From NCBI RefSeq assembly GCF_009451885.1, contig NZ_WIAO01000015.1:66452-130451 (forward strand): a stretch of DNA of 64,000 bases, given 5' to 3'. This document shows, piece by piece, positions 1 to 64,000 of the stretch. A model generated the notes under the pieces. That model was not told where the DNA came from and did not search any database. It saw only the letters and a program-made list of their open reading frames with translations. Made by a program: the position numbers and the translations under genes. Source of the DNA: Glycomyces albidus (lineage in GTDB: Bacteria; Actinomycetota; Actinomycetes; Mycobacteriales; Micromonosporaceae). Within the stretch, counting starts at the first letter, position 1. The number at the start of each line of letters is the position of its first letter.

Positions 1-66
1 GGCCGCGCGCCCCCCCGCGCGCGGGCCGGGGGGGGGGGGGGGGCGCCCCCCCCCCCCCCCCCCCCC
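1..66. other. G/C homopolymer tract
   Basis: The window opens with a run of 16 G (28-43) followed almost at once by 21 C (46-66). Nothing here can be coding. It may be a real G-quadruplex-prone tract or a sequencing/assembly artefact; a similar tract occurs at 15412-15469, in the same position relative to a 14-bp repeat array. Confidence 0.8.
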
Positions 67-78
67 GCCACTGGGATC

Positions 79-148
79 GCTCACCAGTGCTCACTCGGAC
101 GTGCTCACTCCGAAGCGCTCACTCGGCGGTCCTCACGCAGTGCTCACT
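79..148 (-). repeat. 14-bp tandem repeat array at xylanase stop codon
   Basis: Six units beginning GCTCAC or CCTCAC start at 79, 89, 103, 117, 131 and 142, the middle ones exactly 14 bp apart. Read on the minus strand the unit contains GTGAGCAC, and the TGA in the first unit is the stop codon of the GH10 gene. The same repeat family lies at 15539-15621. Confidence 0.75.
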
Positions 149-1301
149 TGTTGAGGCCCGGCGGCGTCCGCGGGGACCTGCCGGGGGTGGCGTCCGTGAG
201 GCCGTCGAGCAGCGCGAAGTACGCCGGCTTCTTCTCGAACTCCTCGGTCATGATCGTCGCGTAGCCCTCGTCGAAGACGCCCGGCACCCACGAGTGCCCG
301 TCGTCGAAGCCCCAGACCGTGAAGCTCGAACAGGCCGGGACGTTCAGGCACGCCTGGAGCATGCCGTCGTACCGCTCCGCCTGCAGCGCGATCTGCTCCG
401 CGGTCGGCTCGCCGTTCTCGTCCAGCGGCATGCGGACGTCGGCCTCGGTGACGGCCACCTGCAGGCCGAGGTCCGCGAACCGCTCGAAGTTCTCCTGCAT
501 CGACTCGTCGAACCCGTACATCAGGCTCAAGTGCCCTTGGGCGCCGAAGCCGTGCAGCGGCACACCGTCGGCGAGCAGCTCCTGCGCGAGGGCGTAGTAG
601 GCGTCGGTCTTCTCGTTCACGCCCTCGGCGTTGTAGTCGTTGAGGAAGAGCGCCGCCTCGGGGTCCGCCTCGTGCGCCCACCGGAAGGCGTCGCCGATGA
701 GGGCGACCGGGTCCTCCGAGCATGCCTTGAGGAAGGGGTTGGCCTCGGTGCGCAGCTTGACGCCGCCCGCGTCCCAGGTGTCCTGGAAGATCTCGTTCGC
801 CACGTCCCACTCGTAGATGTCGCCGGCGTAGCGGCCGACGACGGTGCGGATGTGGTCTTCGAGGACGTCGCGCGCCTCGTCGCAGGTCCAGGTCGCACTG
901 GCTTCGGTCACCCACGCCGAGTTCTGGCTGTGCCACAGCAGCGTGTGGCCGCGCACCTCCTGGCGGTTCGCCTTGGCGAAGGCCACGACGGCGTCCGCGC
1001 CGGAGAAGTCGTAGACGTCGGGCTCGGGATGGATCTCGGCCCACTTCATGTCGTTCTCGGGGGTCACCGAGTCGAACTCGCCGCCGAGGATGGCCTCGAA
1101 TTCGTCGGGGTTCGCGTGGTCGTAGTCGAGCAGCTCGCTCTGCCCCCAGACGGCGCTGCCGATCCTGAGATCGATCGGTGCTTCACCGCGGAGGGTGGGC
1201 TCGTGCGGGTCCGCCCCGGCTGTGGCCCCCGTCAGCGCCGCTGCCGCGACGGCCGCCGCCGAGACGGCGGCAGCCCGAATAACGGTCCTGGAATAGGACA
1301 T
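144..1301 (-). CDS. secreted GH10 endo-1,4-beta-xylanase
   Basis: The 385-aa protein has an Ala-rich signal peptide (residues 1-30, likely cut after TAGA) followed by a single GH10 barrel. The catalytic acid/base is Glu170 in WDVANE and the nucleophile is Glu286 in VTEADV, both in the positions expected for retaining GH10 enzymes. The GHTLLWHSQ motif (119-127) forms part of the substrate cleft. It should cleave internal beta-1,4 bonds of xylan outside the cell. I chose the ATG at 1301, which has a GAGAGGA ribosome site 5-11 bases upstream; a longer frame adds 14 residues ahead of the signal peptide. There is no carbohydrate-binding module. The stop codon lies in a 14-bp repeat array. The nearest partner is the secreted CE1 esterase at 10178, which also fits hemicellulose attack. 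Confidence 0.93.
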   Translation of the reverse strand: MSYSRTVIRAAAVSAAAVAAAALTGATAGADPHEPTLRGEAPIDLRIGSAVWGQSELLDYDHANPDEFEAILGGEFDSVTPENDMKWAEIHPEPDVYDFSGADAVVAFAKANRQEVRGHTLLWHSQNSAWVTEASATWTCDEARDVLEDHIRTVVGRYAGDIYEWDVANEIFQDTWDAGGVKLRTEANPFLKACSEDPVALIGDAFRWAHEADPEAALFLNDYNAEGVNEKTDAYYALAQELLADGVPLHGFGAQGHLSLMYGFDESMQENFERFADLGLQVAVTEADVRMPLDENGEPTAEQIALQAERYDGMLQACLNVPACSSFTVWGFDDGHSWVPGVFDEGYATIMTEEFEKKPAYFALLDGLTDATPGRSPRTPPGLNK

Positions 1302-1411
1302 GTTCGTTCCTCTCGTATCGGGTCCTACGGGAGGTGAGGGCACACCGTGGAACTCGTCCGAGACTAGCGGCGCCGATCACACGACACAAGAGCCCCTCTC
1401 GCATCCTGGTA

Positions 1412-1451
1412 GGCCGGGCAGGGCGCGCCCGACCGCCCCGACCGCCCGGCC
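1412..1451 (-). terminator. possible hairpin after coaX
   Basis: The 8-bp arms GGCCGGGC (1412-1419) and GCCCGGCC (1444-1451) flank a GC-rich 24-nt loop 20 bases past the coaX stop. It is a plausible but weak terminator without a T run. Confidence 0.35.
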
Positions 1452-1471
1452 GGACGCGACGCGGCCCGCGG

Positions 1472-2233
1472 TCAGGCGTTGCGGTCCCAGATCATCCTGA
1501 GGCCGTGCAGGGTCAGGTTCGGCTCGTAGTGGGTGATGGTCTCGCACTCCTCGATGACGACCGGGGCGAGGCCGCCGGTCGCCACGACCGCGGTCGGGTC
1601 GGTGCCGAGCTCGGCGGTGATGCGGCGGACCAGGCCGTCGACCTGGGCGGCGGTGCCGTAGACCATGCCGGACTGGAGGCATTCGACGGTGTTCTTGCCG
1701 ATGACGCTGCGGGGCTTCACGAGCGGGATCTTCAGCAGGTTCGCGGCGCGGGAGGCGAGGGCGTCGATGGAGATCTCGATGCCGGGCGCGAACGCCCCGC
1801 CGAGGAAGTCGCCGGTCTCGGAGATCACGTCGATGTTCGTCGAGGTGCCGAAGTCGACGGTGATGCACGGCCCGCCGTAGAGGTGGAAGGCCGCGTACGT
1901 GTTCGCGATCCGGTCGGGTCCGGCCTCGCGCGGGTTGTCGATGCTCAGGCGCACACCGGTCTTCACGCCGGGCGCGATCTGGACGAGGACGGCGTGCGGG
2001 TAGTACCGCTGCGCCATCTTGGCGACCTCCGCGCCCTGCTGGGGCACGGTGGAGGACAGGGCGATCCCCGACAGGTCCACGCCGTCGCCGTCGAGGAGGG
2101 CCCGGAACGTCAGGCCCAGCTCGTCGGCGGTGGCGTGCGGGTCGGTGCGGATCCGCCACGAGTGCTTGAGGGTCTCGCCGTCGAACACGGCCAGCACCGT
2201 GTTCGTGTTCCCGATGTCGACGCACAGCAGCAC
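1472..2233 (-). CDS. coaX: type III pantothenate kinase
   Basis: The 253-aa protein is full length for the CoaX family, which phosphorylates pantothenate in the first step of CoA synthesis. The ASKHA phosphate-binding motif DIGNTNT is at residues 5-11, and the second phosphate motif VDFGTSTNID follows at mid-length. GAFAPGIEIS (the GGxIxPG-type loop) and GPDRIANTYAA (the PDR motif) are also present. It is the last gene of nadB-nadC-coaX, starting 4 bases after the nadC stop, so NAD and CoA synthesis genes are expressed together. panC and panD, which make its substrate, lie 5 kb upstream on the same strand. Confidence 0.95.
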   Translation of the reverse strand: MLLCVDIGNTNTVLAVFDGETLKHSWRIRTDPHATADELGLTFRALLDGDGVDLSGIALSSTVPQQGAEVAKMAQRYYPHAVLVQIAPGVKTGVRLSIDNPREAGPDRIANTYAAFHLYGGPCITVDFGTSTNIDVISETGDFLGGAFAPGIEISIDALASRAANLLKIPLVKPRSVIGKNTVECLQSGMVYGTAAQVDGLVRRITAELGTDPTAVVATGGLAPVVIEECETITHYEPNLTLHGLRMIWDRNA

Positions 2234-2237
2234 GGGT

Positions 2238-3137
2238 CTACTCCTCGAAGTCCAGGCCGATGTCCAGAATGGGCGACGAGTGCGTGAGCGCGCCGACCGA
2301 GATGTAGTCGACCCCGGTGGCGGCGTACTCGACGGCCGTGTCGAGGGTGATCCTGCCGGTGGCCTCGAGCTCGGCGCGCTCGCCGACGGTCTCGACGACC
2401 TCGGCGAGCTCCTTGGGGCTCATGTTGTCGCACAGGAGGAACACCGCGCCGGCGGCGACCGCTTCGAGGGCCTCCTCGAGGGTCTCGACCTCGACCTGGA
2501 TGTCCACGTCGGGCTCGGCGGAGCGGACGGCGGCGAAGGCCTCGCTGATCGAGCCGGCGGCCTCCTTGTGGTTGTCCTTGATCATCGCGACGTCGTACAG
2601 GCCCATGCGCTTGTTGTCGCCGCCGCCGGCACGCACCGCGTACTTCTCGAAGGCGCGCAGGCCGGGCGTGGTCTTGCGGGTGTCGAGGACGGTGGTGTGC
2701 CAGTCGGCGAGGACGTCGGCGAAGCGGCGGGTGTGGGTGGCGACGCCGCACATGCGGCACAGCAGGTTCAGGGCGGTCCGCTCGGCGGCGAGGAGCGACC
2801 GGGTGGGGCCGGTGACGCGGGCGAGGACCTGGCCGGCGCGGATGCGCGCGCCCTCCTTCGCGAGGTACTCGAACCGGACGTCGCCGGGCATCGCGTGGAA
2901 GACCGCGTGCGCGACCGGGAGGCCCGCGAGGAGCCCGTCGGCGCGCGCCGTGATGGCCACTGTGGACTTGTGATCGGGGCCGAAGATGGACTCGGAGGTC
3001 ACGTCGCGGCGGGCGTGGGAGAGGTCTTCGTCGAGGTAGTCCTGGACGGCGACGTACACGTCCTCGGGGTCGAGGCGGAGGGCGAGCAGCCGCTCGTCCA
3101 GTCCGGCCCCGCCGGGGACTTCGGCGAATCGGCTCAT
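2238..3137 (-). CDS. nadC: quinolinate phosphoribosyltransferase (nicotinate-nucleotide pyrophosphorylase)
   Basis: The 299-aa enzyme converts quinolinate and PRPP to nicotinate mononucleotide plus CO2. Family signatures are RTALNLLCRMCG, DTRKTTPGLR and EKYAVRAGGGDNKRMGL, followed by MIKDNH and the C-terminal barrel strands EVETLEEALEA and GVDYISVGALTH. The ATG at 3137 overlaps the nadB stop as ATGA, so translation is probably coupled to nadB. A longer upstream frame is a shadow of nadB. No nadA is seen in the window; quinolinate synthase must be encoded elsewhere. Confidence 0.96.
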   Translation of the reverse strand: MSRFAEVPGGAGLDERLLALRLDPEDVYVAVQDYLDEDLSHARRDVTSESIFGPDHKSTVAITARADGLLAGLPVAHAVFHAMPGDVRFEYLAKEGARIRAGQVLARVTGPTRSLLAAERTALNLLCRMCGVATHTRRFADVLADWHTTVLDTRKTTPGLRAFEKYAVRAGGGDNKRMGLYDVAMIKDNHKEAAGSISEAFAAVRSAEPDVDIQVEVETLEEALEAVAAGAVFLLCDNMSPKELAEVVETVGERAELEATGRITLDTAVEYAATGVDYISVGALTHSSPILDIGLDFEE

Positions 3138-4885
3138 GCGATGGGCTCCCAGGTGGTCTCGAGCTCCCCGTCGGAGCTGATGGAGAGGCACAGGTGGCCG
3201 AGCCAGGCGTCGGCGGCCTCGGGGTGGTCCTCGCGCCAGTGGCTGCCGCGGGTCTCGCGGCGCCGGTGGGCGGCGGCGGTCACGGCGGCCGCGACGGTGA
3301 GGAGGTTCGTGGCCTCCCATGTGGCCGGTCGCGGACGTCCGGACACATTGTCCCCCAATGCCGTCAGCGACGCAGCGGTGGCCTCCAGTGACGCCTCGGA
3401 GCGGAGCACGCCGGCGCCGGCGGTCATCGCCTCCTGGAGGGGCGCGCGGGAGGTGGTGGAGCAGACGCTGCCCTCGCCCTCGGGCAGCTCGGGGACGCCG
3501 GGGCTCGGCTTGGACTCGGCGAGGCCGTCGGCGATGCGCTGCGCGAACACGAGCGCTTCGAGCAGGGAGTTCGAGGCGAGCCGGTTGGCGCCGTGCAGGC
3601 CGGTGCAGGCCGCCTCGCCCGCGGCGTAGAGCCCGGGGACGCTGGTGCGGCCGTGCAGGTCGGTGCGGACGCCGCCGGAGGAGTAGTGCGCGGCGGGCGC
3701 GACGGGGATGAGGTCGGTCACGGGGTCGACGCCGATCGCCCGGCACGACGCGGTGATCGTCGGGAACCGGTGCTCGAGCATGTCGCGGCCCAGGTGGCGG
3801 GCGTCGAGCCACATGTGCGGCTTGCCTTCTGCGATCATCCGGGAGGTGATGGCCTTGGCGACGACGTCGCGGGGCGCGAGCTCGGCGAGCTCGTGGACGC
3901 CGACCATGAACCGGTCCCCCGAGAAGTCGCGCAGGTGGGCTCCCTCACCGCGGAGCGCTTCGGAGATCAGGGGTTGTCGGTCCCCGGAGATAACTTCGGA
4001 ACCCAGTTCGGTGCCCCCGGCCGCGGAGCCGCCGCCGGGGCCGGGGGTCCCGTTCAGTCGCAGGTCGCCGCCGGCGACGAACAGGGACGTCGGGTGGAAC
4101 TGGACGAATTCGAGGTCGGTCACGGTCGCGCCGGCCCGCAGCGCCAGCGCCACGCCGTCGCCGATGGACACGGAGGGGTTGGTGGTCGACTGGAAGATCT
4201 GGCCGAGGCCGCCGGTGGCGAGCACGACCGCGCGGGCCTCGACGCCGCCGACGCCGTACTCGACGCCTTCGCCGAGGACGTGGAGGCTCACCCCGGCCGC
4301 GTGGCCGCGGGCGTCGGTGAGCAGGTCGAGGACCATGGCGTGCTCGATGATCCGGATCCACGGGTCGCGCAGGACCGCGGAGTGGAGTGCCCGCTGGATC
4401 TCGGCGCCGGTGGCGTCGCCGCCGGCGTGGACGATCCGCCGGGCGCGGTGCCCGCCTTCGCGGGTGAGCTGGAGCGAGCCGTCAGGATGGCGGTCGAACT
4501 CGGTGCCGAGGTGGATGAGGTCGGCGATGCGCTGCGGGCCTTCGGTGACGGTGACGTCGACGGCTGCGGGGTCGCAGAGTCCGACGCCGGCGATCTGGGT
4601 GTCGCGGGCGTGCGCTTCGGGGCTGTCGAGGGGGTCGAGGACGGCGGCGACGCCGCCTTGTGCCCAGCGGGTGGAGCCGTCGTCGATGCGGACCTTGGTG
4701 ACGACGGTGACGTGGAATCCGGCCTGGCGCAGGTTGAGCGCGCAGGTCAGGCCGGCGACGCCGGAGCCGATGACGCACACGTCGGTGGTCTCGGTCCAGG
4801 ACGGCGCCTCGGCGCGCAGGCGCCGCGGCAGACGCGGCAGGTGCGGGAGCGCCCCGGCCTGCGGTCCGGTGAACACGGGTGGCAC
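3134..4885 (-). CDS. nadB: L-aspartate oxidase
   Basis: The 583-aa flavoprotein oxidises L-aspartate to iminoaspartate, the first step of de novo NAD synthesis. The FAD dinucleotide-binding motif VIGSGVAGL is at residues 38-46. The active-site segment STRWAQGGVAAV, the loop LEFVQFHPTSL and the second FAD motif ANRLASNSLLEALVF are all conserved. A Gly-rich stretch of about 25 residues after GGDLRLNG (PGPGGGSAAGGTE) replaces a shorter loop and is probably a disordered insertion. It leads the nadB-nadC-coaX operon, and its stop overlaps the nadC start. Transcription probably begins in the 406-bp gap upstream. Confidence 0.95.
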   Translation of the reverse strand: MPPVFTGPQAGALPHLPRLPRRLRAEAPSWTETTDVCVIGSGVAGLTCALNLRQAGFHVTVVTKVRIDDGSTRWAQGGVAAVLDPLDSPEAHARDTQIAGVGLCDPAAVDVTVTEGPQRIADLIHLGTEFDRHPDGSLQLTREGGHRARRIVHAGGDATGAEIQRALHSAVLRDPWIRIIEHAMVLDLLTDARGHAAGVSLHVLGEGVEYGVGGVEARAVVLATGGLGQIFQSTTNPSVSIGDGVALALRAGATVTDLEFVQFHPTSLFVAGGDLRLNGTPGPGGGSAAGGTELGSEVISGDRQPLISEALRGEGAHLRDFSGDRFMVGVHELAELAPRDVVAKAITSRMIAEGKPHMWLDARHLGRDMLEHRFPTITASCRAIGVDPVTDLIPVAPAAHYSSGGVRTDLHGRTSVPGLYAAGEAACTGLHGANRLASNSLLEALVFAQRIADGLAESKPSPGVPELPEGEGSVCSTTSRAPLQEAMTAGAGVLRSEASLEATAASLTALGDNVSGRPRPATWEATNLLTVAAAVTAAAHRRRETRGSHWREDHPEAADAWLGHLCLSISSDGELETTWEPIA

Positions 4886-5223
4886 GTGCCGTCGCCCTTC
4901 TAGCCCGGCCGCCCGGCTCGCCCGGGGACCTGCTCGGTGTGCGCTCCGGCCGGAGCCGGTGCGCGGTTCGGATCAACTGTGCTCTCAGAACGCGCCCTCG
5001 CGCCAGCGGACGTGACGCCCGCATCAGCGGCTCCGGCTGCAAGTCCGGTCCGGCGGAGCAGTCCCCGCACCGCGGGCGCCGCGCGGCGCACCGGGGTGCC
5101 GCGAGACTGAAACCGTCGTGCCCGGCCGGAGATGGACCGCACGGAGTCGTGGCCGCCGCTGGGAGCCGTCGCGCGGGAGCCGCCGGCGGGTCCGGGGTGC
5201 GGCGTGTTCTCGGCGGGACGCGG
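4886..5223. other. intergenic, upstream of nadB
   Basis: This is GC-rich DNA between nadB and the terminator of the peptidase gene. It should hold the nadB promoter on the minus strand. I see no convincing promoter boxes, regulator palindrome or small gene in it. Confidence 0.5.
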
Positions 5224-5268
5224 CCGGGCCCGGCCCGCGCCGCTCGAGGCGGTGCAGGCCGGGCCCGG
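5224..5268 (-). terminator. long hairpin terminator after S10 peptidase gene
   Basis: Arms 5224-5243 and 5249-5268 pair over 20 bp with one mismatch and one G-T pair around a 5-nt loop, 24 bases past the peptidase stop codon. There is no strong T run, as is usual for actinobacterial terminators. It separates the pan operon from nadB. Confidence 0.8.
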
Positions 5269-5291
5269 GTTCGCGGTGGTCACGGGTGCGG

Positions 5292-6770
5292 TCAGCCCCG
5301 GGCCGAGGCGCGCTGGACGAAGTCGGCGAGGTCGGCCGACTGGCGCACGCGCGATTCCTCGTGCACGTACATCATGTGGCCGGCCGGGTAGGACTTCGTC
5401 TCGACGCGGTCGCGGTCCGCGAGGGGGATCTCGAGCTGGTCGAGGGTGTACTCGATGGCCTCGATCGGGACGCCGCCGTCGTAGCGGCCCATGGCCACGT
5501 GGACCTTCATGTGCGGGTTCAGGCGCATGGCGTTGCCGAGCTTGCCGATGACGTCGACGGCCTCGCCCTCGAACTCCTTGTAGGACCACGGGTGGACGGC
5601 CCGGGAGAGCCGCTCGTAGACGTGGTCGTTCTCGTATTCGAGCTCGGCGCGCAGGTAGTACTGGAGCGCGGCCGAGTACGGGCCGTCGGTCCCGGTCAGG
5701 AACGGGTCGTACGGCATCTGCTCGTACGTGTAGTGCTGGGCCGGGCCGGTGAAGCGCGTGTCGAGGCGGCCGGTGACCAGGCGCTTGTGGCGCAGCAGCT
5801 CCGCGTAGAAGCGGGTGTGCTCCAGGCGCAGGTTGGCGCGGTCGACGTAGTCCTCGCTGACGCCGGCGAGCGACGCGATCTTGGCGACGGCGGCGGCGCG
5901 CTCCTCGGGGGCGAGGTTCTGGCCCTTGGCGAGGACGGCGCGGTACTCGTCGGCGTAGGCGCGGGCCTCCGCGACGACGTCGTCGAGCTCGCGGTCCGGG
6001 TGCAGCCCGTGGTAGTGGGCGGTGGCCGCGTACATCGGCAGGAACAGCGGGTTCGGCAGGTCGGAGCGGCTGGTGTGGTACAGCGTCTCCATGTTGAACG
6101 CGGGGGCGATGAACATGACGCCGTTGAGCGCGAGCCCGAACCGGGTGAGGAGGTACTCGGCGATGCCGGCGCCGCGGGTGCCGCCGTAGGACTCGCCGAT
6201 GAGGAACTTCGGGGAGAGCCAGCGGTTGTTGCGGGTGGTCCACAGCCGGATGATCTCGCTGACGGACTCGATGTCCTTGGAGAAGCCGTGGTAGTCGCGG
6301 GGGTTGCCGCCTTCGACGGCGCGCGAGTAGCCGGTGGAGATCGGGTCGATGAAGACCAGGTCGCTGTGGCGCAGGAGGGTCTCCTCGTTGTCGAGGAGGC
6401 CGTACGGGGGCGGGGTGAGGTCGCCGGCGTCGCCGGAGTCGACGCGGCGCGGGCCGAGCAGGCCCATGTGCAGCCAGATCGACGACGAGCCGGGGCCGCC
6501 GTTGAAGGCGAAGGTGACCGGCCGCTCGGTGACGTCGGCGTCGTCGAGGGTGTAGTAGGTGATGGAGACCTCGGCCTTGGGCTTGCGGCCGTTGAACTTG
6601 TCGTCCTCGGTGACCTCTTCGTGGAACACGATGCGGCCGGTGGTCGCCGTGTAGGAGAGGTCGCCGAGGGTGTGGTGGGTGGTCTTCAGGTCGTCGACGG
6701 GCTCGGACTTGTCGGTCTTGCCCCCGTCCGTCCCTTTGTCAGCGGTCTCGTTTTTGGGTTCTTCGCTCAT
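5292..6770 (-). CDS. S10 family serine carboxypeptidase-like protein
   Basis: The 492-aa alpha/beta-hydrolase belongs to peptidase family S10. The oxyanion motif FAFNGGPGSSS is at residues 87-97. The nucleophile is Ser194 in GESYGG, and the other triad members are Asp431 (GRYDGG) and His465 (PAGHMMY). It has no signal peptide; a charged, disordered stretch of about 25 residues precedes the domain, so it is probably cytoplasmic. It starts 11 bases after panD and is the last gene before a strong terminator, so it travels with the pantothenate genes. The family suggests cleavage of C-terminal residues or an acyl/peptide bond; a link to pantothenate is not shown. Confidence 0.88.
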   Translation of the reverse strand: MSEEPKNETADKGTDGGKTDKSEPVDDLKTTHHTLGDLSYTATTGRIVFHEEVTEDDKFNGRKPKAEVSITYYTLDDADVTERPVTFAFNGGPGSSSIWLHMGLLGPRRVDSGDAGDLTPPPYGLLDNEETLLRHSDLVFIDPISTGYSRAVEGGNPRDYHGFSKDIESVSEIIRLWTTRNNRWLSPKFLIGESYGGTRGAGIAEYLLTRFGLALNGVMFIAPAFNMETLYHTSRSDLPNPLFLPMYAATAHYHGLHPDRELDDVVAEARAYADEYRAVLAKGQNLAPEERAAAVAKIASLAGVSEDYVDRANLRLEHTRFYAELLRHKRLVTGRLDTRFTGPAQHYTYEQMPYDPFLTGTDGPYSAALQYYLRAELEYENDHVYERLSRAVHPWSYKEFEGEAVDVIGKLGNAMRLNPHMKVHVAMGRYDGGVPIEAIEYTLDQLEIPLADRDRVETKSYPAGHMMYVHEESRVRQSADLADFVQRASARG

Positions 6771-6781
6771 GAGTCTGTAAC

Positions 6782-7204
6782 TTACCGCTCGGCTAGTGGC
6801 GATGCCACTGCGTTGCCGGCGGTCCCGGGCGCGGGGTGGGCCTTGTCGTCGTTGACCTCGATGATCTCGTTGCGCTCGTTCACGTGGACGACCGTCGGCC
6901 GGAACGCGCGGGCCTCCGCGTCCTCCATCTGCGCATACGAGATGAGGATCACAAGATCGCCGGGGGCGACGAGGCGGGCGGCGGCCCCGTTGATGCCGAT
7001 CACGCCCGAGCCGCGCTCGCCGGCGATCGTGTAGGTCTCCAGGCGCGCGCCGTTGGTGATGTCCACGATGGACACCTGCTCGCCGTCGAGGATGTCGGCG
7101 GCGTCGAGCAGGTCCGCGTCGACGGTGACCGACCCGACGTAGTGCAGGTCGGCCTGGGTGACGGTGGCGCGGTGGATCTTGGACTTGAACATGGTCCTAA
7201 ACAT
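6782..7204 (-). CDS. panD: aspartate 1-decarboxylase (pyruvoyl enzyme)
   Basis: The 140-aa proenzyme makes beta-alanine for pantothenate. The self-processing site is Gly24-Ser25 in HYVGSV, where Ser25 becomes the pyruvoyl group; Lys9 and the [14 protein letters not shown] segment are conserved. Starting at 7204 gives [12 protein letters not shown], matching the M. tuberculosis-type N-terminus, and places the start inside the end of panC with an 8-base overlap. An ATG 12 bases downstream is possible, but its Shine-Dalgarno spacing is too short. The C-terminal 20 residues are Ala/Pro-rich and probably flexible. Confidence 0.95.
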
Positions 7205-8150
7205 CGGGGGTCCAGCCTTTCTGAATGACCACGGGGGCGTTGTCGATGAGGCGGGTGTTCCCCACCTTCACCGCGATGAGGATCCGCGCCGCATCGGCTT
7301 CCGCGAACGGGATCGAGAGGAGGTCGCTGCGGACGTCGACGTAGTCGACCTCGACGCCGGGCTCGGCCTCGAGGACCGCGAGGGCCGCGCCGCGGACGCG
7401 CTCGGCCCGGTCGACGTGCTCGGAGACGCCCTCCTCGGCGAGGGCCACCGCCGCCGCCTGCGCGGCGCGGATCGCGCGCGGCACCGCCAGCGCGGTGCGC
7501 CGCTCCGCGGCCGACAGGTACGCGTTGCGGCTCGACAGGGCGAGGCCGTCGGGCTCGCGGACCGTCGGCACCGTCTCGATCGCGACCGGGAAGTCGAGGT
7601 CCCCGACCATGCGGCGGACCATCGCCTGCTGCTGGAAGTCCTTGGCGCCGAAGCACGCCACATCGGGGCGGGTGAGGTTGAACAGCTTCGCCACCACGGT
7701 GAGCACCCCGGTGAAGAACCCGGGGCGGGACGCGCCTTCGAGGACCTCGCCGTGCTCGCGCGGGTGCACCTTGGTGACGTCCTCGCGCCCGTCCGGGTAG
7801 ATCTCCCGCTCCGAGGGCGCGAACACGAGGTCGACGCCTTCGGCCTCGCACATGGCGACGTCGGCGTCGAGGGTCCGCGGGTACTGGTCGAGGTCCTCGC
7901 CGGGGCGGAACTGGAGCGGGTTCACGAACACCGTCACGATCACCGAATCGGCGATCTCCTTGGCGCGCTTGATGAGCGCCCGGTGCCCGTCGTGGAGCGC
8001 GCCCATCGTGGGGACGACCGCGACGCGGCCGGGCAGCGCGGCGCGGGCCTGCGCGAGCTCGGCCTTCGTGCGGACCAGCCGTACGGCGCGGCCGGACGGC
8101 ACCGTCTCGCGCTGCGGCACCGACGTGTCGGGCGAGGGGTGGGGGCTCAA
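7197..8150 (-). CDS. panC: pantothenate synthetase
   Basis: The 317-aa enzyme condenses pantoate and beta-alanine with ATP. It shows the nucleotidyltransferase motif [18 protein letters not shown], the pantoate-binding GFFTGV and FGAKDFQQ, and the KMSKS-like LSSRNAYLS. The start is a TTG at 8150 preceded by AAGGAGG at ideal spacing and overlapping the upstream stop as TTGA. This gives a 25-residue Pro/Ser-rich leader before the domain, a little longer than usual. It lies between a DUF2520 gene and panD, a gene order common in actinobacteria. Confidence 0.95.
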
Positions 8151-9049
8151 GGGGTCTCCTCCTTGTCGGGGTGGGCGAGCACGTCGAGAAGGCCCTCGGC
8201 GTCGCCGCTCCTGAGGCGCCCGGAGTCGAGGGCGCGCTCGGCGGTGCGCCGGGCCATGGCCCGGTAGGTCCCGGCGATGCCGGTGCCCTCGAGCGCCTTC
8301 AAGTGCTTGGCGACCGTGCCCGCGTCGCCGCGCGACACCGGCCCGGTCAGGGCCGCGTCGCCGTGTCGCAGGGCGTTGTCGAGCGAGGCCGACACGAGCG
8401 GTTCCATGAGCCGCTCGGGGTTCGCGACCCCAATGGCGCGCAACTGGTCCGCGGCGTCGTTCACCAGGGTCATGAGGTGGTTCGCGGCGTACACGAGCGC
8501 CGCGTGGTAGCGGGGCCGGTCGGCCTCGTCGACGTGCTCGGGCTCCCCGCCCATCTCCAGGACCAGGGCCTCGCCGACGAAGCGGGCCTCGGCCTCTCCG
8601 GTGACCGCCCACGAGATCCCGGCGAGCCGCTCGAGGTCCTCGTCGCGGCCGGTGAACGTCATCGCGGGCGCGAGCGCCACCGTCAGGGCCCCGGCGTCCC
8701 TGGCGGGCCGCAGGACGTCGGCGCCGAGCGCACCGGAGGTGTGGACCCAGATCTGGCCGGGCCGGACCTCCAGGGAGGCGACGAGCGGCGCGATCGCGTC
8801 GTCGGGGACGGCGATGAGCACGAGGTCGGCGGCGGCGACCACGTCGGGAGGGGAGAGGATCTCGGCGCCGGGCAGGTGCCGGGCGGCGCGCTCGCGGGAG
8901 GCGTCGGATACGGCGGAGGCGGCCACTACGCGGTGGCCGGCGCGGGTGAGGGCCGCTCCGACGACGGAGCCGACCCGGCCTGCGGAGACGACGCCCACGG
9001 CGAGCCGTGAGGCCGGCCGCTGCCACGCTCCGCTGCGCTGCTGATCCAT
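8147..9049 (-). CDS. Rossmann-like DUF2520 dehydrogenase, panC-linked
   Basis: The 300-aa protein has an N-terminal NAD(P) fold (VGVVSAGRVGSVVGAAL, about residues 18-34; LVLIAVPDDAI mid-domain) and a helical C-terminal DUF2520 domain (RYHAALVYAANHLMTLVN). Homologues such as M. tuberculosis Rv3603c sit directly upstream of panC, and the stop here overlaps the panC TTG start. A ketopantoate-reductase-like role has often been suggested from this context; that is inference, since no panE or panB is visible here. The start ATG at 9049 follows a weak ribosome site. Confidence 0.85.
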   Translation of the reverse strand: MDQQRSGAWQRPASRLAVGVVSAGRVGSVVGAALTRAGHRVVAASAVSDASRERAARHLPGAEILSPPDVVAAADLVLIAVPDDAIAPLVASLEVRPGQIWVHTSGALGADVLRPARDAGALTVALAPAMTFTGRDEDLERLAGISWAVTGEAEARFVGEALVLEMGGEPEHVDEADRPRYHAALVYAANHLMTLVNDAADQLRAIGVANPERLMEPLVSASLDNALRHGDAALTGPVSRGDAGTVAKHLKALEGTGIAGTYRAMARRTAERALDSGRLRSGDAEGLLDVLAHPDKEETP

Positions 9050-9362
9050 GAATGCTGATCCAGTCCTCAGAGGTACCGGTCATTGCTTACGCGTTAATTG
9101 TGCGTCTCCGAAATGACAACGCCAGTCCGGGAGCCCCCGAGTGGTGATTCTCACTGACGGCCGGGCCGGTGGCGGAGGCCCGGACCTACCGGAACGCCGA
9201 CGGCGAAACCGACTGCCACCGGTGAACCCGGCGCGAACGTGCGGGCCCGTCCGTTCGCGCGTAAGGCGACCGACCGTCCCGGCACCGGCGACGGAGCGAG
9301 CCGGCGGGTGGGACGTGCCCGCGCATCTTCCCGAACCACCGGACAGGGCCTATGGTCAGACG
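9050..9362. other. divergent intergenic region
   Basis: This region lies between the divergent DUF2520 and methyltransferase genes. A locally AT-rich stretch around 9085-9100 (GCGTTAATTGTGCG) is the likeliest promoter area for the pan operon. An upstream extension of the methyltransferase frame covers 9141-9362 but is Arg/Pro-rich and looks non-coding. Confidence 0.4.
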
Positions 9363-10289
9363 ATGGCGGGGTTCGAGCGGTGGGGCGCGGCGATGGCGCG
9401 CGCCCTCTACGGGCCCGGCGGCTTCTACCGGCGCGAGCTGCCCGCACACCACTTCGCGACCAGCGCCCAGACCCGCGCCTTCGCCGACGCCGTCGCGGCC
9501 CTCGCCGAGGAGGCCGACGCGCGGCTCGGCCGACCCGACGCGTTCACGGTCGTCGACGTCGGCGCGGGCGGCGGCGACCTCCTCGCGCACCTCGCCGACC
9601 TCCTGCCCGAGCGGATCGCCCTGACCGCAGTGGAACTGCGCCCTCGGCCCACGGGCCTGCCCGAGCGGATCGGCTGGCGCGCCGAACCCCCCGAGCGGAT
9701 CACCGGCCTGCTGATCGCCTGCGAACTCCTCGACAACGTGCCCTGCGACATCGCCCTTGTGGATGACGCCGGCGAGCGGCGGTACGAAGAGGTCGACCGC
9801 GACGGCGCGACCCGCCCCGGCGACCGGCTCGACGCCCGCGACGCCGACTGGCTCGACCGCTGGTGGCCGATCGCGGCGCCGGGCGACAGGGCCGAGATCG
9901 GCCGGCCCCGCGACGAGGCGTGGCACGACCTGACCGGCCGCCTGGTGCGCGGCACCGCCCTCGCGGTCGACTACGGGCACACCAGGACCGACCGGCCCGG
10001 GGACCGCACCCTCACCGCGTTCAAGGACGGCCGCAGCACCGCGCCGGTCCCGGACGGCACCTGCGACCTCACCGCCCACGTCGCCGTCGACGCGGTCGGC
10101 GCCGACCGGATCGAACGCCAGCGCGACGCCCTGCGCGACCTCGGCGTACGCGCCGAGCGCCCGCCCATGGACCTCGCCTACCGGGCGCCGGTCGAATACG
10201 CGACGGCGCTCGCCAAGGCGGGCGAGGCGGCCCGGCTCACCGACCCGGCGGGCCTGGGTGCGCACTGGTGGATGCGCACCGACCGGTGA
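9363..10289 (+). CDS. MidA-like SAM-dependent methyltransferase
   Basis: The 308-aa protein resembles the MidA/Methyltransf_28 family. SAM motif I is VVDVGAGGGDLL (about residues 63-74), followed by acidic motif II in LTAVELRPRP and the family's LLIACELLDNVPCD and ALAVDYGHTR segments. Mitochondrial MidA homologues methylate an Arg of a complex I subunit; the bacterial substrate is unknown. I chose the ATG at 9363 because the frame upstream lacks coding character. Its last 112 bases overlap, tail to tail, the extended C-terminus of the esterase gene. Confidence 0.8.
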   Translation: MAGFERWGAAMARALYGPGGFYRRELPAHHFATSAQTRAFADAVAALAEEADARLGRPDAFTVVDVGAGGGDLLAHLADLLPERIALTAVELRPRPTGLPERIGWRAEPPERITGLLIACELLDNVPCDIALVDDAGERRYEEVDRDGATRPGDRLDARDADWLDRWWPIAAPGDRAEIGRPRDEAWHDLTGRLVRGTALAVDYGHTRTDRPGDRTLTAFKDGRSTAPVPDGTCDLTAHVAVDAVGADRIERQRDALRDLGVRAERPPMDLAYRAPVEYATALAKAGEAARLTDPAGLGAHWWMRTDR

Positions 10290-11587
10290 CCCTGCGCCGC
10301 TTCGCGGACCGCGGCGGTGCAGGTCACCGCCGGCGTCGCCGCCGAGCCGGTGGCGACGAATCCCCATGCCGAGATCGTCTGGCCGGCCCGCACGCTCCCG
10401 TTCCAGCCGACGTCGGCCGCGGTGACGGTCGATCCGCTGGTGGTGACGTCGGCGTTCCAGTGGCTGCTGATGCGCTGGCCGCCGGGCCAGGTCCAGGTGA
10501 CCGTCCATCCGCTGACGGCGCCGGATCCGGCGGTGACGAGGAGGTTGCCCTGCCAGCCGGAGCCCCAGTCGTTGACCACGTCGATCTCGGCCGAGCAGCC
10601 GGAGCCGGTCGGGGGCGGGCTCGTGGTCTCCCCGGGGGAGGTGGTGTCGTCGGGAGAGGTGGTCTCCTCGGGCGGGTCGGACGCGAACCGGTTGAAGAAC
10701 GCCCAGGTCTCGCCCGGGAGCCAGGAGTTCGCGCCGTCACCGGAGGCGCCGTCCCGCGGGGCCTGGATGTGCCCTTCGTCGAACGAGGCCCAGACGACCG
10801 GGTGGTCCTCGGAGCATCCGGCGAACTCGGTGGTGATGTGCGTCCGGCTGCCCCGCGGCGGCGACGGCGTGGTCTGCGGGGTGCAGCCGTTGTTGGCGAC
10901 GAACCTGTCGCGCTGCGAGATGCCGTCGGTGAAGTTGTCGGTGGTGCCGTGCGCCGCGAAGACGGCGACGGGCTCGGTGCCGCCGCTGCATCCGCTGACG
11001 AACCCGGGCGAGCCGTACGGGGCGATCGCGCGGAACACGTCGGGGCGGGAGCACGCGAGCGAGTAGCTCATGGCGCCGCCGTAGCTGAATCCGACCGAGA
11101 ACCGCTGGTCGGTGTCGATGCACAGCGCGCCTTCGATGACGTCGAGCATGGCGTCGGTGAAGGCGACGTCTTCGCCGCCGTTGTTGGCCCAGGCGTTGTC
11201 CAGGCCCTGGGGGGCGACGAAGATCGTGGAGCCGCCGGCGAGCCGCTTGAGCCCGTAGTAGGCGTAGGTGCCGGTCTGCACGTTCTCGCCGGTGGCGACG
11301 TTCTGGGCGGTGCCGCCCCACCAGTGGAATCCGAAGACGAGCCGGTACGGGTGGTCGCGGTCGTAGTCGGCGGGGATGTCGAGGATGAAGCTGCGGCTCT
11401 TGCCGCCGCTCTGGATGGTGTGCGTGCCGCTGGTCAGGCCGGGGGCCCGGCCGCATCCGGCGGTCGATGCGGCCTGCGCCGGGGAGGCTGCGGGGTCGGC
11501 CGCGGCGGTAAGCGCGCCGGCGGTGACGAGCGCCGCCAGGGCTGCCGCGACAAGCGCGAGGCGCGCACCTGTTCGCAAGGGCTTCAT
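10178..11587 (-). CDS. secreted CE1/PHB-depolymerase-type esterase with CBM2
   Basis: The 469-aa exported protein has a signal peptide (1-30), an alpha/beta-hydrolase domain (45-303), a Thr/Ser/Pro linker (305-328) and a cellulose-binding CBM2 (331-425). The predicted triad is Ser168 (GFSYGG), Asp217 (TTDNF) and His273 (DEGH). Paired Cys residues fit an extracellular enzyme. The family includes feruloyl and acetyl-xylan esterases and PHB depolymerases; the CBM2 favours plant cell wall. CBM2 normally ends the protein, but here about 44 residues (426-469) run on into DNA antisense to the methyltransferase gene, suggesting a lost stop codon. Confidence 0.88.
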   Translation of the reverse strand: MKPLRTGARLALVAAALAALVTAGALTAAADPAASPAQAASTAGCGRAPGLTSGTHTIQSGGKSRSFILDIPADYDRDHPYRLVFGFHWWGGTAQNVATGENVQTGTYAYYGLKRLAGGSTIFVAPQGLDNAWANNGGEDVAFTDAMLDVIEGALCIDTDQRFSVGFSYGGAMSYSLACSRPDVFRAIAPYGSPGFVSGCSGGTEPVAVFAAHGTTDNFTDGISQRDRFVANNGCTPQTTPSPPRGSRTHITTEFAGCSEDHPVVWASFDEGHIQAPRDGASGDGANSWLPGETWAFFNRFASDPPEETTSPDDTTSPGETTSPPPTGSGCSAEIDVVNDWGSGWQGNLLVTAGSGAVSGWTVTWTWPGGQRISSHWNADVTTSGSTVTAADVGWNGSVRAGQTISAWGFVATGSAATPAVTCTAAVREAAQGHRSVRIHQCAPRPAGSVSRAASPALASAVAYSTGAR

Positions 11588-11681
11588 GATGAGACGCCTT
11601 TCGTGTTGACGAATGGGGTGGATGAACTGCGTCCCTGTGGCCGAGCGTGCTGTGAGAGGCCCTGAGCCCCACAGTACCGTG

Positions 11682-11693
11682 GTTATCGATAAC
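11682..11693. promoter_or_regulatory. palindromic operator candidate GTTATCGATAAC
   Basis: This perfect 12-bp palindrome lies in an AT-rich island about 95 bases upstream of the esterase start, in otherwise very GC-rich DNA. It is a good candidate for a LacI-type or other regulator of the esterase gene, or of the AraC gene whose 3' end lies beside it. No second copy was found in the window. Confidence 0.45.
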
Positions 11694-11743
11694 TGTCTAT
11701 ATATCGGTGTGTCGCGAACCGGCGCCGGCTCCCTCCGGAAGGC

Positions 11744-12679
11744 TCACACCGCGACCGGGTGCCGGTTCGCCGCCCGGTACGCCGTGGGGCTGGTCCCCTT
11801 GCGGCGCTTGAACGCGTTGCTGAACCCGAACTGGTCGGCGTAGCCGACGATCCGGGCCACCTGCGCCACGGTCAGCTCCGGGTCGGCGAGGAGCTCCTCG
11901 GCGCGCTCCATCCGCCGCTCGGTCAGGTACGTCAGGGGCGGTTCGCCCATGATCTCGTTGAAGCGCTTGGCGAGCAGGGCCCGCGAGACCCCGGCCTCGG
12001 TGGCGAGGCCGGCCACGGTCCACGGCGCGGACAGGCGGGTGTGGATGGCCTCCAGGGCGGGCCCGGCGACCGGGTCGGCGAAGCCGCGGTACCAGGCGGG
12101 GGCCTGCTCGCCCTGCTGGTCGAACCAGGTGCGGAGGGTGCAGACCAGCCCCCAGTCGAAGAGGCGGTCGATGTACGCCTGCGTGCCGGGCTTGCGGGAG
12201 GCGAAGTCCTGGATGGACGCGTCGAGCATGACGCACACCTCGGTGGGGTCGTCGATGACGAGCACCGGCGGCAGGGCCCGCATGAGCCGCTCGTGGCGGC
12301 GGCCCGAGGCCCGGTAGGCGCCGACGTACAGGTCGGTCGCCTCGCCCGGCCCGCCGGGCGGGTCGCCCACGCCGGCGGGGCCGCACGCCTCGGGGTCGAA
12401 GCAGGTGAGCCAGTACTCGAGGTGGGAGCGTTCGACGGAGGCCGGGTCGTCGGCCATGCGGAACGGCTCGTGGCCGCGGACGACCGCGGTCTGCCCCTCC
12501 TTCAGGGGCACCTCGGTGCCGTCGGCGAGGAGGATCACGCCGCCGCCGCGGGCGACGCTGATCATCGTGAGCGGGGCCCGGTCGTCGAAGCCGACCACCC
12601 AGGGCGCCTTGAGGATCGCGCCGGAGAGGAGCGCGCCTTCGGCGCGGATGCCACCGAGGAGTTCACTGAGCGGGTCCAT
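11744..12679 (-). CDS. AraC-family transcriptional regulator
   Basis: The 311-aa protein has an N-terminal cupin_6-type sensor domain (about 1-190, GGVILLADGTEVPLKEGQ) and two C-terminal AraC helix-turn-helices (APWTVAGLATEAGVSRALLA and VAQVARIVGYADQFGFSNAF). The signature FKRRKGTSPTAYR closes the domain. The ATG at 12679 is the first that leaves the sensor domain complete; a longer frame upstream is not coding-like. It is divergent from the oxidoreductase at 12783 with a 103-bp gap, so it probably controls that gene. Confidence 0.88.
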   Translation of the reverse strand: MDPLSELLGGIRAEGALLSGAILKAPWVVGFDDRAPLTMISVARGGGVILLADGTEVPLKEGQTAVVRGHEPFRMADDPASVERSHLEYWLTCFDPEACGPAGVGDPPGGPGEATDLYVGAYRASGRRHERLMRALPPVLVIDDPTEVCVMLDASIQDFASRKPGTQAYIDRLFDWGLVCTLRTWFDQQGEQAPAWYRGFADPVAGPALEAIHTRLSAPWTVAGLATEAGVSRALLAKRFNEIMGEPPLTYLTERRMERAEELLADPELTVAQVARIVGYADQFGFSNAFKRRKGTSPTAYRAANRHPVAV

Positions 12680-12782
12680 GCCCCGATGGTAGACGATCGC
12701 GCATGAATCGGAGCGCCTCGGCCATCGCACGTCCACGCGTTCGCGGTTGTACTGGAGTCCACCACACCGTTTGGAGGCCATC

Positions 12783-13454
12783 ATGAACCGGACCGCCCTG
12801 GTCGTCGTCTCGCACCACCGCGCCGACTCGCTCACCGTCCACATCGGCGACGTCGCCGCCGCGCGCCTCAAGGAGGCCGGGTACGAGGTCGACGTGCTCG
12901 ACCTGCACGCCGAAGGGTTCGACCCGCGCATGACCGAGGCCGACCAGCCGGACTGGGACGACCGCGACAAGGTCTACTCCCCCGAGGTCCAGGCCCACAT
13001 GGAGCGGATCCTCGCCGCCGACGTGATCGTCCCGGTGTTCCCCGTCTACTGGAACGGGCTCCCGGCCCTGCTCAAAGGCTGGATCGACCGCGTGTGGAAC
13101 TACGGTTTCGCCTACGGGCGCAGCAAGCCCCGACTTGCGGGCAAGCGCATGCTGTGGCTCGGCCTGGCCGGTGCCGCCGACGGGGACGAGTACGCGGCAT
13201 GGATGAAGGACATCCTGGACCGCGTGCTGCGCGAGGGGATCTCGTTCTACAACGGGATCACCGAGGCCGCCGTCGCGGTGCTCCACGACGCCGAGGGGGA
13301 GCCGCAGATCGTCGACGCCGAAGGGAACTTCAGCAAGGGCGAGGCCCTCTCCGGCGAGGCGCGCGCGGCCCACTACGCGGCCATGGACCGCCGGGCCGCG
13401 GCGCACCTCGAGGCGTTCCTCGGCCTGCCCGAGGCCGCGCCGGCGCGCCCCTGA
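12783..13454 (+). CDS. NAD(P)H-dependent flavodoxin-fold oxidoreductase
   Basis: The 223-aa protein has the flavodoxin-like fold of the MdaB/KefF quinone-reductase family. VVVSHHRADSLTVHIG binds the FMN phosphate, VIVPVFPVYWNGLPALLKG is the typical flavin-site segment, and WIDRVWNYGFAYG completes the pocket. It probably reduces quinones or reactive electrophiles with two electrons. The ATG at 12783 has TTGGAGG 6 bases upstream. Divergent transcription from an AraC regulator suggests induction by a small aromatic or quinone-like signal. Confidence 0.85.
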   Translation: MNRTALVVVSHHRADSLTVHIGDVAAARLKEAGYEVDVLDLHAEGFDPRMTEADQPDWDDRDKVYSPEVQAHMERILAADVIVPVFPVYWNGLPALLKGWIDRVWNYGFAYGRSKPRLAGKRMLWLGLAGAADGDEYAAWMKDILDRVLREGISFYNGITEAAVAVLHDAEGEPQIVDAEGNFSKGEALSGEARAAHYAAMDRRAAAHLEAFLGLPEAAPARP

Positions 13455-13463
13455 GCCGGCCGG

Positions 13464-13619
13464 CTACTCGCGCCCGAGGAGCCAGCCGATCCCGGCGATG
13501 AGCGCGATCAGTCCGAACGCGACGTAGATGGCCAGCTCGACCCAGTCGCTGGGCGACAATCGGCGCCAAAAGCCCTTGGGGGTCCGCTCGGGACCGTTCC
13601 GGTCAGGGGTGTCGTTCAT
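13464..13619 (-). CDS. small single-pass membrane protein
   Basis: This 51-aa protein has a charged N-terminus (NDTPDRNGPERTPKGFWRR) and one hydrophobic helix (VELAIYVAFGLIALIAGIGWLL), ending in GRE. It is convergent with the oxidoreductase gene and divergent from the ABC-F gene, 85 bp away. I do not recognise the family. A longer frame through this region is antisense to the ABC-F gene and is not real. Confidence 0.6.
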   Translation of the reverse strand: MNDTPDRNGPERTPKGFWRRLSPSDWVELAIYVAFGLIALIAGIGWLLGRE

Positions 13620-13704
13620 TGCTCCAGCGTATGCAGGTCCGCCCGGCCGCGGCCACCGCCGCAAACGCTTTGACGGGCGGAGCACGTCCGACCACAATCG
13701 CGGG

Positions 13705-15351
13705 ATGGGATTCGTGGACCTCGCAGGCGTACGGTACGGGCTCGGCGACGGCCGGACCCTGTTCTCGGACGTGTCGTTCCGTGTCGGCGAGGGCGCGAAG
13801 GTGGCGCTCATCGGTGCGAACGGGACGGGCAAGACGACCCTGCTGCGGATCGTCACCGGCGACCTCCAGCCGGAGGCGGGGACGGTCGCGCACGCGGGCG
13901 GGCTCGGCGTCATGCGCCAGCTCGTCGGCATGCGCGAAGGCGAGCGGCCCCTGGGGGACCTCGCGGCCGAGCTCGGCCCGCCGCCCCTCCGCGCCGTCTG
14001 GGAGCGCCGCCGCCGGGCCGAGCGGCGGATCGCGGACGGCGGCACCGAGCGCGACCAGCTCGCGTACGCGCAGGCGCTCGCCGACTGGGGCGAGGCCGGC
14101 GGGTACGAGTTCGAGGTCGTGTGCGACACGGTCGCCGTCGCGGTCCTCGGGAAGCCGTGGACGGAGGTCGAGCAGCGCCCCCTGCGGACGCTCTCGGGCG
14201 GCGAGCAGAAGCGGTTCGCGCTCCACCTGCTGCTCCAGGGCCCGGGCGAGGTCCTGGTGCTCGACGAGCCGGACAACTTCCTCGACGTCCCGGCCAAGCG
14301 CGAGCTGGAGGCGGCGATCCGCGAGTCGGCCAAGTCGATCCTGTTCGTCTCCCACGACCGGGAGGTCCTCGCGAACGCCGCGGACCGGATCGTCACGCTC
14401 GAGGCCGGGACGGCCTGGACGCACGGCGGCGGGTTCGCGACCTGGCACGAGGCCCGCGCGGCCCGGCACGAGCGGTTCGAGGAGCTGCGGCGCCGCTGGG
14501 ACGAGGAGCACCACAAGCTGCGCGAGCTCATGCTCATGTACAAGAACAAGGCGGCGTTCAACTCCGACATGGCCTCCCGGTACCGGGCCGCGCAGACGCG
14601 GCTGCGGAAGTTCGAGGAGGCCGGGCCGCCGCCGGCGCCGCCGCGCGAGCAGGACATCCGCGTGAAGCTCGCGGGCGAGCGCACCGGCAAGCGCGCCGTC
14701 GTGTGCGAGCGGCTGGAGCTGGAGGACCTGACGTTCCCGTTCGACCTGGAGGTCTGGTACGGCGACCGGGTCGCGGTCCTGGGCGCGAACGGCACCGGCA
14801 AGAGCCACTTCCTGCGGCTGCTCGCCCGAGGCGGCTCCGACCCGGAGGCCGGGGTGGCGCCCGAGCGGCGGCTGGACCCGGTGCGGCACAGCGGGACCGC
14901 GCGGCTGGGCGCCCGCGTCCGCCCCGGGCACTTCTCGCAGACGCACGAGCATCCGGAGTTCGCCGGGCGCACCCTGCGGGAGATCCTGTGGGAGGGCGAC
15001 CGGGACCGGCCCTCGCTCGACCGCTCGCGGGCGATGAGCGCCCTGTCCCGCTACGAGCTCGCCGACCAGTCCGAGCAGGACTTCGGGACGCTCTCGGGCG
15101 GCCAGCAGGCCCGGTTCATGGTGCTGCTGCTGGAGCTGTCGGGCGCGACCTGCCTGCTCCTGGACGAGCCGACGGACAACCTCGACCTCGCCAGCGCCGA
15201 AGCGCTCGAGGAGGGCCTGAAGACGTTCGACGGCACCGTCATCGCGGTCACGCACGACCGCTGGTTCACGCGCGGCTTCGACCGGTTCGTGGTGTTCCAG
15301 CAGGACGGCGAGGTGGTCGAGTCGGACGAACCGGTCTGGGACGTCCGCTGA
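13705..15351 (+). CDS. ABC-F family ATPase
   Basis: The 548-aa soluble protein carries two ABC domains and no membrane segment. Domain 1 has Walker A ALIGANGTGKTTLL, signature LSGGEQKRFAL and Walker B VLVLDEPDNFLD. Domain 2 has VLGANGTGKSHFL, LSGGQQARFMV and CLLLDEPTDNLD. The charged inter-domain linker (residues about 245-300, ELRRRWDEEHHKLRELM) is the P-site tRNA interaction motif of ABC-F proteins, which act on ribosomes as translation or antibiotic-resistance factors. The ATG at 13705 matches the usual N-terminus. It most resembles the chromosomal housekeeping group, but a resistance role cannot be excluded. Confidence 0.9.
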   Translation: MGFVDLAGVRYGLGDGRTLFSDVSFRVGEGAKVALIGANGTGKTTLLRIVTGDLQPEAGTVAHAGGLGVMRQLVGMREGERPLGDLAAELGPPPLRAVWERRRRAERRIADGGTERDQLAYAQALADWGEAGGYEFEVVCDTVAVAVLGKPWTEVEQRPLRTLSGGEQKRFALHLLLQGPGEVLVLDEPDNFLDVPAKRELEAAIRESAKSILFVSHDREVLANAADRIVTLEAGTAWTHGGGFATWHEARAARHERFEELRRRWDEEHHKLRELMLMYKNKAAFNSDMASRYRAAQTRLRKFEEAGPPPAPPREQDIRVKLAGERTGKRAVVCERLELEDLTFPFDLEVWYGDRVAVLGANGTGKSHFLRLLARGGSDPEAGVAPERRLDPVRHSGTARLGARVRPGHFSQTHEHPEFAGRTLREILWEGDRDRPSLDRSRAMSALSRYELADQSEQDFGTLSGGQQARFMVLLLELSGATCLLLDEPTDNLDLASAEALEEGLKTFDGTVIAVTHDRWFTRGFDRFVVFQQDGEVVESDEPVWDVR

Positions 15352-15411
15352 CGGCGCGCTGGGGCGCGGCCGGGACCGCACTGGTGGCTGGCGGTCCCGG
15401 CCGCGCGTCTC

Positions 15412-15469
<58 letters not shown>

Positions 15470-15538
15470 CCCGGCCCCCGCGTCTCGGGGGGCGGTGCGG
15501 GGCGGGGCGGTCGCCTCGGCCGGTCACCGCCCGGCGGT

Positions 15539-15621
15539 GCTCATCAGGCTGTCCTCACCGGACGGTGCTCATCAGGCTGTGCTCATCGACGGTGCCCGCC
15601 ATGCGGTGCTCACCAGGCGAC
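15539..15621 (-). repeat. 14-bp tandem repeat array at P450 stop codon
   Basis: Six units spaced 14 bp (one of 13) start at 15539, 15553, 15567, 15581, 15594 and 15608. The commonest unit is GCTCATCAGGCTGT; read on the minus strand it contains TGAGC. The last unit on the plus strand carries the stop codon of the P450 gene. It matches the array at 79-148. Confidence 0.8.
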
Positions 15622-16809
15622 CGGGAGGGTGTGGACCCCGTAGGTGACCATGTCGCTGCGCAGCGGGATGGTCTCGGAGGGGACGGCGAGCGCGAGGCCG
15701 GGGAACGCGGCGAGGAGCTTGGCGAACCCGATGCGCATCTCGATGCGGGCGAGCTGGTGCCCGATGCACTGGTGGACGCCGAAGCCGAAGGCGAGGTGGC
15801 CCTGGGCGTCGCGGGTGACGTCGAGCGCGTGCGGGTCGGGGAAGCGGGACGGGTCGCGGTTGGCGGCCTGGAGCGAGATGGTGACGTGGTCGCCGGCCCG
15901 GATCCGGTGCCCTTCGAACTCGAAGTCCTCGGAGGCGACGCGGAGCCGTCCGATGTGGAGGATGGTGAGGTAGCGGAGGAGTTCTTCGACGGCGCCGGGC
16001 ATGAGCGCGGGGTCGGCCCGGAGCAGCGCCATCTGGTCGGGGTGCTCGAGGAGCGCGAACGTGCCGAGGGCGAGCATGTTCGCGGTGGTCTCGTGGCCGG
16101 CGAGGAGGAGGAGCGCGGCCATGCCGCAGATCTCGTCGTCGCCGAGCTCGGGGTCGGCGGCGAGGTCGCTGAGGATGTCGGGCCCGGGGTGCTCGCGCTT
16201 GCCGGGGACGAGCCCGGCGAGGTAGCCAAAGAGCTCCATCATGACCTGGCCGCGCCGTTCGAACGGGAGGGTCATGTCGACGACTTCGGCGGAGGCGGTG
16301 TGGAACCGCTCGCGGTCCTCGTCGGGGACGCCGAGCATCTCGCCGATGACGAGGGCGGGGACGGGGAGTGCGAAGTCGGTGACGAGGTCGGCCGGGGCGC
16401 CCTTGGCCTTCATCGCCTCGATGTGCCGGTCGACGAGGACGCCGACGTGCGCTTCGAGGGCGCGCATGCGCCGCAGCGTGAACGACCCGGTGAGCTTGCG
16501 GCGGATGCGGGTGTGTTCGGGCGGGTCGAAGAAGTTGAAGAACCCGGGGGTGACGGGCCGTCCGGCGTCGTGGAAGCCGGGCAGGTCGATCGGGGAGCGG
16601 ACGGGGTCGGCGGCGCTGGACCAGCGGACGTCGGCGAGGGCGCGCTTAGCCTCGTCGTACCCGGTGACGAGCCAGCCTTCGACGCCGTCGGGGTGGTACC
16701 TGATGCGGCGCACGGGGACCGCCTGGAGGTCGAGCAGCGCCGCCGGCGGGTCGTACCGGCTCTCCTTGCGGTAGGGCATGCCGAAGGGGAGCGTGTCGGC
16801 TTGGGACAT
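15610..16809 (-). CDS. cytochrome P450
   Basis: The 399-aa bacterial class I P450 has the I-helix oxygen-activation motif AGHETTAN, the K-helix EELLR and the heme loop FGFGVHQCIGHQLA with the thiolate ligand at Cys348. PPEHTRIRRKLTGSFT is typical of the actinobacterial CYP105/CYP107 type. It needs a ferredoxin and reductase; neither is adjacent. The start ATG at 16809 has CAGGAGA upstream. It follows two HAD genes on the same strand, with a 125-bp gap. The substrate is unknown, and no biosynthetic cluster surrounds it. Confidence 0.92.
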   Translation of the reverse strand: MSQADTLPFGMPYRKESRYDPPAALLDLQAVPVRRIRYHPDGVEGWLVTGYDEAKRALADVRWSSAADPVRSPIDLPGFHDAGRPVTPGFFNFFDPPEHTRIRRKLTGSFTLRRMRALEAHVGVLVDRHIEAMKAKGAPADLVTDFALPVPALVIGEMLGVPDEDRERFHTASAEVVDMTLPFERRGQVMMELFGYLAGLVPGKREHPGPDILSDLAADPELGDDEICGMAALLLLAGHETTANMLALGTFALLEHPDQMALLRADPALMPGAVEELLRYLTILHIGRLRVASEDFEFEGHRIRAGDHVTISLQAANRDPSRFPDPHALDVTRDAQGHLAFGFGVHQCIGHQLARIEMRIGFAKLLAAFPGLALAVPSETIPLRSDMVTYGVHTLPVAW

Positions 16810-16934
16810 GTGGTCTCCTGTGCGCGAACGGATCGGCTCGTGGTCCCCACCACAGGGGAGCCTAGGGCGGTTCGCGCCGCGGCGCAACGGCCGCGGCGCG
16901 GGTTGTCCGAGATCCGACAGACCGCTCCGGGCGG

Positions 16935-17762
16935 CTACAGGAGTTCGAGGAGTTCCTCGATGTACTGTGCGACGCCGTCGTCGTTGTTGCCGGCGGGCGC
17001 GATCTCGCTGGCGGCGGCCTGGACCCACGGGTGCCCGTTGGGCATCGCGACCGAGTGGCCGGCGGCCCTGATCATGGAGAGGTCGTTGGTGGCGTCGCCG
17101 AAGACGAGCACGTCGGACCAGTCGATGCCGAACTTGTCGAGCACGACCTGGATCCCGGCGGCCTTGGTGACCCCGACCGGGCAGACCTCGAGCATGCCGA
17201 CGCCGGACTCGGTGACGGTGACCAGCTTCGGGTCGACGACGTCCTGCGCGGCCACGAGCAGCTCGGGACCGGTGTGGTGGTCGGACACGAAGTAGCCCTT
17301 GACCATCGGGCCGGTGAACGCGACCTCGCGCGGCGCGGTCTCGAGGTGGACGCCGGGCCACGGCCAGTCGGGCATGGCGTCGCCGATGATCGCCCGGTCC
17401 GGGTCGGCGGGTTCGGCGAGCGCGCGCACGGGGCCGACCTCGGCTTCGATGAGCCGCAGGGCCTCGTGGAGGATCTCGCCGTCGACGGACCGGTCGGCGA
17501 GCTCGACGACCGTGTCGTCGTAGCGGCACTCGTAGACGAACGCGCCCTGGCCGAGGACGAGGAAGTCCGCGGACGGGACGTCGTTGCGGCACATGTCGAG
17601 CAGGCGCGGGCCGCGGCCGGTGGCGCCGACGAGGATGACGCCGGACGCGGCGAGGCGCTTGAGCGCGGCCATGGTCCTGGGGGACACGGTCTCGTCCGTG
17701 CGGACGACCGTCCCGTCGAGGTCCGTGGCGACGAGTCTCGGGAGCCGGGCCAGTTGGATCAT
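16935..17762 (-). CDS. Cof-type HAD-IIB phosphatase
   Basis: The 275-aa protein has all HAD motifs: VATDLDGTVV (motif I), LVGATGRG (II), the conserved Lys of CPVGVTKAAGIQ (III) and VFGDATNDLSMI (IV). The Cof-type cap domain lies between about residues 85 and 200. It should dephosphorylate a small phosphorylated metabolite. It sits 64 bases after a second HAD gene and probably arose with it by duplication; the pair follows serS on the same strand, as in many actinobacteria. Confidence 0.87.
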   Translation of the reverse strand: MIQLARLPRLVATDLDGTVVRTDETVSPRTMAALKRLAASGVILVGATGRGPRLLDMCRNDVPSADFLVLGQGAFVYECRYDDTVVELADRSVDGEILHEALRLIEAEVGPVRALAEPADPDRAIIGDAMPDWPWPGVHLETAPREVAFTGPMVKGYFVSDHHTGPELLVAAQDVVDPKLVTVTESGVGMLEVCPVGVTKAAGIQVVLDKFGIDWSDVLVFGDATNDLSMIRAAGHSVAMPNGHPWVQAAASEIAPAGNNDDGVAQYIEELLELL

Positions 17763-17826
17763 GCGTCCTCCTCGTAGTCTCGATCCGCTGCCGCCACGAA
17801 TCTCGTTCGTCGTAATCCCGCCCGGC

Positions 17827-18678
17827 TCATGGGAACCAGCGGGCGAGCACTGTCGCGACGCCGTCCTCCCACACCGAGGGCGCGACCTCGTCTGCGGCGG
17901 CGCGCACGTCGGGATCGGCCTGTCCCATCGCGACGGCGTACCCCGCCCACGCGAACATGGTCAGGTCGTTGTGGGCGTCGCCGAAGACCACGGTGTCGGC
18001 CGATGATACGCCGTAGCGTTCGGCGATGCGGGCAATGCCGGTCGCCTTGCTGACGCCGGGCGGGCCGATGTCGACCCAGCCGTTGTATCCGACCTCCACG
18101 TGGTACGCGAGCGGGTCGAGCCCGGCGCCCTGCGCGAGGCGCAGCGCGTGCGGGCAGCGGCTGGCGCCGCCGTACCGGTTGTCGGAGGCGACGCGGGCGA
18201 CGATCCGGGCGGCGGGCCGGCCCATGATGTCGTCGAGGTCGATCGCGCCGGCCCACTTCGCGTGGAAGTCGCGCTTGAAGCCCTTGGTGTGCCACCAGCC
18301 CTCGAGGCCGTACGCGACGGCGAACTCGACGTCGGGGTCGGAGGCGAGGAACGCCTCGATCGCGGCCCGGGTGTCGACGACCGCCTCGTGCGAGACCTCG
18401 CCCCGGCCGAGGTCGTACTCGGCGGCGCCGTGGTTCGCCGACGCGAAGCCCTCGTCCAGGCCCAGGTCGGCGGCGGTGCGGACGGTGCCCCACAGGGCCC
18501 GGCCGGTGACCACCGCGACCGGCACGCCGGCCTCCCGGACGGCCGCGATCGCGTCGATCACGGCCCGCGTGGGGGTCGTGAGCTGCTTGTCGTGGTAGTC
18601 GACGACGGTGCCGTCGAGGTCGATCGCGACGAGTTTCGGGGGCGTCTCTCTCAGTCGGGCCGGGGCGATGTCTGACAC
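17827..18678 (-). CDS. Cof-type HAD-IIB phosphatase
   Basis: The 283-aa protein resembles its neighbour at 16935. It has motif I VAIDLDGTVVDYHD, motif II VAVVTGRALWG, the Lys of GPPGVSKATGIARIA, and motif IV VVFGDAHNDLTMF. The cap (about 90-205) differs clearly between the two, so they probably act on different substrates. The start ATG at 18678 follows a 130-bp gap with the DUF488 gene divergent to it. Confidence 0.86.
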   Translation of the reverse strand: MSDIAPARLRETPPKLVAIDLDGTVVDYHDKQLTTPTRAVIDAIAAVREAGVPVAVVTGRALWGTVRTAADLGLDEGFASANHGAAEYDLGRGEVSHEAVVDTRAAIEAFLASDPDVEFAVAYGLEGWWHTKGFKRDFHAKWAGAIDLDDIMGRPAARIVARVASDNRYGGASRCPHALRLAQGAGLDPLAYHVEVGYNGWVDIGPPGVSKATGIARIAERYGVSSADTVVFGDAHNDLTMFAWAGYAVAMGQADPDVRAAADEVAPSVWEDGVATVLARWFP

Positions 18679-18807
18679 ACTCCAACCGTAGCGTCACCCG
18701 GGTGAACAGCGGGGTGTCGAGCGGCTGAACTCACGTGGCCGGCCTCGTGAAAGCTGCAATCGCACCAAACCCACCCATCGCGGGGCGCGGGGGCCTACCG
18801 TGCGTGT

Positions 18808-19173
18808 ATGTCCGACATCACGATCCAACGCGTCTACGAGTACCGCCAGGAGCCGCAGCGGGCCGGGGCGGTGTTCCTCGTCGACCGGCTGTGGCCGCGC
18901 GGGGTCAGCAAGGAGGACCTCGACGGCGTCGAGTGGGCCCAGGACGCGGCGCCCTCGCCGAACCTGCGCATCTGGTTCGGCCACATGGCCGACCGCTTCG
19001 ACGAGTTCGCAGGCCGCTACCGCAGCGAACTCGACAACCACCCCGACCGCGCCGAACCCCTCCTCGCCGCCGCCCGCCAGGGCCCGGTCACCCTCCTCTA
19101 CGCCGCCAAGGACCCCGAGGTCAACCACGCCCTCGTCCTCAAAGCCTGGCTGGACGAGCAACTCACCGAGTGA
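18808..19173 (+). CDS. DUF488 (YeaO-like) protein
   Basis: This 121-aa protein carries the DUF488 signature VDRLWPRGVSKEDL near residues 25-40 and the conserved RIWFGHMADRFDEF and VTLLYAAKDPEVNHA segments. The family's function is unknown. It is alone on the plus strand between the HAD pair and serS, convergent with serS across a shared hairpin. Confidence 0.85.
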   Translation: MSDITIQRVYEYRQEPQRAGAVFLVDRLWPRGVSKEDLDGVEWAQDAAPSPNLRIWFGHMADRFDEFAGRYRSELDNHPDRAEPLLAAARQGPVTLLYAAKDPEVNHALVLKAWLDEQLTE

Positions 19174-19184
19174 CGCCCCCGGAC

Positions 19185-19208
19185 TGTCGGACCCTCGTGT
19201 CAGGGTTC
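19185..19208 (+). repeat. dispersed TGTCGGACCC element, copy 1
   Basis: TGTCGGACCC is followed eight bases on by CAGGGTT, 12 bases past the DUF488 stop. The same 24-bp layout appears at 21044-21067, 21158-21181 and 63870-63893. Confidence 0.6.
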
Positions 19209-19262
19209 ATTACCGGGCCCGCGACACGGCGCCCGTCGGCTCCGCCCCTGCCCGCGAAACGA

Positions 19263-19295
19263 AGCGGCCCGCCGACGATCCGCCGGCGGGCCGCT
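19263..19295 (-). terminator. hairpin terminator after serS
   Basis: The perfect 12-bp arms AGCGGCCCGCCG and CGGCGGGCCGCT surround a 9-nt loop, 12 bases past the serS stop. It may also stop transcription from the convergent DUF488 gene. Confidence 0.8.
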
Positions 19296-19306
19296 CCACG
19301 CGTTCG

Positions 19307-20572
19307 CTACTTCTTCGGTTCGAGGACTTCCTTGCCGAGGTACGGCTGGAGCGCCTTCGGCACCGCCACCGTCCCGTCCGGGAGCTGGTGGTTCTCCAGG
19401 ATCGCCACGATCCAGCGCGTCGTCGCCAGCGTGCCGTTCAGCGTCGCGGCGACCTGGTTGCGGCCCTGCTCGTCGCGGTACTTCACGTTCAGGCGGCGCG
19501 CCTGGAACGTCGTGCAGTTCGACGTCGACGTCAGCTCGCGGTAGCGCCCCTGCGTCGGCACCCACGCCTCGCAGTCGAACTTCCGCGAAGCCGAGGTCCC
19601 CAGGTCGCCCGCGGCGACGTCGATGACCCGGTACGGCAGCTCCATCTTCTGCAGCATCCGCTCCTCATAGGACAGCAGCTGCTCGTGCTCGGCCGCCGCG
19701 TCCTCGGGCCGGCAGTACGAGAACATCTCGACCTTGTCGAACTGGTGCACCCGGATGATCCCCCGGGTGTCCTTCCCGTACGAGCCCGCCTCGCGGCGGA
19801 AGCACGACGACCAGCCCGCGTACCGGCGCGGCTGCGTCAGCTCCCCGAGGTTCTCCCCCGAGTGATACGCCGCCAGCGGCACCTCCGAGGTCCCCACCAG
19901 GTACTGCTCGTCGCGCTCGAGGTAGTAGATCTCGTCGGCGTGCTCGCCGAGGAAACCCGTGCCCTCCATGGCATCCGGACGCACCAGCACCGGCGGGATC
20001 ATCGGCATGAAGCCCGTCTCCACCGCCTGCTGCATCGCGAGGTTCAGCATGGCGAGCTGGAGCAGCGCCCCGTCGCCGGTCAGGTAGTAGAACCGCGAGC
20101 CCGAGACCTTCGCGCCCCGCTCGGTGTCGAGCAGACCCAGCGCGGTACCGAGCTCGAGGTGGTCCTTCGGGTCCTCGATCTTCGTGCGCTCGCCGACCTC
20201 GCGGAGCACGACGTAGTCGTCCTCGCCGCCGGCGGGGGCCTCGTCGGCCACCAGGTTCGGGATGGCCTTCCCGGCCGCCTCGAACGCCGCGGCCGTGGCC
20301 GTCACGCGGGCCTCGGCCTCCTTGACCTCGGCCGCGAGGGTCTTCGTGCGCTCGAGCAGCGCCTGCTTCTCCTCGGCGGCCGCGCCGGCGATCCGCTTGC
20401 CCAGGCCCTTCTGCTCGGCGCGGAGCGACTCGAAGGACTGGAGGGCACTGCGGTGCTCGGCGTCGGCGGAGAGGAGGGCGTCGACGGCGTCCGGGGACGC
20501 GCCCCTCTTGCGCTGGCTGTCGCGATAGGCGTCAGGGTGCTCTCGCAGTGCTCGCAGATCAATCACGTCCAC
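19307..20572 (-). CDS. serS: seryl-tRNA synthetase
   Basis: The 421-aa class II synthetase is full length. The N-terminal tRNA-binding coiled coil spans about residues 30-100 ([15 protein letters not shown] to VKEAEARV). Motif 2 is [17 protein letters not shown], with HQFDKVEMF after it, and motif 3 is [28 protein letters not shown] forms part of the serine pocket. It charges tRNA-Ser in the cytoplasm. It is monocistronic, ending at a hairpin. Confidence 0.97.
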
Positions 20573-20619
20573 AGATTACCGGCCGGGCCGCCGGGGTCCC
20601 CAGCGCATATTGTGGGCGT

Positions 20620-20973
20620 GTGGCGGTAGATATGGACGAGGCGGACTTCGAGGCGGCGGTCGCCGACGCGCTCGACTCGGTGCCGGCCGAGCTGATGGCG
20701 ATGCTCGACAACGTCGTGATCCTGGTCGACGACGAACCCGAGGGCCCCGACCGGGAGCTCCTCGGCCTCTACCAGGGCACGGCCCTGACCGACCGCGGCT
20801 GGGAGTACGGCGGGGTCCTCCCCGACACCATCACGATCTACCGCGGCCCGACTCTGCGCATGTGCTCGACGCCCGAGGAGGTCGTCGAAGAGGTCGCGGT
20901 GACCGTCGTCCACGAGATCGCCCACCACTTCGGCATCGAAGAGGAACGCCTCCACGAACTCGGTTGGGGCTGA
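20620..20973 (+). CDS. small zincin-like metallopeptidase
   Basis: The 117-aa protein has the family signature VTVVHEIAHHFGIEEERLHELGW near its end, in which HEIAH is the zinc motif. The N-terminal half (FEAAVADALDSVPAELMAMLDNVVILVDD) is also typical. The GTG at 20620 gives MAVDMDEADF, like family members; the ATG at 20632 is an alternative. Its physiological substrate is unknown. It is divergent from serS, 47 bp away, and followed by an 84-bp duplicated repeat. Confidence 0.82.
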   Translation: MAVDMDEADFEAAVADALDSVPAELMAMLDNVVILVDDEPEGPDRELLGLYQGTALTDRGWEYGGVLPDTITIYRGPTLRMCSTPEEVVEEVAVTVVHEIAHHFGIEEERLHELGWG

Positions 20974-20983
20974 ACCGGTTCGA

Positions 20984-21181
20984 GGGCATACCAAACCGGT
21001 ATTCGGCCGTGAGTACCGCCGAATCCGCGGGCCCCCGGTTCAAGAACCGTGCCATACGGGTCCGACAATCGGCCCACGCCGACGGGAGGCTTTCGGAGGG
21101 CAGCCCAAACCGCTTTTCGGCCGCCCGTACCGCCCAACCCGCGGGCCCCCGGTTCAAAGACCGTGCCACAGGGGTCTGACA
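20984..21181. repeat. two ungapped 84-bp imperfect direct repeats
   Basis: Copy 1 (20984-21067) and copy 2 (21098-21181) align without gaps and agree at about 70 of 84 positions by eye. Each ends in the minus-strand form of the TGTCGGACCC element (TGTCGGACCC and TGTCAGACCC). The region is non-coding, between the metallopeptidase and the molybdate operon. Confidence 0.8.
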
Positions 21182-21280
21182 TTCCAGAGGCTGCAAATGC
21201 GATGCTGAACCGATAACGGTCTGGTGAATACGAGCGATGTTCACTACCACCGCTCGCATTCGCGAGGCTACGATCTCCGG

Positions 21281-21664
21281 GTGACGACGTTTCGCATCGG
21301 AGAGGCCGCCGAGCTGCTCGGGGTCTCCGCCGACACCCTCCGCCGGTGGATCGACGCCGGGAGGCTCGCCGCCGAACGCGACGAGCACGGGCACCGGGTG
21401 ATCACCGGCGCCGACCTGGCCGGGTTCGCGCGAGAGCGGGCGGCCGCGCCCGACGGCACCGGGAACTCGTCGGCGCGCAACCGGCTGCGCGGCATCGTCA
21501 CGGCGATCGTGAAAGACCAGGTCATGGCCCAGGTCGACCTCCAGGTCGGGCCCTTCCGCGTCGTCTCCCTCATGAGCCGCGAAGCCGTCGACGAACTCGG
21601 CCTCGAGGTCGGGTCGCTTGCGACGGCCGTCGTCAAGTCCACCAACGTCGTGGTCGAACGATGA
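21281..21664 (+). CDS. HTH-TOBE molybdate-responsive regulator
   Basis: The 127-aa protein joins a MerR/excisionase-type helix-turn-helix (IGEAAELLGVSADTLRRWID, residues 6-25) to a single TOBE (molbindin) domain (about 60-127, SARNRLRGIVTAIVKDQVMA). The TOBE domain binds molybdate or tungstate, so this is probably the regulator of modABC, in place of a ModE. The GTG at 21281 is used, since the frame upstream contains a likely promoter (TACGAT about 10 bases before). Its stop overlaps an ATG at 21661 that would open a repetitive frame continuous with modA. Confidence 0.85.
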   Translation: MTTFRIGEAAELLGVSADTLRRWIDAGRLAAERDEHGHRVITGADLAGFARERAAAPDGTGNSSARNRLRGIVTAIVKDQVMAQVDLQVGPFRVVSLMSREAVDELGLEVGSLATAVVKSTNVVVER

Positions 21665-21966
21665 TGCGGCCGGGGAACGGCGCCGCCGAACCACCGACCG
21701 GCCCGGGAGCACAAGCCGAGAACGGCGCCGCCCAGGCGCCGACCGACCCAAGAGCGCCGCGAGCGGGGAAAAGCACCGCCCAGGCACCGACCGGTCCAAG
21801 AACGCCGCGAGCAAGGAACAGCGCCGCCGGCACACCGCCCGGCCGGGGAACGACACGAGCGAGGAAGAATGCCGCCCCGGCCCCGCCCGATTCAAGGACG
21901 ACACGGTCGAGGACCGGCGCCTCCGAATCGACCACCACTCCGAACACCGAACCCCGGGAGACCCGC
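21665..21966 (+). repeat. 48-bp minisatellite upstream of modA, in frame
   Basis: About six degenerate copies of a 48-bp unit fill the gap between the regulator and modA. Read in the modA frame they encode 16-residue repeats such as STAQAPTGPRTPRARN and SAAGTPPGRGTTRARK, and the frame stays open from the ATG at 21661 into modA. Because 48 is a multiple of 3, copy-number change would keep the frame. Whether it is translated is unknown: an N-terminal extension of about 100 residues would bury the ModA signal peptide. Confidence 0.75.
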
Positions 21967-22710
21967 ATGCGCACCGGATTCGCCCTCGCCCTGACCGCTT
22001 GCCTCTCGCTCGCCGCCCTCACCGGCTGCGGCGGCAGCGACGCATCGGGGACGACGACCCTCACCGTGTTCGCCGCCGCCTCGCTCACCGAGGCGTTCAC
22101 CGAGATCGGCGACCGGTTCGAAGCCGAGCACGACGGTGTCACCGTCGAATTCAACTTCGCCGCCTCCTCCGACCTCGCCGCGCAGATCACCGAAGGCGCG
22201 CCCGCCGACGTCTTCGCATCCGCCGACCAGGGCAACATGGACAAGGTCGTCGACGCCGGCGCCGCCGCCGACCCGCAGACCTTCGCGCTCAACCAGCTGG
22301 TGATCGCAGTCCCCGAAGGCAACCCCGACGGCGTCACGGGCCTCGCCGATCTCGCACGGCTCGACTTCGCCGCCTGCGCCCCCGAAGTCCCCTGCGGCGC
22401 CGCCGCCCAGACCGCCGCCGAAGGCACTGACCTCACCCCGGTCACGTACGAAGCCGACGTCAAGTCCACCCTCCAGAAGCTCACCCTCGGCGAGGTCGAC
22501 GCCGCACTCGTCTACCGCACCGACGCCCTCGCCGCACAGGACGAAGTGGACGCGGTCGAGTTCCCCGAATCGGCTGCGGCAGTGAACGCCTACCCGATCA
22601 CCGCCCTCGCCGACGCCCCCGAACCCGACCTGGCCGCCGCGTTCACCGAGTACGTCCTCGGCGACGACGCGCGGACCGTCCTCGAGACCGCCGGATTCCA
22701 GCGACCCTAG
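21967..22710 (+). CDS. modA: molybdate ABC transporter substrate-binding lipoprotein
   Basis: The 247-aa protein starts with a lipoprotein signal (LSLAALTGCGG, lipobox Cys at about residue 20). The ModA fold follows: TVFAAASLTEAFTEI, FNFAASSDLAAQI, GAPADVFASAD and the C-terminal VNAYPITAL. It captures molybdate outside the membrane for ModBC. I chose the ATG at 21967 because it begins the signal peptide directly; the open frame to 21661 is repetitive. Nineteen bases separate it from modB. Confidence 0.94.
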   Translation: MRTGFALALTACLSLAALTGCGGSDASGTTTLTVFAAASLTEAFTEIGDRFEAEHDGVTVEFNFAASSDLAAQITEGAPADVFASADQGNMDKVVDAGAAADPQTFALNQLVIAVPEGNPDGVTGLADLARLDFAACAPEVPCGAAAQTAAEGTDLTPVTYEADVKSTLQKLTLGEVDAALVYRTDALAAQDEVDAVEFPESAAAVNAYPITALADAPEPDLAAAFTEYVLGDDARTVLETAGFQRP

Positions 22711-22729
22711 CCCTACGATGAGGAACACC

Positions 22730-23533
22730 ATGCCCGCCAAGCGAACCCGCCAGCGCCGCCGAGTCCCGGCCGCACTCCTGGCGCCCGCGGTCGTCGGCCT
22801 CGCGTTCCTCATCCTCCCGCTCGCCGGCCTCCTCGCCCGCGCCCCGTGGACCGAACTCCCCGCGCGTCTCACCGAACCGGCGATGCTCGACGCGCTCCGG
22901 CTCTCACTGGCCACCGCCACGACCGCGACCGCTCTGTCCCTCCTCTTCGGAGTCCCGATCGCGTGGCTGCTCGCGCGCGGGGACTTCCCGGGACGGAGCG
23001 TCCTGCGCGCGCTCGTCACCGTGCCCCTCGTGCTCCCGCCGGTCGTCGGCGGCGTCGCGCTCCTGCTCGTGTTCGGCCGCAGCGGCATCGTCGGCTCCTG
23101 GCTCCACGAGCGCTTCGACGTCACGATCCCGTTCTCCACCACCGCGGTCGTGCTCGCGATGACCTTCGTGTCCATGCCGTTCCTGATCGTCTCCGTCGAA
23201 GGCGCCCTGCGCGGCGCCGACCTTCGGTTCGAAGAGGCCGCCGCGACACTCGGCGCGGGCCGGTGGACCGTGTTCACCCACGTGACACTGCCGATGATCG
23301 CCCCGGGCGTCCTGGCCGGGGCCGTGCTGTGCTGGGCGCGGGCGCTCGGCGAATTCGGGGCGACGATCACGTTCGCGGGCAACTTCCCCGGCCGCACCCA
23401 GACGATGCCGCTCGCCGTCTACCTTGCGCTGCAATCGGATCTGGAAGCCGCGATCGTGCTCAGCCTGATCCTGCTCGCGGTGTCGGTCGTGGTGCTGGCG
23501 TCGCTGCGTGAGCGCTGGACGGCGGTCGCATGA
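22730..23533 (+). CDS. modB: molybdate ABC transporter permease
   Basis: The 267-aa protein has five or six membrane helices after a basic N-terminus (AKRTRQRRR). The permease EAA loop is EEAAATLGAGRWTVFTHVTLP, and ALGEFGATITFAGN is characteristic of ModB. The ATG at 22730 is chosen over 22718 because GAGGA lies 6 bases before it. Its stop overlaps the modC start as ATGA. Confidence 0.94.
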   Translation: MPAKRTRQRRRVPAALLAPAVVGLAFLILPLAGLLARAPWTELPARLTEPAMLDALRLSLATATTATALSLLFGVPIAWLLARGDFPGRSVLRALVTVPLVLPPVVGGVALLLVFGRSGIVGSWLHERFDVTIPFSTTAVVLAMTFVSMPFLIVSVEGALRGADLRFEEAAATLGAGRWTVFTHVTLPMIAPGVLAGAVLCWARALGEFGATITFAGNFPGRTQTMPLAVYLALQSDLEAAIVLSLILLAVSVVVLASLRERWTAVA

Positions 23534-24612
23534 GCACCTCTCCGCACCGAACCACCACGCCAGGACTGGACGCGCACCTCGTCGTGGATCGCGGCTCGTT
23601 CCGCCTGGACCTGCGCCTGACGGCCGCCCCGGGGGAGACCGTGGCGCTCCTGGGACCGAACGGCGCCGGAAAGACCACGGCACTGCGGGCCCTCGCGGGC
23701 CTGGAGGCGCTGTCCGACGGGCACATCGCACTGGACGGTGTCGTGCTCGACCGGCCGCGCGGCGGGCGCAGGGTACCGCCCGAGCACCGCCGGATCGGCG
23801 TCGTCTTCCAGGACTACCTGCTGTTCCCGCACCTGAACGCGATCGACAACATCGCGTTCGGGCCGCGGCGGCGCGGCCTCGGCCGGGCCGAGGCAAGGGA
23901 CCTCGCCGCCCAGTGGCTTGACCGGGTCGGCTTGGGCGACTTCGGGAAGCGGCGCCCCGGGCAGCTCTCGGGCGGCCAGGCGCAGCGGGTCGCGCTGGCG
24001 CGGGCGCTCGCCGCGGAGCCTTCGCTGCTGCTGCTCGACGAGCCGCTCGCGGCCCTGGACGCGCGGACGCGGCTCGACACGCGGGTGGAGCTCCACCGGC
24101 ACTTGGCCGGGCTCGCGGGCCCGGCGGTGCTCGTGACGCATGATCCGGTGGACGCGCTCATGCTCGCCGACCGCCTCGTCGTGGTCGAGGACGGGCGGGC
24201 GGTCCAAGAGGGCGACGGCGAGTCGGTGACGGCGCGGCCGCGCACGGACTACATCGCGCGCCTGGTCGGACTGAACCTGTACCGGGGCACGGCTTCGGGG
24301 CGGACGGTGCGGCTCGCCTCGGGCGAGGCGCTGACGACTGCTGAAGCGCTCGAAGGGGATTCGTTCGCGGCGTTCCCGCCGAGCGCGGTGGCGCTGTTCC
24401 GGACCGAACCGGACGGCAGCCCGCGGAACACGTGGCGCGCGGTCGTGACCGGGGTGCACCGGCACGGCGATCACCTGCGGGTCCAGCTCGACGGTCCGAT
24501 CCGTGCGGCGGCGGACGTCACCCCGGCCGCCGCGGCCCAGCTCGGCCTCGAACCCGGCCAGGAAGTGTGGGCCGCGGTGAAGGCCGCCGAGATCCGCGCC
24601 TACCCCGCGTGA
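23530..24612 (+). CDS. modC: molybdate ABC transporter ATPase with TOBE domain
   Basis: The 360-aa protein has Walker A LGPNGAGKTTALR, Q-loop VFQDYLLFPH, signature LSGGQAQRVALARAL, Walker B LLLLDEPLAALD and the H-loop VTHDP. A C-terminal TOBE domain (about 280-358) can bind molybdate and inhibit transport. It completes regulator-modA-modB-modC. Molybdate import would feed molybdopterin synthesis; no moa/moe genes lie in this window. Confidence 0.95.
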   Translation: MSTSPHRTTTPGLDAHLVVDRGSFRLDLRLTAAPGETVALLGPNGAGKTTALRALAGLEALSDGHIALDGVVLDRPRGGRRVPPEHRRIGVVFQDYLLFPHLNAIDNIAFGPRRRGLGRAEARDLAAQWLDRVGLGDFGKRRPGQLSGGQAQRVALARALAAEPSLLLLDEPLAALDARTRLDTRVELHRHLAGLAGPAVLVTHDPVDALMLADRLVVVEDGRAVQEGDGESVTARPRTDYIARLVGLNLYRGTASGRTVRLASGEALTTAEALEGDSFAAFPPSAVALFRTEPDGSPRNTWRAVVTGVHRHGDHLRVQLDGPIRAAADVTPAAAAQLGLEPGQEVWAAVKAAEIRAYPA

Positions 24613-24765
24613 GATGGGCGGGGCCGCAGCGGCCCGGCTCGGTCTCGAACCCGGCCGGGACCTGTCCGATGGATCGGGGCGAGGCGGTGTGAATCGGTGC
24701 AGCGCTTCCGTTCGCTCCCCCGGACGAATGAATTCGGGCCGGTGATGGACTCGCGAGCGCGAAAC

Positions 24766-24789
24766 TGTCGGACCCTCGCGCAAACCTGG
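24766..24789 (+). repeat. TGTCGGACCC element, divergent copy
   Basis: TGTCGGACCCTCGCG begins like copy 1 at 19185 (14 bases shared), but the second half differs; CTACGGT lies 14 bases further on. It is intergenic, downstream of modC. Confidence 0.4.
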
Positions 24790-24885
24790 CGCCTACGGTC
24801 CCCTGTGGGTGGGCGGGGGCTAGGGATGGCCTACCTGTACTTCGCGCGCGACAGCGAACACCGGACGACGACGCCCCAGGACCGG

Positions 24886-24918
24886 GAAGGCCGGAGGCGC
24901 TGTGCGCCTCCGGCCTTC
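24886..24918 (-). terminator. hairpin terminator after MFS gene
   Basis: Perfect 15-bp arms (GAAGGCCGGAGGCGC and its complement) flank a 3-nt loop, 42 bases past the MFS stop. It probably works in both directions, also closing the mod operon. The rest of the 24613-24960 gap shows no gene. Confidence 0.85.
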
Positions 24919-24960
24919 GTCTCCTGGTCGGAGCTTTCTCGCGGACCCGCCCGGGCTCTT

Positions 24961-26301
24961 TCACCATCCCCGCTGCGGGACCGGTGCTAACGCGGCCGCG
25001 CCGGCGAGTTCGGGCTGCGGCGCGGGGGCCGGGCCGGCCCCGGCCCGGTCGGTGCCGTCCGTACCGGTGCCCTCGGCTCCGGTGCGGTCCTCGTCGTCGC
25101 GGGCGGCGCGGCGGATGATCGGAAGGCAGGCGAGGACGATCGCGATCGAGGCGAGGCCGACCGCCATGAACGCGACCTGGACGTCCAGGACCGTCGACAG
25201 TGCGCCGCCGAGCAGGAAGCCGATGAGCTGGGCCGCGTTGACCGGGCCGTTGACCGCGCCGTTGGCACGGCCGCGGAACGCCTCGGGGACCCGCCGGGCC
25301 AGCGCGATGCCGAGCGCGGAGTTCTCACCGGCGTTGAGGATCCCGCCGATCAGGTTGAGCGGCACCATGAGCAGGACCGAGAACAGCGGCAGTCCCTGCC
25401 CGAAGCACACCAGGCCGACCCCGGCGAGGCACGCCATGAGCATCCACGCGAGCTGGACGTCGCGGTCGAGGCGGCGGATCACGGCGGCCGCGATCCAGGC
25501 CCCGGCGACCATGCCGAGCGTCCAGCACGCCTTGATGAGTCCGTACATGCTCTCGCTCGCGTCGTAGACCTCGCGGACGAGGAAGACGCTGAGGACGTTC
25601 ACGGCGCACATCGCGGCGATCACGGCGCTGAGGCCGAACACCATCGCGGTGAGCAGGCGGTCGCCGCGGAGGCGCCACTTGGCCTTGCCGGACGCGGCAC
25701 GCGCGGCCGGGTCGCGGCGCACGCCGCCGCGGCGGGTGCGGATGTCGAGGCAGAACAGGACGCGCAGCAGCGCGCACCCCGCGGCGAGCATGAGGGCCGC
25801 GCCGGAGGAGTGCGAGCCGATGACGAACCCGGCGGCGGCCGGTCCGGCCGCGAGCCCGATGAGCATGCCGGTCTGGACCATCGCGACGGCGCGCGGCAAG
25901 TCCTCGCCGCGGGCCATGACCGGGACGAGCGCGCTGACGACCGGCTGGTTGATCGCGGTCCCGCAGGCGTTCAGGATCACGAGGCCGTAGAGGGCGATCA
26001 GGTCGTCGGTGAACGCCATCGCGACGATCGAGGCGGCCTGGAGGAGCCCGGAGGACGCCATGAGCGCCCGGCTGTCGAAGCGGTCGGCCATGCGGCCGGC
26101 GACCCGGGAGAGCGCGACGAGGGGGAGCGTCGCGCAGATGATGAGCGCGGCGATCGCGAACCCGCCGTGGCCCTCGGTCTGCAGGCGGAGGGTGAGGGCG
26201 AAGTCGGCGGTGAACATGGCCGTTCCGGCGAGGAACGCGCAGGCGGCGGCGGTGTAGACGTCGGACCAGCGGGTCCCGTCGAGGAAGGATGTGAAAGACA
26301 T
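24961..26301 (-). CDS. MFS transporter
   Basis: The 446-aa membrane protein has about 12 hydrophobic helices in two halves, with the MFS motif-A-like loop GRMADRFDSRALM after helix 2 and a long charged loop (RTRRGGVRRDPAARAASGKAKW) between the halves. The C-terminal 45 residues are Gly/Ala/Asp-rich and cytoplasmic. It is probably a drug or metabolite exporter. The start at 26301 is preferred: a GTG 69 bases upstream is in frame, but that stretch has AT-rich codons unlike the rest of the gene and holds operator repeats. An ArsR-type regulator lies upstream on the same strand. Confidence 0.82.
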   Translation of the reverse strand: MSFTSFLDGTRWSDVYTAAACAFLAGTAMFTADFALTLRLQTEGHGGFAIAALIICATLPLVALSRVAGRMADRFDSRALMASSGLLQAASIVAMAFTDDLIALYGLVILNACGTAINQPVVSALVPVMARGEDLPRAVAMVQTGMLIGLAAGPAAAGFVIGSHSSGAALMLAAGCALLRVLFCLDIRTRRGGVRRDPAARAASGKAKWRLRGDRLLTAMVFGLSAVIAAMCAVNVLSVFLVREVYDASESMYGLIKACWTLGMVAGAWIAAAVIRRLDRDVQLAWMLMACLAGVGLVCFGQGLPLFSVLLMVPLNLIGGILNAGENSALGIALARRVPEAFRGRANGAVNGPVNAAQLIGFLLGGALSTVLDVQVAFMAVGLASIAIVLACLPIIRRAARDDEDRTGAEGTGTDGTDRAGAGPAPAPQPELAGAAALAPVPQRGW

Positions 26302-26371
26302 ATTTCGAAGATACTCTTTCACGCTTGGATGCGAAAGAGGTTTTTCAGATTTTTGAAGAAGTTCTTTCACG
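26291..26371 (-). promoter_or_regulatory. promoter/operator region of MFS gene
   Basis: This AT-rich island carries GTGAAAG or CTTTCAC at 26291, 26316 and 26365 and the spaced palindrome CTTTC...GAAAG. On the minus strand TTTCGC and TATCTT are 17 bases apart and could be -35 and -10 boxes. The 23-bp block 26327-26349 matches 19 of 23 positions with a block at the start of the regulator gene (27355-27377), indicating a shared operator. Confidence 0.6.
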
Positions 26372-26612
26372 ACTCAGTTCCCCTCGCGGTCCGCGCCGCT
26401 CGCAACCGAGTCCAACGGCGCGGATCCGAGAACCGCCTCGACACGGGAGGCATCGGTCCCGATCGCGCGGACCTCGTCATCCTGACGCCGCTCGCAACGC
26501 TCACCGGCAGCGCCGCACCACGCACCCGACCGACCCGTTCCTCGAGCCGGCGACCCGCCCCCATTCCGGCCGACCCGCCCCCAAGCCCTCGCCCCCAGCC
26601 GGCGCCGCGCGG

Positions 26613-27380
26613 TCAGATCCGCGGGAAGAGCCGGACCAGCACGCTGAAGACCAGCGTGCCGTCGTCCGGGTCGGCCCCCTGCTCGGCGCGCTTCACACCC
26701 AAGTCCACGTACTCCTGCTCCAGCGCCTGGAGCCGCCGCTTGAACTCGGCGGCCTCCTCCAGCGTCAGCCGCAGATTGCCCAGCATCACGAGCGAGGAAT
26801 TCCGGATCTCTCTCGACACGTGCGCTCGCTTCTCGATCCAGCGCGTGAAGTTGCGCTCCTGCTGCTGCCGGAACGCCTCCCCCATGGTCTGCTCGATGAC
26901 GAGATGGCTCTCCGGCGCATCGTCCTCGGCCTGGATCGAGAAGTTGTGGAGCAGCATCCGCCACACGCGCTCGCGGGCGTCGCCGCGGCTCGGAGCCTCC
27001 TCGATGAACCCCGCCTTCGCCAGCGTGCGCAGGTGGTAGCTCATCGCGCTCGGGGTCATCCCCGCGACTTCGGCGATCTCCGTGGCCGTCGCGCCGTCGA
27101 AGCCCTCGGCGCGGCGCTTCGCCAGGTAGTCGAACACGGCCATGCGCGCCGGGTGCGCAAGCGCCTTCATCCGCTCCGGGTCGGTGATCCTGGTGTGCTC
27201 CATGTCGACCCTTCGCGGCCCGCCTGCCTCGGGCGGCGCGGGCGGGGCCGGCGGCGCGGGGTCGGCCGGCGCCGCCGGAGGCTCCGGAACCGGCGGCGGC
27301 TCCGGCGCGCTCGGCGTCACGGGAGGCACCGGGGCCGGCGGCGGCTCGTCGCCCGGATGCGAAGCAGATGTTTCAGACAT
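26613..27380 (-). CDS. ArsR-type winged-helix regulator with Pro-rich N-terminus
   Basis: The 255-aa protein has a disordered Pro/Ala region (residues 8-55), a winged helix (about 60-135, ALAHPARMAVFDYLAKRR and GMTPSAMSYHLRTLAKAGFI) and a long helical C-terminus (150-230) that may dimerise. It is probably the repressor of the MFS gene just downstream. The start is uncertain: the ATG at 27380 has a weak ribosome site and lies in a putative operator; the ATG at 27203 (MEHTRITDPERM) has AAGGG well placed and would drop the Pro-rich part. Confidence 0.78.
   Translation of the reverse strand: MSETSASHPGDEPPPAPVPPVTPSAPEPPPVPEPPAAPADPAPPAPPAPPEAGGPRRVDMEHTRITDPERMKALAHPARMAVFDYLAKRRAEGFDGATATEIAEVAGMTPSAMSYHLRTLAKAGFIEEAPSRGDARERVWRMLLHNFSIQAEDDAPESHLVIEQTMGEAFRQQQERNFTRWIEKRAHVSREIRNSSLVMLGNLRLTLEEAAEFKRRLQALEQEYVDLGVKRAEQGADPDDGTLVFSVLVRLFPRI
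27355..27377 (-). promoter_or_regulatory. candidate autoregulatory operator
   Basis: Minus-strand TCTGAAACATCTGCTTCGC (with four more bases) corresponds to the block in the MFS promoter at 26327-26349, 19 of 23 identical and in the same orientation. It directly abuts the regulator's upstream start codon. Confidence 0.5.
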
Positions 27381-27444
27381 GGCTCAAGCTAACCACGTCA
27401 GCGGCCCGACCGCACCGAGGACTGCTCGGGAAATCCTCAGGCCC

Positions 27445-28062
27445 CTAGCTCGACGCCGCCGCGGCGTTCGCGCCGTCCCGGTTCGCGACCGCCTTGCGCG
27501 TCGCCGCGCCCACCCAGTGGGCCTCGGCGAACGCCTTGAACTCCTTGCGGGACGGCCGGGTCTGCCGGTCGGCGAACACCGCCTTCTCCATGCGGACGGC
27601 CGCCACGAGCGCCAGGAGTGCCGCCGTGCGCTCGTCGAAGCGGCCGGTCCGGACGGCGGAGGCGAGGCGCGTGCGGATGCCCGCCGCGGCGCTCCGGTGC
27701 TGCGGCCGGTACCGGTCGACCGGGAAGATCCCGAGGGCCTTCCCGCGCTCGCGCCGCAGCACGCCGGCGGCGACGAGCCCGTCCCGCACGGTCGGCAGGA
27801 GCCGCTTGGCGGTCCGCTCGACCGCGGCATGGGCCGAGCGCGGCTTGTCGGCGGCGATGGCGGCGAGGCGGGCGTCGACGACCGGGTCGCCGGTCGGAGC
27901 CGGGTCGAGGACGCGGACCTTCTTGCCGTCCAAGCCGATGCGTCCGGCGAGCGCGAGCTCGTACAGGACCGCGCCGCCGAGGCCGAGGTCGAGGTAGCCG
28001 GCGGGGCGGCCGGTCGTGCCGTCGTACGAGAGCAGCGCCAGCTCTTCCAGCAGTGTGGACAT
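27445..28062 (-). CDS. GPP34 family phosphoprotein (GOLPH3-like)
   Basis: The 205-aa all-helical protein matches the GPP34 domain: LLEELALLSYDGTTGRP, the hydrophobic LGGAVLYELALAGRI, and VADRQ-like segments toward the C-terminus. Eukaryotic members bind phosphatidylinositol 4-phosphate at the Golgi. Actinobacterial members are numerous and of unknown role, probably peripheral membrane proteins. It is a single gene between the ArsR-type regulator and pheA on the minus strand. Confidence 0.83.
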   Translation of the reverse strand: MSTLLEELALLSYDGTTGRPAGYLDLGLGGAVLYELALAGRIGLDGKKVRVLDPAPTGDPVVDARLAAIAADKPRSAHAAVERTAKRLLPTVRDGLVAAGVLRRERGKALGIFPVDRYRPQHRSAAAGIRTRLASAVRTGRFDERTAALLALVAAVRMEKAVFADRQTRPSRKEFKAFAEAHWVGAATRKAVANRDGANAAAASS

Positions 28063-28098
28063 GACTCCAGCGTAAGCGGACCCGGCTTCCGGCGCGTC

Positions 28099-29016
28099 TC
28101 ACGCGGTGCCGCCGCCGCGGAGCCGGTCGAGCCAGGCCGCGGCGTCGGCGAAGTCGGCGTCGCTCAGCCCCTCCGGGGGCGGGACGGGCCGGTCGGAGTG
28201 GTCTCGCGGGTAGGAGCCCAGGTAGCGGACGTCCGCGCAGATGCGGCGCAGGCCGGTGAGCGCCTCGCCCATGCGGGCCTCGGCGAGGTGGCCGGTGCAG
28301 TCGAGGAAGAACGCGTACCGGCCCAGGCCCTCGCCGGTGGGACGCGACTCGATGCGCGTGAGGTTGATGCCCCGGATCGCGAGCTCGGTGAGCACGGCCA
28401 GGAGCGCGCCGACCCGGTCGTGGTCGATGTAGACCACCAGCGACGTGATGTCGTTGCCGCTCGGCTCGGCCGGAGCCGCAGGGCGCACGACGTGCACGAA
28501 GCGCGTCTCGGCACCGGAGCTGTCGCCGATGTCGAACGCCTGCACCGGAAGTCCGACCGCTTCGGCGGTGAAGGGCGCGCACACGCAGGCGTCGAACTCG
28601 CCCTCGGCGACCCGCTGGGCGGCCTGGGCGGTCGAGAGGGCCTGGTGGACGACGGCGTGCGGGAGCTCGCGGCGCAGGAACCCGCGGGTCTGGGCGATCG
28701 CGTGCGGGTGCGAGGCGACCGTGGCGATCTCGGCGGGCGCCTTCGCGGAGGCGAGCACGAACGTGACCGGGAGGACGACCTCTCCGGCGATGACGAGCGG
28801 CTCGCCGCCGACGAGCTCGTCGACCGTCAAGGTGACGGTGCCCTCCTGGGAGTTCTCGATCGGTACGAACCCGGCGTCGACCTCCCCGCGGCGCACCGCC
28901 TCGAGGACTTCCACGATCGAGGCCATCGGCACGTGGACCGCGCCCTTGGCGGCCGGCAGCCGGCGGAGCGCGGCCTCGGTGAAGGTCCCGCGCGGTCCCA
29001 GATAGGCGAACTCCAT
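28099..29016 (-). CDS. pheA: prephenate dehydratase
   Basis: The 305-aa enzyme converts prephenate to phenylpyruvate. It starts with the family signature YLGPRGTFTEAAL, has VPIENSQEGTV, and contains the catalytic TRF motif in GAETRFVHV. A C-terminal ACT domain (about 190-270, GALLAVLTELAIRGINLTRIESRP) binds phenylalanine for feedback control. There is no chorismate mutase domain, as usual in actinobacteria. It is monocistronic. Confidence 0.95.
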   Translation of the reverse strand: MEFAYLGPRGTFTEAALRRLPAAKGAVHVPMASIVEVLEAVRRGEVDAGFVPIENSQEGTVTLTVDELVGGEPLVIAGEVVLPVTFVLASAKAPAEIATVASHPHAIAQTRGFLRRELPHAVVHQALSTAQAAQRVAEGEFDACVCAPFTAEAVGLPVQAFDIGDSSGAETRFVHVVRPAAPAEPSGNDITSLVVYIDHDRVGALLAVLTELAIRGINLTRIESRPTGEGLGRYAFFLDCTGHLAEARMGEALTGLRRICADVRYLGSYPRDHSDRPVPPPEGLSDADFADAAAWLDRLRGGGTA

Positions 29017-29277
29017 GGACCAACGCTAGCAAGCCCCGCCCGGCAGGGCCGCGAGCAGCACTTCGGCCCCGGTGCCAGTCCACTCCGGCGCCCGCTCCGA
29101 CCAGGAGTGCGGCGCCGGTTCACCGCGTCCGGCATGAGACGGCGGTCTCAACCGGCACCCGCCGCTGGCGGCTTCGCCGCTGTCGCGTATGCTTGTCGAG
29201 CCCAAGCGGAATTCCGCGGTGGTGAGCCGGAGTAAATGGAATGCGACTCTCCTTGTCGCCTGCCAGGATCAACGTGC

Positions 29278-29350
29278 GCCCCCATCGTCTAGTGGCCTAG
29301 GACGCCGCCCTTTCAAGGCGGTAACACGGGTTCGAATCCCGTTGGGGGTA
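29278..29350 (+). tRNA. tRNA-Glu (TTC)
   Basis: The 73-nt gene folds as a complete cloverleaf: acceptor GCCCCCA/TGGGGGT, anticodon stem CCGCC/GGCGG around loop CTTTCAA with anticodon TTC, and T arm ACGGGTTCGAATCCCGT. CCA is not encoded. It lies 88 bases before tRNA-Asp. Confidence 0.96.
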
Positions 29351-29408
29351 CAGCCCAGACGCGGCGCCGGTCACACGGCGGCGGCTGGTATAAATGGAGA
29401 GGTCTTGC

Positions 29409-29442
29409 GACCTTGACGAACTCGATCGAGTTCAACAAGGTC
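29409..29442. repeat. 34-bp palindrome overlapping the tRNA-Asp 5' end
   Basis: The core GAACTCGATCGAGTTC is perfect; beyond two mismatched bases per side the arms continue as GACCTTG/CAAGGTC. The right arm includes the first four bases of the mature tRNA. Confidence 0.75.
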
Positions 29443-29513
29443 CCGTGGAGCAGCTAGGAGTGCTCGCCGCCCTGTCAAGGCGGAGGTCGCGGGTTCAAAT
29501 CCCGTCGGGACCG
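29439..29513 (+). tRNA. tRNA-Asp (GTC), AICE attachment gene
   Basis: The 75-nt gene has acceptor GGTCCCG/CGGGACC, anticodon stem CCGCC/GGCGG around loop CTGTCAA with anticodon GTC, T arm CGGGTTCAAATCCCG and discriminator G. Its 3' part from 29468 is also present at the far end of the integrated element (43402). The intact copy at this boundary keeps the tRNA functional after integration. Confidence 0.96.
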
Positions 29514-29532
29514 CAGTGAAAACCCCCAGGTT
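29468..29532 (+). repeat. attL of the AICE (65-bp core repeat)
   Basis: This block is identical over 65 bases to 43402-43466; after two differing bases another 17 match. It covers the tRNA-Asp anticodon loop, T arm, 3' end and the first arm of the following terminator. Confidence 0.93.
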
Positions 29533-29544
29533 TACCTGGGGGTT
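29521..29544 (+). terminator. tRNA-Asp terminator
   Basis: AACCCCCAGG and CCTGGGGGTT pair around the loop TTTA and are followed by CTTTCGTTT, a classic intrinsic terminator. The attR copy at 43455-43478 has the same stem with loop TTCG. Confidence 0.88.
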
Positions 29545-29597
29545 CTTTCGTTTCATAGGCTCTATGAGCGTCCATATCGACTCGTTCCCGCTTGCGC

Positions 29598-29617
29598 GGG
29601 GGCCAAAAGGGGGGCCA
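29598..29617 (+). promoter_or_regulatory. candidate integrase arm sites, left
   Basis: GGGGGCCA occurs at 29598 and again at 29609-29617, just inside attL. Three more copies lie inside attR at 43268-43297. Direct repeats near both ends fit arm-type binding sites of a tyrosine integrase. Confidence 0.45.
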
Positions 29618-29642
29618 CGCGGTTTGGCGTGGCCCCCCTTTT
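29605..29642 (-). terminator. hairpin terminator after int
   Basis: Perfect 16-bp arms (AAAAGGGGGGCCACGC and complement) flank a 6-nt loop and end in TTTT on both strands. It lies 6 bases past the integrase stop and also insulates the tRNA side. Confidence 0.85.
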
Positions 29643-29648
29643 CGGCGC

Positions 29649-30863
29649 TCAGGACTCCTCGGCGGGCGGGTCCTCGTAGGCCCCGTTCATGACCTCCATG
29701 CCCCGGGTGATGACCGGTCGCAACTGCTTGCGGTAGACCAGCCGAGTCGTGCTCGTGCGTTTATGCCCAACGAAGTTGGCAATCTGCTCCTCGCCCGCCC
29801 CCCGGTCGGAGGCGACGGAGACGAAGGTGCGTCGCCAGTCGCGCGGGCTCCACCGCTTCGGGTCGAGTCCGGCCCTGCGCAGGATCGTGCGGTGCATCCG
29901 GCGGATGTTGCCCGCGTCCTTGACGGTGTCGTTCCACGTGCCCCACACGTAGCGGATGCCAGCCGATTTGTAGCCGCGCAGCTTGCGCCATTCCCGCTGC
30001 TCGCGCTGCCAGTCGATGAGCACTTGCGCGTTGTAGGGCGTCAGCGCGACCGTGCGGCGGGATTTCTCGGTCTTGGTGTCACCGCTTTCGCGGGTCGACT
30101 CCCACACCTCCAGGTGCGGCGGCAGCGTCTCCTCATGGACGCGTCCGCAGGTGCACCGCTCCCCCGCGACCGGGTTGGCGTGGGTGTGCGCCCACTCCAG
30201 GGGCCGCAACTCCTCGGCGCGGGCGCCGGAGTTGGCCGAGGTGACGTTGTACGAGAAGATCCACGTGCCCTGGCTGGCCTTGAACACCGCCCCGGCTTGC
30301 GCCTCGGTCATGGACTCGCGTTCGCGGGTCGGCCGCCCCTCGGGCAGGTCGACCAGCTCGGCGACGTTCCGGCCAACCTTGTCGCGCCGCTGCGCCCGGC
30401 GGATGGCGCGGCGCAGGATCGACCGGGCCTTCTTAAGGCTGTCGGTCGACAGATCGCCCTTGAGGGAATGAAGCCAGTCCTCCACGTCGTCGGCGGTCAG
30501 CTCCTTGAGCTTGATCCCGCCCAGGTGCGGCAGGACGTGCAGATCGATGATGCCCTTGTGCCGCTCCAGGGTCTTCGCTGCGCCCCTGTCCTCGCGTTCG
30601 AACCAGTCGAGCACCACGGCGGCGACCGTGAGGCTGTTCGACGTGTCGAGTCCGGCCTCGTGCTCTTTGACCTTGTCGCGGAGGTTCCGGCGGGCCTTGG
30701 CCTCGGTGGTGCCGTACGCCTTGAGGCGCAGGCGCTTCCCGGACTTGGTGCGGCCGAGAGAGATCTCGGCGCGGTAGGTCTGCTTGGCCTCATCCCAATA
30801 GACGGTGCCCTCACCCTTGGGGGCCTTCTTACGGCCCTCTGCGGGCTCCTGCGGCTCGTTCAC
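29649..30863 (-). CDS. int: tyrosine site-specific integrase
   Basis: The 404-aa recombinase has an AP2-like arm-binding N-terminus (18-60), a SAM-like core-binding domain (78-170) and the catalytic domain. Catalytic residues visible are Arg215 (SGARAEE), Arg344 (RDWR), His367 (GHKRTST) and the nucleophile Tyr377 (VYRK). The residue after Arg344, usually His, is Arg (RDWRRTF). It integrates the element at tRNA-Asp. The start is a GTG at 30863 overlapping the xis stop as GTGA with a GGGGG ribosome site. A CTCG loop near 238-241 is unusual. Confidence 0.95.
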   Translation of the reverse strand: MNEPQEPAEGRKKAPKGEGTVYWDEAKQTYRAEISLGRTKSGKRLRLKAYGTTEAKARRNLRDKVKEHEAGLDTSNSLTVAAVVLDWFEREDRGAAKTLERHKGIIDLHVLPHLGGIKLKELTADDVEDWLHSLKGDLSTDSLKKARSILRRAIRRAQRRDKVGRNVAELVDLPEGRPTRERESMTEAQAGAVFKASQGTWIFSYNVTSANSGARAEELRPLEWAHTHANPVAGERCTCGRVHEETLPPHLEVWESTRESGDTKTEKSRRTVALTPYNAQVLIDWQREQREWRKLRGYKSAGIRYVWGTWNDTVKDAGNIRRMHRTILRRAGLDPKRWSPRDWRRTFVSVASDRGAGEEQIANFVGHKRTSTTRLVYRKQLRPVITRGMEVMNGAYEDPPAEES

Positions 30864-31105
30864 GCCGAGACCCCCTGTCCCTCTTCGATGAGGAGTTGGC
30901 GGTACTCCTGGAGCCATTCGGCGGGGATGCGGGTGGCACGGCCGACCTTGACGAACCGGAGCCGCCCGGCGGCGATCTCCTCATACAGCTTGGAGCGGCC
31001 GAGGCGCAGGATCCCCCCAGCCTCGGAGACGGTGTAGAACGGCTCCACGTCGAGAGCGTCGGAGCGCACGGCGTGTGCATTGACGGTCGTGGTTGGGGCT
31101 GTCAT
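30860..31105 (-). CDS. xis: excisionase, winged-helix DNA-binding protein
   Basis: The 81-aa protein is a MerR/excisionase-type DNA-binding domain: FYTVSEAGGILRLGRSKLYEEI then GRLRFVKVGRATRIPAEWLQ. Such Xis proteins bend the attachment DNA so that Int can excise the element. The ATG at 31105 is used with AAGGAAG upstream; int follows with overlapping start and stop, so the two are co-translated. A copy of the 12-bp TTGGCGGACGGG element lies 20 bases before the start. Confidence 0.9.
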   Translation of the reverse strand: MTAPTTTVNAHAVRSDALDVEPFYTVSEAGGILRLGRSKLYEEIAAGRLRFVKVGRATRIPAEWLQEYRQLLIEEGQGVSA

Positions 31106-31124
31106 GCTGGGTGTTCTTCCTTTC

Positions 31125-31136
31125 TTGGCGGACGGG
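31125..31136 (-). repeat. 12-bp AICE leader element, copy at xis
   Basis: TTGGCGGACGGG (CCCGTCCGCCAA in the gene direction), 20 bases upstream of the xis start. Identical copies precede three other AICE genes. Confidence 0.65.
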
Positions 31137-31160
31137 AAGACAAGGGCCGGTGACGTGCTG

Positions 31161-33080
31161 CTAGGCGTGGTCATCGGCCATTGCCATGTCTGGGTGCAGG
31201 TCGTAGCGGGGCGAGGGCGGTCGGCCGCTGCGGCGGCGGGCGGCGGGCCGCTCGCGGAGGTAGCCGTGTTCGACCAGGCGGGCGACGGCGTCGCGGATGG
31301 CGGCGGCCGTCGACAGGCCCCGGCGGCCCCTCAGGGCTCGGTGCATGTCGCGGACGCTCATGCCCGACTGCCCGTGGCGGGCGAGCCAGTCGAGCAGGGC
31401 CACCGCGGGGCCGGTCTCGGGCCCGGCTCCCATGTAGGACCACACGCCGAGGGCGTGGTCGGCGAAGTAGTAGCCGAGCATGGTGGCGGCGTCGAGGGTG
31501 TCGGCCTCGATCGGCGAGGCGGCCCCGGTGTTGGGGTACTTCGCCAGGTGCAGCAGTCCGGCGAGGCGGACCACGGCGCCGGTCCACTTGTTCGCCCACG
31601 ACAGGATCGGCTCCCACTCCCCGCCGGGGCCGAGGCGCGGCTCGCGGTCCCGCTCCAAGGCGACGACCTTGGCGCGCGCCTCGGGGGTGAGGTCGAGGAC
31701 GACCGGCTCGGTGCGCGGGTGCATGGCGTGCACCAGGGCGCCGAGCTTGCGCCCGTACTCGGCCTTGACGGCGGCCGGGACCGGCGGCGGGGACGGGTTG
31801 CGGAACCCGACCTTGGAGGCGGGCAGGGTGAACAGGAACCGCGCCAGCAGCCCCCGGTCTTCGAAGCCGGGCATCCGGGCGGCGTCGCGGAGCACTTCGG
31901 GTTGGACGGCGAGGCCGAGGGTCAGCGCCGGGGCGGCGACGTACTCGGCCGGGGCCGACTTGCGGACGACGCGGAGCATGTCCCCGGCGTGGCCCTTGAG
32001 GAACGCGTCCAGGTCCGGGACACCGGAGTAGCGGCCCGCGATGGTCGCGAAGATCCCGCCCTCGGCCGAGAGGATCGCGAGGCGTCCGCCCTGCTCGGCG
32101 AGCAGGCTCTTGGCAGCCTCGGGCGTGATGTCGTCGGCGACCAGCTTGGGCGACACCGGGATCGTGATCTCGTCGGCCTCGCGGGCGGCGGACTTGGCGC
32201 CGTTGGCGAGGTCGGGGTCCCCGGGGTTCTTGGAGGCGGCGGCGAGGGCTTGCTCGGCGGCGCGGCGGGCGATCTCCGATTCGGTGACCGCTTCGATGAT
32301 CCGGGGCCGGGCGTCCTCGGCGAGGGCGGCCTCGGCGTCGAGGATCGGGCGGACCATCGCCGCGAACACCGACGACTTGCGGTTGCCCGGCGGCAGCGCC
32401 GTGCAGGTGAACAGGTTGCACGGCTCCACCCAGTCGGGCCCGGCCTGGACGGCGAGGCGGCCTTGCACGGCCGTCGAGAGGACGGCGAGGGCGATCGATC
32501 CGGCGAGGTCGGTCGGGGTCTGGGTGGCCTCGGCGACGGCGTCGACCATGTCCCCGACCCAGTCGGGCAGGCACGCGGCCGGGAACGGCGGCAGGACGCG
32601 CGCCTCGGTCAGCGGCACCGGAGCGGGCCACGCCTCGCCCGGTGCGGCGACGGCGTCGAGGGCGGTGCGGGAGCGGTCGAGGACGGCAGCGACGCTCTCG
32701 CCGGTGGCCTCGGCGTACTGGTTGAGCCGCGCGGCGACCACCTTGATTTCCCGTCGGCGGGCGGCCTCGGCGATTCGGCCGGCGTAGTACTCACCCGAGG
32801 CGGGCGAGGAGACGGCGGCGATGCAGTCGTGCAGGTACGGGCCGCCGCCGACCTTGGCGAGGTGGCCCTCGTCGGCGAGGCGGGCGAGGACGGCGGCGGC
32901 CTCGGTGGGCGCGCCGTCGGCGTGCTGGGCGGCGATGGCCTCCCAGATGAGCCCGTGGCGGGGCACCTCGAACGATCCGGCGTCGATCAGGGCGGCGAGC
33001 TTGGGCACGGTGCGGCCGTCGAGCATGGCCGCACCGAGGACGATCTGCTCGGCTTGGTGGTTCGGGTCCTTGGCTTTCAT
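31161..33080 (-). CDS. AICE replication protein, DnaB_N-DUF3987 fusion
   Basis: The 639-aa protein begins with a DnaB-helicase N-terminal domain (about 5-110, AEQIVLGAAMLDGRTVPKLA; GPYLHDCIAAV) joined to a DUF3987 domain (about 150-530). The latter has a P-loop-like LPPGNRKSSVF and the acidic strand RLAILSAEGG. A winged helix at the C-terminus (570-625, SVRDMHRALRGRRGLS) may bind the origin. It is probably the helicase/initiator for autonomous replication of the excised element. No RepSA, RepAM or prim-pol protein is seen, so this may be the sole replication gene. The start ATG at 33080 follows GAAGGGA. Confidence 0.8.
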   Translation of the reverse strand: MKAKDPNHQAEQIVLGAAMLDGRTVPKLAALIDAGSFEVPRHGLIWEAIAAQHADGAPTEAAAVLARLADEGHLAKVGGGPYLHDCIAAVSSPASGEYYAGRIAEAARRREIKVVAARLNQYAEATGESVAAVLDRSRTALDAVAAPGEAWPAPVPLTEARVLPPFPAACLPDWVGDMVDAVAEATQTPTDLAGSIALAVLSTAVQGRLAVQAGPDWVEPCNLFTCTALPPGNRKSSVFAAMVRPILDAEAALAEDARPRIIEAVTESEIARRAAEQALAAASKNPGDPDLANGAKSAAREADEITIPVSPKLVADDITPEAAKSLLAEQGGRLAILSAEGGIFATIAGRYSGVPDLDAFLKGHAGDMLRVVRKSAPAEYVAAPALTLGLAVQPEVLRDAARMPGFEDRGLLARFLFTLPASKVGFRNPSPPPVPAAVKAEYGRKLGALVHAMHPRTEPVVLDLTPEARAKVVALERDREPRLGPGGEWEPILSWANKWTGAVVRLAGLLHLAKYPNTGAASPIEADTLDAATMLGYYFADHALGVWSYMGAGPETGPAVALLDWLARHGQSGMSVRDMHRALRGRRGLSTAAAIRDAVARLVEHGYLRERPAARRRSGRPPSPRYDLHPDMAMADDHA

Positions 33081-33104
33081 GGCATTCGGTGTCCCTTCGA
33101 ACGG

Positions 33105-33116
33105 TTGGCGGACGGG
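33105..33116 (-). repeat. 12-bp AICE leader element, copy at replication gene
   Basis: TTGGCGGACGGG, 25 bases upstream of the replication gene start and directly after the stop codon of the small protein gene at 33117. Confidence 0.65.
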
Positions 33117-33338
33117 CTACTTGGTGCCGTCGCGGTATTCGCGGCGGGCGGCGTCGTAAAGGCGGCGGCCGAGGCGGACGCGTCGGCCGGTGCCGTGGCA
33201 GGCGTTGCAGTAACCGGCGGCGTTGCGGCCGTCGGATCGGCACCACCAGCAGCGGCCGTAGGGGAAGGCCCAGCAGCGGAAGAGGTAGGCGAGGGCGGCG
33301 GCGAGGCCGAGGGCGGTAGCGGCGAGTGAGAGGGTCAC
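33117..33338 (-). CDS. small membrane protein with zinc-finger motif
   Basis: The 73-aa protein has an N-terminal hydrophobic helix (LAATALGLAAALAYLFRC) and a DnaJ-like zinc motif CWWCRSDGRNAAGYCNACHGTG (Cys-x2-Cys and Cys-x2-Cys), then a basic tail. Similar small proteins occur between tra and rep genes in many AICEs. The start is a GTG at 33338 with GGAG upstream. Its function is unknown; the zinc knuckle could bind DNA or a partner. Confidence 0.72.
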   Translation of the reverse strand: MTLSLAATALGLAAALAYLFRCWAFPYGRCWWCRSDGRNAAGYCNACHGTGRRVRLGRRLYDAARREYRDGTK

Positions 33339-33382
33339 GGTTGCTCCATTCGGCTGGTTTTTGGGTGAGGTCGGCTAGGGGC

Positions 33383-33467
33383 GCTAGCGGCTAACGCCCT
33401 GATCAGGTGTGGTGTGGGGTGCTAGCGGGCCCGCTATCGTTAGCGCGGGGCCCGCTAGCGCTAGCGG
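33383..33467. repeat. GCTAGCGG repeat cluster beside traB, candidate clt
   Basis: Four copies of the 8-mer GCTAGCGG or CCGCTAGC, plus degenerate forms, crowd into 85 bases between the traB stop and the small protein gene. Several form palindromes such as GCTAGCGGGCCCGCTATC. TraB proteins of streptomycete elements recognise clusters of an 8-bp repeat (clt) near traB, so this is a candidate transfer locus; it could also be a terminator. Confidence 0.55.
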
Positions 33468-33470
33468 CTC

Positions 33471-35594
33471 CTATCGGCCTCCGGTTCGGCCCTCGCGGGC
33501 CTTGTCGAGGTCGCCTCGGTTGAGGCCGCGCCGGTTGACGACCTCGCCGCCGACGCGGCGGCCGACGCCCTTGGTGGAGAGCCCGTAGGGCTTGACGGCG
33601 GCCGTCAGCGCCTCGGTCTTGGCGGTGTCGGCGAGGCCCGTCCACTGCCCGTAGACCTCGGGGCGCAGCTCGGCGAGGCGGTCGACCAGGACCGTGTTCC
33701 ACACGTTGGCCTCGCCGCCGGGCCAGACGGCGGCGAGGTCGTCCAGGACGTGGTGCGCGGGAGCGGCGGCCGTGGCGGTGGCCTCGCCTGCGGCGTGACC
33801 GGCGAGGGTGCCGCGCTCGATTCGCAGGGCCCGAGCGCGGGCGGCGATGCGGTCGGCGGCGGGCCCGTCGACGAACGCGCCCTTGACGATCAGGGCCGCG
33901 TCGGCGGCACCGACCAGGTAGAACACGCCCCGGTCCCGCTTGGTGAACATGGTCGCCCGGATGCCGTTCTTGTAGGCCGAGGTCCCCAGGATCATGTCGT
34001 TTTCGACCTGGCCCATGACCCGCAGGCACGCCCTGGTGCCGACGTTCGCCGAGACGCCGGTCGGCAAGCTGTCCTTGTCGGGCCGCTGCGTCGCCAGCAG
34101 GAGGATGACGCCGAGGGCGCGGCCGAGCTTGACGACCTTCTCCGCCAGCTCGGCGGCCTCCTTCCCGTACTCGGGGTGGCTGAACAGCTCCTGGCACTCA
34201 TCGATCGCGACGACGAGGGGGTGCAGGCCGAGGCCCTTGCGGCTCGCGAGTTCGGGCGTGACCTTGTTCTCGGGGCACAGGTCCCGGGGCAGGCCCTTGA
34301 TGATCCGGGCCCGCCGCTTGCACTCGGCCCGCAAGTCCCGCAAGGCGATCAGCGCGGCCTCGATCTCCTCGTCGTCGGCACCGGAGGCGTAGCGGGTGGC
34401 GTACTGCTCGGCGAAGGCGAGGTCACCGGTCCCCTTGAGCTCGAACACCTGGACCTCGGCGCGGGCGTCGAGTCCGGCAGCGAGCACGGGCAGCTTGACC
34501 AGGAACGTCTTGCCCATGCCGGGAATGGACCCGACCAGCCAGTTCGTGTACATGAGGTCAGCGGTCACAGCCTTGCCCCTCGGGTCGACGCCGAGCGGGA
34601 ACGGCGCGAACAGGTCGACCGTGCCGCCCTTGGCGAGCGGCCACGCCACGGCCTTGGCGTCGGCGAGGTCGGTGTCCCCCACCCACAGGACCAGGCGGCC
34701 CGGGTGGACATCGGACTGGCCCTCGGGCCACACACACCCGAGCGGGCGGGCGAGGGCGGCGGCGAGCTTGTCGCGCCGGTCGATCACCTCAACGGCGGTG
34801 GTCCCGGCGGGCAGGTCGATCACGGCCCGCCAGCCGGAGCCGTCGCGGCTGATCGGCTCGGGCCAGTGGATGCCCTCCCCGCCCTTGGCGATCGCCGTCA
34901 ACGCGGCGATACCGATGCGCGACAACGCCTTCTCGACCATGGGCGAGGTCAGCGGGCGCAGCTTGACCTTGACCACGGCCCGGGTCACCAGCGGCTTGTC
35001 CGCAGGTTTCCCGGCGAGGCCGAGGGCGGCGACGGTCCCGCCGAGAGCCGACCAGGCGAGGGGGTCCGGGGCACCGAAGCCGAGGTAGAGACCCGCACCG
35101 GTCAGGCCGAGCGCGCCGGTGATGGTGAGCGCGCCCCGGAACCGGACATGCCGGTCCCGCAGGCGGACAAGGCCCTGATAGGCGGCGTAGTCGTGCGCGG
35201 TGACCGCGTCGGAGCGGATCGGGCGGCCCTCGGCGTCCGAGGCCCACCGCCAGACCGCGCCGACCACGCGGGCCGTCCCGACCGGGGACCACGCCGCCAG
35301 GCGCGCACCGTAGAGGGGCAGGCGCACCCCGTGGTAGGCGCACCGGTAGGCCACGAGCTTCCCGAACCGGGTCAGCTCGGCCGCCAGACCGGACCGCGAC
35401 AGGACCCAGGCCGGGAGGATCGGGGCCCGCCGGTCGGCCTCGGGTGCGTTCCACGCCCGGTGCGCCTCGGCGTCGTCCACCGGGACGGCGGCCGCGTCGA
35501 TGTAGTCCTCGTCCGGGGCGATGGTCTCGACCTCGGCCCGGTCGCCGTTCAGCTCGGCCTCGGCGGCCTTCCAATCGAAGTTCTCGATCGTCAT
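33471..35594 (-). CDS. traB: FtsK/SpoIIIE-type conjugative DNA translocase (TraB/TraSA-like)
   Basis: The 707-aa protein moves double-stranded DNA between mycelial compartments. Two hydrophobic helices (about 148-190) precede the motor domain, with Walker A GSIPGMGKTF (about 353-362) and Walker B LVVAIDECQE (about 459-468). LLLATQRPDKDSLP is the FtsK-type motif after Walker B. The C-terminal 80 residues (LTAAVKPYGLSTKGVGRRV) form the winged helix expected to recognise clt repeats. It is the central transfer gene of the element. ATG at 35594 with AAGGAG. Confidence 0.93.
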   Translation of the reverse strand: MTIENFDWKAAEAELNGDRAEVETIAPDEDYIDAAAVPVDDAEAHRAWNAPEADRRAPILPAWVLSRSGLAAELTRFGKLVAYRCAYHGVRLPLYGARLAAWSPVGTARVVGAVWRWASDAEGRPIRSDAVTAHDYAAYQGLVRLRDRHVRFRGALTITGALGLTGAGLYLGFGAPDPLAWSALGGTVAALGLAGKPADKPLVTRAVVKVKLRPLTSPMVEKALSRIGIAALTAIAKGGEGIHWPEPISRDGSGWRAVIDLPAGTTAVEVIDRRDKLAAALARPLGCVWPEGQSDVHPGRLVLWVGDTDLADAKAVAWPLAKGGTVDLFAPFPLGVDPRGKAVTADLMYTNWLVGSIPGMGKTFLVKLPVLAAGLDARAEVQVFELKGTGDLAFAEQYATRYASGADDEEIEAALIALRDLRAECKRRARIIKGLPRDLCPENKVTPELASRKGLGLHPLVVAIDECQELFSHPEYGKEAAELAEKVVKLGRALGVILLLATQRPDKDSLPTGVSANVGTRACLRVMGQVENDMILGTSAYKNGIRATMFTKRDRGVFYLVGAADAALIVKGAFVDGPAADRIAARARALRIERGTLAGHAAGEATATAAAPAHHVLDDLAAVWPGGEANVWNTVLVDRLAELRPEVYGQWTGLADTAKTEALTAAVKPYGLSTKGVGRRVGGEVVNRRGLNRGDLDKAREGRTGGR

Positions 35595-35672
35595 AGTCGT
35601 TGGCTCCTTTCCAGTTCGGAGCGGTAGGGGCGGGGCCGGTCGAGCAGCTGACCGGCCCCGCCGGGGCGAGGT

Positions 35673-36530
35673 CTAGGCGTCTTCCTTGACCAGGTGCGCC
35701 AGGGCGGCGCCGAGGCCGAGGACGGCGACAGGGATGCAGGCGACGGCGGCGGTGATGAGCGGGTGCGCCGCAGGGACGTTCGCGGCCGACATCAGGTGGT
35801 AGGCGATCTGCCCGGCCGCGCCGATCCCGAGCGCCAGCAGCGCCGAGACGCGGGCGAACGCAATCGCCTTGGCACCGGCCCGGCCCGACAGCCAGACATA
35901 GAGCGCATAGGCGGAGTAGGTCTCCATCCCGATGGGGAGCGTGATGGACGTATCGATCACGAACGAGTCCGCGATGCCCGGGAGCGGGTGGACGGGCCCG
36001 AACCCGGCGAGCTGACCCAGGCCCACCCAGCCGGACCAGATAGCGACCGTGGCCGGGAGCATGAGCAGGAGCACGGGCCAGGTCGCCAGACGGCGGCGGG
36101 TCCGGGGCGGGTCCGCCTCGGCGGGCCCGGCGACCGGCTCGGCCGCAGTGGTGCCGGTGTCCGCCACAGCGGCGGGAGCGGGCGCGACCGGGTCTGCGAG
36201 GGTCGCGGCCTCGGGCTTCACCTCGGCCGGGGCCGCGTCGACCACGGGCCGGGACTCGCGGGTCTCGTCCTCAGCGGGCCCGGTGGAGGCCGGTGCGGCG
36301 GCGGGTTCGTGCGGGGCCGTCGCGGTGGCCGGGTCGGCCGGGGCCGGGTTCGGGACGTAGTCGGCGAGTTCGGCAAGGACCGCGTTGGCCTTGGGCGCGC
36401 CGATCCGCAGGCGGGCCTTGAGTTGGTTGCGGGACGGGATCGAACCCAGTTCGTCAGCCAGGGCCCGCGCCTGCGGGACCAGGTGCTCAACCGGGGCCGG
36501 GTAGGCGCTGCGCGTAGTCGTCATGGTCAT
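35673..36530 (-). CDS. Spd-like AICE membrane protein (DUF2637-type)
   Basis: The 285-aa protein has three parts. An N-terminal helix-turn-helix-like segment (about 10-60, IPSRNQLKARLRIGAPKANAV) is followed by an Ala/Pro-rich linker (60-150) and a C-terminal domain with four membrane helices (WPVLLLMLPATVAIW to ITAAVACIPVAVLGLG). The C-terminus resembles DUF2637 membrane proteins linked to traB and to intramycelial spread of the element. It begins 78 bp upstream of traB on the same strand and is probably co-transcribed. Confidence 0.72.
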   Translation of the reverse strand: MTMTTTRSAYPAPVEHLVPQARALADELGSIPSRNQLKARLRIGAPKANAVLAELADYVPNPAPADPATATAPHEPAAAPASTGPAEDETRESRPVVDAAPAEVKPEAATLADPVAPAPAAVADTGTTAAEPVAGPAEADPPRTRRRLATWPVLLLMLPATVAIWSGWVGLGQLAGFGPVHPLPGIADSFVIDTSITLPIGMETYSAYALYVWLSGRAGAKAIAFARVSALLALGIGAAGQIAYHLMSAANVPAAHPLITAAVACIPVAVLGLGAALAHLVKEDA

Positions 36531-36542
36531 CGGTGCTCACCC

Positions 36543-36770
36543 CTAGGACAGCGAGAAGGTCGGAAAGCCGGGGGCGAGGGTGTCACCGAGGGCGCGGTCA
36601 ATGTCGAAGGCCACGAACCGCTCCGGGGCCGGGCCGGTGAGGGCGCGGTCCAGTTCGGCGAGGCCGGCCTCGATCTGCGGCCATTCGATCTCGATCGCGT
36701 CGAGTTCAGAGAAGGACGGCTCACCGTCGAGCCAGTCCGGAAGTTCGGGTGTTGCGAGTGCGGTGGTCAT
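36543..36770 (-). CDS. small acidic AICE protein, DUF6284-like
   Basis: The 75-aa protein has the pattern WLDGEPSFSELDAIEIEWPQIEAGLAELDRA typical of small proteins found next to spd/tra genes in AICEs (DUF6284-like, by recollection of the family pattern). Its function is unknown. It lies 12 bp upstream of the Spd-like gene. The ATG at 36770 has GGGAG 8 bases before it. Confidence 0.68.
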   Translation of the reverse strand: MTTALATPELPDWLDGEPSFSELDAIEIEWPQIEAGLAELDRALTGPAPERFVAFDIDRALGDTLAPGFPTFSLS

Positions 36771-36790
36771 TGGTTGTCTCCCTTGGTGTC

Positions 36791-36802
36791 TTGGCGGACG
36801 GG
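36791..36802 (-). repeat. 12-bp AICE leader element, copy at DUF6284-like gene
   Basis: TTGGCGGACGGG, 21 bases upstream of the start codon at 36770. Confidence 0.65.
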
Positions 36803-36874
36803 AATGGCTTGGCATCATCAGCGCCGGAGGGGCCACCTACCGACGGACCACGGGCCCGGAGGCCCGGGTTTCGC

Positions 36875-37036
36875 CTACCAGCGGCCCTTGCGGGCGTCGG
36901 CGACCTTGCGCCGGGCGTCCTCGGCGGCCTTGGTGGTCTTCTGCTCGTCGCGCTTGGCGGCCTCGCGGGCGCGATCGCTCGCGAAGCGGTTCTGACCGAC
37001 GACGGTGGTGCGGGTGCGGCTCGGGGTCTTCGGCAT
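36875..37036 (-). CDS. small basic AICE protein
   Basis: The 53-aa protein is highly charged (SRTRTTVVGQNRFASDRARE; AAEDARRKVADARKGRW), probably helical, and possibly nucleic-acid binding. The start ATG at 37036 has an ideal AAGGAGAA site. It is flanked on both sides by similar intergenic blocks (a hairpin plus CTTGGCAT). I do not recognise a named family. Confidence 0.65.
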   Translation of the reverse strand: MPKTPSRTRTTVVGQNRFASDRAREAAKRDEQKTTKAAEDARRKVADARKGRW

Positions 37037-37098
37037 GGCGTTCTCCTTGTGCTGGTTGTGGCTTGGCATCGTCAGCGGGTCGGGTGCCACCCGGGCCC

Positions 37099-37117
37099 GG
37101 ACCAGGCGGAGTGCCTG
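37099..37117 (-). other. repeated inter-cistronic hairpin
   Basis: ACCAGGC and GCCTGGT pair around ACTCC, following GGCGAAACC just after the stop at 37128. A counterpart (GGCGAAACC then a GGGCC/GGCCC hairpin) follows the stop at 36875. Both are followed by CGCTGA(C/T)GATGCCAAGC. They may be attenuators or processing sites in the AICE operon. Confidence 0.5.
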
Positions 37118-37127
37118 GTTTCGCCGG

Positions 37128-37565
37128 TCAAAGGGTCACGGTGATGAGCGCGGAGATCAGCAGCCATCCGAGGTGCCAGGACTGGTCGAGCTTGTAAGCG
37201 GCCTCGGGGTCGGCGTCGAGCCAGCCGCCGTGGCCGGTCAGCCGTGCCAGGGCCGCGAGGGGCTTGCGGCGGTCGATCACGTAGTGGGTGATGCCGTTGA
37301 CGGCGAGGCCGACGGCCACACCGAGGACCGAGAGGGTGCCGAGGATGCCGAGAGCGGCGGTCACGCCGAGGACGGCGACCAGGCAGGTAGCAAGGTAGGT
37401 CAGAACATGCGTGAGGCAGGCCAGGTGACCGGCGGCCCCGGCGTTGCCCTTGGCGCAGGCGGAGGTGTGGGACTGGACCCAGTGGTCACCGACCGCGTGA
37501 GCGGCGTACAGGGTCGGCGCGACGGCGCCGAAGGCGAGAGCGGTCTCGATCTGCTCGGGGGTCAT
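37128..37565 (-). CDS. AICE membrane protein, DUF3307-like
   Basis: The 145-aa protein has three or four membrane helices. It starts with AVAPTLYAAHAVGDHWVQSH, contains a Cys-rich loop (SACAKGNAGAAGHLACLTHV) and the segment GLAVNGITHYVIDRRKPLAALA, and ends in a last helix. Conserved His and Asp in HAVGDHWVQ and THYVIDRR recall DUF3307 proteins. It is the first gene of the minus-strand AICE operon (37565 to about 33117) and faces the GntR gene across three palindromic operators, so it is probably repressed by that regulator. Confidence 0.7.
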   Translation of the reverse strand: MTPEQIETALAFGAVAPTLYAAHAVGDHWVQSHTSACAKGNAGAAGHLACLTHVLTYLATCLVAVLGVTAALGILGTLSVLGVAVGLAVNGITHYVIDRRKPLAALARLTGHGGWLDADPEAAYKLDQSWHLGWLLISALITVTL

Positions 37566-37585
37566 GTGGGGCCTCCTACGGCGTC

Positions 37586-37597
37586 TTGGCGGACGGG
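37586..37597 (-). repeat. 12-bp AICE leader element, copy at DUF3307-like gene
   Basis: TTGGCGGACGGG, 21 bases upstream of the start codon at 37565. Confidence 0.65.
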
Positions 37598-37615
37598 AGG
37601 ACGCGAAGGAACGTC

Positions 37616-37645
37616 CTAACCAACCTGGCTAGCCAGGTTGGTTAG
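37616..37645. promoter_or_regulatory. 30-bp perfect palindrome, primary GntR operator
   Basis: A perfect 30-bp inverted repeat is centred on CCTGGCTAGCCAGG, with arms extending through AACC and GGTT. It lies 50 bases upstream of the minus-strand AICE operon and 88 bases before the GntR gene. Confidence 0.85.
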
Positions 37646-37663
37646 CAATGACCTTAGGGGTCT

Positions 37664-37673
37664 TGGCTAGCCA
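37664..37673. promoter_or_regulatory. GntR operator 2 (TGGCTAGCCA)
   Basis: This 10-bp palindrome, identical to the core of operator 1, lies 19 bases from it, between the divergent genes. Confidence 0.7.
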
Positions 37674-37702
37674 TGTCAACCACTCTGGGCAGAAATTTCC
37701 AT

Positions 37703-37716
37703 CCTGGCTAGCCAGG
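37703..37716. promoter_or_regulatory. GntR operator 3 (CCTGGCTAGCCAGG)
   Basis: A perfect 14-bp copy lies 16 bases before the GntR start codon and is followed by a half-site-like CCTGGCTGGCATGG that runs into the ATG. This position would let the protein repress its own gene. Confidence 0.8.
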
Positions 37717-37732
37717 TGGTAGCCTGGCTGGC

Positions 37733-38614
37733 ATGGAGGATTACACGGATGAGTACGACTACCTGGGGAAACTCGACCCAGATAGCACCGACAGCTCTTC
37801 AGTCCAAATCGCAAATCGCATCAAGGCCGCGATCCTGACTGGCAAGTTCGCCCCCGGCGAGACCCTGCCTTCAAACCAGAAGCTTCAGCAGCGCTTCGGC
37901 GTCGCCCGCGAAACCGTGAAGAGTGCGTTCAAGATCCTCACGGACAAGGAAAAGTTGGTGGTGACGCAACAGGGGCGCCTTCCCCGGGTTCGTGTCAAGA
38001 CGCATCGGAGCGTTGAACTTCGTCCGCACGTGGAGGCGTTGTTTAAAGATGACCACGTCGCCATCGACTTCGCCGGATTCTCTGGCGAGACCCTGAAAGG
38101 CGTCGTGTCAGAGCCGCTAGACCGAATCCGGCTCGGTGAGCTGACCCCACAGGACGTCAAGCTGCGCGTCATGGTCTCCGACATGCGCATGCCGATGGCG
38201 CTGCCCACTCCGGTCGACCCTTCCTACGACGCCGAGGCGGTGACCAGTCGCATGGCTCGCATCACCGACCGCGCGTTGGAGTCGATCGTTAACGACGTGC
38301 ACGAGCTAGAGGAACTCGGCCTGATCAACACCGGATCGGTTGAGGTCCGAATGCACGGGATCGCACCGGTGTTCAAGCTGTTCATCCTCAACGATTCCGA
38401 GGTCTTCTTCGGCTTCTATCCGATCGTCCAGCATGCGGTGCCGATCAATGGTGACCGCGTCGAGATTTTCGACCCGATGGGAAAGGACGCCAGCCTGTTC
38501 CACTTCTCAAGCACCGGAGAGGAATCCGAGCAGGGATCGATGTTCGTGGACTCCGCGCGCGCCTGGTTCGACTCGGTGTGGGTCAACGTCGCAACTCCTC
38601 GGAGCCTCGGATGA
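37733..38614 (+). CDS. GntR-family AICE regulator
   Basis: The 293-aa protein has a GntR winged helix (about 22-95, QIANRIKAAILTGKFAPGETLPS and RFGVARETVKSAFKIL) and a C-terminal domain of about 190 residues that is not UTRA-like by eye (GIAPVFKLFILNDSEVFFGFYP). It is probably the master repressor of the element, controlling the divergent operon and itself through the GCTAGC palindromes. Its codon use is less GC-biased than the chromosome. Its stop overlaps the HAD gene start, so the two are translated together. Confidence 0.86.
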   Translation: MEDYTDEYDYLGKLDPDSTDSSSVQIANRIKAAILTGKFAPGETLPSNQKLQQRFGVARETVKSAFKILTDKEKLVVTQQGRLPRVRVKTHRSVELRPHVEALFKDDHVAIDFAGFSGETLKGVVSEPLDRIRLGELTPQDVKLRVMVSDMRMPMALPTPVDPSYDAEAVTSRMARITDRALESIVNDVHELEELGLINTGSVEVRMHGIAPVFKLFILNDSEVFFGFYPIVQHAVPINGDRVEIFDPMGKDASLFHFSSTGEESEQGSMFVDSARAWFDSVWVNVATPRSLG

Positions 38615-39267
38615 GGCTCGATCCAGAGGAAGTACTGCTGCGCAAGTCCCTGCTGATGCTGGACTTCGATGGGCCTGTATGCAGTGTGTTTGCCGGGTAC
38701 CCAGCGCCCCAAATCGCACTGGAGCTAATCACCTCCATTGGTGAGCATTCCGCTCAGCTTGCCGCCGTGCTCAAGGGCGAGAGCGACCCGATGGAAGTGC
38801 TTCGGGCCGCGGCCCGGTCACTCTCTCGCGATCGGGTGAAGCAGATAGACGAGCAACTGAGTCGAGCAGAGATGAAGGCCGTCGAGACCGCCCAGCCGAC
38901 TGCCGGCATGGCTGACCTGATTGAAGTTGCACGACGCGCGGGCATCGGAGTTGTGATCGTGAGCAACAACAGCTCGGACCCGATCGGCAGCTACCTGACG
39001 CGATGCGGCCTTGATGTGGCAGTCGATCACGTCATCGGTCGGCCCTTTGGGAGACCCGAACAGATGAAACCTGATCCCTACCTGCTCAACCAAGCCCTCA
39101 AAGTAACCGGCCTTCCGGCGTCCCGAGCTTGCTTCATCGGTGATTCGGTGACCGACGTTGAGGCCGGGCGGGCCGCCGGGGTTACAACCATCGGTTACGC
39201 GAACAAGCCCGGGAAGGCGGAGCGGTTGGAGAGAGCCGGGGTCCACTTCGTCGTGGACTCGTTCTGA
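38611..39267 (+). CDS. HAD-family hydrolase coupled to GntR
   Basis: The 218-aa protein has HAD motif I LLMLDFDGPVCSVFAG, motif II VVIVSNNSS, a conserved Lys in QMKPDPYLL and motif IV CFIGDSVTDVEAGRAAG, with a helical cap between I and II. It resembles phosphoglycolate-phosphatase-type enzymes. The ATG at 38611 overlaps the GntR stop as ATGA. Coupling suggests that it produces or removes the small molecule sensed by the GntR protein; this is inference. Confidence 0.84.
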   Translation: MRLDPEEVLLRKSLLMLDFDGPVCSVFAGYPAPQIALELITSIGEHSAQLAAVLKGESDPMEVLRAAARSLSRDRVKQIDEQLSRAEMKAVETAQPTAGMADLIEVARRAGIGVVIVSNNSSDPIGSYLTRCGLDVAVDHVIGRPFGRPEQMKPDPYLLNQALKVTGLPASRACFIGDSVTDVEAGRAAGVTTIGYANKPGKAERLERAGVHFVVDSF

Positions 39268-39277
39268 GTCTTCCCTT

Positions 39278-39521
39278 GGACAGAATTGACAGAATGGACA
39301 GAACTCGGTAAAGCATGCCTTGAGCTGCGGAAACGCGAGCGCTCGGGACATGGACAAAACTCGGACAGAACTGTGACAGAACCCGGCGGCCGATCTCGGC
39401 CGCCGGGTTCTGTCCATGTCCGGCGGAGTTCTGTCACAGTTCTGTCCATGTCGCTGCGACCAGCGTTGCCCCAGGTAGACAGCTCCTTTACCGAGTTCTG
39501 TCCATTCTGTCAATTCTGTCC
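39278..39521. repeat. 244-bp nested inverted array of GGACAGAA motifs
   Basis: Outer arms 39278-39313 and 39486-39521 are perfect 36-bp inverted repeats. A second pair, 39363-39382 and 39428-39447, is perfect over 20 bp. The centre 39375-39414 is a 19-bp-arm hairpin with a 2-nt loop. About six GGACAGAA-like motifs point right in the left half and six TTCTGTCC-like motifs point left in the right half. It is non-coding. It could be the replication origin, a partition or transfer site, or a MITE-like insertion; no target-site duplication is seen. Confidence 0.85.
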
Positions 39522-39535
39522 GGGGGTCGGTTCCC

Positions 39536-39868
39536 TCAGCGCCTCGGCGGCGGAGCCGTAGCGGCGAGGTAGGCGTTGACACGCCCGTGTTGGCGGTCCC
39601 GCCAGTCCTCCGGTCGGGTGGTCGCCGAGCCGCGCCAGTCGATGCGGTCGGCGCGGTCGCCTGTCGCTTGGAACGTCCCAACGCGCTCATCTCGGCCGTC
39701 GCCGACGCGGAGCACCAGGCATCCGTCACGGCGTACCTGGTCGAGGAACAGCTCAACGATTTCCCCGGGGGCTTCCCAGGTGCGAACCCAGTTCATCCGG
39801 GCCGGGACGACTCCGAGCATCGGCTCGGGGTCTTCCGCCAGGTCGTCATTGGTCGATACGCTGTCCAT
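39536..39868 (-). CDS. hypothetical AICE protein
   Basis: The 110-aa acidic protein contains ARMNWVRTWEAPGEIVELFLDQVRRDGCLVLRV and ends in VNAYLAATAPPPRR. It has no signal peptide or membrane helix. The ATG at 39868 has AAGGGG 7 bases upstream; longer frames run into the divergent promoter region. It is divergent from the short GntR gene at 40034 across 165 bp that include CTGTCTGCATACAGG. I do not recognise the family. Confidence 0.6.
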   Translation of the reverse strand: MDSVSTNDDLAEDPEPMLGVVPARMNWVRTWEAPGEIVELFLDQVRRDGCLVLRVGDGRDERVGTFQATGDRADRIDWRGSATTRPEDWRDRQHGRVNAYLAATAPPPRR

Positions 39869-40033
39869 GTCTCGCCCCTTCGTCGGGTGAGGCCACACCC
39901 TGGGGCCGGTGCTAGCGGTCGCCAGGGTCTTTCCGTATGGCTCCAGCGTAGCCAGCCTGTCTGGTCCTGTCTGCATACAGGTGAACCTATCGATCCTGGT
40001 AGTTCGGTAGGTGTACCGCTCTACGGTCAGAGC

Positions 40034-40327
40034 ATGGATGCAGACGCCGAGATCGACCACGAGGCCATTACGCCGGTCTACGCACAGCTCGTGGCGATCC
40101 TGCGCGCCCGCATCGAACGCGGCGACTGGGCCGAGGGCCGCCGGATCATGTCGGGCCCGCAGCTTGAGCAGGCGTACGGGCTGTCTCGCGACACGGTCCG
40201 GAAGGCGCTGCGCGTTCTCATCGATGAGGGTGTGCTGACGGCGGTACCGGGACGAGGAACCTTTGTGGCCCCCGCTGACGGCGCCGAACCCTCAAGACCG
40301 GACGGCACTGGGGAGTCTGCCGAGTAG
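40034..40327 (+). CDS. short GntR-family regulator
   Basis: The 97-aa protein is essentially a lone GntR winged helix: TPVYAQLVAILRARIERGDW, SGPQLEQAYGLSRDTVRKAL and VLTAVPGRGTFVA, with a short charged tail and no effector domain. Such single-domain GntR proteins are common in AICEs. It lies upstream of the cargo pair and divergent from the hypothetical gene at 39868, and may regulate either. Confidence 0.85.
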   Translation: MDADAEIDHEAITPVYAQLVAILRARIERGDWAEGRRIMSGPQLEQAYGLSRDTVRKALRVLIDEGVLTAVPGRGTFVAPADGAEPSRPDGTGESAE

Positions 40328-40402
40328 TCGCGAGTTCTCTGGGCGCTGCGGGGCCTGCGGGCCGCGTGCCGCGATTGTGGCACTTGTGGGCAATACTTCG
40401 GC

Positions 40403-41749
40403 ATGACGTTCTGTGATCAATGCGGAGCGAAGCTCCCGCCCGGTACCACGGCCGTCTGCCCCGCGTGCGGGGCGCTCCTAGTCGGACCGGTTGCCCCAGC
40501 CCCTGCCGAGGCGACCCGCTGGGATGGTCGCCCTGCCGTCTGGAGTTCGGCGGGACGCTGGCTGTGGTCGGCCGTCGCCGCCCACCCGGCCGGGACGGCA
40601 TCGGCGATCGTGTGCGCGTGGTTCGGCCTGCCCCTGGCGGTGCTCCTCGGCGCGGTCGGCACCGTCGCCGGAGCCGTCCTCGGATTCTTCTCCGGGACGC
40701 CCCTCGGTGAGGGCGTCCAGTCGCGGCTATGGGTGCTGTTCGACCTCGTCTTGCCGCTGCCCGTGGCGATTCCGGACCTGATTCCGGACATCGCCTGGCA
40801 GCTCGGAGCCATGCTCGGACTGATCATCGGGGCCGTCTACGGCGGCGCGTCCCTCGCCTGGCTCGGCCTGTCCGGGTCGTGGCGGGCGCTGTGGGAGGCC
40901 GACCCGACGTGGCCGCTGTCCATGGCGGCCGGGAACGTCGCCGCCGCGCTCGTCCTCGGCGTCGCCTTCACTGCGGCCATGGTCGCCGCCGAACGCTGGC
41001 GGCTCACCCGCTTCGGCGGGGCCCGGGCGGCAAGCGGACGCGAGGCCGACATGATCGCACCGGCCCTCGCCGAAGCGGCCCGCCGCCTCGGCGTCGCCTC
41101 CGTCCCGCACGTCCTCATCACCGACGGCGGCGGCCCCGCCGTCGTCGCACACGCCCGGCACGTCGTCATCTCCCGGGCGCTCCTCGCCGAGTGCGTCGGC
41201 GACGGCGACCGGCTGACCGCGCTGCTCGGGCGCGAGCTGGTCCACTGGCGGGCAGGCCACCCGGTCACCCAGTTGTGGGTGCGCGGCGTCGCGCTGCCGC
41301 TGACGGCCGTCTACGAGGTCGCCGCCCGCCTGCTCGCCCCGTCGACCAACACCAGGGCCCGGCCGTTGACGCTGACGCTGTACCTGCTGCTGTGGCCGGT
41401 CATCTTCACCGTGCAGCGCATCATGGTCCCGCTGCAAGCCAGGTGGTGGCGGCGGGCCACCGTCGAGGCCGACGCGGTCGCCGCCGCCTGCGGGTGGGGC
41501 CCGGCCCTCGCCGAAGCACTCGCCACCACCCCGGCCGCCGAGGGCCCCGGCGTCGTCACCTGGCGGACCGCGTTCGACACCACGCCACCCGCCGAGGCCC
41601 GTATCGACGCTCTGGAGCGGGCGGGCGTGCCCCGCCGCGACCTTGCCGCCGACCTCGCCGGTTGTAGGAACCCCAACCGCCGGCACGGGGTCCCGGTTGT
41701 AGAACTCCCACAACTCAGACGACAGGAGGTCCCCGCCGATGCCGACTGA
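40403..41749 (+). CDS. zinc-ribbon membrane protein with degenerate M48 protease domain
   Basis: The 448-aa protein begins with a zinc ribbon (CDQCGAKLPPGTTAVCPACG, 4-23), then several membrane helices (about 55-190), then an M48-like domain. The region matching the M48 HExxH motif reads GRELVHWRAGH, so the first zinc-binding His is Arg. The downstream third ligand (TVEADAVAAACG) is retained. This suggests loss of protease activity or an altered metal site. It is AICE cargo; its stop overlaps the next gene by 11 bases, so the two form an operon. Confidence 0.72.
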   Translation: MTFCDQCGAKLPPGTTAVCPACGALLVGPVAPAPAEATRWDGRPAVWSSAGRWLWSAVAAHPAGTASAIVCAWFGLPLAVLLGAVGTVAGAVLGFFSGTPLGEGVQSRLWVLFDLVLPLPVAIPDLIPDIAWQLGAMLGLIIGAVYGGASLAWLGLSGSWRALWEADPTWPLSMAAGNVAAALVLGVAFTAAMVAAERWRLTRFGGARAASGREADMIAPALAEAARRLGVASVPHVLITDGGGPAVVAHARHVVISRALLAECVGDGDRLTALLGRELVHWRAGHPVTQLWVRGVALPLTAVYEVAARLLAPSTNTRARPLTLTLYLLLWPVIFTVQRIMVPLQARWWRRATVEADAVAAACGWGPALAEALATTPAAEGPGVVTWRTAFDTTPPAEARIDALERAGVPRRDLAADLAGCRNPNRRHGVPVVELPQLRRQEVPADAD

Positions 41750-43022
41750 CACCACCGACGCCCCCGCCGCCGCTGCCGACTGCGACCACGCCGGGACCCG
41801 CGACGGCGCCCGGTTCTGCCCCGCCTGCGGAGCCGCCCTCGCACCCGACGCCACACCGACACCCGTCGCCACCGCGATACCGCATCCGGCCGGAATCCCT
41901 CGGCCCGCGCAGTACGGCCGGGCCGATCGGGCGCGGCGGATTCGCCTGCCGCGCCGGGCCGCCGTCGCGGTCGCCGTCCTCGCCGCCGCTGCGGTCGCGG
42001 CCGCCGGGACGCTCTACCTCGTACAGGGACAGCGGTACTCGCCAGAGCAACCCGCGCGCGAGCTGATCGCGGCTCTGGAGACCGGCGACGGCCCGGCCCT
42101 CGCCGCCCTCCTCGGCGTCGAGGCCGACGCCCACCCGCTCCTCGCCGCCGGTGCCCTCGAGACCGGATATGAGCCGCCGACCGACCTCGCCGTCGTCGGC
42201 GTCGACTACGACACCGCCGGGCAGTGGGAGGCGACCGGCGACGGCATGTCGTCCCGCTGGGTCGAGGACTACACCCAGCGCCCCGACATGGAACACGCGA
42301 CCGTGACCATCGCCTACAGCCTCAACGGGGAAGCGCACACCATCGAGCTTGACGCCACCCGCGAGGGCGGCGGGTGGGCCCGCCCCTGGAGCCTCAACCC
42401 GGCCGTCCTGGAAACGACGGTGACGCCCTCGGCGAGACGGCCCGGGCCGGTACAGCTCGCCGCCGCCACCGTCGACCACGCCCCGCCCGCCGAGGACGAC
42501 CAGTGGAGCACTCAGGACGACCCCACAGGCCTGCTCGCCCTCCCGGGGGTCTACACCGCCACGGCACCGGGCGACGCGCTCTGGACGGACGCTGAGGCGA
42601 CCGTGGCCGTCCCCCTCGGCGAGGACACCGCCGCCGTGCTCTCCGCCGACATCCGGCCCGACGCCGAGGTCGACACCGTCGCAGCCGTCGTCGCCCACAT
42701 CGACGCGTGCGCGGCGATCGGCGGCTACCCCAACGCCGAATGCGGGTGGCGCGACGACTCCGGATGGATCACGCTCCTGCCCGACGACACGCCGTGGACC
42801 CTGGAGACGTATCCGGCTGTCGAGGTCGAGCCCGACTACGCCGGGGAACTTGAGGTCTACACCGTCGAACCCGGCTCGGCCGTCGCCACGTACGAGACGG
42901 CGGCCGGAGAGGCGCGCACCGTTACCGCCGAGGTCCACGCCAATGGAACGGCGACCCTCGGCGACGGCGGCGCGCTCGTATTCCAACCGCAAGCGTGCGA
43001 CCTCGGCGCTTCGTATTGCTAA
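41739..43022 (+). CDS. zinc-ribbon, membrane-anchored protein of unknown function
   Basis: The 427-aa protein has an N-terminal zinc ribbon-like segment (CDHAGTRDGARFCPACG, 15-31), a basic stretch (RARRIRLPRR), one membrane helix (about 72-93) and a large external domain of about 330 residues rich in Asp, Glu and Thr with Cys pairs near the end (CDLGASYC). The ATG at 41739 has AGGAGG. It shares its N-terminal layout with the upstream gene, suggesting that the two proteins act together. I do not recognise the external domain. Confidence 0.65.
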   Translation: MPTDTTDAPAAAADCDHAGTRDGARFCPACGAALAPDATPTPVATAIPHPAGIPRPAQYGRADRARRIRLPRRAAVAVAVLAAAAVAAAGTLYLVQGQRYSPEQPARELIAALETGDGPALAALLGVEADAHPLLAAGALETGYEPPTDLAVVGVDYDTAGQWEATGDGMSSRWVEDYTQRPDMEHATVTIAYSLNGEAHTIELDATREGGGWARPWSLNPAVLETTVTPSARRPGPVQLAAATVDHAPPAEDDQWSTQDDPTGLLALPGVYTATAPGDALWTDAEATVAVPLGEDTAAVLSADIRPDAEVDTVAAVVAHIDACAAIGGYPNAECGWRDDSGWITLLPDDTPWTLETYPAVEVEPDYAGELEVYTVEPGSAVATYETAAGEARTVTAEVHANGTATLGDGGALVFQPQACDLGASYC

Positions 43023-43401
43023 TGCGCTGCGGGCGTAGAACACTCACCCTCACGAATCCGGCTCTGATCAGCAAGGACATCCCGGAATCCGGCCCGCTGA
43101 GAGCCACTGAGACGAAACCGGCCCTACCCCAGGTAGGACCCGACCGTAAACGGCCCTCAGGAACGATCTCAGCGGGTCGCGTTTTCGCAGGTCAAAGCCC
43201 GGTTAGCGACAGAGCCAGGCATTGACCGAGCACGCGCAGCGTCACTCCCATATAGACGGTGCCCGCAGGGGGCCAGGGGGGGCCAATTGGGGGGCCAATG
43301 CCAGTGAACCTCGGCGGACCTTGGCGGACAACCTCCGCCCGCATATCCGCTGGTAGACGAGCGTTGATGTCAGAAGATCCCAGTTGGCTCGCGGCTCCAT
43401 T
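43023..43401. other. AICE right-end intergenic region
   Basis: No gene is seen in these 379 bases. They hold the three GGGGGCCA-type repeats at 43268-43297 that mirror those inside attL, and the short palindrome CTACCCCAGGTAG near 43128. This should be the right arm of attP. Confidence 0.6.
43268..43297 (+). promoter_or_regulatory. candidate integrase arm sites, right
   Basis: Three direct copies of GGGGGCCA or GGGGGGCCA start at 43268, 43276 and 43289, about 100 bases inside attR, matching two copies near attL. Confidence 0.45.
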
Positions 43402-43466
43402 CGCCCTGTCAAGGCGGAGGTCGCGGGTTCAAATCCCGTCGGGACCGCAGTGAAAACCCCCAGGTT
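43402..43466 (+). repeat. attR of the AICE (65-bp core repeat)
   Basis: Identical to attL at 29468-29532. It carries the tRNA-Asp 3' half from the anticodon loop and is followed by the original terminator stem with loop TTCG. The 5' half of the tRNA is absent here, so this is a tRNA remnant, not a gene. Confidence 0.93.
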
Positions 43467-43613
43467 CGCCTGGGGGTTCTTTCGTGCTCCCGGCTCGTAT
43501 GCGTGCATTCGGGACCTCCCCGCAGTGAAGGCCGATGAGGGGAGCCGCACCGGCGGTGCGCCCCCCTCATCGATGCCCGGACTCCTCGGTCGCCCCGGCC
43601 GTATGCCCGGCCG

Positions 43614-43967
43614 TCACCAGGGCTGCGGCGGGGCCGGCTCGTCCGGGAGGGGGCGGTTCGGATCCGGTTCCGTCGGCTCGAGGGGATCGTTCGGGTCGGG
43701 CTCGTCCGGGATCGGGTCGCCCGGGCGCGGCGTGCGCGGGTCGCCGTCCTCAGCGAATCCGGTATCGGGGATCTCGGCGTCAAGCTGATCCTGGAGCGGC
43801 GCGCCGCGGCGCTCCTCCTCCGGAGTCATGCCGAAGCGGTCGGCCTCCCGGTAGTCCCGCGCGTCGAGGATCGCGTCCTCGAGCGGCTCCTCGTTCTCCT
43901 CCTCGTCGTCGACGAACCCGAAGGTCTCCTGGTCAGTGGCGTCGTACGTCATGATCCGGTCGGACAT
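43614..43967 (-). CDS. acidic Pro-rich protein, DUF5709-like
   Basis: The 117-aa protein is strongly acidic. The central segment DRFGMTPEEERRGAPLQDQLDAEIPD recalls DUF5709 proteins of actinobacteria, and the C-terminus is a Pro-Asp-Glu repeat-like tail (DEPDPNDPLEPTEPDPNRP). It is probably soluble and largely disordered. The ATG at 43967 has AAGGGGGAG close upstream. It is the first chromosomal gene right of the element. The DUF assignment is tentative. Confidence 0.65.
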   Translation of the reverse strand: MSDRIMTYDATDQETFGFVDDEEENEEPLEDAILDARDYREADRFGMTPEEERRGAPLQDQLDAEIPDTGFAEDGDPRTPRPGDPIPDEPDPNDPLEPTEPDPNRPLPDEPAPPQPW

Positions 43968-44183
43968 GGCTCCCCCTTCGCTTCCCGGTGGACTGCGGCC
44001 CGCGGAATACCCCGCCCCGGGCGGAACATGCGCCGGGCCCGGTCATCTGGCGGACACCTTCACGCGGCCCGGTCCCAGCCCGGGACACGGGCGACGCCGA
44101 GGGCAGAGGGCGCGCCCCCGGGCCCGGAGATCCATTATGGTCACGCACTGTGATCCCGTGATCATGAGCGGATTTCAAAGCGC

Positions 44184-44205
44184 GTTCACCTCGGGTTCAC
44201 TTTCT
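44184..44205 (+). promoter_or_regulatory. PHO box (PhoP direct repeats) upstream of ppk
   Basis: GTTCACCTCGG and GTTCACTTTCT are two 11-base direct repeat units matching the actinobacterial PhoP consensus GTTCACC; a third, degenerate GTTAACC follows at 44208. They lie 19-40 bases before the ppk start, as in Streptomyces ppk promoters. Phosphate starvation should control ppk-mutT1. Confidence 0.75.
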
Positions 44206-44223
44206 TCGTTAACCTTGTGATGT

Positions 44224-46272
44224 ATGACGAATAGTGACCCTGTTCCCCTCGTCGACGCCGGTTTGCCACCCGACCGGTACCTCGACCGCGAGGAGAGCTG
44301 GCTGCGGTTCAACGGGCGCGTCCTGCGCCTCGCGCAATCGCCCGAGCTGCCCCTGCTCGAACGGGTCCGGTTCCTCTCGATCTTCTCGAACAACCTCGAC
44401 GAGTTCTTCATGGTCCGCGTCGCCGGCCTCATGCGCCGCCTCGCCACCGGCCTGCCCGTGCGCACCTCCTCGGGCCGATCCCCGCACGCCGTCCTCGGCC
44501 GCATCGCCGGGCTCGCGCACCAGCTCAGCCTTGAGCACGCCGGGTACTTCCGCGACGAGATCGCCCCGCTCCTGGCCAAGGAGGACATCGCGATCGTCCG
44601 CTGGGCCGACCTCGAGGACGTCGAGCGCGCCCGCATGCAGGAGCTGTTCCGCACCCGCGTCTACCCCGTCCTCACCCCCCTCGTCGTCGACCCCGCCCAC
44701 CCCTTCCCCTACATCTCCGGGAAGTCCCTCAACCTCGCCGTCCAGGTCCGCGACCCCCGCAACGGCACCACCCGGTTCGCGCGCGTCAAGGTCCCGCCGC
44801 TGCTGCCGCGGTTCATCGCCGTCGCCCCCGACCGGTTCGCGCCCCTCGAAGACGTCATCGCCGCGAACCTCGCGCAGCTCTTCCCCGGCATGGACGTCCT
44901 CGGCCACCACACGTTCCGCGTCACCCGCAACCAGGACCTCGAGATCGACGAGGACATCACCGAGAACCTCCTCCAGACCCTCGAACGCGAGCTGCTGCGC
45001 CGCCGCTTCGGGCCCGTCGTGCGCCTCGAGGTCGAGGACAGCATCGACCCGCGCGTCCTCGACCGCCTCGTCGCCGAACTCGGCGTCGACGACGAGGTCG
45101 TCTACCGGCTCCCCGGCCCGCTCGACCTCGCCGGGCTCGACGCGATCGCGAACATCGACCGCGCCGACCTGAAGTACCCGCGGTTCCGGCCCTCCGAGAA
45201 GGTCCTGCCGCCCGAGTCCGACCTGTTCGCGGTCATGCGCGAACGCGACGTCCTCGTCCACCACCCCTACGACTCGTTCACCGCATCGGTCGAGCGGCTC
45301 ATAGAGGAGGCCGCCGCGGACCCGAAGGTCCTCGCCATCAAGCAGACCCTCTACCGCACCTCCGGCAAGTCCCCCATCGTCGACGCCCTCATCAACGCCG
45401 CCGACGCCGGCAAGCAGGTCGTCGTGGTCGTCGAGATCAAGGCCCGCTTCGACGAGCAGGCCAACATCGACTGGGCGCAGAAGCTCGAGCAGGCCGGCTG
45501 CCACGTCATGTACGGGATCGTCGGCCTCAAGACCCACTGCAAGCTGTCCCTCGTCGTCCGCCAGGAATCCGACGGGACCCTGCTGCGCTACACGCACGTC
45601 GGCACCGGCAACTACCACCCGACCACGGCCCGCCTCTACGAGGACTTCGGGCTCCTCACCACCGACCCCGAGGTCGGCGAGGACGTCAACGCCGTGTTCA
45701 ACCACCTCACCGGCTACTCCCGCGACGAGGACTACCACCGGCTCCTGGTCGCCCCGCACTCGCTGCGGCCGGGCCTGATCGAGCGGATCGAGCGCGAGAT
45801 CGAGAACCACAAGGCGGGCCTGCCGGCGCGGCTGCGGTTCAAGTGCAACTCGCTCACCGACGAAGGCATCATCGACGCGCTCTACCGGGCCTCCCAGGCC
45901 GGCGTCAAGGTCGACCTGTTCCTGCGCGGCATCTGCGCGCTGCGCCCCGGCGTGCCCGGCTTGTCGGAGAACATCCGGGTCCGCAGCGTCCTCGGGCGCT
46001 TCCTCGAACACTCGCGGGTGTACGTCTTCGAGAACGGCGGCGACCCGGAAGTATGGTTGGGCAGCGCGGACCTCATGCACCGCAACCTCGACCGGCGTGT
46101 CGAGGTCCTGGTGAGGGTCACCGGCGACGCACACCGCGCGCAGCTGACCTCGCTGCTCGACCGCGGCATGGACGACGCCACCCGGACCTGGCGCCTCGGC
46201 CCCCTCGGCCTGTGGTCCCGCCCGCGGGGCGGCGTCGACCTCCAGGAACAACTCATGCAGGAGCACCGTTGA
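44224..46272 (+). CDS. ppk1: polyphosphate kinase 1
   Basis: The 682-aa enzyme reversibly polymerises the ATP gamma-phosphate into polyphosphate. The four-domain PPK1 layout is complete: an N-terminal helical domain ([13 protein letters not shown], 19-31), a head domain, and two C-terminal phospholipase-D-like domains. The phosphorylated His is His438 (GLKTHCKL), with the second conserved His596 (FLEHSRVY). No clear ribosome site precedes the ATG at 44224, so the message may be nearly leaderless. A PHO box lies just upstream. The stop overlaps the mutT1 TTG start. Confidence 0.97.
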
Positions 46273-47150
46273 TAGAACCCGAGATCTTCGCCGCCGGCGC
46301 CGTCCTCTGGCGGCCGGGAGCGGACGGGCCCGAACTGGCCCTCATCCACCGGCCCAAGTACGGCGACTGGACCTTCCCGAAGGGCAAGCTCAAGCGCGGC
46401 GAGCACCTGCTCGCGGCCGCCCAGCGGGAGGTCTTCGAGGAGACCGGGATCCGGCCCGTGCTCGGCCGCCCGCTCGCGCCCTCCTTCTACGACAAGGAGG
46501 GCAAGCTCAAGCGCGTCGACTACTGGTGCGCGACACCCGCGGCCGACGAGGCGGTCGACGAGGCCGTCGACCCGCGCGAGGTCGACGACCTCGAGTGGAT
46601 CCCGCTCGACCGGGTCGCCGACCGGCTCACGTACGAACGCGACCAGCCGGTCCTGGCGGACTTCAAGCAGGACCTCGCGCGCGAGACCGTCCCGATCGTG
46701 TTCGTCCGCCACGCCGTCGCCATGTCCAAAGCGGACTGGTTCGACCAGGACGAGCTGCGGCCCTTGAACCAGCGCGGCCGCGAACGCGCCCAGCAGCTCG
46801 AAGTGCTGCTCGCCGCGTTCCCCGCAGGCACCGCCTACAGCTCCACGAGCGCCCGCTGCCTCGAGACGCTCCTGCCGTACTGCGCCGCCGAAGGCGTGCC
46901 CGTGACGGGCCTGCCCGAGTTCACCCTCGGCACCAGCAAGCCCGCAAAGGCCACGGCCCGCCTCGACGAGATCATCGAGTCGGGGAAGCCCGCGGTCGTC
47001 TGCGGCCACGGCGAGCACATCGACGAGATGATCGCCTACACCAGCGGCCGCCTCGGCACCACGGTGCCGGTGGGGCCCTTGGAGAAGGGCGAGTTCGTGG
47101 TCTTCCACACCGCCGGCGGCCGGGCGGTCGCGACCGAGTATCACGTCTGA
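46269..47150 (+). CDS. mutT1: MutT1-like Nudix plus histidine phosphatase protein
   Basis: The 293-aa protein fuses an N-terminal Nudix domain (Nudix box [20 protein letters not shown] and TGI) with a C-terminal histidine-phosphatase domain ([19 protein letters not shown]). Mycobacterial MutT1 of this build hydrolyses 8-oxo-(d)GTP and diadenosine polyphosphates. The TTG start at 46269 overlaps the ppk stop as TTGA and has AGGAG 6 bases before it. The ppk-mutT1 pairing is conserved in actinobacteria. The stop codon lies in TGAGCACTGG, a form of the window's stop-codon repeat. Confidence 0.93.
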
Positions 47151-47236
47151 GCACTGGTCGGATGCGGCGCCGCGGTCGGGCTCTGAGCACGGGCTGAGCC
47201 GCGGCCGGGTCCGGTGGTGCTGAATCTGGTCGGTTT

Positions 47237-47271
47237 GCGGGCGGCCGACCCGGGCTGGGTCGGCCGCCCGC
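47237..47271 (+). terminator. hairpin terminator after mutT1
   Basis: The perfect 15-bp arms GCGGGCGGCCGACCC and complement enclose a 5-nt loop. They lie in the 345-bp convergent gap between mutT1 and the GH3 gene, which otherwise holds a second weaker hairpin and the DnaA-box-like TTGTGGATAA at 47459. Confidence 0.85.
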
Positions 47272-47495
47272 GCATGCTCCGCGCGGAGCGTTCGGACCGG
47301 CGGGGACCGCCGCGCGGGCGGCTTCCCGCGCGCGGTCTCGGTATGGCGACGTTCGCGAATCCCCATCTGTCGCCGCCATCCCGCCGGTCCGGCTGATGAC
47401 GTTTTTGCTATCCACTACAACAGGCAGGGGCAGTCAGTGTCGAACGCGAAGAACCTACTTGTGGATAACTTCGTGCAGCCGCTGGTCGCGGCCGT

Positions 47496-50400
47496 TCAGC
47501 GGGCGAGGCGGATCGTGTCGATGTAGACCCCGCTCGCCTTGAAGACCAGGTACAGGTCCTCGATCCCCTCGGCGCCGCGGAGGTCCGCGGACACGTCGGT
47601 GAACGACTGGAGCCCGCCGGTCTTCGGGACTTCGACCTCGCCGAGGAGCGGCCCGGTCTCGCCGCCCGAGCGGACCTCGATCCGCGGGTCCGACAGGTCG
47701 GCCCAGTCGGCGGTCGTGGTCGCGACGCGCAGTTCGATCCGCTTGGCGCCGTTCAAGTCCACTCGGGTGAACCCGACGTGGGCGCCGGGGGCGCGGGACG
47801 CCGTCGAGTGGTAGCCGCCCTGGCGCGCCAGGGTGTTCAGCTTCGAGACCTCCCAGTAGGTGAGGGCGTGCGCGATCGTGGCCTTTTCCCAGACGTTCGC
47901 CGCCTCGGCGAGGTCGAGCGGCGCGATGGTCTCGCCGTGGAGGCGGATCTTCCCGGTCGCGAGGCCGTCGCCGGCGGTCAGGGTGTACTCGCCGGATTCG
48001 ACGATGCGCCGGCCGCTCACCACGTCCCACACGAACAGGTGCTGCGGGTCGACCTCGATCTCGACACGGCGGGTCTCGCCGGGGGCGATGTCCTTGGCGC
48101 GGGTGAAGCCCGCGAGCCGGCGCGCGGGGACGCGGTCGCCGTAGGCCGAGTCCAGGGCGCTCGCGAAGAGCAGCACGACCTCGTCGGAGGTGCGGTCGCC
48201 GGTGTTGGTCACGTCCACGGCCGCCGTGAACCGCTCCTCGGCGTCCGCTTCGGACGGCGCCTGGAGCGGGCCGTATGCGAACTCGGTGTAGCTCAGGCCG
48301 TGTCCGAAGCCGAAGACCGGCTCGGCCTTCGAGTACTGGTAGGTGAGTCCGGCGCTGATGACGTCGTATTCGAGCATGTCGACGTCGCTGACGCGGTATG
48401 CGTCGGCGCGCGGGCCCGCCTTCGGGAGCGAGGACGTGTCGGCCAGCCAGGTCGAGGTGAGCCGCCCGGCCGGCGAGTAGTCGCCGGCCAGGGCCTCGGC
48501 CAGCGCGGGGCCGAGGGCCTGCCCGGCGTGGGAGGTGTAGAGGATCGCGGCCACGTTGGGGTCGGCGGCGATGTCGCCGATGGCCAAGGGGTAGGCCGAG
48601 ACCACGACGACGACGGTGCGGCCGGGCTTGGCGGCGGCGACGTCGCGGACGAGGTCGGCCTGGCGCGGGGCGAGGTCGAGGCCGGGCCGGTCGAAGCATT
48701 CGCGGGCGTTGACCATCGGGTGGTTGCCGACGAACACGACGGCCCATTCCGCGTCGGCCGCGACGGCTGCGGCGGTTTCGGGGCCGTTCTCGACGATCGT
48801 CTCGGTGAGGATCGGCTCGGCCGGTCCCTTGACGAGCGGCAGTGAGCCGTCTTCGGCGAGGCGCACGTGGTAGGGGCCGTCGGCTTCGGCGGGGACGTGG
48901 TTGACGCCGAAGAGCTCGACCGTGTCGCCTTCGCGGCGGTAGTGGAGGTTCTGGTGGGTGAACCAGGCGTCGCCGTCCTCCATGGCCGTGGTGACGGCTT
49001 CGAGGCGCGGCCCGCCGCCGCCGGAGGCGCCGGCCTGGTTCTCGAAGGTGGCCGGGCCGTCGTTCTGCTGCAGCAGGTTCGCCTGGACGAACTTGCCGGT
49101 GGCGTGGTGGCGGAACATGTGCTGCTCGTGCGCCCAGTCCCAGACCTCGAAGGTCTCGGTGCCGCCGGCGGTGTCGGCGCGGGCGGCGAGCGTCCCGTCT
49201 TCGGCGACGGTGACGTACCGGTCGCCGGCCTTCCAGGCGACGGTGTCGTTGCCGCTGTGGTGGGTGACGTGCGCGAAGCGCTCGCGGAGGGCCTGGAGGG
49301 GGCTGGGGCGGCGTTCGGCGGGGACGGTGGGGCTGTAGAAGTCGCGGAGGTTGAGGTCGGCGAGGGGGCCGACGACGGCGATGCGGGCGGTGTCGGGGAT
49401 CGGCAGTGCGGCCTGGTCGTGCTTGAGGAGTACGAGCTGCTCGCGGGCGGCCTGGAGGGCGAGTGCGATGTGCTCGGGCCGGTCCTGGGGGTGCGGGTCG
49501 GCGGGGATGAGGTTGTACTCGCAGGCGTCGCCGTCGAGTTTGCCGGTGCGGACGAGGAAGCGGAGCCAGTCGCGCACCACATTGTCCACATGGGACATGG
49601 TGACGCCGAGGGTGCCGCGTCGGACGGCCTCGGCCGCGTTCGGCACGAACGGCAGTTCGGAGCCGTCGGCGAAGTTGCTGACCCCGGCGTGGAGCATGAG
49701 CGCGGAGGCGTAGACGCCGATCTCGTCGGCGTCGATGGCGAGGCCCTGCTCGGCGGCGAGGGCTTCGGGGTAGGGCACGTCGCCGCGCGGGTCGACCTGC
49801 CAGGAGTCCCACGGCTGGCCCTTGGTGGTGTGCAGGTTGACGCCGTCCCAGCCGTCGGGGAGGAAGAAGAACTCGCCGTCCTGGGCCCATTCGGCGCGCA
49901 GGGTCTGCATGATCGGGGAGATGATCGAGGGCACGCCGTTGACGTTGTTGTACGCGGTCATCGCGCCCATGACCGCGCCGGCCTCGACCGGCATCCGGTA
50001 GGGCACGGCCTGGTACTCGTGGAGGGCCCGGACGCTCATCGACGAGGAGCTCTGCGAGCGGTGCCACTCGTGGTCGTAGCCGAGGAAGTGCTTCATCTGC
50101 GTGAAGGTCTTGACGTACACGGGGTGGCGTCCGCGCAGGCCCCAGGCGTAGGCGGTCGTCATGGCGCCGACGTGGAGCGGGTCTTCGCCGAAGCCCTCTT
50201 CGAAGCGGCCGGCGAGGGGGTTGGAGCGGATGTCGGCGACGGGGCCGAACGAGGCGTACACGTCGGTGTCGCGGGCGCGGACCTCGTGGGCGACGGCTTC
50301 GCCGACGGCCTCCATGAGTTCGGTGTCCCAGGTCGCGCCGAGGCCGACGGCCTGGGGGAAGAACGTGGCGTCGGGTTTCTTCCCCGAGCTGTGCAGGACT

Positions 50401-50567
50401 TCGTTGAACTCGTTGGTGAGGGCCGGGAGGGTGTTCCCGTCGGCGAGGACGGTCTCGGGGATGCCGTTCAGGCAGGCGATCTTCTGCTCGTCCGTCATGA
50501 GGGCGAGGATCGCCTCCACGCGTTCGGCGACAGGCCTGGTCGGGTCGAGGTACACGGGAGCGGTCAT
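47496..50567 (-). CDS. GH3 family beta-glucosidase with fascin-like insertion and C-terminal CBM6-like domain
   Basis: The 1023-aa intracellular protein (no signal peptide) has the GH3 barrel (about 10-345), the second GH3 domain (375-440 and 581-730), a fibronectin III-like domain (about 750-860) and a C-terminal CBM6-like domain (880-1022, GLQSFTDVSADLRGAEG). KHFLGYDHEWHR and the probable nucleophile Asp238 in LPDGW mark the active site. A segment of about 140 residues (442-580, DRYVTVAEDGTLAARAD; GKFVQA) resembling a fascin beta-trefoil interrupts the second GH3 domain. It probably hydrolyses beta-glucosides or xylosides. Confidence 0.88.
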   Translation of the reverse strand: MTAPVYLDPTRPVAERVEAILALMTDEQKIACLNGIPETVLADGNTLPALTNEFNEVLHSSGKKPDATFFPQAVGLGATWDTELMEAVGEAVAHEVRARDTDVYASFGPVADIRSNPLAGRFEEGFGEDPLHVGAMTTAYAWGLRGRHPVYVKTFTQMKHFLGYDHEWHRSQSSSSMSVRALHEYQAVPYRMPVEAGAVMGAMTAYNNVNGVPSIISPIMQTLRAEWAQDGEFFFLPDGWDGVNLHTTKGQPWDSWQVDPRGDVPYPEALAAEQGLAIDADEIGVYASALMLHAGVSNFADGSELPFVPNAAEAVRRGTLGVTMSHVDNVVRDWLRFLVRTGKLDGDACEYNLIPADPHPQDRPEHIALALQAAREQLVLLKHDQAALPIPDTARIAVVGPLADLNLRDFYSPTVPAERRPSPLQALRERFAHVTHHSGNDTVAWKAGDRYVTVAEDGTLAARADTAGGTETFEVWDWAHEQHMFRHHATGKFVQANLLQQNDGPATFENQAGASGGGGPRLEAVTTAMEDGDAWFTHQNLHYRREGDTVELFGVNHVPAEADGPYHVRLAEDGSLPLVKGPAEPILTETIVENGPETAAAVAADAEWAVVFVGNHPMVNARECFDRPGLDLAPRQADLVRDVAAAKPGRTVVVVVSAYPLAIGDIAADPNVAAILYTSHAGQALGPALAEALAGDYSPAGRLTSTWLADTSSLPKAGPRADAYRVSDVDMLEYDVISAGLTYQYSKAEPVFGFGHGLSYTEFAYGPLQAPSEADAEERFTAAVDVTNTGDRTSDEVVLLFASALDSAYGDRVPARRLAGFTRAKDIAPGETRRVEIEVDPQHLFVWDVVSGRRIVESGEYTLTAGDGLATGKIRLHGETIAPLDLAEAANVWEKATIAHALTYWEVSKLNTLARQGGYHSTASRAPGAHVGFTRVDLNGAKRIELRVATTTADWADLSDPRIEVRSGGETGPLLGEVEVPKTGGLQSFTDVSADLRGAEGIEDLYLVFKASGVYIDTIRLAR

Positions 50568-50734
50568 GCTCGTCCTATCGGTCGGTGTCAGTCCCCTCAG
50601 ACATTACGACGGGCGACCAGACAAATTCAAGCGGATTCGCGGGTGACCGGCGCGACGCGCCCCGGCCGCGGCCGCGGGCGGCCGGCGGTGCGCAGGGGCG
50701 GCCGCCGTCCGTTCGGTTCGTTACGATTCTCGTC

Positions 50735-53227
50735 ATGAGCCCCGGCCCCCAAGGAACTGCGCTCGGCGTCGACTTCGGCACCTCGCACACCATCGCGGTG
50801 GTCCGCCGCGCCGACGGGAGCGTGCGGCCGCTGCTGTTCGACGGCGCGCCGCTGATGCCCTCGGCGGTGTGCGCGGATTCGGAGGGCGGCCTCCTGGTCG
50901 GCCGGGACGCCGTCCACGCGGGCCGGCGGCACCCGGAGCGGTTCGAGCCCAACCCGAAGCGGCTCATCGACCGGCCCTCGACGCTCCTGGGCTCGCGCGA
51001 GTACCCGGTCCCGGACCTCATCGCGGCCGTCCTCGACGCGGTCGCCGACGAGTGCCGCCGCGTCGTGGGCGTCCCTTCGCAGGTCACGCTCACCGTGCCC
51101 GCCGAGTGGGGTCCGGCCCGGCGGCAGGTCGTCGAGGACGCGGCCGCCCGCTCCGGCCTGGGCCGGGTGCGGCTGGTGCCCGAGCCGGTGGCGGCGGCGA
51201 CCTACTACGCGGAGGCCCTCAAGCACCGCACCGCCGTCGGGTCGTCGATCGTGGTCTACGACCTCGGGGCGGGCACGTTCGACGCGAGCGTGGTGCGCCG
51301 CACCGAGACCGGGTTCGAGACGGTCGCGCTCGACGGCCGGAACGACTTGGGCGGCCTGGACATCGACGCCGCGCTCATCGAGCACCTCGGCGGCGTGTAC
51401 GGGGACCGGGAGGGCTGGAAGCGCCTGGTCGACCCGACCACGATCGAGGAGCGCCGGTTCTTCCGCGAGTTCCAGGAGGAGGTGCGCGGCGCCAAGGAGC
51501 GGCTGTCGCGGCACCAGCAGTCCGACATCGCGATCCCGCTGCTCGACGTCGAGGCGCACCTGACGCGGACCGAGCTGGAGCAGATCGCCCGCCCGCACCT
51601 GGAGCAGACGATCCGCGTCACGCTCGCGGTCGTGCGCGCCGCGGGGCTGAACCTCGCCGACAGCGCGGGCGTGTTCCTCGTCGGCGGCGCGAGCCGCATG
51701 CCGCTGGTCGCGACCATGCTCCACCGCGAGCTCGGTGTCGCGCCGACGGTCCTCGACCAGCCGGAGGTGGTCGTCGCCGAGGGCTCGGTGCTGTGGACGC
51801 AGTCGGAGGCCGCGACGCTCCCGCTCCAGCGCCCCTTCACGCCCGCGGCGGCCCCGGCGCGGCCCGCGCCGTCCCCGCTGACGCCGCAGGCCGCTCCGGG
51901 ACTGGTGTTCCCGCAGCGCACCGAACCCCAGCCGCAGTACCGTCCTCCCGGGCAGCACACGCCGCCGGAGCCGCGCACGGTCTCGCCGCCCGGCTCCCCG
52001 CCGCAGCAGACGCTGCCGCCGCGCACCGCCCTGGCGGACACGCCGCCGCTCGCGGTGTCCGGCGATACCCCCGAGCCGCCCGAGACCGACGCGGACCGGC
52101 TGCGGCGCAAGAAGATCGGACGCCGCCTGCTCGCGGGGTTCATCGCGGTCGACCTGCTCATCGTCGCGGCCCTCGCCTGGTACTTCAACCGCGACACGAC
52201 CGCCGACGACTTCGACGCCGACGCCGGCGGGACGGCGACCTCGTTCATCCCCGACTGGTCGGAGGCGGAGGCGGGCACGCTCCTGTCCGTGATCGAAGGC
52301 GCCCACGGCGACACGGTCATGGCCCTGACGCCCGCCGAGACGATCGACGGCCCGATGCTGTTCTCCGGCGGCAACGACGGCATGATCCGCCAGTGGGCGC
52401 TGGACTCCGGCGAACTGGTCGACGAGTTCGACCTCGCCACCGGTGTGCAGGCGCTGTGGCCGGCGACGTCGTCCGACGGCTGGGAGATCGTGGTCGCGAT
52501 CGGCTCCGAGGACGAGCCCTACGTCTGGACGCCCGAAACCGCGGACTTCACCGGGGCCGGCCTTCCGGAGATGGTCGACGAAGGCGCCGAGATCCAGTAC
52601 GCGCGAACCGGTTCCGTGGACGGCCACGCGGCCCTGGGCGTCCTCAACGAGTCCGAGTTCGAGCTGTACGACCTCGAGGAGCAGGTCACGGTCGCGCGCT
52701 ACCCGATCCCGAGCGGGTACGGCTACCCGCGCTTCTACGCCTCCGCGGACGGCGTCTCGACGAACCTGGCGGCGGTCACCTCCGCCCAGGAGGTCGACGT
52801 GGTCGACGGCCTCACCGGCGAGCCCTGGGGCCTGAACATGACCGCCGGCGACGACACGCTGGTCACCGCCGCGTTCGGCGTCGTCTACTACTGGGGCACA
52901 CCGTACGCGATGCTCTACGACGAGAGCGGCTACCTGTACTTCTGGGACATGGACTCGCAGACGCCGGCGCTCTCCCCGATCGAGTACGGCAGCACCGACG
53001 ACGAGTACCACTACGAGATGGTGGACACCGCGCACGGGATGTCGCTGCTGTGCCTCGACACCTGGAACTCGGCCCAAGCGGTCAGCGTCGACACCGGTGA
53101 CGTGGTCTACTTCGAGCCCGACGGCGGCGAGGTCGCCAAACTCGTGGACGTCACCGTCGACGGCACGCAGTACGCCGCCACCGGCGACAGCAACGGCAAC
53201 ATTCAATTCTGGAGTCTTGGACTGTGA
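50735..53227 (+). CDS. Hsp70-like ATPase fused to membrane helix and WD40-like propeller
   Basis: The 830-aa protein begins with an actin/Hsp70 nucleotide-binding fold (GVDFGTSHTIAVV, 11-23; VYDLGAGTFDASVV; VFLVGGASRMPLV) ending near residue 360. A Pro-rich linker (370-455), a basic stretch, and a single membrane helix (about 466-485) follow. The last 330 residues form a WD40-like repeat domain (LFSGGNDGMIRQW; ATGDSNGNIQFWS), expected outside. There is no Hsp70 peptide-binding domain. The layout suggests a transmembrane sensor or scaffold linking an external propeller to an ATP switch. The ATG at 50735 excludes an Arg-rich upstream frame. It is coupled to the SRPBCC gene. Confidence 0.78.
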   Translation: MSPGPQGTALGVDFGTSHTIAVVRRADGSVRPLLFDGAPLMPSAVCADSEGGLLVGRDAVHAGRRHPERFEPNPKRLIDRPSTLLGSREYPVPDLIAAVLDAVADECRRVVGVPSQVTLTVPAEWGPARRQVVEDAAARSGLGRVRLVPEPVAAATYYAEALKHRTAVGSSIVVYDLGAGTFDASVVRRTETGFETVALDGRNDLGGLDIDAALIEHLGGVYGDREGWKRLVDPTTIEERRFFREFQEEVRGAKERLSRHQQSDIAIPLLDVEAHLTRTELEQIARPHLEQTIRVTLAVVRAAGLNLADSAGVFLVGGASRMPLVATMLHRELGVAPTVLDQPEVVVAEGSVLWTQSEAATLPLQRPFTPAAAPARPAPSPLTPQAAPGLVFPQRTEPQPQYRPPGQHTPPEPRTVSPPGSPPQQTLPPRTALADTPPLAVSGDTPEPPETDADRLRRKKIGRRLLAGFIAVDLLIVAALAWYFNRDTTADDFDADAGGTATSFIPDWSEAEAGTLLSVIEGAHGDTVMALTPAETIDGPMLFSGGNDGMIRQWALDSGELVDEFDLATGVQALWPATSSDGWEIVVAIGSEDEPYVWTPETADFTGAGLPEMVDEGAEIQYARTGSVDGHAALGVLNESEFELYDLEEQVTVARYPIPSGYGYPRFYASADGVSTNLAAVTSAQEVDVVDGLTGEPWGLNMTAGDDTLVTAAFGVVYYWGTPYAMLYDESGYLYFWDMDSQTPALSPIEYGSTDDEYHYEMVDTAHGMSLLCLDTWNSAQAVSVDTGDVVYFEPDGGEVAKLVDVTVDGTQYAATGDSNGNIQFWSLGL

Positions 53228-53733
53228 TCATCCTGGTCGTCGCGGCGGTCATCGTCGCCGCCATCACCGCGTACGCCATCTGGGCCGGGAGCAAGGAGCA
53301 CCGGATCGAGACCACCGTGCACCTGGACGCGCGCGCGAACGAGGTGTGGGCGGTCCTGACGGACTTCCCCGCCTACGGGGAGTGGAACCCGTTCATCACC
53401 GCGGTCTCGGGACTCCTCGCCGAGGACGAGCGCCTCGAGGTCCGGTTCATGCAGGCCGGCGGGAAGCCGATGACGTTCCGGCCGCGGGTCCTGCGGGTCT
53501 CCCCGGCCCGGCAGATCCGCTGGCTCGGCAAGCTCGGCCCGGGCGGGCTGTTCGACGGCGAGCACTACTTCGTGCTCGAACCGCAGCAGGACGGCACCAC
53601 CATGCTCACCCACGGCGAGCGGTTCACCGGGATCCTGGTGCCGCTCATGGGGAAGACCATCAACGAGACCGAGGGCGGCTTCACCTCGATGAACGACGCC
53701 CTCGCGGCGCGGCTCAAGGAGGTCGGGGACTGA
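53224..53733 (+). CDS. membrane-anchored SRPBCC (START-like) protein
   Basis: The 169-aa protein has an N-terminal membrane helix (IILVVAAVIVAAITAYAIWA) and an SRPBCC ligand-binding fold (ETTVHLDARANEVWAVLTDF; YGEWNPFITAVSG; ending in a long helix). The GTG start at 53224 overlaps the stop of the Hsp70-like gene as GTGA, so the two are translationally coupled and may work together at the membrane. The ligand is unknown, probably hydrophobic. Confidence 0.83.
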   Translation: MIILVVAAVIVAAITAYAIWAGSKEHRIETTVHLDARANEVWAVLTDFPAYGEWNPFITAVSGLLAEDERLEVRFMQAGGKPMTFRPRVLRVSPARQIRWLGKLGPGGLFDGEHYFVLEPQQDGTTMLTHGERFTGILVPLMGKTINETEGGFTSMNDALAARLKEVGD

Positions 53734-53752
53734 CCGCGGGCCGTCCCGGGCG

Positions 53753-53824
53753 CAGAGCCGCGCCGCGGCCCGGGAGCAGAGCCGCGCCGCGGCCCGGGAG
53801 CAGAGCCGCGCCGCGGCCCGGAGG
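53753..53824 (+). repeat. three tandem 24-bp repeats
   Basis: Three copies of a 24-bp unit beginning CAGAGCCGCGCCGCGGCC follow directly after the SRPBCC gene; the last differs at its end. The third copy forms the terminator hairpin at 53807. Confidence 0.85.
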
Positions 53825-53834
53825 CCGCGGCGCG
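53807..53834. terminator. hairpin formed by the last 24-bp repeat
   Basis: The perfect 12-bp arms CGCGCCGCGGCC and GGCCGCGGCGCG around a 4-nt loop lie in the convergent gap between the SRPBCC and chaplin-like genes. It probably serves both. Confidence 0.7.
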
Positions 53835-53899
53835 AGTCGTCGGATTCGCATCGATCTGCAGGGCCGCGCCTGGGGCGGCGCGGGTCCCTTCGCTCGGTC

Positions 53900-54904
53900 C
53901 TAGAGGACGCCCGCGCCGGCCAGCTCGGTCAGGTTCGCGACCGCGTCGGTGGCCGTGTCCGCAACACCTTCGGAGGTGGTGTTGCCGACCAGGCCGCCCG
54001 CGAGGCCGCCGACCACCGGGGCGCCGCTGACGGCGCCGCCGACGGTGTCGAGGCCGGGGACGGGGAGGGCCTCTTCGTTGAGGTCCATGTCCGCGGCTTC
54101 GGCGGTGGCGAGCTCCTTGTGGCTGTCGTGGCCTTCGTGCCGGTCGTTGCCGGGGATCTCGGCCTCGGAACCGCCGTCGCACGACGCGGTGGCGACACCG
54201 AGGACCGCGATGGCGTTGCCGCACACGTTGATCGGGGCCTGGATCGGCGCGAAGATCTGGTTGCCGTTGCCGAGGCCCACGTTGTCCTGGGTGGTCAGGT
54301 GGCCGGCGCCGCTGTAGTCGGCTTCCGAGCCGCCCTCGCAGCCCGCGTCGGCCGCGCCGCCGACCGCGACGGCGTTGCCGCAGGCGTTGATCGGGGCCTG
54401 GATCGGGGCCAGGAGCTGGTTGCCCGAGAGGGCGCCGATGTTGCGCTGGGTCGTGGTGTTCCCGGACTCGGTCACGCGGCCGGACTCGGCGACGGTGGCC
54501 GACGAGCCGCCCTCGGAGCCGGCCCAGGCCTGCCCGCCGACTGCGGCGGCGATGCCGCTGACGTCGACCGGGGCCTGAACGGGCGCGAAGACCTGGTTGC
54601 CGTTGCCCAGACCGGTGTTGTTCTGGCTGGTGAGCGTGCCGGCGCCTTCGAATTCGGCGTCGGCGCCGCCCTCGCAGCCGGCGTTCGCGGTGCCGAGAAC
54701 GGCCGCGGCGATGCCGCAGATGTTGATCGGCGCCTGAATCGGGGCGATGACCTGGTTGCCGGAGACCGCGCCGATGTTGTCCTGCGTGGTCGCGTCAGTG
54801 CCGTCGGCGTGGGCGGTGCCGGCGCCGGCGACGAGGACCGCCCCGACGGCGACGAGTCCGGTCTGCGCGGTCTTGCGAGCCCATGAGTTGTGCACGAAGT
54901 TCAC
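53900..54904 (-). CDS. secreted protein with four chaplin-like repeats
   Basis: The 334-aa protein has a signal peptide (1-33, cut after AHA) and four repeats of about 55 residues built on GNQ-(V/L/I)-x-AP-(I/V)-QAP-(I/V)-(N/D)-x-CG-x-A-x-AV-x-G-x-A-x-A-x-C. This resembles the chaplin domain (GNxxxxPVxxPVxxCG...C). Repeats 1 and 3 share GA(V/L)SGNQ, and 2 and 4 share GLGNGNQ, so the array arose by duplication of a pair. Repeats 1, 3 and 4 keep the Cys pair; in repeat 2 both are Ser. A Gly/Ala-rich tail (280-334) is free of Cys. It probably coats aerial structures or spores. Confidence 0.75.
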   Translation of the reverse strand: MNFVHNSWARKTAQTGLVAVGAVLVAGAGTAHADGTDATTQDNIGAVSGNQVIAPIQAPINICGIAAAVLGTANAGCEGGADAEFEGAGTLTSQNNTGLGNGNQVFAPVQAPVDVSGIAAAVGGQAWAGSEGGSSATVAESGRVTESGNTTTQRNIGALSGNQLLAPIQAPINACGNAVAVGGAADAGCEGGSEADYSGAGHLTTQDNVGLGNGNQIFAPIQAPINVCGNAIAVLGVATASCDGGSEAEIPGNDRHEGHDSHKELATAEAADMDLNEEALPVPGLDTVGGAVSGAPVVGGLAGGLVGNTTSEGVADTATDAVANLTELAGAGVL

Positions 54905-55204
54905 CTTTCAGGGAAATGGTTGTTGCTGTTCCATCACGTCCCCCGTGAAGCTCCGTGGCTCCAATGGCTTGTGCACGTTCGATGAAGGCGAGCTGGGTCT
55001 CGCCTGTGAACGGGGTGCTATTGAAACCGGGAGAGTTGTGCGGTCGGCGGGCCGTCCGGTCGGGCGACCGCGGTCGGGCTCGCGCGGCGCTGGCGGTGCA
55101 CCACCATGTCGCGTTCGCCGTTCCGCCCGTCGTCCTGGGCCGGACGGTCCGCCGTCCGTGTCGACCGGGGCGCGGCGGGCGCCCTGGCCGTGTTCGGGTT
55201 CGCC
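54905..55204. other. intergenic
   Basis: This region lies upstream of the chaplin-like gene and downstream of the next secreted-protein gene. Antisense frames here are Arg/Pro-rich and not coding-like. The chaplin-like promoter should lie at 54905-55000; a ribosome site GGTGAAC precedes its ATG. Confidence 0.45.
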
Positions 55205-55714
55205 CTAGAAGGGCAGCGGGACCGGAAGGCCGCCGCCGAGGCCGCTGAGCAGGTCGCCCACGGGCAGCGCGTCGAGCGGACCGCCCTGGGGCGCCTCGTC
55301 CTGACCGCCCCGGGGCGCGTCGTTCCGGTCGCCCTTGGGCTCGTCGTCGTCCCGGTCGCCCTTGGCCTCGGCCTTGGCGCCCGCCTTGCCGTCCGCCTTG
55401 GCGTCGGCTTTCGCGTCGGCCTTGGTGTCGACCTTGGCGTCCGCGGGCGGCGCCAGGAGGCTGAGACCGGGAACGGAGCCGACCGCACCGAGACCCGGGA
55501 CCTTCTCGGTGACCCCGGAGGTGACTCCTCCGACCGCGTCGGATGAGACCGGGAGCCCCCCGAGGGCCTCCGGTGTCGCCATGACGAGGTCGCCCGCGGA
55601 CTCCTCGACGTTGTCGGCGGCCTGAACGGCCGTCCCCGCGAGCAGCAGAGCCCCCGTGGCGAGGCCCCCGACGAGGCCCGCCGTACGCACAGTGCGCATC
55701 TTCATCTGCTTCAT
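55205..55714 (-). CDS. secreted low-complexity protein
   Basis: The 169-aa protein has a signal peptide (1-33, GLVGGLATGALLLAGTAVQA). A Gly/Val/Leu-rich segment follows (PVSSDAVGGVTSGVTEKVPG), then Lys-Ala-Asp repeats (DAKADAKADGKAGAKAEAK, about 92-118) and an acidic/Gln-Gly part ending PLDALPVGDLLSG...PVPLPF. The start ATG at 55714 has GGAAAGG upstream. It shares the LPVPxLxxVGG style with the tail of the chaplin-like protein next door, so both may be surface proteins of one structure. I do not recognise the family. Confidence 0.7.
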   Translation of the reverse strand: MKQMKMRTVRTAGLVGGLATGALLLAGTAVQAADNVEESAGDLVMATPEALGGLPVSSDAVGGVTSGVTEKVPGLGAVGSVPGLSLLAPPADAKVDTKADAKADAKADGKAGAKAEAKGDRDDDEPKGDRNDAPRGGQDEAPQGGPLDALPVGDLLSGLGGGLPVPLPF

Positions 55715-56088
55715 TGCCTTTCCTCGTGCCGATCCGGCCCGGTCGCTGGGGAAGCAGCGTTGACCGGGCCGCCGAGCGGCACTAGATCGCTGGATTGTCC
55801 GTGGTCGACAAGCGGCTGATGGCGGCGCGCGCCGAAGCGGCACCTGCTCATGCGACCCCCAGCCGCGACCGCACCGACTGGATCGCCGGCGGATCGGGGA
55901 CCGCGCTCGCTGTCCGTGGGCCGGTGACACTCCGGCCCGGCCGCTTCGTGTTGCGGCCACCCTGAATAACTGGAGAGGCGGGGGCGCGGTTACGCCCAGA
56001 CGCGAAGAAATTCGAAAAAGATGCGACGTTGCGCACCGAGAATGTGAGCATGACGCATATGCCCGGGTCGGGTCCCGCGGACGCGAAA
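55715..56088. other. intergenic
   Basis: This gap lies upstream of the secreted-protein gene and holds its promoter. A locally AT-rich part (around 55995-56065) contains TTCGAAAAAGATGCG and GACGCATATGCC. No gene or RNA is recognised. Confidence 0.45.
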
Positions 56089-56116
56089 CGGCCCCTCACG
56101 CGAACGTGAAGGGCCG
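56089..56116 (-). terminator. hairpin terminator after dedA
   Basis: CGGCCCCTCACG and CGTGAAGGGCCG pair with one mismatch around CGAA, 22 bases past the DedA stop. Confidence 0.75.
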
Positions 56117-56138
56117 CAACCGGAAAGAGTGAAGCGCG

Positions 56139-56891
56139 CTACCGCACCCGGCGCAGGATCATCGTGTCCGAGTGCCCGGCGCCGCCGTTCTGGTCCTCGC
56201 CGCCGCCCCGCCGGTTGCGGATCAGCTTGATGATCCGCGCGATCACGAACCACGCGAAGAGGCCGCCGATGATCACGACCACGATCTTGCTGAGCAGCCC
56301 CGAGTACTGCTCGATGATCGGGGAGATCGTCGGGCCGAACCCGAAGCCCAGCCCGATCCAGATCCCGTTCCAGATCACCGAACCGACCAGGGTGTAGCCG
56401 GTGAACTTCCAGAACGGCATCTTCTCGATCCCGGCCGGGACCGAGATCGCGCTGCGTACCAGGGGAAGGCAGCGCCCGGCCAGGACGGCGATGCCGCCCC
56501 ACCTGGCGAAGAACTTCTCCGATCGCTCGAAGTCCTTGAGCTCCAGCAGGGGCAGCTTCTCGAACAGCCACCGGGTGCGCTCGCGCCCGAAGAAGTAGCC
56601 GACGTAGTAGAGGATGTACGCCCCGGCCATCGAACCCAGCGCGGCGAAGAACATCGCCAGCCAGAAGTTCATCTGGCCCTCGTAGGCGAGGTATCCGGCG
56701 ACGGGGAGGATCAGCTCGGAGGGGATCGGGGGGAACACGGACTCGATCATGAGGGCGAGGCCCACGCCGACCTCGCCGAGCTTGTCGATGAGGCCGATGA
56801 CCCACTGGACGAGGTCGCCCTCGCCCTCGGCCTCGGGGATCTCGCTCGTCGCAGCGGCCAGTGCCAGGCCCTGGCTGAGGAAGTTCGTCAC
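56139..56891 (-). CDS. DedA family membrane protein
   Basis: The 250-aa protein has five or six membrane helices with the DedA signatures IESVFPPIPSELILPVAGYLA (helix 1-2 re-entrant loop) and GRCLPLVRSAISVPAG. DedA (SNARE-associated) proteins act as lipid-carrier flippases or support membrane potential. The tail after the last helix is Gly/Asp-rich. It is monocistronic on the minus strand, divergent from the gene at 57109. Confidence 0.9.
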   Translation of the reverse strand: MTNFLSQGLALAAATSEIPEAEGEGDLVQWVIGLIDKLGEVGVGLALMIESVFPPIPSELILPVAGYLAYEGQMNFWLAMFFAALGSMAGAYILYYVGYFFGRERTRWLFEKLPLLELKDFERSEKFFARWGGIAVLAGRCLPLVRSAISVPAGIEKMPFWKFTGYTLVGSVIWNGIWIGLGFGFGPTISPIIEQYSGLLSKIVVVIIGGLFAWFVIARIIKLIRNRRGGGEDQNGGAGHSDTMILRRVR

Positions 56892-57108
56892 GCGGCCAGC
56901 GTATCCGGCTCGCGTTCGGCCCCGCCTCGGTCATCGGACCGAGCCCTCCCCGGCCGCGCGACGGAGGTCCGGGGCGCCCGCCGCGGGACGCGTTCGGCCA
57001 GGTGTCGCGCGGCGTGCGGGGCCGGGCCATACTTAGTGGTGATTCCGCGCTTCTTACGGCTCGCACGCCCGGATAGCGCTCGGCGTATCGCAGGTTGAGG
57101 GGGCTTCG

Positions 57109-58284
57109 ATGAGTCGCACGGTCGGGCCGTACAACGACGTCGCGACCGCGCGCGTCGAAGGGGCCTACGAGCTGTGCGAGGGCAAGGACGAGAGCGGCCG
57201 GCCCGTGCAGATCCTGACCCTCGGCGCCACCTCCTCCAAGGACCCGGCCCGCCGCGGGCTCCTCTCCGACACCGTCGCCTGGGCGTACGCCACCGCCGGA
57301 CCTGAGGACGCCCCGATCCTCGTCGCCGACCTCGAGGCCGAGCAGCCGTACGTCGTGGTCCTGCACGACCCGCGCCTGCGCGGCGCCGACCGCATCATGG
57401 ACCGCCTGCTGGCCCTCGGCCCGGCCACCGGGCCGCTCCCGGTCGGGCCCGCGGCCGCGGCCCAGCGCGCCGCCCACCAGATGGCCGCCGCGCAGCGCTC
57501 GGCCGCGCCCGCCTCGCCCTCCGGACCGCCCTCCCCGCCCCCGGCCTCGCCGAGCGCCGCGAACTACGCGGGGTCGCCGCCGGTCGTCATCATCGCGCCG
57601 CCGAAGAAGCGCTCGCAGCTCGTCCCGATCCTCGTGGGCGTCGGCTCGGTCGTGGTCATCCTCGCGCTCGTCGTGGGCGTGTGGATCCTCATGTCCGGCA
57701 GCGGCGGCGACCCCGGGGACTCGACGGCCGAACCGCCCGACAGCGCCGCCGTCGGCGACGTCTCCCAGGCGCCCTCCGACGCCGGCGACGAGGACCAGCA
57801 GAGCGACGAGGTCCCGCAGTGGGACGAGTCCGCCCCCGAGGAGCGCGTCGGCGGCACCCTGTTCGAGGACGGCGCCCGGACCCAGACGATGGCGTACTCC
57901 GGCTGGCCCTTCGCGTTCCGGGTCCCCGCGGGCTTCGAGTGCACCGAGGACGGCCGGGCCGCGGTCTGCACCGCGGACGACGGCGAGTCGACGATCACGG
58001 TCGGCTGGGAGGAGTGCGCCGGGGACTGCCCGCCGGAGGCCCGCGAGGCGATGCGCGAGTCCCTGCCGTACCAGCCGCTCCAGGAGATGCAGAACGGCGA
58101 CATCGGGGTGGCCGAGCGCACGCAGGTGTTCGGTCGCTGGCGCGGCTCGCTGAGCGTGTTCGCCGCGGCGGAGGACGGGGTGTTCCACGCGTGGTCGACG
58201 GTCGACGTGATGGACTTCCGCTCCGAGGAGGCGTGGCAGGTCTTCAACGACGTGCTGAACCAGTCGCTGGCGAAGGAGTCCTAG
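57109..58284 (+). CDS. membrane protein of unknown function
   Basis: The 391-aa protein has a cytoplasmic N-terminal part (1-110, YELCEGKDESGRPVQILTLG; DPRLRGADRIMDRLL), an Ala/Pro-rich linker (120-160), one membrane helix (about 170-195, VPILVGVGSVVVILALVVGV) and an external domain (235-391) with four Cys (ECTEDGRAAVCTAD; EECAGDCPPEA). The external part ends in a long helix. I do not recognise a family; the N-terminus recalls accessory domains of actinobacterial Ser/Thr-kinase-like receptors, but no kinase motif is present. Confidence 0.7.
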   Translation: MSRTVGPYNDVATARVEGAYELCEGKDESGRPVQILTLGATSSKDPARRGLLSDTVAWAYATAGPEDAPILVADLEAEQPYVVVLHDPRLRGADRIMDRLLALGPATGPLPVGPAAAAQRAAHQMAAAQRSAAPASPSGPPSPPPASPSAANYAGSPPVVIIAPPKKRSQLVPILVGVGSVVVILALVVGVWILMSGSGGDPGDSTAEPPDSAAVGDVSQAPSDAGDEDQQSDEVPQWDESAPEERVGGTLFEDGARTQTMAYSGWPFAFRVPAGFECTEDGRAAVCTADDGESTITVGWEECAGDCPPEAREAMRESLPYQPLQEMQNGDIGVAERTQVFGRWRGSLSVFAAAEDGVFHAWSTVDVMDFRSEEAWQVFNDVLNQSLAKES

Positions 58285-58291
58285 AGGGCTC

Positions 58292-59140
58292 TCACCGCTC
58301 GTCCCAGGCGCGGAGCGCGGCGGCGACGACCTCGGTCGACGAGGGCGCGGGCTGGGGGACGCCGGGGGTGAGGCCGTGCTGGGCGAGGAGCTCGCCGTAC
58401 TGGTCGCTGCCGTAGGAGCGCAGGAGGTTCTGTGCGGCTTCGCGCTCGTCCTCGTCGAGGTCGGCGCGCGCGAACATCGGGTACTCGAACTGGGCGACCT
58501 GCGCGGCGCCGGTCGGGACCTGGAGGGCCTCGCCGCCGGCGGCGTTGTGGGCCGCGACCTCGGGGGCGGACATGACGGGCGGCGCGTCGCCTTCGGCGTC
58601 GCCCTCTTCGACCGTGTACTCGTCGACGCCGAAGATGACGATCCACATCAGGCTCGCGGCGTGCCGGCGCGGGTCCTGCAGGGCCACCCGGGTCTCGTCG
58701 GGGAGGATCTGGTCGGCGGCCGCGCCCTCGGGGAGGGCGATGCCGACGGCGCTGGAGGCGGTGGACTCCTGGAGGACCTCCCACTGGTCCGCGGCGGCGA
58801 ACTCGGGGAGGTTGCGCCACAAGGCGGTCTCGGGGATCCAGACGTCGGCGTCGCCGACGGCGTTGCCGGCCGCGGCGTGGACGGTGATGTCGGCGCACAC
58901 GTCGGAGCCGCGGGAGGGCGCGCCGCCGCCGGCGGCGATGAAGTCATCGAGCACGGCGGCGATCTCGGGGGCGGCTGCGACCTGGAGCTCCACCTCGGTC
59001 CCGCAGGACTGGACGTGGGCGATCGCGGCGTTGAGCGTGTAGGCGGTGACCGGCGCGAAGACGGCGAGCAGCGCCGCGCCTCCGAGGAGGCGGCGGCCCT
59101 CTTTCGAGAGGCGCCCTCGTCTGCGGTGTACGCCTGCCAT
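58292..59140 (-). CDS. membrane-anchored substrate-binding-like protein
   Basis: The 282-aa protein has an N-terminal anchor (LLGGAALLAVFAPVTAYTLN, about 19-38) and an extracytoplasmic type 2 periplasmic-binding-like fold (VELQVAAAPEIAAVLDDFIA; GDADVWIPETALW; VGIALPEGAAADQILP). This resembles the substrate-binding half of actinobacterial VWA-linked proteins. No permease genes lie nearby. It is convergent with the gene at 57109, 7 bases apart. The ATG at 59140 places the anchor directly after a basic N-terminus. Confidence 0.7.
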   Translation of the reverse strand: MAGVHRRRGRLSKEGRRLLGGAALLAVFAPVTAYTLNAAIAHVQSCGTEVELQVAAAPEIAAVLDDFIAAGGGAPSRGSDVCADITVHAAAGNAVGDADVWIPETALWRNLPEFAAADQWEVLQESTASSAVGIALPEGAAADQILPDETRVALQDPRRHAASLMWIVIFGVDEYTVEEGDAEGDAPPVMSAPEVAAHNAAGGEALQVPTGAAQVAQFEYPMFARADLDEDEREAAQNLLRSYGSDQYGELLAQHGLTPGVPQPAPSSTEVVAAALRAWDER

Positions 59141-59463
59141 GTGACGAGTGTATGACCTGGCGCAAGCGCAGTCGAGACGGCGTTTTTCAGTTTTCACAGT
59201 CGGCCGCGTTCCACGGCACGGCGAGAGCCTCGCTGCGCCGCACCGCATCCGGGCCCCGTCGATCTCGAGGCCGGTGGACCGCGCCGCCGGCGGGGCGCGG
59301 AGGTCTGAGGCTGCCCGCACGCGGTTCCGGCCGGGTGTGCAGGTCTCAGTCGTGCCGCACCCGCGCGCGGCTCAGGGCGCGCTCCGGCGGCTGGACGTCC
59401 GCGGCCGATCCGGTGCCGGTCGGTTCCGGCTCCGGCTCCGGTTCGGCCCCGGCGTCCGCGGGT
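59141..59463. other. intergenic
   Basis: This is very GC-rich DNA between two minus-strand genes. It has short GGTTCCGGCTCC-type direct repeats near 59420-59445 next to the ArsR stop. I see no gene. Confidence 0.45.
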
Positions 59464-59823
59464 TCACCGGCGCCGCGGGCGCCGCTTCGGCGGCGTCAGC
59501 AGGTCGGCGACGATCCGCATCGTCTCGGGGACGAGGCGGAAGTAGGCCCACACCCCGCGCTTGTCGCGCTGGACGACCCCCGCCTCGGCGAGGATGCGCA
59601 GGTGGTGGGAGACGGTGGGCTGCGAGAGCCCGAGCGGCTCGGTCAGCTCGGCGACGCAGGCCTCCTGCTCGGGGGCGGCCTGGATGAGGCTGATGAGTTG
59701 CAGGCGGTTCGGATCGGCGAGTGCTTTGAGGACACCCGCGATGCGCTCCGCGTCCGACTTGGAGAGCGTTTCGCCACTGACCGGCGACACGGGCGTCTCG
59801 GCCTCGACGGTGACTCGCACCAT
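59464..59823 (-). CDS. ArsR/SmtB-family regulator
   Basis: The 119-aa protein is a compact ArsR winged helix: IAGVLKALADPNRLQLISLIQ, CVAELTEPLGLSQPTVSHHLRILAEAGVV, and wing DKRGVWAYFRLV. Only one Cys (EACVAEL, before the recognition helix) is present, so the typical CxC metal site is incomplete; a His pair in SHHLR is part of the DNA-reading helix. It may sense a metal with other ligands or a different signal. There is no transporter next to it; 525 bp of partly AT-rich non-coding DNA lie upstream. Confidence 0.86.
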   Translation of the reverse strand: MVRVTVEAETPVSPVSGETLSKSDAERIAGVLKALADPNRLQLISLIQAAPEQEACVAELTEPLGLSQPTVSHHLRILAEAGVVQRDKRGVWAYFRLVPETMRIVADLLTPPKRRPRRR

Positions 59824-60310
59824 GATCGTGTTCCTTCCGGATTGGTTCCAGTCGGAGCCGGATACGGCCGCACTGCCATTAATCCAGTTCCAACCCTGAA
59901 TATGCCCCTGCGGTGTGGCCGGGCGGTAACGACGACGCTTCCGGCTCGCAAAGGCTTTCGGTTCCGTTGGATCCCGAATCGGACTGCACCACGGTTCGAT
60001 CCGGATCCACCGCCGAGATTACGCCTGCTCTGCCAACGGGTCCACCGCTGACACATGATCGGTTTGCAGGTCACAGGTTCGGCTATTCAGTTGGAGCCGC
60101 ACTACCTGGAGATCTATCTAAATCTCCCTATGTTTAAGCGGTTGCCGATTCGTCGATGAGAGCGGATTCACCCGGCGACACCGATCGACGTCCCAACATA
60201 TAGAACAGCTCTGATTCATGAGCTTAGCGCGCGGCCGCCGGCAATGCGGCCCACTGGTGTTTCCACTCCGTTACATGAGGTTGAGAAAACCCACATTCGG
60301 GACAAGCCGA
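59824..60310. other. AT-richer intergenic region
   Basis: This gap between the ArsR and LacI genes has no recognisable gene. From about 60050 to 60300 the composition is clearly AT-richer than the rest of the window, with the small hairpin GGAGAT...ATCTCC near 60107 and many stop codons in all frames. It may be the ArsR promoter region or remnant foreign DNA. Confidence 0.5.
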
Positions 60311-60336
60311 AGGGCGGGGCCGGACGGCCCCGCCCT
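60311..60336 (-). terminator. hairpin terminator after lacI-type gene
   Basis: The perfect 11-bp arms AGGGCGGGGCC and GGCCCCGCCCT surround GGAC, 12 bases past the LacI-type stop. Confidence 0.85.
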
Positions 60337-60348
60337 GCTCGACACGAC

Positions 60349-61368
60349 TCAGGCCCGCGGTCGGGCGGTCGACTCGCGCTCGATGAGCTCGGCGTCGACC
60401 GACAGCTCATCGGGGTAGTCCTCGTCCTCGACCAGCGCCGCCTCCAGGGCGCGCACGCCCATGTCGTGCAGCGGCAGGGCGACCGTCGTGAGCGACGGCG
60501 TGAGGTCGCGCACGATCGGGATGTCGTCGAACCCGGCGACGGACACCTGGTCGGGGATGCTCACACCGCCTTCGCGGAGCGCCGTGCACAGGCCGGTGGC
60601 CTGCACGTCGGAGGTCACGAAGACCGCGGTCGGGAGCTGGCCGCCCTCGAGGAGCCGGCGTCCGGCCTGGTAGCCGCCGTCGCGGGTGAACTCGGCGGGG
60701 ACGTGGACGACCTCGGCGTCCTCCGGCACCGCCGACAGGAACCCTTCGCGGCGCTCGCGCACGACCTGGAGCTGCTCGGGGCCGGCGACGACCGCGAACC
60801 GGCGGTGGCCCAGTTCGGAGAGGAACCGCGCCAGACTGGCCGCGCCCTCGCGGTTGGCGGGGCGCACGACCCGGCCGGGCAGGCCCGGCTGGCCCACCGA
60901 CACCACGGTCGCGCCCAGTTCCAGCAGGTCCGACAGGTGCTCGGACAGCCGCTGCTCGGCGGCCTTGTCCGTGGTCCGCGAACCGGCGACGATCACCGCG
61001 CGCGGCCGGTAGCCGCGCAGCGAGTCGAGGTGCTGCACCTCGGAGTCGGGGTCGATGCCGGTGTCGGCGATGAGGACGCGCACGTTCCGGCGGGCCGCCT
61101 CGGCGAGCACGCCGCCCGCGATCTGCCCGAAATAGGGGTCGGTGACGTCGTGGAGGAGCAGGGCGACCGTCTGGGACGTCGCGCGCGCGAGCACCTGCGC
61201 GCCGACGTTGGGGGCGTACCGCAACCGTCGCGCCGCCTCGCGCACCCGCTCGCTCAGCTGGTCGCTCACCCGGTGCGGGGAGCCGTTGAGCACGCGGGAG
61301 GCGGTGGCCACCGAGACACCGGCGGCTCGGGCGACGTCGGCCAGTCGGGCCGGTTGTTTGCGTTCCAT
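60349..61368 (-). CDS. LacI-family transcriptional regulator
   Basis: The 339-aa protein has a LacI helix-turn-helix (ARLADVARAAGVSVATASRVLNG, about 6-28), a hinge (LRYAPNVGAQVLA) and a periplasmic-binding-type sensor domain (TVALLLHDVTDPYFGQIAGGV; VAGFDDIPIVRDLTPSLTTV). It should bind a sugar and repress transport or hydrolase genes. None is adjacent; the GH3, GH10 and CE1 genes of this window are possible but unproven targets. AAAGCGCTGC, a partial LacI-type palindrome, lies upstream near 61391 and could be an autoregulatory site. Confidence 0.9.
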   Translation of the reverse strand: MERKQPARLADVARAAGVSVATASRVLNGSPHRVSDQLSERVREAARRLRYAPNVGAQVLARATSQTVALLLHDVTDPYFGQIAGGVLAEAARRNVRVLIADTGIDPDSEVQHLDSLRGYRPRAVIVAGSRTTDKAAEQRLSEHLSDLLELGATVVSVGQPGLPGRVVRPANREGAASLARFLSELGHRRFAVVAGPEQLQVVRERREGFLSAVPEDAEVVHVPAEFTRDGGYQAGRRLLEGGQLPTAVFVTSDVQATGLCTALREGGVSIPDQVSVAGFDDIPIVRDLTPSLTTVALPLHDMGVRALEAALVEDEDYPDELSVDAELIERESTARPRA

Positions 61369-61402
61369 CCCGCTGAGGCTACCCATCTGCGGAAAGCGCT
61401 GC

Positions 61403-62269
61403 TCAAGCGGTCCGGAGGCGCCGGTCCCTCCATACTCGCCACACCACGTAGGCAACTGCCGCAACACCGATCCCGGCGGCGGCGACCTTGAGCCGGTTGG
61501 GCCGGGACAGCTGCGGGCGCAGCGCGACCGGGCGCCGGAACGTCAGCTGCGGCCACCCCTCCTCCTGGGCGAGGCGCCGCAGTCCGCGGTCGGGGTTGAC
61601 GGCCCGCGGGAAGCCGACGGCGCGCAGCATCGGCTCGTCGGTGATCGAGTCCGAGTACGCGAACGACGCGGCCAGGTCGATCCCGCGCTCGGCCGCGAAC
61701 GCCTTCATCGCCTCGGCCTTCGCCGGGCCGGCGGCGTAGAAGTCGATCTCGCCGGTGTAGCGCCCGTCCGGGCCGACGACCATGCGGGACGCGATCACGT
61801 CCGTCGCCCCGAGCATCCGCCCGATCGGCGCGACCATCTCCTCCCCGGAGGCGCTGACCAGCACCACGGCCCGGCCCGCCGAGCGGTGCGCCTCGATGAG
61901 CGCCGCCGCCTCCGCGTACACCGCGGGCGCGATGAGCTCTTCGAGGGTCTCTTCGACGATCGCCTTGACCTCGTCGGCCGGCCAGCCCTCGGAGAGCTTC
62001 GCGACCGCGTCGCGGGTGCGGGCCATCTGGGCCTCGTCCGCCGAGCCGCCGAGGCGGAACAGCAGGTGCGAATAGCCGACCTTGAGCACGTCGCGGCGCG
62101 CGAGCAGGCCGCCCTGATAGAGCGGCCGCGAGAAGGCGAGGCTGCTCGCCTTCGCGATGATCGTCTTGTCGAGGTCGAAGAAGACCGCGCCGCCCTGCGA
62201 CCGGGCCGGCGCCGGGGCCGGTTCGAGCGAGAGTGCCGGTGAGCCGTCGCGGGGCTCCGCTGCGTTCAT
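61403..62269 (-). CDS. HAD-IB family phosphatase with C-terminal membrane helix
   Basis: The 288-aa protein has the HAD-IB motifs FFDLDKTIIAKAS (the second Asp is followed by Lys), VVLVSASGEEMV and YSDSITDEPML, and a Pro/Ala-rich N-terminal leader (10-25). Near the C-terminus, VAAAGIGVAAVAYVVWRV is a membrane helix followed by a basic tail. The subfamily includes SerB-like phosphatases and, in actinobacteria, membrane-linked phosphatases fused to or near lipid acyltransferases. The substrate is not predictable. It is divergent from radA. Confidence 0.86.
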   Translation of the reverse strand: MNAAEPRDGSPALSLEPAPAPARSQGGAVFFDLDKTIIAKASSLAFSRPLYQGGLLARRDVLKVGYSHLLFRLGGSADEAQMARTRDAVAKLSEGWPADEVKAIVEETLEELIAPAVYAEAAALIEAHRSAGRAVVLVSASGEEMVAPIGRMLGATDVIASRMVVGPDGRYTGEIDFYAAGPAKAEAMKAFAAERGIDLAASFAYSDSITDEPMLRAVGFPRAVNPDRGLRRLAQEEGWPQLTFRRPVALRPQLSRPNRLKVAAAGIGVAAVAYVVWRVWRDRRLRTA

Positions 62270-62456
62270 GCCGCAAGTCTAAACAGCGCGGCAAACCGCT
62301 TTCGCCCACTTGTCCAACGGAGCGAGGTCCGGCCGGACCGGACCGCGGACGCCCCGTGCGCCGCACCGGCCACGGTTCCCCGTGGCGCCGCGCGGGTCCG
62401 GCGGCACCGGCGGCGCTTCGAACGCCCCTGTCGGTCCCGGCCCGTAAGCTGGCGCC

Positions 62457-63857
62457 ATGCCGAAGAGCCAGCGAATCGCCTACGCGTGCGGCGCATGCGG
62501 GGTCCGCGTCCCCAAGTGGGTCGGCCAGTGCCCCGAGTGCGGCGAATGGGGCTCCATGGAGGAGACCGCGGCGCCGCCGCGCCAGGCCGCGGGGCCCGCG
62601 TCGGCGTCGACCGGCGCGCGACGGCCCGCGATGCCGGCGATGCGCATCGGCACCGTCTCCTCGGAGCAGGCCGCGAGCCTGCCCACCGGCATCGGCGAGT
62701 TCGACCGCGTCATGGGCGGCGGCATCGTCCCCGGCGGCGTGACCCTCATCTCCGGCGAGCCCGGCGTCGGCAAGTCGACGCTGCTCCTCGAAGTCGCACA
62801 CCGGTTCGGCGAGGCCGGGTACGGCCGCGCGCTCGTCGCCACCGGCGAGGAGTCCGCGGCCCAGGTCCGCCGCCGCGCCGACCGCACCGGGTGCCTCTCC
62901 GAGGAGCTGTACCTCGCTGCGGAGACCGACCTCGGGGCGGTGCTCGGCCACATCGAGGACGTCAAGCCCGGCCTGCTCGTCCTCGACTCGGTCCAGACGG
63001 TGATCGCGCCCGACACGGACGGCGTCCCCGGCGGCGTGACCCAGGTGAAGGCCGTGGCCACGGCGATCACGCAGGAGGCCAAGGCGCGCAACATGGCCGT
63101 GATCCTCGTCGGGCACGTCACGAAGGACGGCAACATCGCCGGGCCGCGCGCCCTGGAGCACCTGGTCGACACGGTCGTCCACTTCGAGGGCGACCGGCAT
63201 TCGATGCTGCGGCTGCTGCGCGGGGTGAAGAACCGGTTCGGCCCCTCGGACGAGGTCGGCTGCTTCGAGATGACCGAGGACGGCATCGTCTCGCTCGCCG
63301 ACCCCTCCGGCCTGTTCCTTGACGACGCGCCGACCGAGCCGACGCCGGGCACGTGCGTGACGGTGACGATGGAGGGCCGCCGCGCGGTGCCGGTCGAGGT
63401 CCAGGCGCTCCTGGGCAAGTCGGTGAAGGACGGCGCGATCCCGCGGCACACGGTCTCCGGGCTCGACCAGGCCCGGTTGAACATGGTGCTGGCAGTGCTG
63501 ACGCGGCGCGGCGGGATGCGCCTGCTCGACCGCGAGGTGTACGCGACCACGATCGGCGGCATCCGGGTCCGCGAGCCCGCCTTGGACCTGGCGCTGGCGC
63601 TGGCGCTGGTGAGCGCCGAGCAAGAGATCGCGGTGAGCGCGGACCTGGTCGCGATCGGCGAGGTGAGCCTGACGGGCCAGGTCCGCCGGACGGTGAACGC
63701 CGACCGGCGCATCAGCGAGGCCGCGCGCCTGGGCTTCAAGACGGCGATCGTCCCGAAGGGATCGGTGTCCGAACGCCACCGCATCGAGGTGGTCGAGGTC
63801 GAGACGATCAACGACGCCAAGCGGGCCGCCGCCCGGACCTGGGCCCGCCGCGGCTGA
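62457..63857 (+). CDS. radA: DNA repair protein RadA
   Basis: The 466-aa RecA-like protein starts with a zinc finger (CGACG and CPECG, residues about 10-31), has Walker A GEPGVGKSTLLLEV (about 100-113) and Walker B GLLVLDSVQTV, then the RadA-specific KNRFG motif (about 258-262). A C-terminal Lon-like domain follows (about 295-460, VEVQALLG; AIPRHTVSGLDQARL; LSVA-type ALVSAEQEIAVSAD). It promotes branch migration during recombination. The stop codon lies in TGAGCACCG. The downstream gene is cut off by the window end. Confidence 0.97.
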   Translation: MPKSQRIAYACGACGVRVPKWVGQCPECGEWGSMEETAAPPRQAAGPASASTGARRPAMPAMRIGTVSSEQAASLPTGIGEFDRVMGGGIVPGGVTLISGEPGVGKSTLLLEVAHRFGEAGYGRALVATGEESAAQVRRRADRTGCLSEELYLAAETDLGAVLGHIEDVKPGLLVLDSVQTVIAPDTDGVPGGVTQVKAVATAITQEAKARNMAVILVGHVTKDGNIAGPRALEHLVDTVVHFEGDRHSMLRLLRGVKNRFGPSDEVGCFEMTEDGIVSLADPSGLFLDDAPTEPTPGTCVTVTMEGRRAVPVEVQALLGKSVKDGAIPRHTVSGLDQARLNMVLAVLTRRGGMRLLDREVYATTIGGIRVREPALDLALALALVSAEQEIAVSADLVAIGEVSLTGQVRRTVNADRRISEAARLGFKTAIVPKGSVSERHRIEVVEVETINDAKRAAARTWARRG

Positions 63858-63869
63858 GCACCGCGGTCG

Positions 63870-63893
63870 TGTCGGACCCGCCGGGCACAGTTG
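63870..63893 (+). repeat. dispersed TGTCGGACCC element, copy 4
   Basis: TGTCGGACCCGCCGGGCACA followed by GTTG, 13 bases past the radA stop; it has the same 24-bp layout as 19185-19208 and the two minus-strand copies. The last 107 bases of the window show no gene start. Confidence 0.6.
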
Positions 63894-64000
63894 CGATCCG
63901 GGGGCCCGACCCCAAGGGCGGAACAGGCTTCCGGTGTGCCCGGATTCTGATGTGGATCGACTTCGCCGACACGCTGCCGTGTCGGCCTGGGCGTCCTCGC

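Follow-up and report, generated by a model that had tools for sequence, protein, structure and literature searches.

A nested, inverted iteron array proposed as the replication origin of an AICE in Glycomyces albidus

The origins of phage P4 and of the SaPI satellites carry inverted sets of short iterons. Both kinds of element are integrative, and a Rep with helicase or primase activity starts replication at the element's own origin (PMC7145576, in the passages available). In the Vibrio PICMI satellites, which are also integrative, deletion of the primase gene prim lowers the number of circular copies, and one of the domains by which prim is recognised is DUF3987 (PMC10803314, likewise in part). 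AICEs are actinobacterial elements that integrate at tRNA genes and, after excision, replicate autonomously with their own Rep and origin; the Rep types named in the available passages of PMC3218068 are RepSA, RepAM (DUF3631) and Prim-Pol (RepPP), and the transfer of pSAM2 is reported there to need autonomous replication. The closest tested precedent for the locus described here is, judged by analogy of plan, the Streptomyces plasmid pWTY27, in which RepA footprints a long inverted iteron repeat that is needed for replication (PMC3583192). According to the passages of that paper, pWTY27 replicates bidirectionally, its Rep gene or genes adjoin non-coding iterons (five GTGGGAAC and five inverted TTCCCAC), as at most of the related rep genes described below, and rep lies beside a primase/polymerase gene, as it does in the plasmid record NBC_00562 discussed below.

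We analysed a stretch of 64,000 nucleotides of the Glycomyces albidus genome (hereafter the window) that contains an AICE. The left att repeat of this element corresponds to the 3′ part of a tRNA-Asp gene, and tRNA-Asp genes are called at both of its ends (29439-29514 and 43376-43448). The features that define an AICE are all present, namely att repeats at a tRNA gene, an integrase, a Rep and an FtsK-type Tra, the last with a family match below the Pfam cut-off:

29468-43466, no strand: AICE with the block, 14 kb, bounded by exact 65-bp direct att repeats (29468-29532 and 43402-43466)
29649-30917, minus strand: tyrosine integrase (annotation search)
30860-31174, minus strand: excisionase-like HTH_17 protein (annotation search)
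31161-33080, minus strand: Rep, with a DnaB N-terminal domain (residues 7-105) and DUF3987 (187-548) from Pfam and a C-terminal winged helix (about 554-628) from a model
33471-35594, minus strand: TraB, FtsK/SpoIIIE-type translocase (weak family matches only)
37733-38614, plus strand: GntR-family regulator (Pfam)
38578-39267, plus strand: HAD-family hydrolase (Pfam), ending just upstream of the block
39278-39521, no strand: inverted nested iteron array, proposed origin of replication (repeat and motif analysis)

The element resembles known AICE modules in its integration at a tRNA gene and differs from them in its Rep family: the types listed (RepSA, RepAM and Prim-Pol) do not include the Rep of the window, the available passages of PMC3218068 mention neither iterons nor DnaB, and DUF3987 occurs nowhere in that paper. 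RepSA initiates rolling-circle replication at a nicked dso (PMC3218068), unlike the mode proposed here. The preliminary description knew of no AICE feature with this architecture, which agrees with the literature passages, pWTY27 being a plasmid precedent. Unlike our block, pWTY27 uses another repeat word; its RepA (522 aa) was compared by description only. Pairs of GTGGGAAC occur in 18 of 246 genomes (presumably Streptomyces), at 20 loci, none of which has a Rep match nearby. P4 and the SaPIs are set apart, on their descriptions, by other Rep families, hosts and iteron words, and for the PICMIs, also compared by description, the available part of PMC10803314 holds no mention of iterons. DUF3987 is predicted to be a helicase of mobile-element replication and is called uncharacterised (Kazlauskas and colleagues, in the part available). 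Within the open-licence literature and the terms tried, we found no paper that joins DUF3987 Reps to inverted iterons, and the letters of the repeat and of the box described below returned only unrelated papers.

The block is 244 bp of non-coding DNA (39278-39521) flanked by the stop codons of two convergent open reading frames (38578-39267, plus strand; 39536-40060, minus strand), with a G+C content of 57% against 72% for the window. It contains 12 GACA[A/G]AA sites, 11 of them GACAGAA and one GACAAAA, arranged as follows:

39279-39303, plus strand: outer left iteron triplet, 9-bp pitch (core starts 39279, 39288 and 39297)
39321-39335, plus strand: box TGAGCTGCGGAAACG between the outer and inner iterons (core TGA[ACG]CTG)
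39353-39381, plus strand: inner left iteron triplet, 11-bp pitch (core starts 39353, 39364 and 39375)
39375-39414, no strand: central hairpin, 19-bp arms, 2-nt loop (palindrome analysis)
39408-39446, minus strand: inner right iteron triplet (core starts 39408, 39429 and 39440)
39464-39478, minus strand: putative second copy of the box on the right, degenerate, agreeing by eye at 11 of 15 positions (sequence reading)
39496-39520, minus strand: outer right iteron triplet, 9-bp pitch (core starts 39496, 39505 and 39514)

The geometry given in the preliminary description was confirmed throughout: perfect 36-bp outer arms (39278-39313 and 39486-39521), perfect 20-bp inner arms (39363-39382 and 39428-39447) that lie within a 25-nt pair of 92%, a central 19-bp hairpin (39375-39393 and 39396-39414) with a 2-nt loop, and six motifs on each strand, all of which point inward. 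Its count of twelve GGACAGAA motifs needs amending, in that the exact word occurs seven times and twelve is the number for the degenerate core GACA[A/G]AA. Start-to-start spacing and strand order read +9+9+56+11+11+33-21-11-56-9-9-, and the array thus consists of several short repeats in register, at pitches of 9 bp and about 11 bp. Of the 13 GACANAA sites in the window, 12 fall inside the block; across 100 first-order Markov copies of the window the biggest cluster had three, so chance can be excluded as the source of the array. No DnaA box (with up to one mismatch) and no clear AT-rich stretch was found within the block, a point against an origin. Neither an AT-rich unwinding element nor a DnaA box is needed by all iteron plasmids, and a block without a DnaA box would fit an initiator that brings its own helicase.

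Three of the 22 genomes of the genus carry the block, that of the window included. The copies in the other two (G006, 86% identity; G010, 84%) keep all 12 sites and their spacing, and when the three copies are aligned, central-stem changes are seen by eye to be answered in part by changes on the opposite arm. The G010 element has a Rep 83% identical to that of the window, while TraB, Xis and Int of the window find no match in it. Its Tra is a different FtsK-like protein (L008:3244-5373, minus strand) without detectable similarity to the window's TraB. This is module exchange inside a young element group, with Rep and block conserved. In G006, the 1.7 kb preceding the block has no blastn match to the window, and the block therefore stands as an island of 86% identity. 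A palindrome of about 250 bp in a convergent gap might be read as a MITE, as had been suggested at the outset, or as some other repeat or a bidirectional terminator between convergent genes. However, the block occurs once in its own 5.76-Mb genome, a reverse-strand self-match aside, and so is not a MITE; the isolated copy in G006 and the survival of the layout beside the rep genes of relatives, where it is spelled in other words, also speak against this group of readings, to which we give almost no credence. A blastn search of the block against plasmids gave four weak matches only.

The protein most probably tied to the block is encoded at 31161-33080. Its N terminus resembles solved DnaB domains in sequence (PDB) and in fold, and PHROGs places residues 141-593 in a DNA helicase family. 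The structural model is of modest quality (mean pLDDT 68, pTM 0.49, with a poor DUF3987 core) and gives residues 554-628 the helix and strand order of a winged helix. A search for RepAM (DUF3631) or Prim-Pol (PF09250) identity in Pfam returned only DUF3987 and the DnaB N-terminal domain. From these matches and the model, together with the covariation described below, we propose that Rep is an iteron-binding initiator and helicase.

Relatives of this Rep were found in 80 of 300 genomes of the family and in 30 of 348 of the order (some genomes being common to both), in two plasmid records and in one contig of a viral collection. A scan for three GACAGAA words at 9-bp pitch gave at least 80 matches, most of them outside Actinobacteria; six loci were read, and among the matches listed, those in Saccharopolyspora ipomoeae, Actinopolyspora biskrensis and a Stackebrandtia form arrays in inward-facing pairs. 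A stricter pattern that requires T ahead of every GACA occurs in 0 of 394 genomes of the class, and the window itself does not fit it. In the first two species, a DUF3987 Rep 47-53% identical to that of the window adjoins the array; in the Stackebrandtia, a Rep in the same identity range lies about 2.7 kb from it. Two DUF3987 loci outside Actinobacteria have no such array.

We assembled a first set of 108 stretches with 109 rep genes, a subset of the places with matches. At many of these loci the region 3′ of rep shows three direct iterons followed by three inverted ones, in words at 9-bp pitch (TGACAGAA, TGCCAGAA, TGGCCNAA or CCGCAGAA). The most divergent group uses GTTGACA, GGTGACA, GCTGACA or GGCGACA instead, with a pitch of 10 bp in most cases. 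A cluster of class words lies at the stop codon of 83 of the 109 reps, with classes defined by eye on the same 109; among 813 windows drawn at random from those stretches, 29 have one. Compact arrays came out poorly in a simple 6-mer ranking, and a score combining periodicity with dyad symmetry was adopted; its best site in the whole stretch lies between -250 and +300 of the rep stop in 73 of 109 cases, with 5.0 expected by position. Many of the loci counted are close kin, and when Reps were reduced at 80% identity the two figures became 33/53 (class-word cluster) and 29/53 (periodic-plus-dyad site). An independent set, presumably of Streptomyces, had Rep matches in 42 of 246 genomes (46 match places, 25 loci read); with the classes fixed beforehand, arrays were found in 22 of the 25 (18 GACA and 4 CGC), and the remaining three have CCACAGAA arrays.

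Neither array test places an array at the rep stop for 21 of the 109 reps. Nine of these have an array elsewhere in the element (the window, L007, L008, L174, L175, L177 with its array in L279, L178 with its array in L280, L181 and L210), and L198, L226 and L269 have weaker or unclassed word clusters; no array was found in L176, L179, L180, L182, L194, L224, L234, L235 and L266, among which L176, L179 and L224 stop at, or close to, the end of their contig. The window thus differs from the 83 relatives in which the array adjoins rep, since its block lies 6.2 kb from its own. Iterons often serve control as well as initiation. The distance would suit a Rep-binding control site, for copy number, incompatibility or autoregulation of rep, with the true start elsewhere, like the satellite crr or inc iterons, and the two compact arrays in tandem at L213 could be read in the same way. 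However, at most loci read the array at rep is the sole strong array of the stretch, and the nested dyad layout with its box is elaborate for an operator; we regard a control site as unlikely.

The layout persists while the iteron word changes. G021 carries TGGCCAA iterons with the spacing +9+9+56+11+21, mirrored on the right by 11-56-9-9, and G007 and G016 have TGGCCA-type arrays. NBC_00562, a circular 18,451-bp Streptomyces plasmid record with genes for Prim-Pol, a DUF3987 (YfjI) protein, an HTH protein, an integrase and an FtsK-type protein, has ten GACANAA sites after the DUF3987 gene, with two 56-bp gaps; in arrays of Pseudonocardiaceae the corresponding gap is 66-77. The box core TGA[ACG]CTG recurs across several iteron types, with 45 sites in 34 of 45 nested arrays (8.0 expected; maximum of 16 in 200 simulations). 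It is also found outside these arrays, at 19 sites in 11 of the 22 genomes of the genus, some plainly in coding DNA. Five such Glycomyces loci are L285, L288, L291, L286 and L292; three share a GGTTCGCAAG hairpin flank, one box precedes TTCTGTCA and one follows CTGACAAAACC, and the 15-bp box may mark other replication modules. At L215:5490-5600, in a Tsukamurella tyrosinosolvens plasmid record, only the left half of the nested array follows the DUF3987 gene.

The same comparison bears on whether the block acts as a folded strand, that is, as a single-strand origin or cruciform signal. As single-stranded DNA it folds far better than its shuffles (z = -16.4), and G000, G006, G010, G002 and G016 all retain a central hairpin, with arms of 17-21 bp and stem letters that differ. 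By contrast, the same test, badly centred for G007, detected no such palindrome in G007 or G021, spacing and iteron word are better kept than pairing in the spacers, and the words covary, as described next, with a domain of the kind that binds double-stranded DNA. We consider a folded-strand signal very improbable.

A Rep tree built without the winged helix requires 19 or more switches of iteron class. When columns are ranked by covariation with iteron class, the final 90 residues, where the winged helix lies, account for 13 of the top 25 for the 9-bp words and for 17 of the top 25 for the 10-bp words. Residue 581 separates the classed loci by position 2 of the iteron: all 93 loci with G there have Arg, and all 21 with C have Thr, Ser, Ala or Val; these counts include eight loci classed by hand, with the array away from rep, exclude 18 unclassed reps and, for the 10-bp classes, depend on the analyst's choice of aligning GACA with the 9-bp words. 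L266, one of the unclassed, was left out of the trees. Unclassed L226, L230 and L232 have Ile, Ala or Val at 581 and no G at iteron position 2. The rule for residue 581 was seen on the first set and then held in 25 later loci; independent contrasts on supported branches agree with it in five of five cases (p = 0.0625, the minimum possible from five). Tyr580 occurs in 10 of 10 TGGCC-type loci and also in 5 of 33 GACA loci of the first set, and the near sisters G002 (GACAGAA) and G007 (TGGCCAA) have His and Tyr, respectively, at this position.

Because relatives carry the same layout, usually beside rep, and the spelling of the repeat changes with the DNA-reading domain of Rep, we think it highly probable that the block is the iteron replication origin of the AICE, bound by the element's own Rep. 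The preliminary description counted an iteron-bearing replication origin among its candidates and coupled it to the gene at 31161, and the association of array with rep and the joint change of word and predicted winged helix both support it; they also point to a cognate Rep with a DNA-binding domain on the same element.

Another reading is clt, the cis-acting transfer site bound by FtsK-like TraB, which the preliminary description also named. Streptomyces clt sites are likewise arrays of 7-9-bp direct and inverted repeats, bound by TraB-type proteins and tied to tra (PMC4170104 and PMC3583192, in the passages available). In AICE-like plasmids such short repeats lie beside tra, that of pWTY27 with four TGACACC (PMC3583192), and TraB recognises 8-bp TRS repeats (PMC4170104). 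Under this explanation the word should follow the element's TraB, whereas it follows Rep: G010 keeps the block and all 12 sites with a dissimilar Tra, G007 has a TraB 70% identical to that of the window, yet TGGCCAA iterons, and the arrays of relatives lie at the rep stop in words that track the winged helix. Two Tra queries matched in 29 of 40 stretches, and 5 of the 11 without a match have an array at rep, one in a stretch of only 4.3 kb. Because the block is kept beside an unrelated Tra in G010 and the iterons differ beside a homologous TraB in G007, we judge a transfer site decidedly unlikely. For a partition or exclusion site, a further early candidate, no positive evidence emerged. Many loci of Micromonosporaceae type, L189, L191 and L193 among them, have dense CTAGCG/CGCTAG hexamers in both orientations in the interval that separates the Tra gene from rep, some 2.4-2.7 kb ahead of the rep stop; this region is a possible clt or partition site.

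If the block is the origin, the AICE would excise and replicate as a circle. The winged helix at the C terminus of Rep would bind the GACANAA iterons, its Arg581 touching the G in position 2 of the word. This binding would start replication, Rep then opening the DNA and either acting as the helicase or loading one. More speculatively, each inward set of three iterons might seat one Rep assembly, so that two helicases would face each other and replication would be bidirectional, a guess from the dyad; the TGA[ACG]CTG box could bind a second factor or mark the site of unwinding. A plan of facing assemblies is comparable to that of double-hexamer viral origins. We suggest tentatively, leaning somewhat towards doubt, that the array represents an undescribed class of origin in a large actinobacterial ICE family, in which two head-to-head sets of iteron triplets seat two facing initiator-helicase assemblies and a short amino-acid code in the winged helix of Rep (Arg581 reading G at position 2; Tyr580 in the TGGCC type) lets elements switch origin specificity repeatedly. 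Such switching, if true, would let related AICEs share one cell.

AICEs carry genes between antibiotic-producing bacteria. If the origin assignment is right, it would add a Rep and origin type to those of AICEs and give DUF3987 a defined DNA target. It would also provide dozens of natural Rep/iteron pairs of different spelling for work on DNA recognition and incompatibility, and small replicons for genera with few vectors.

Other candidate roles for the block were examined and set aside. Rfam gives only sub-threshold mir-266 matches, attributable to chance, which does not make the block an RNA family. An operator for the GntR regulator was rejected on G006, where the block is kept but the GntR-HAD stretch goes unmatched at the DNA level and GntR matches over only 63 residues, at 38%; a site for Xis or Int was rejected on G010, which has no match to either. 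Elsewhere in the window, two matches to the type II hammerhead ribozyme lie on the minus strand (36802-36876 and 37056-37126; 33.9 and 30.1 bits), below the gathering score of 37, and none at that score was found in six related stretches. At L246 and L247 (G083:C1:7368184-7386295), three DUF3987 reps follow one another at a pitch of about 8.1 kb, which suggests tandem copies of one element.
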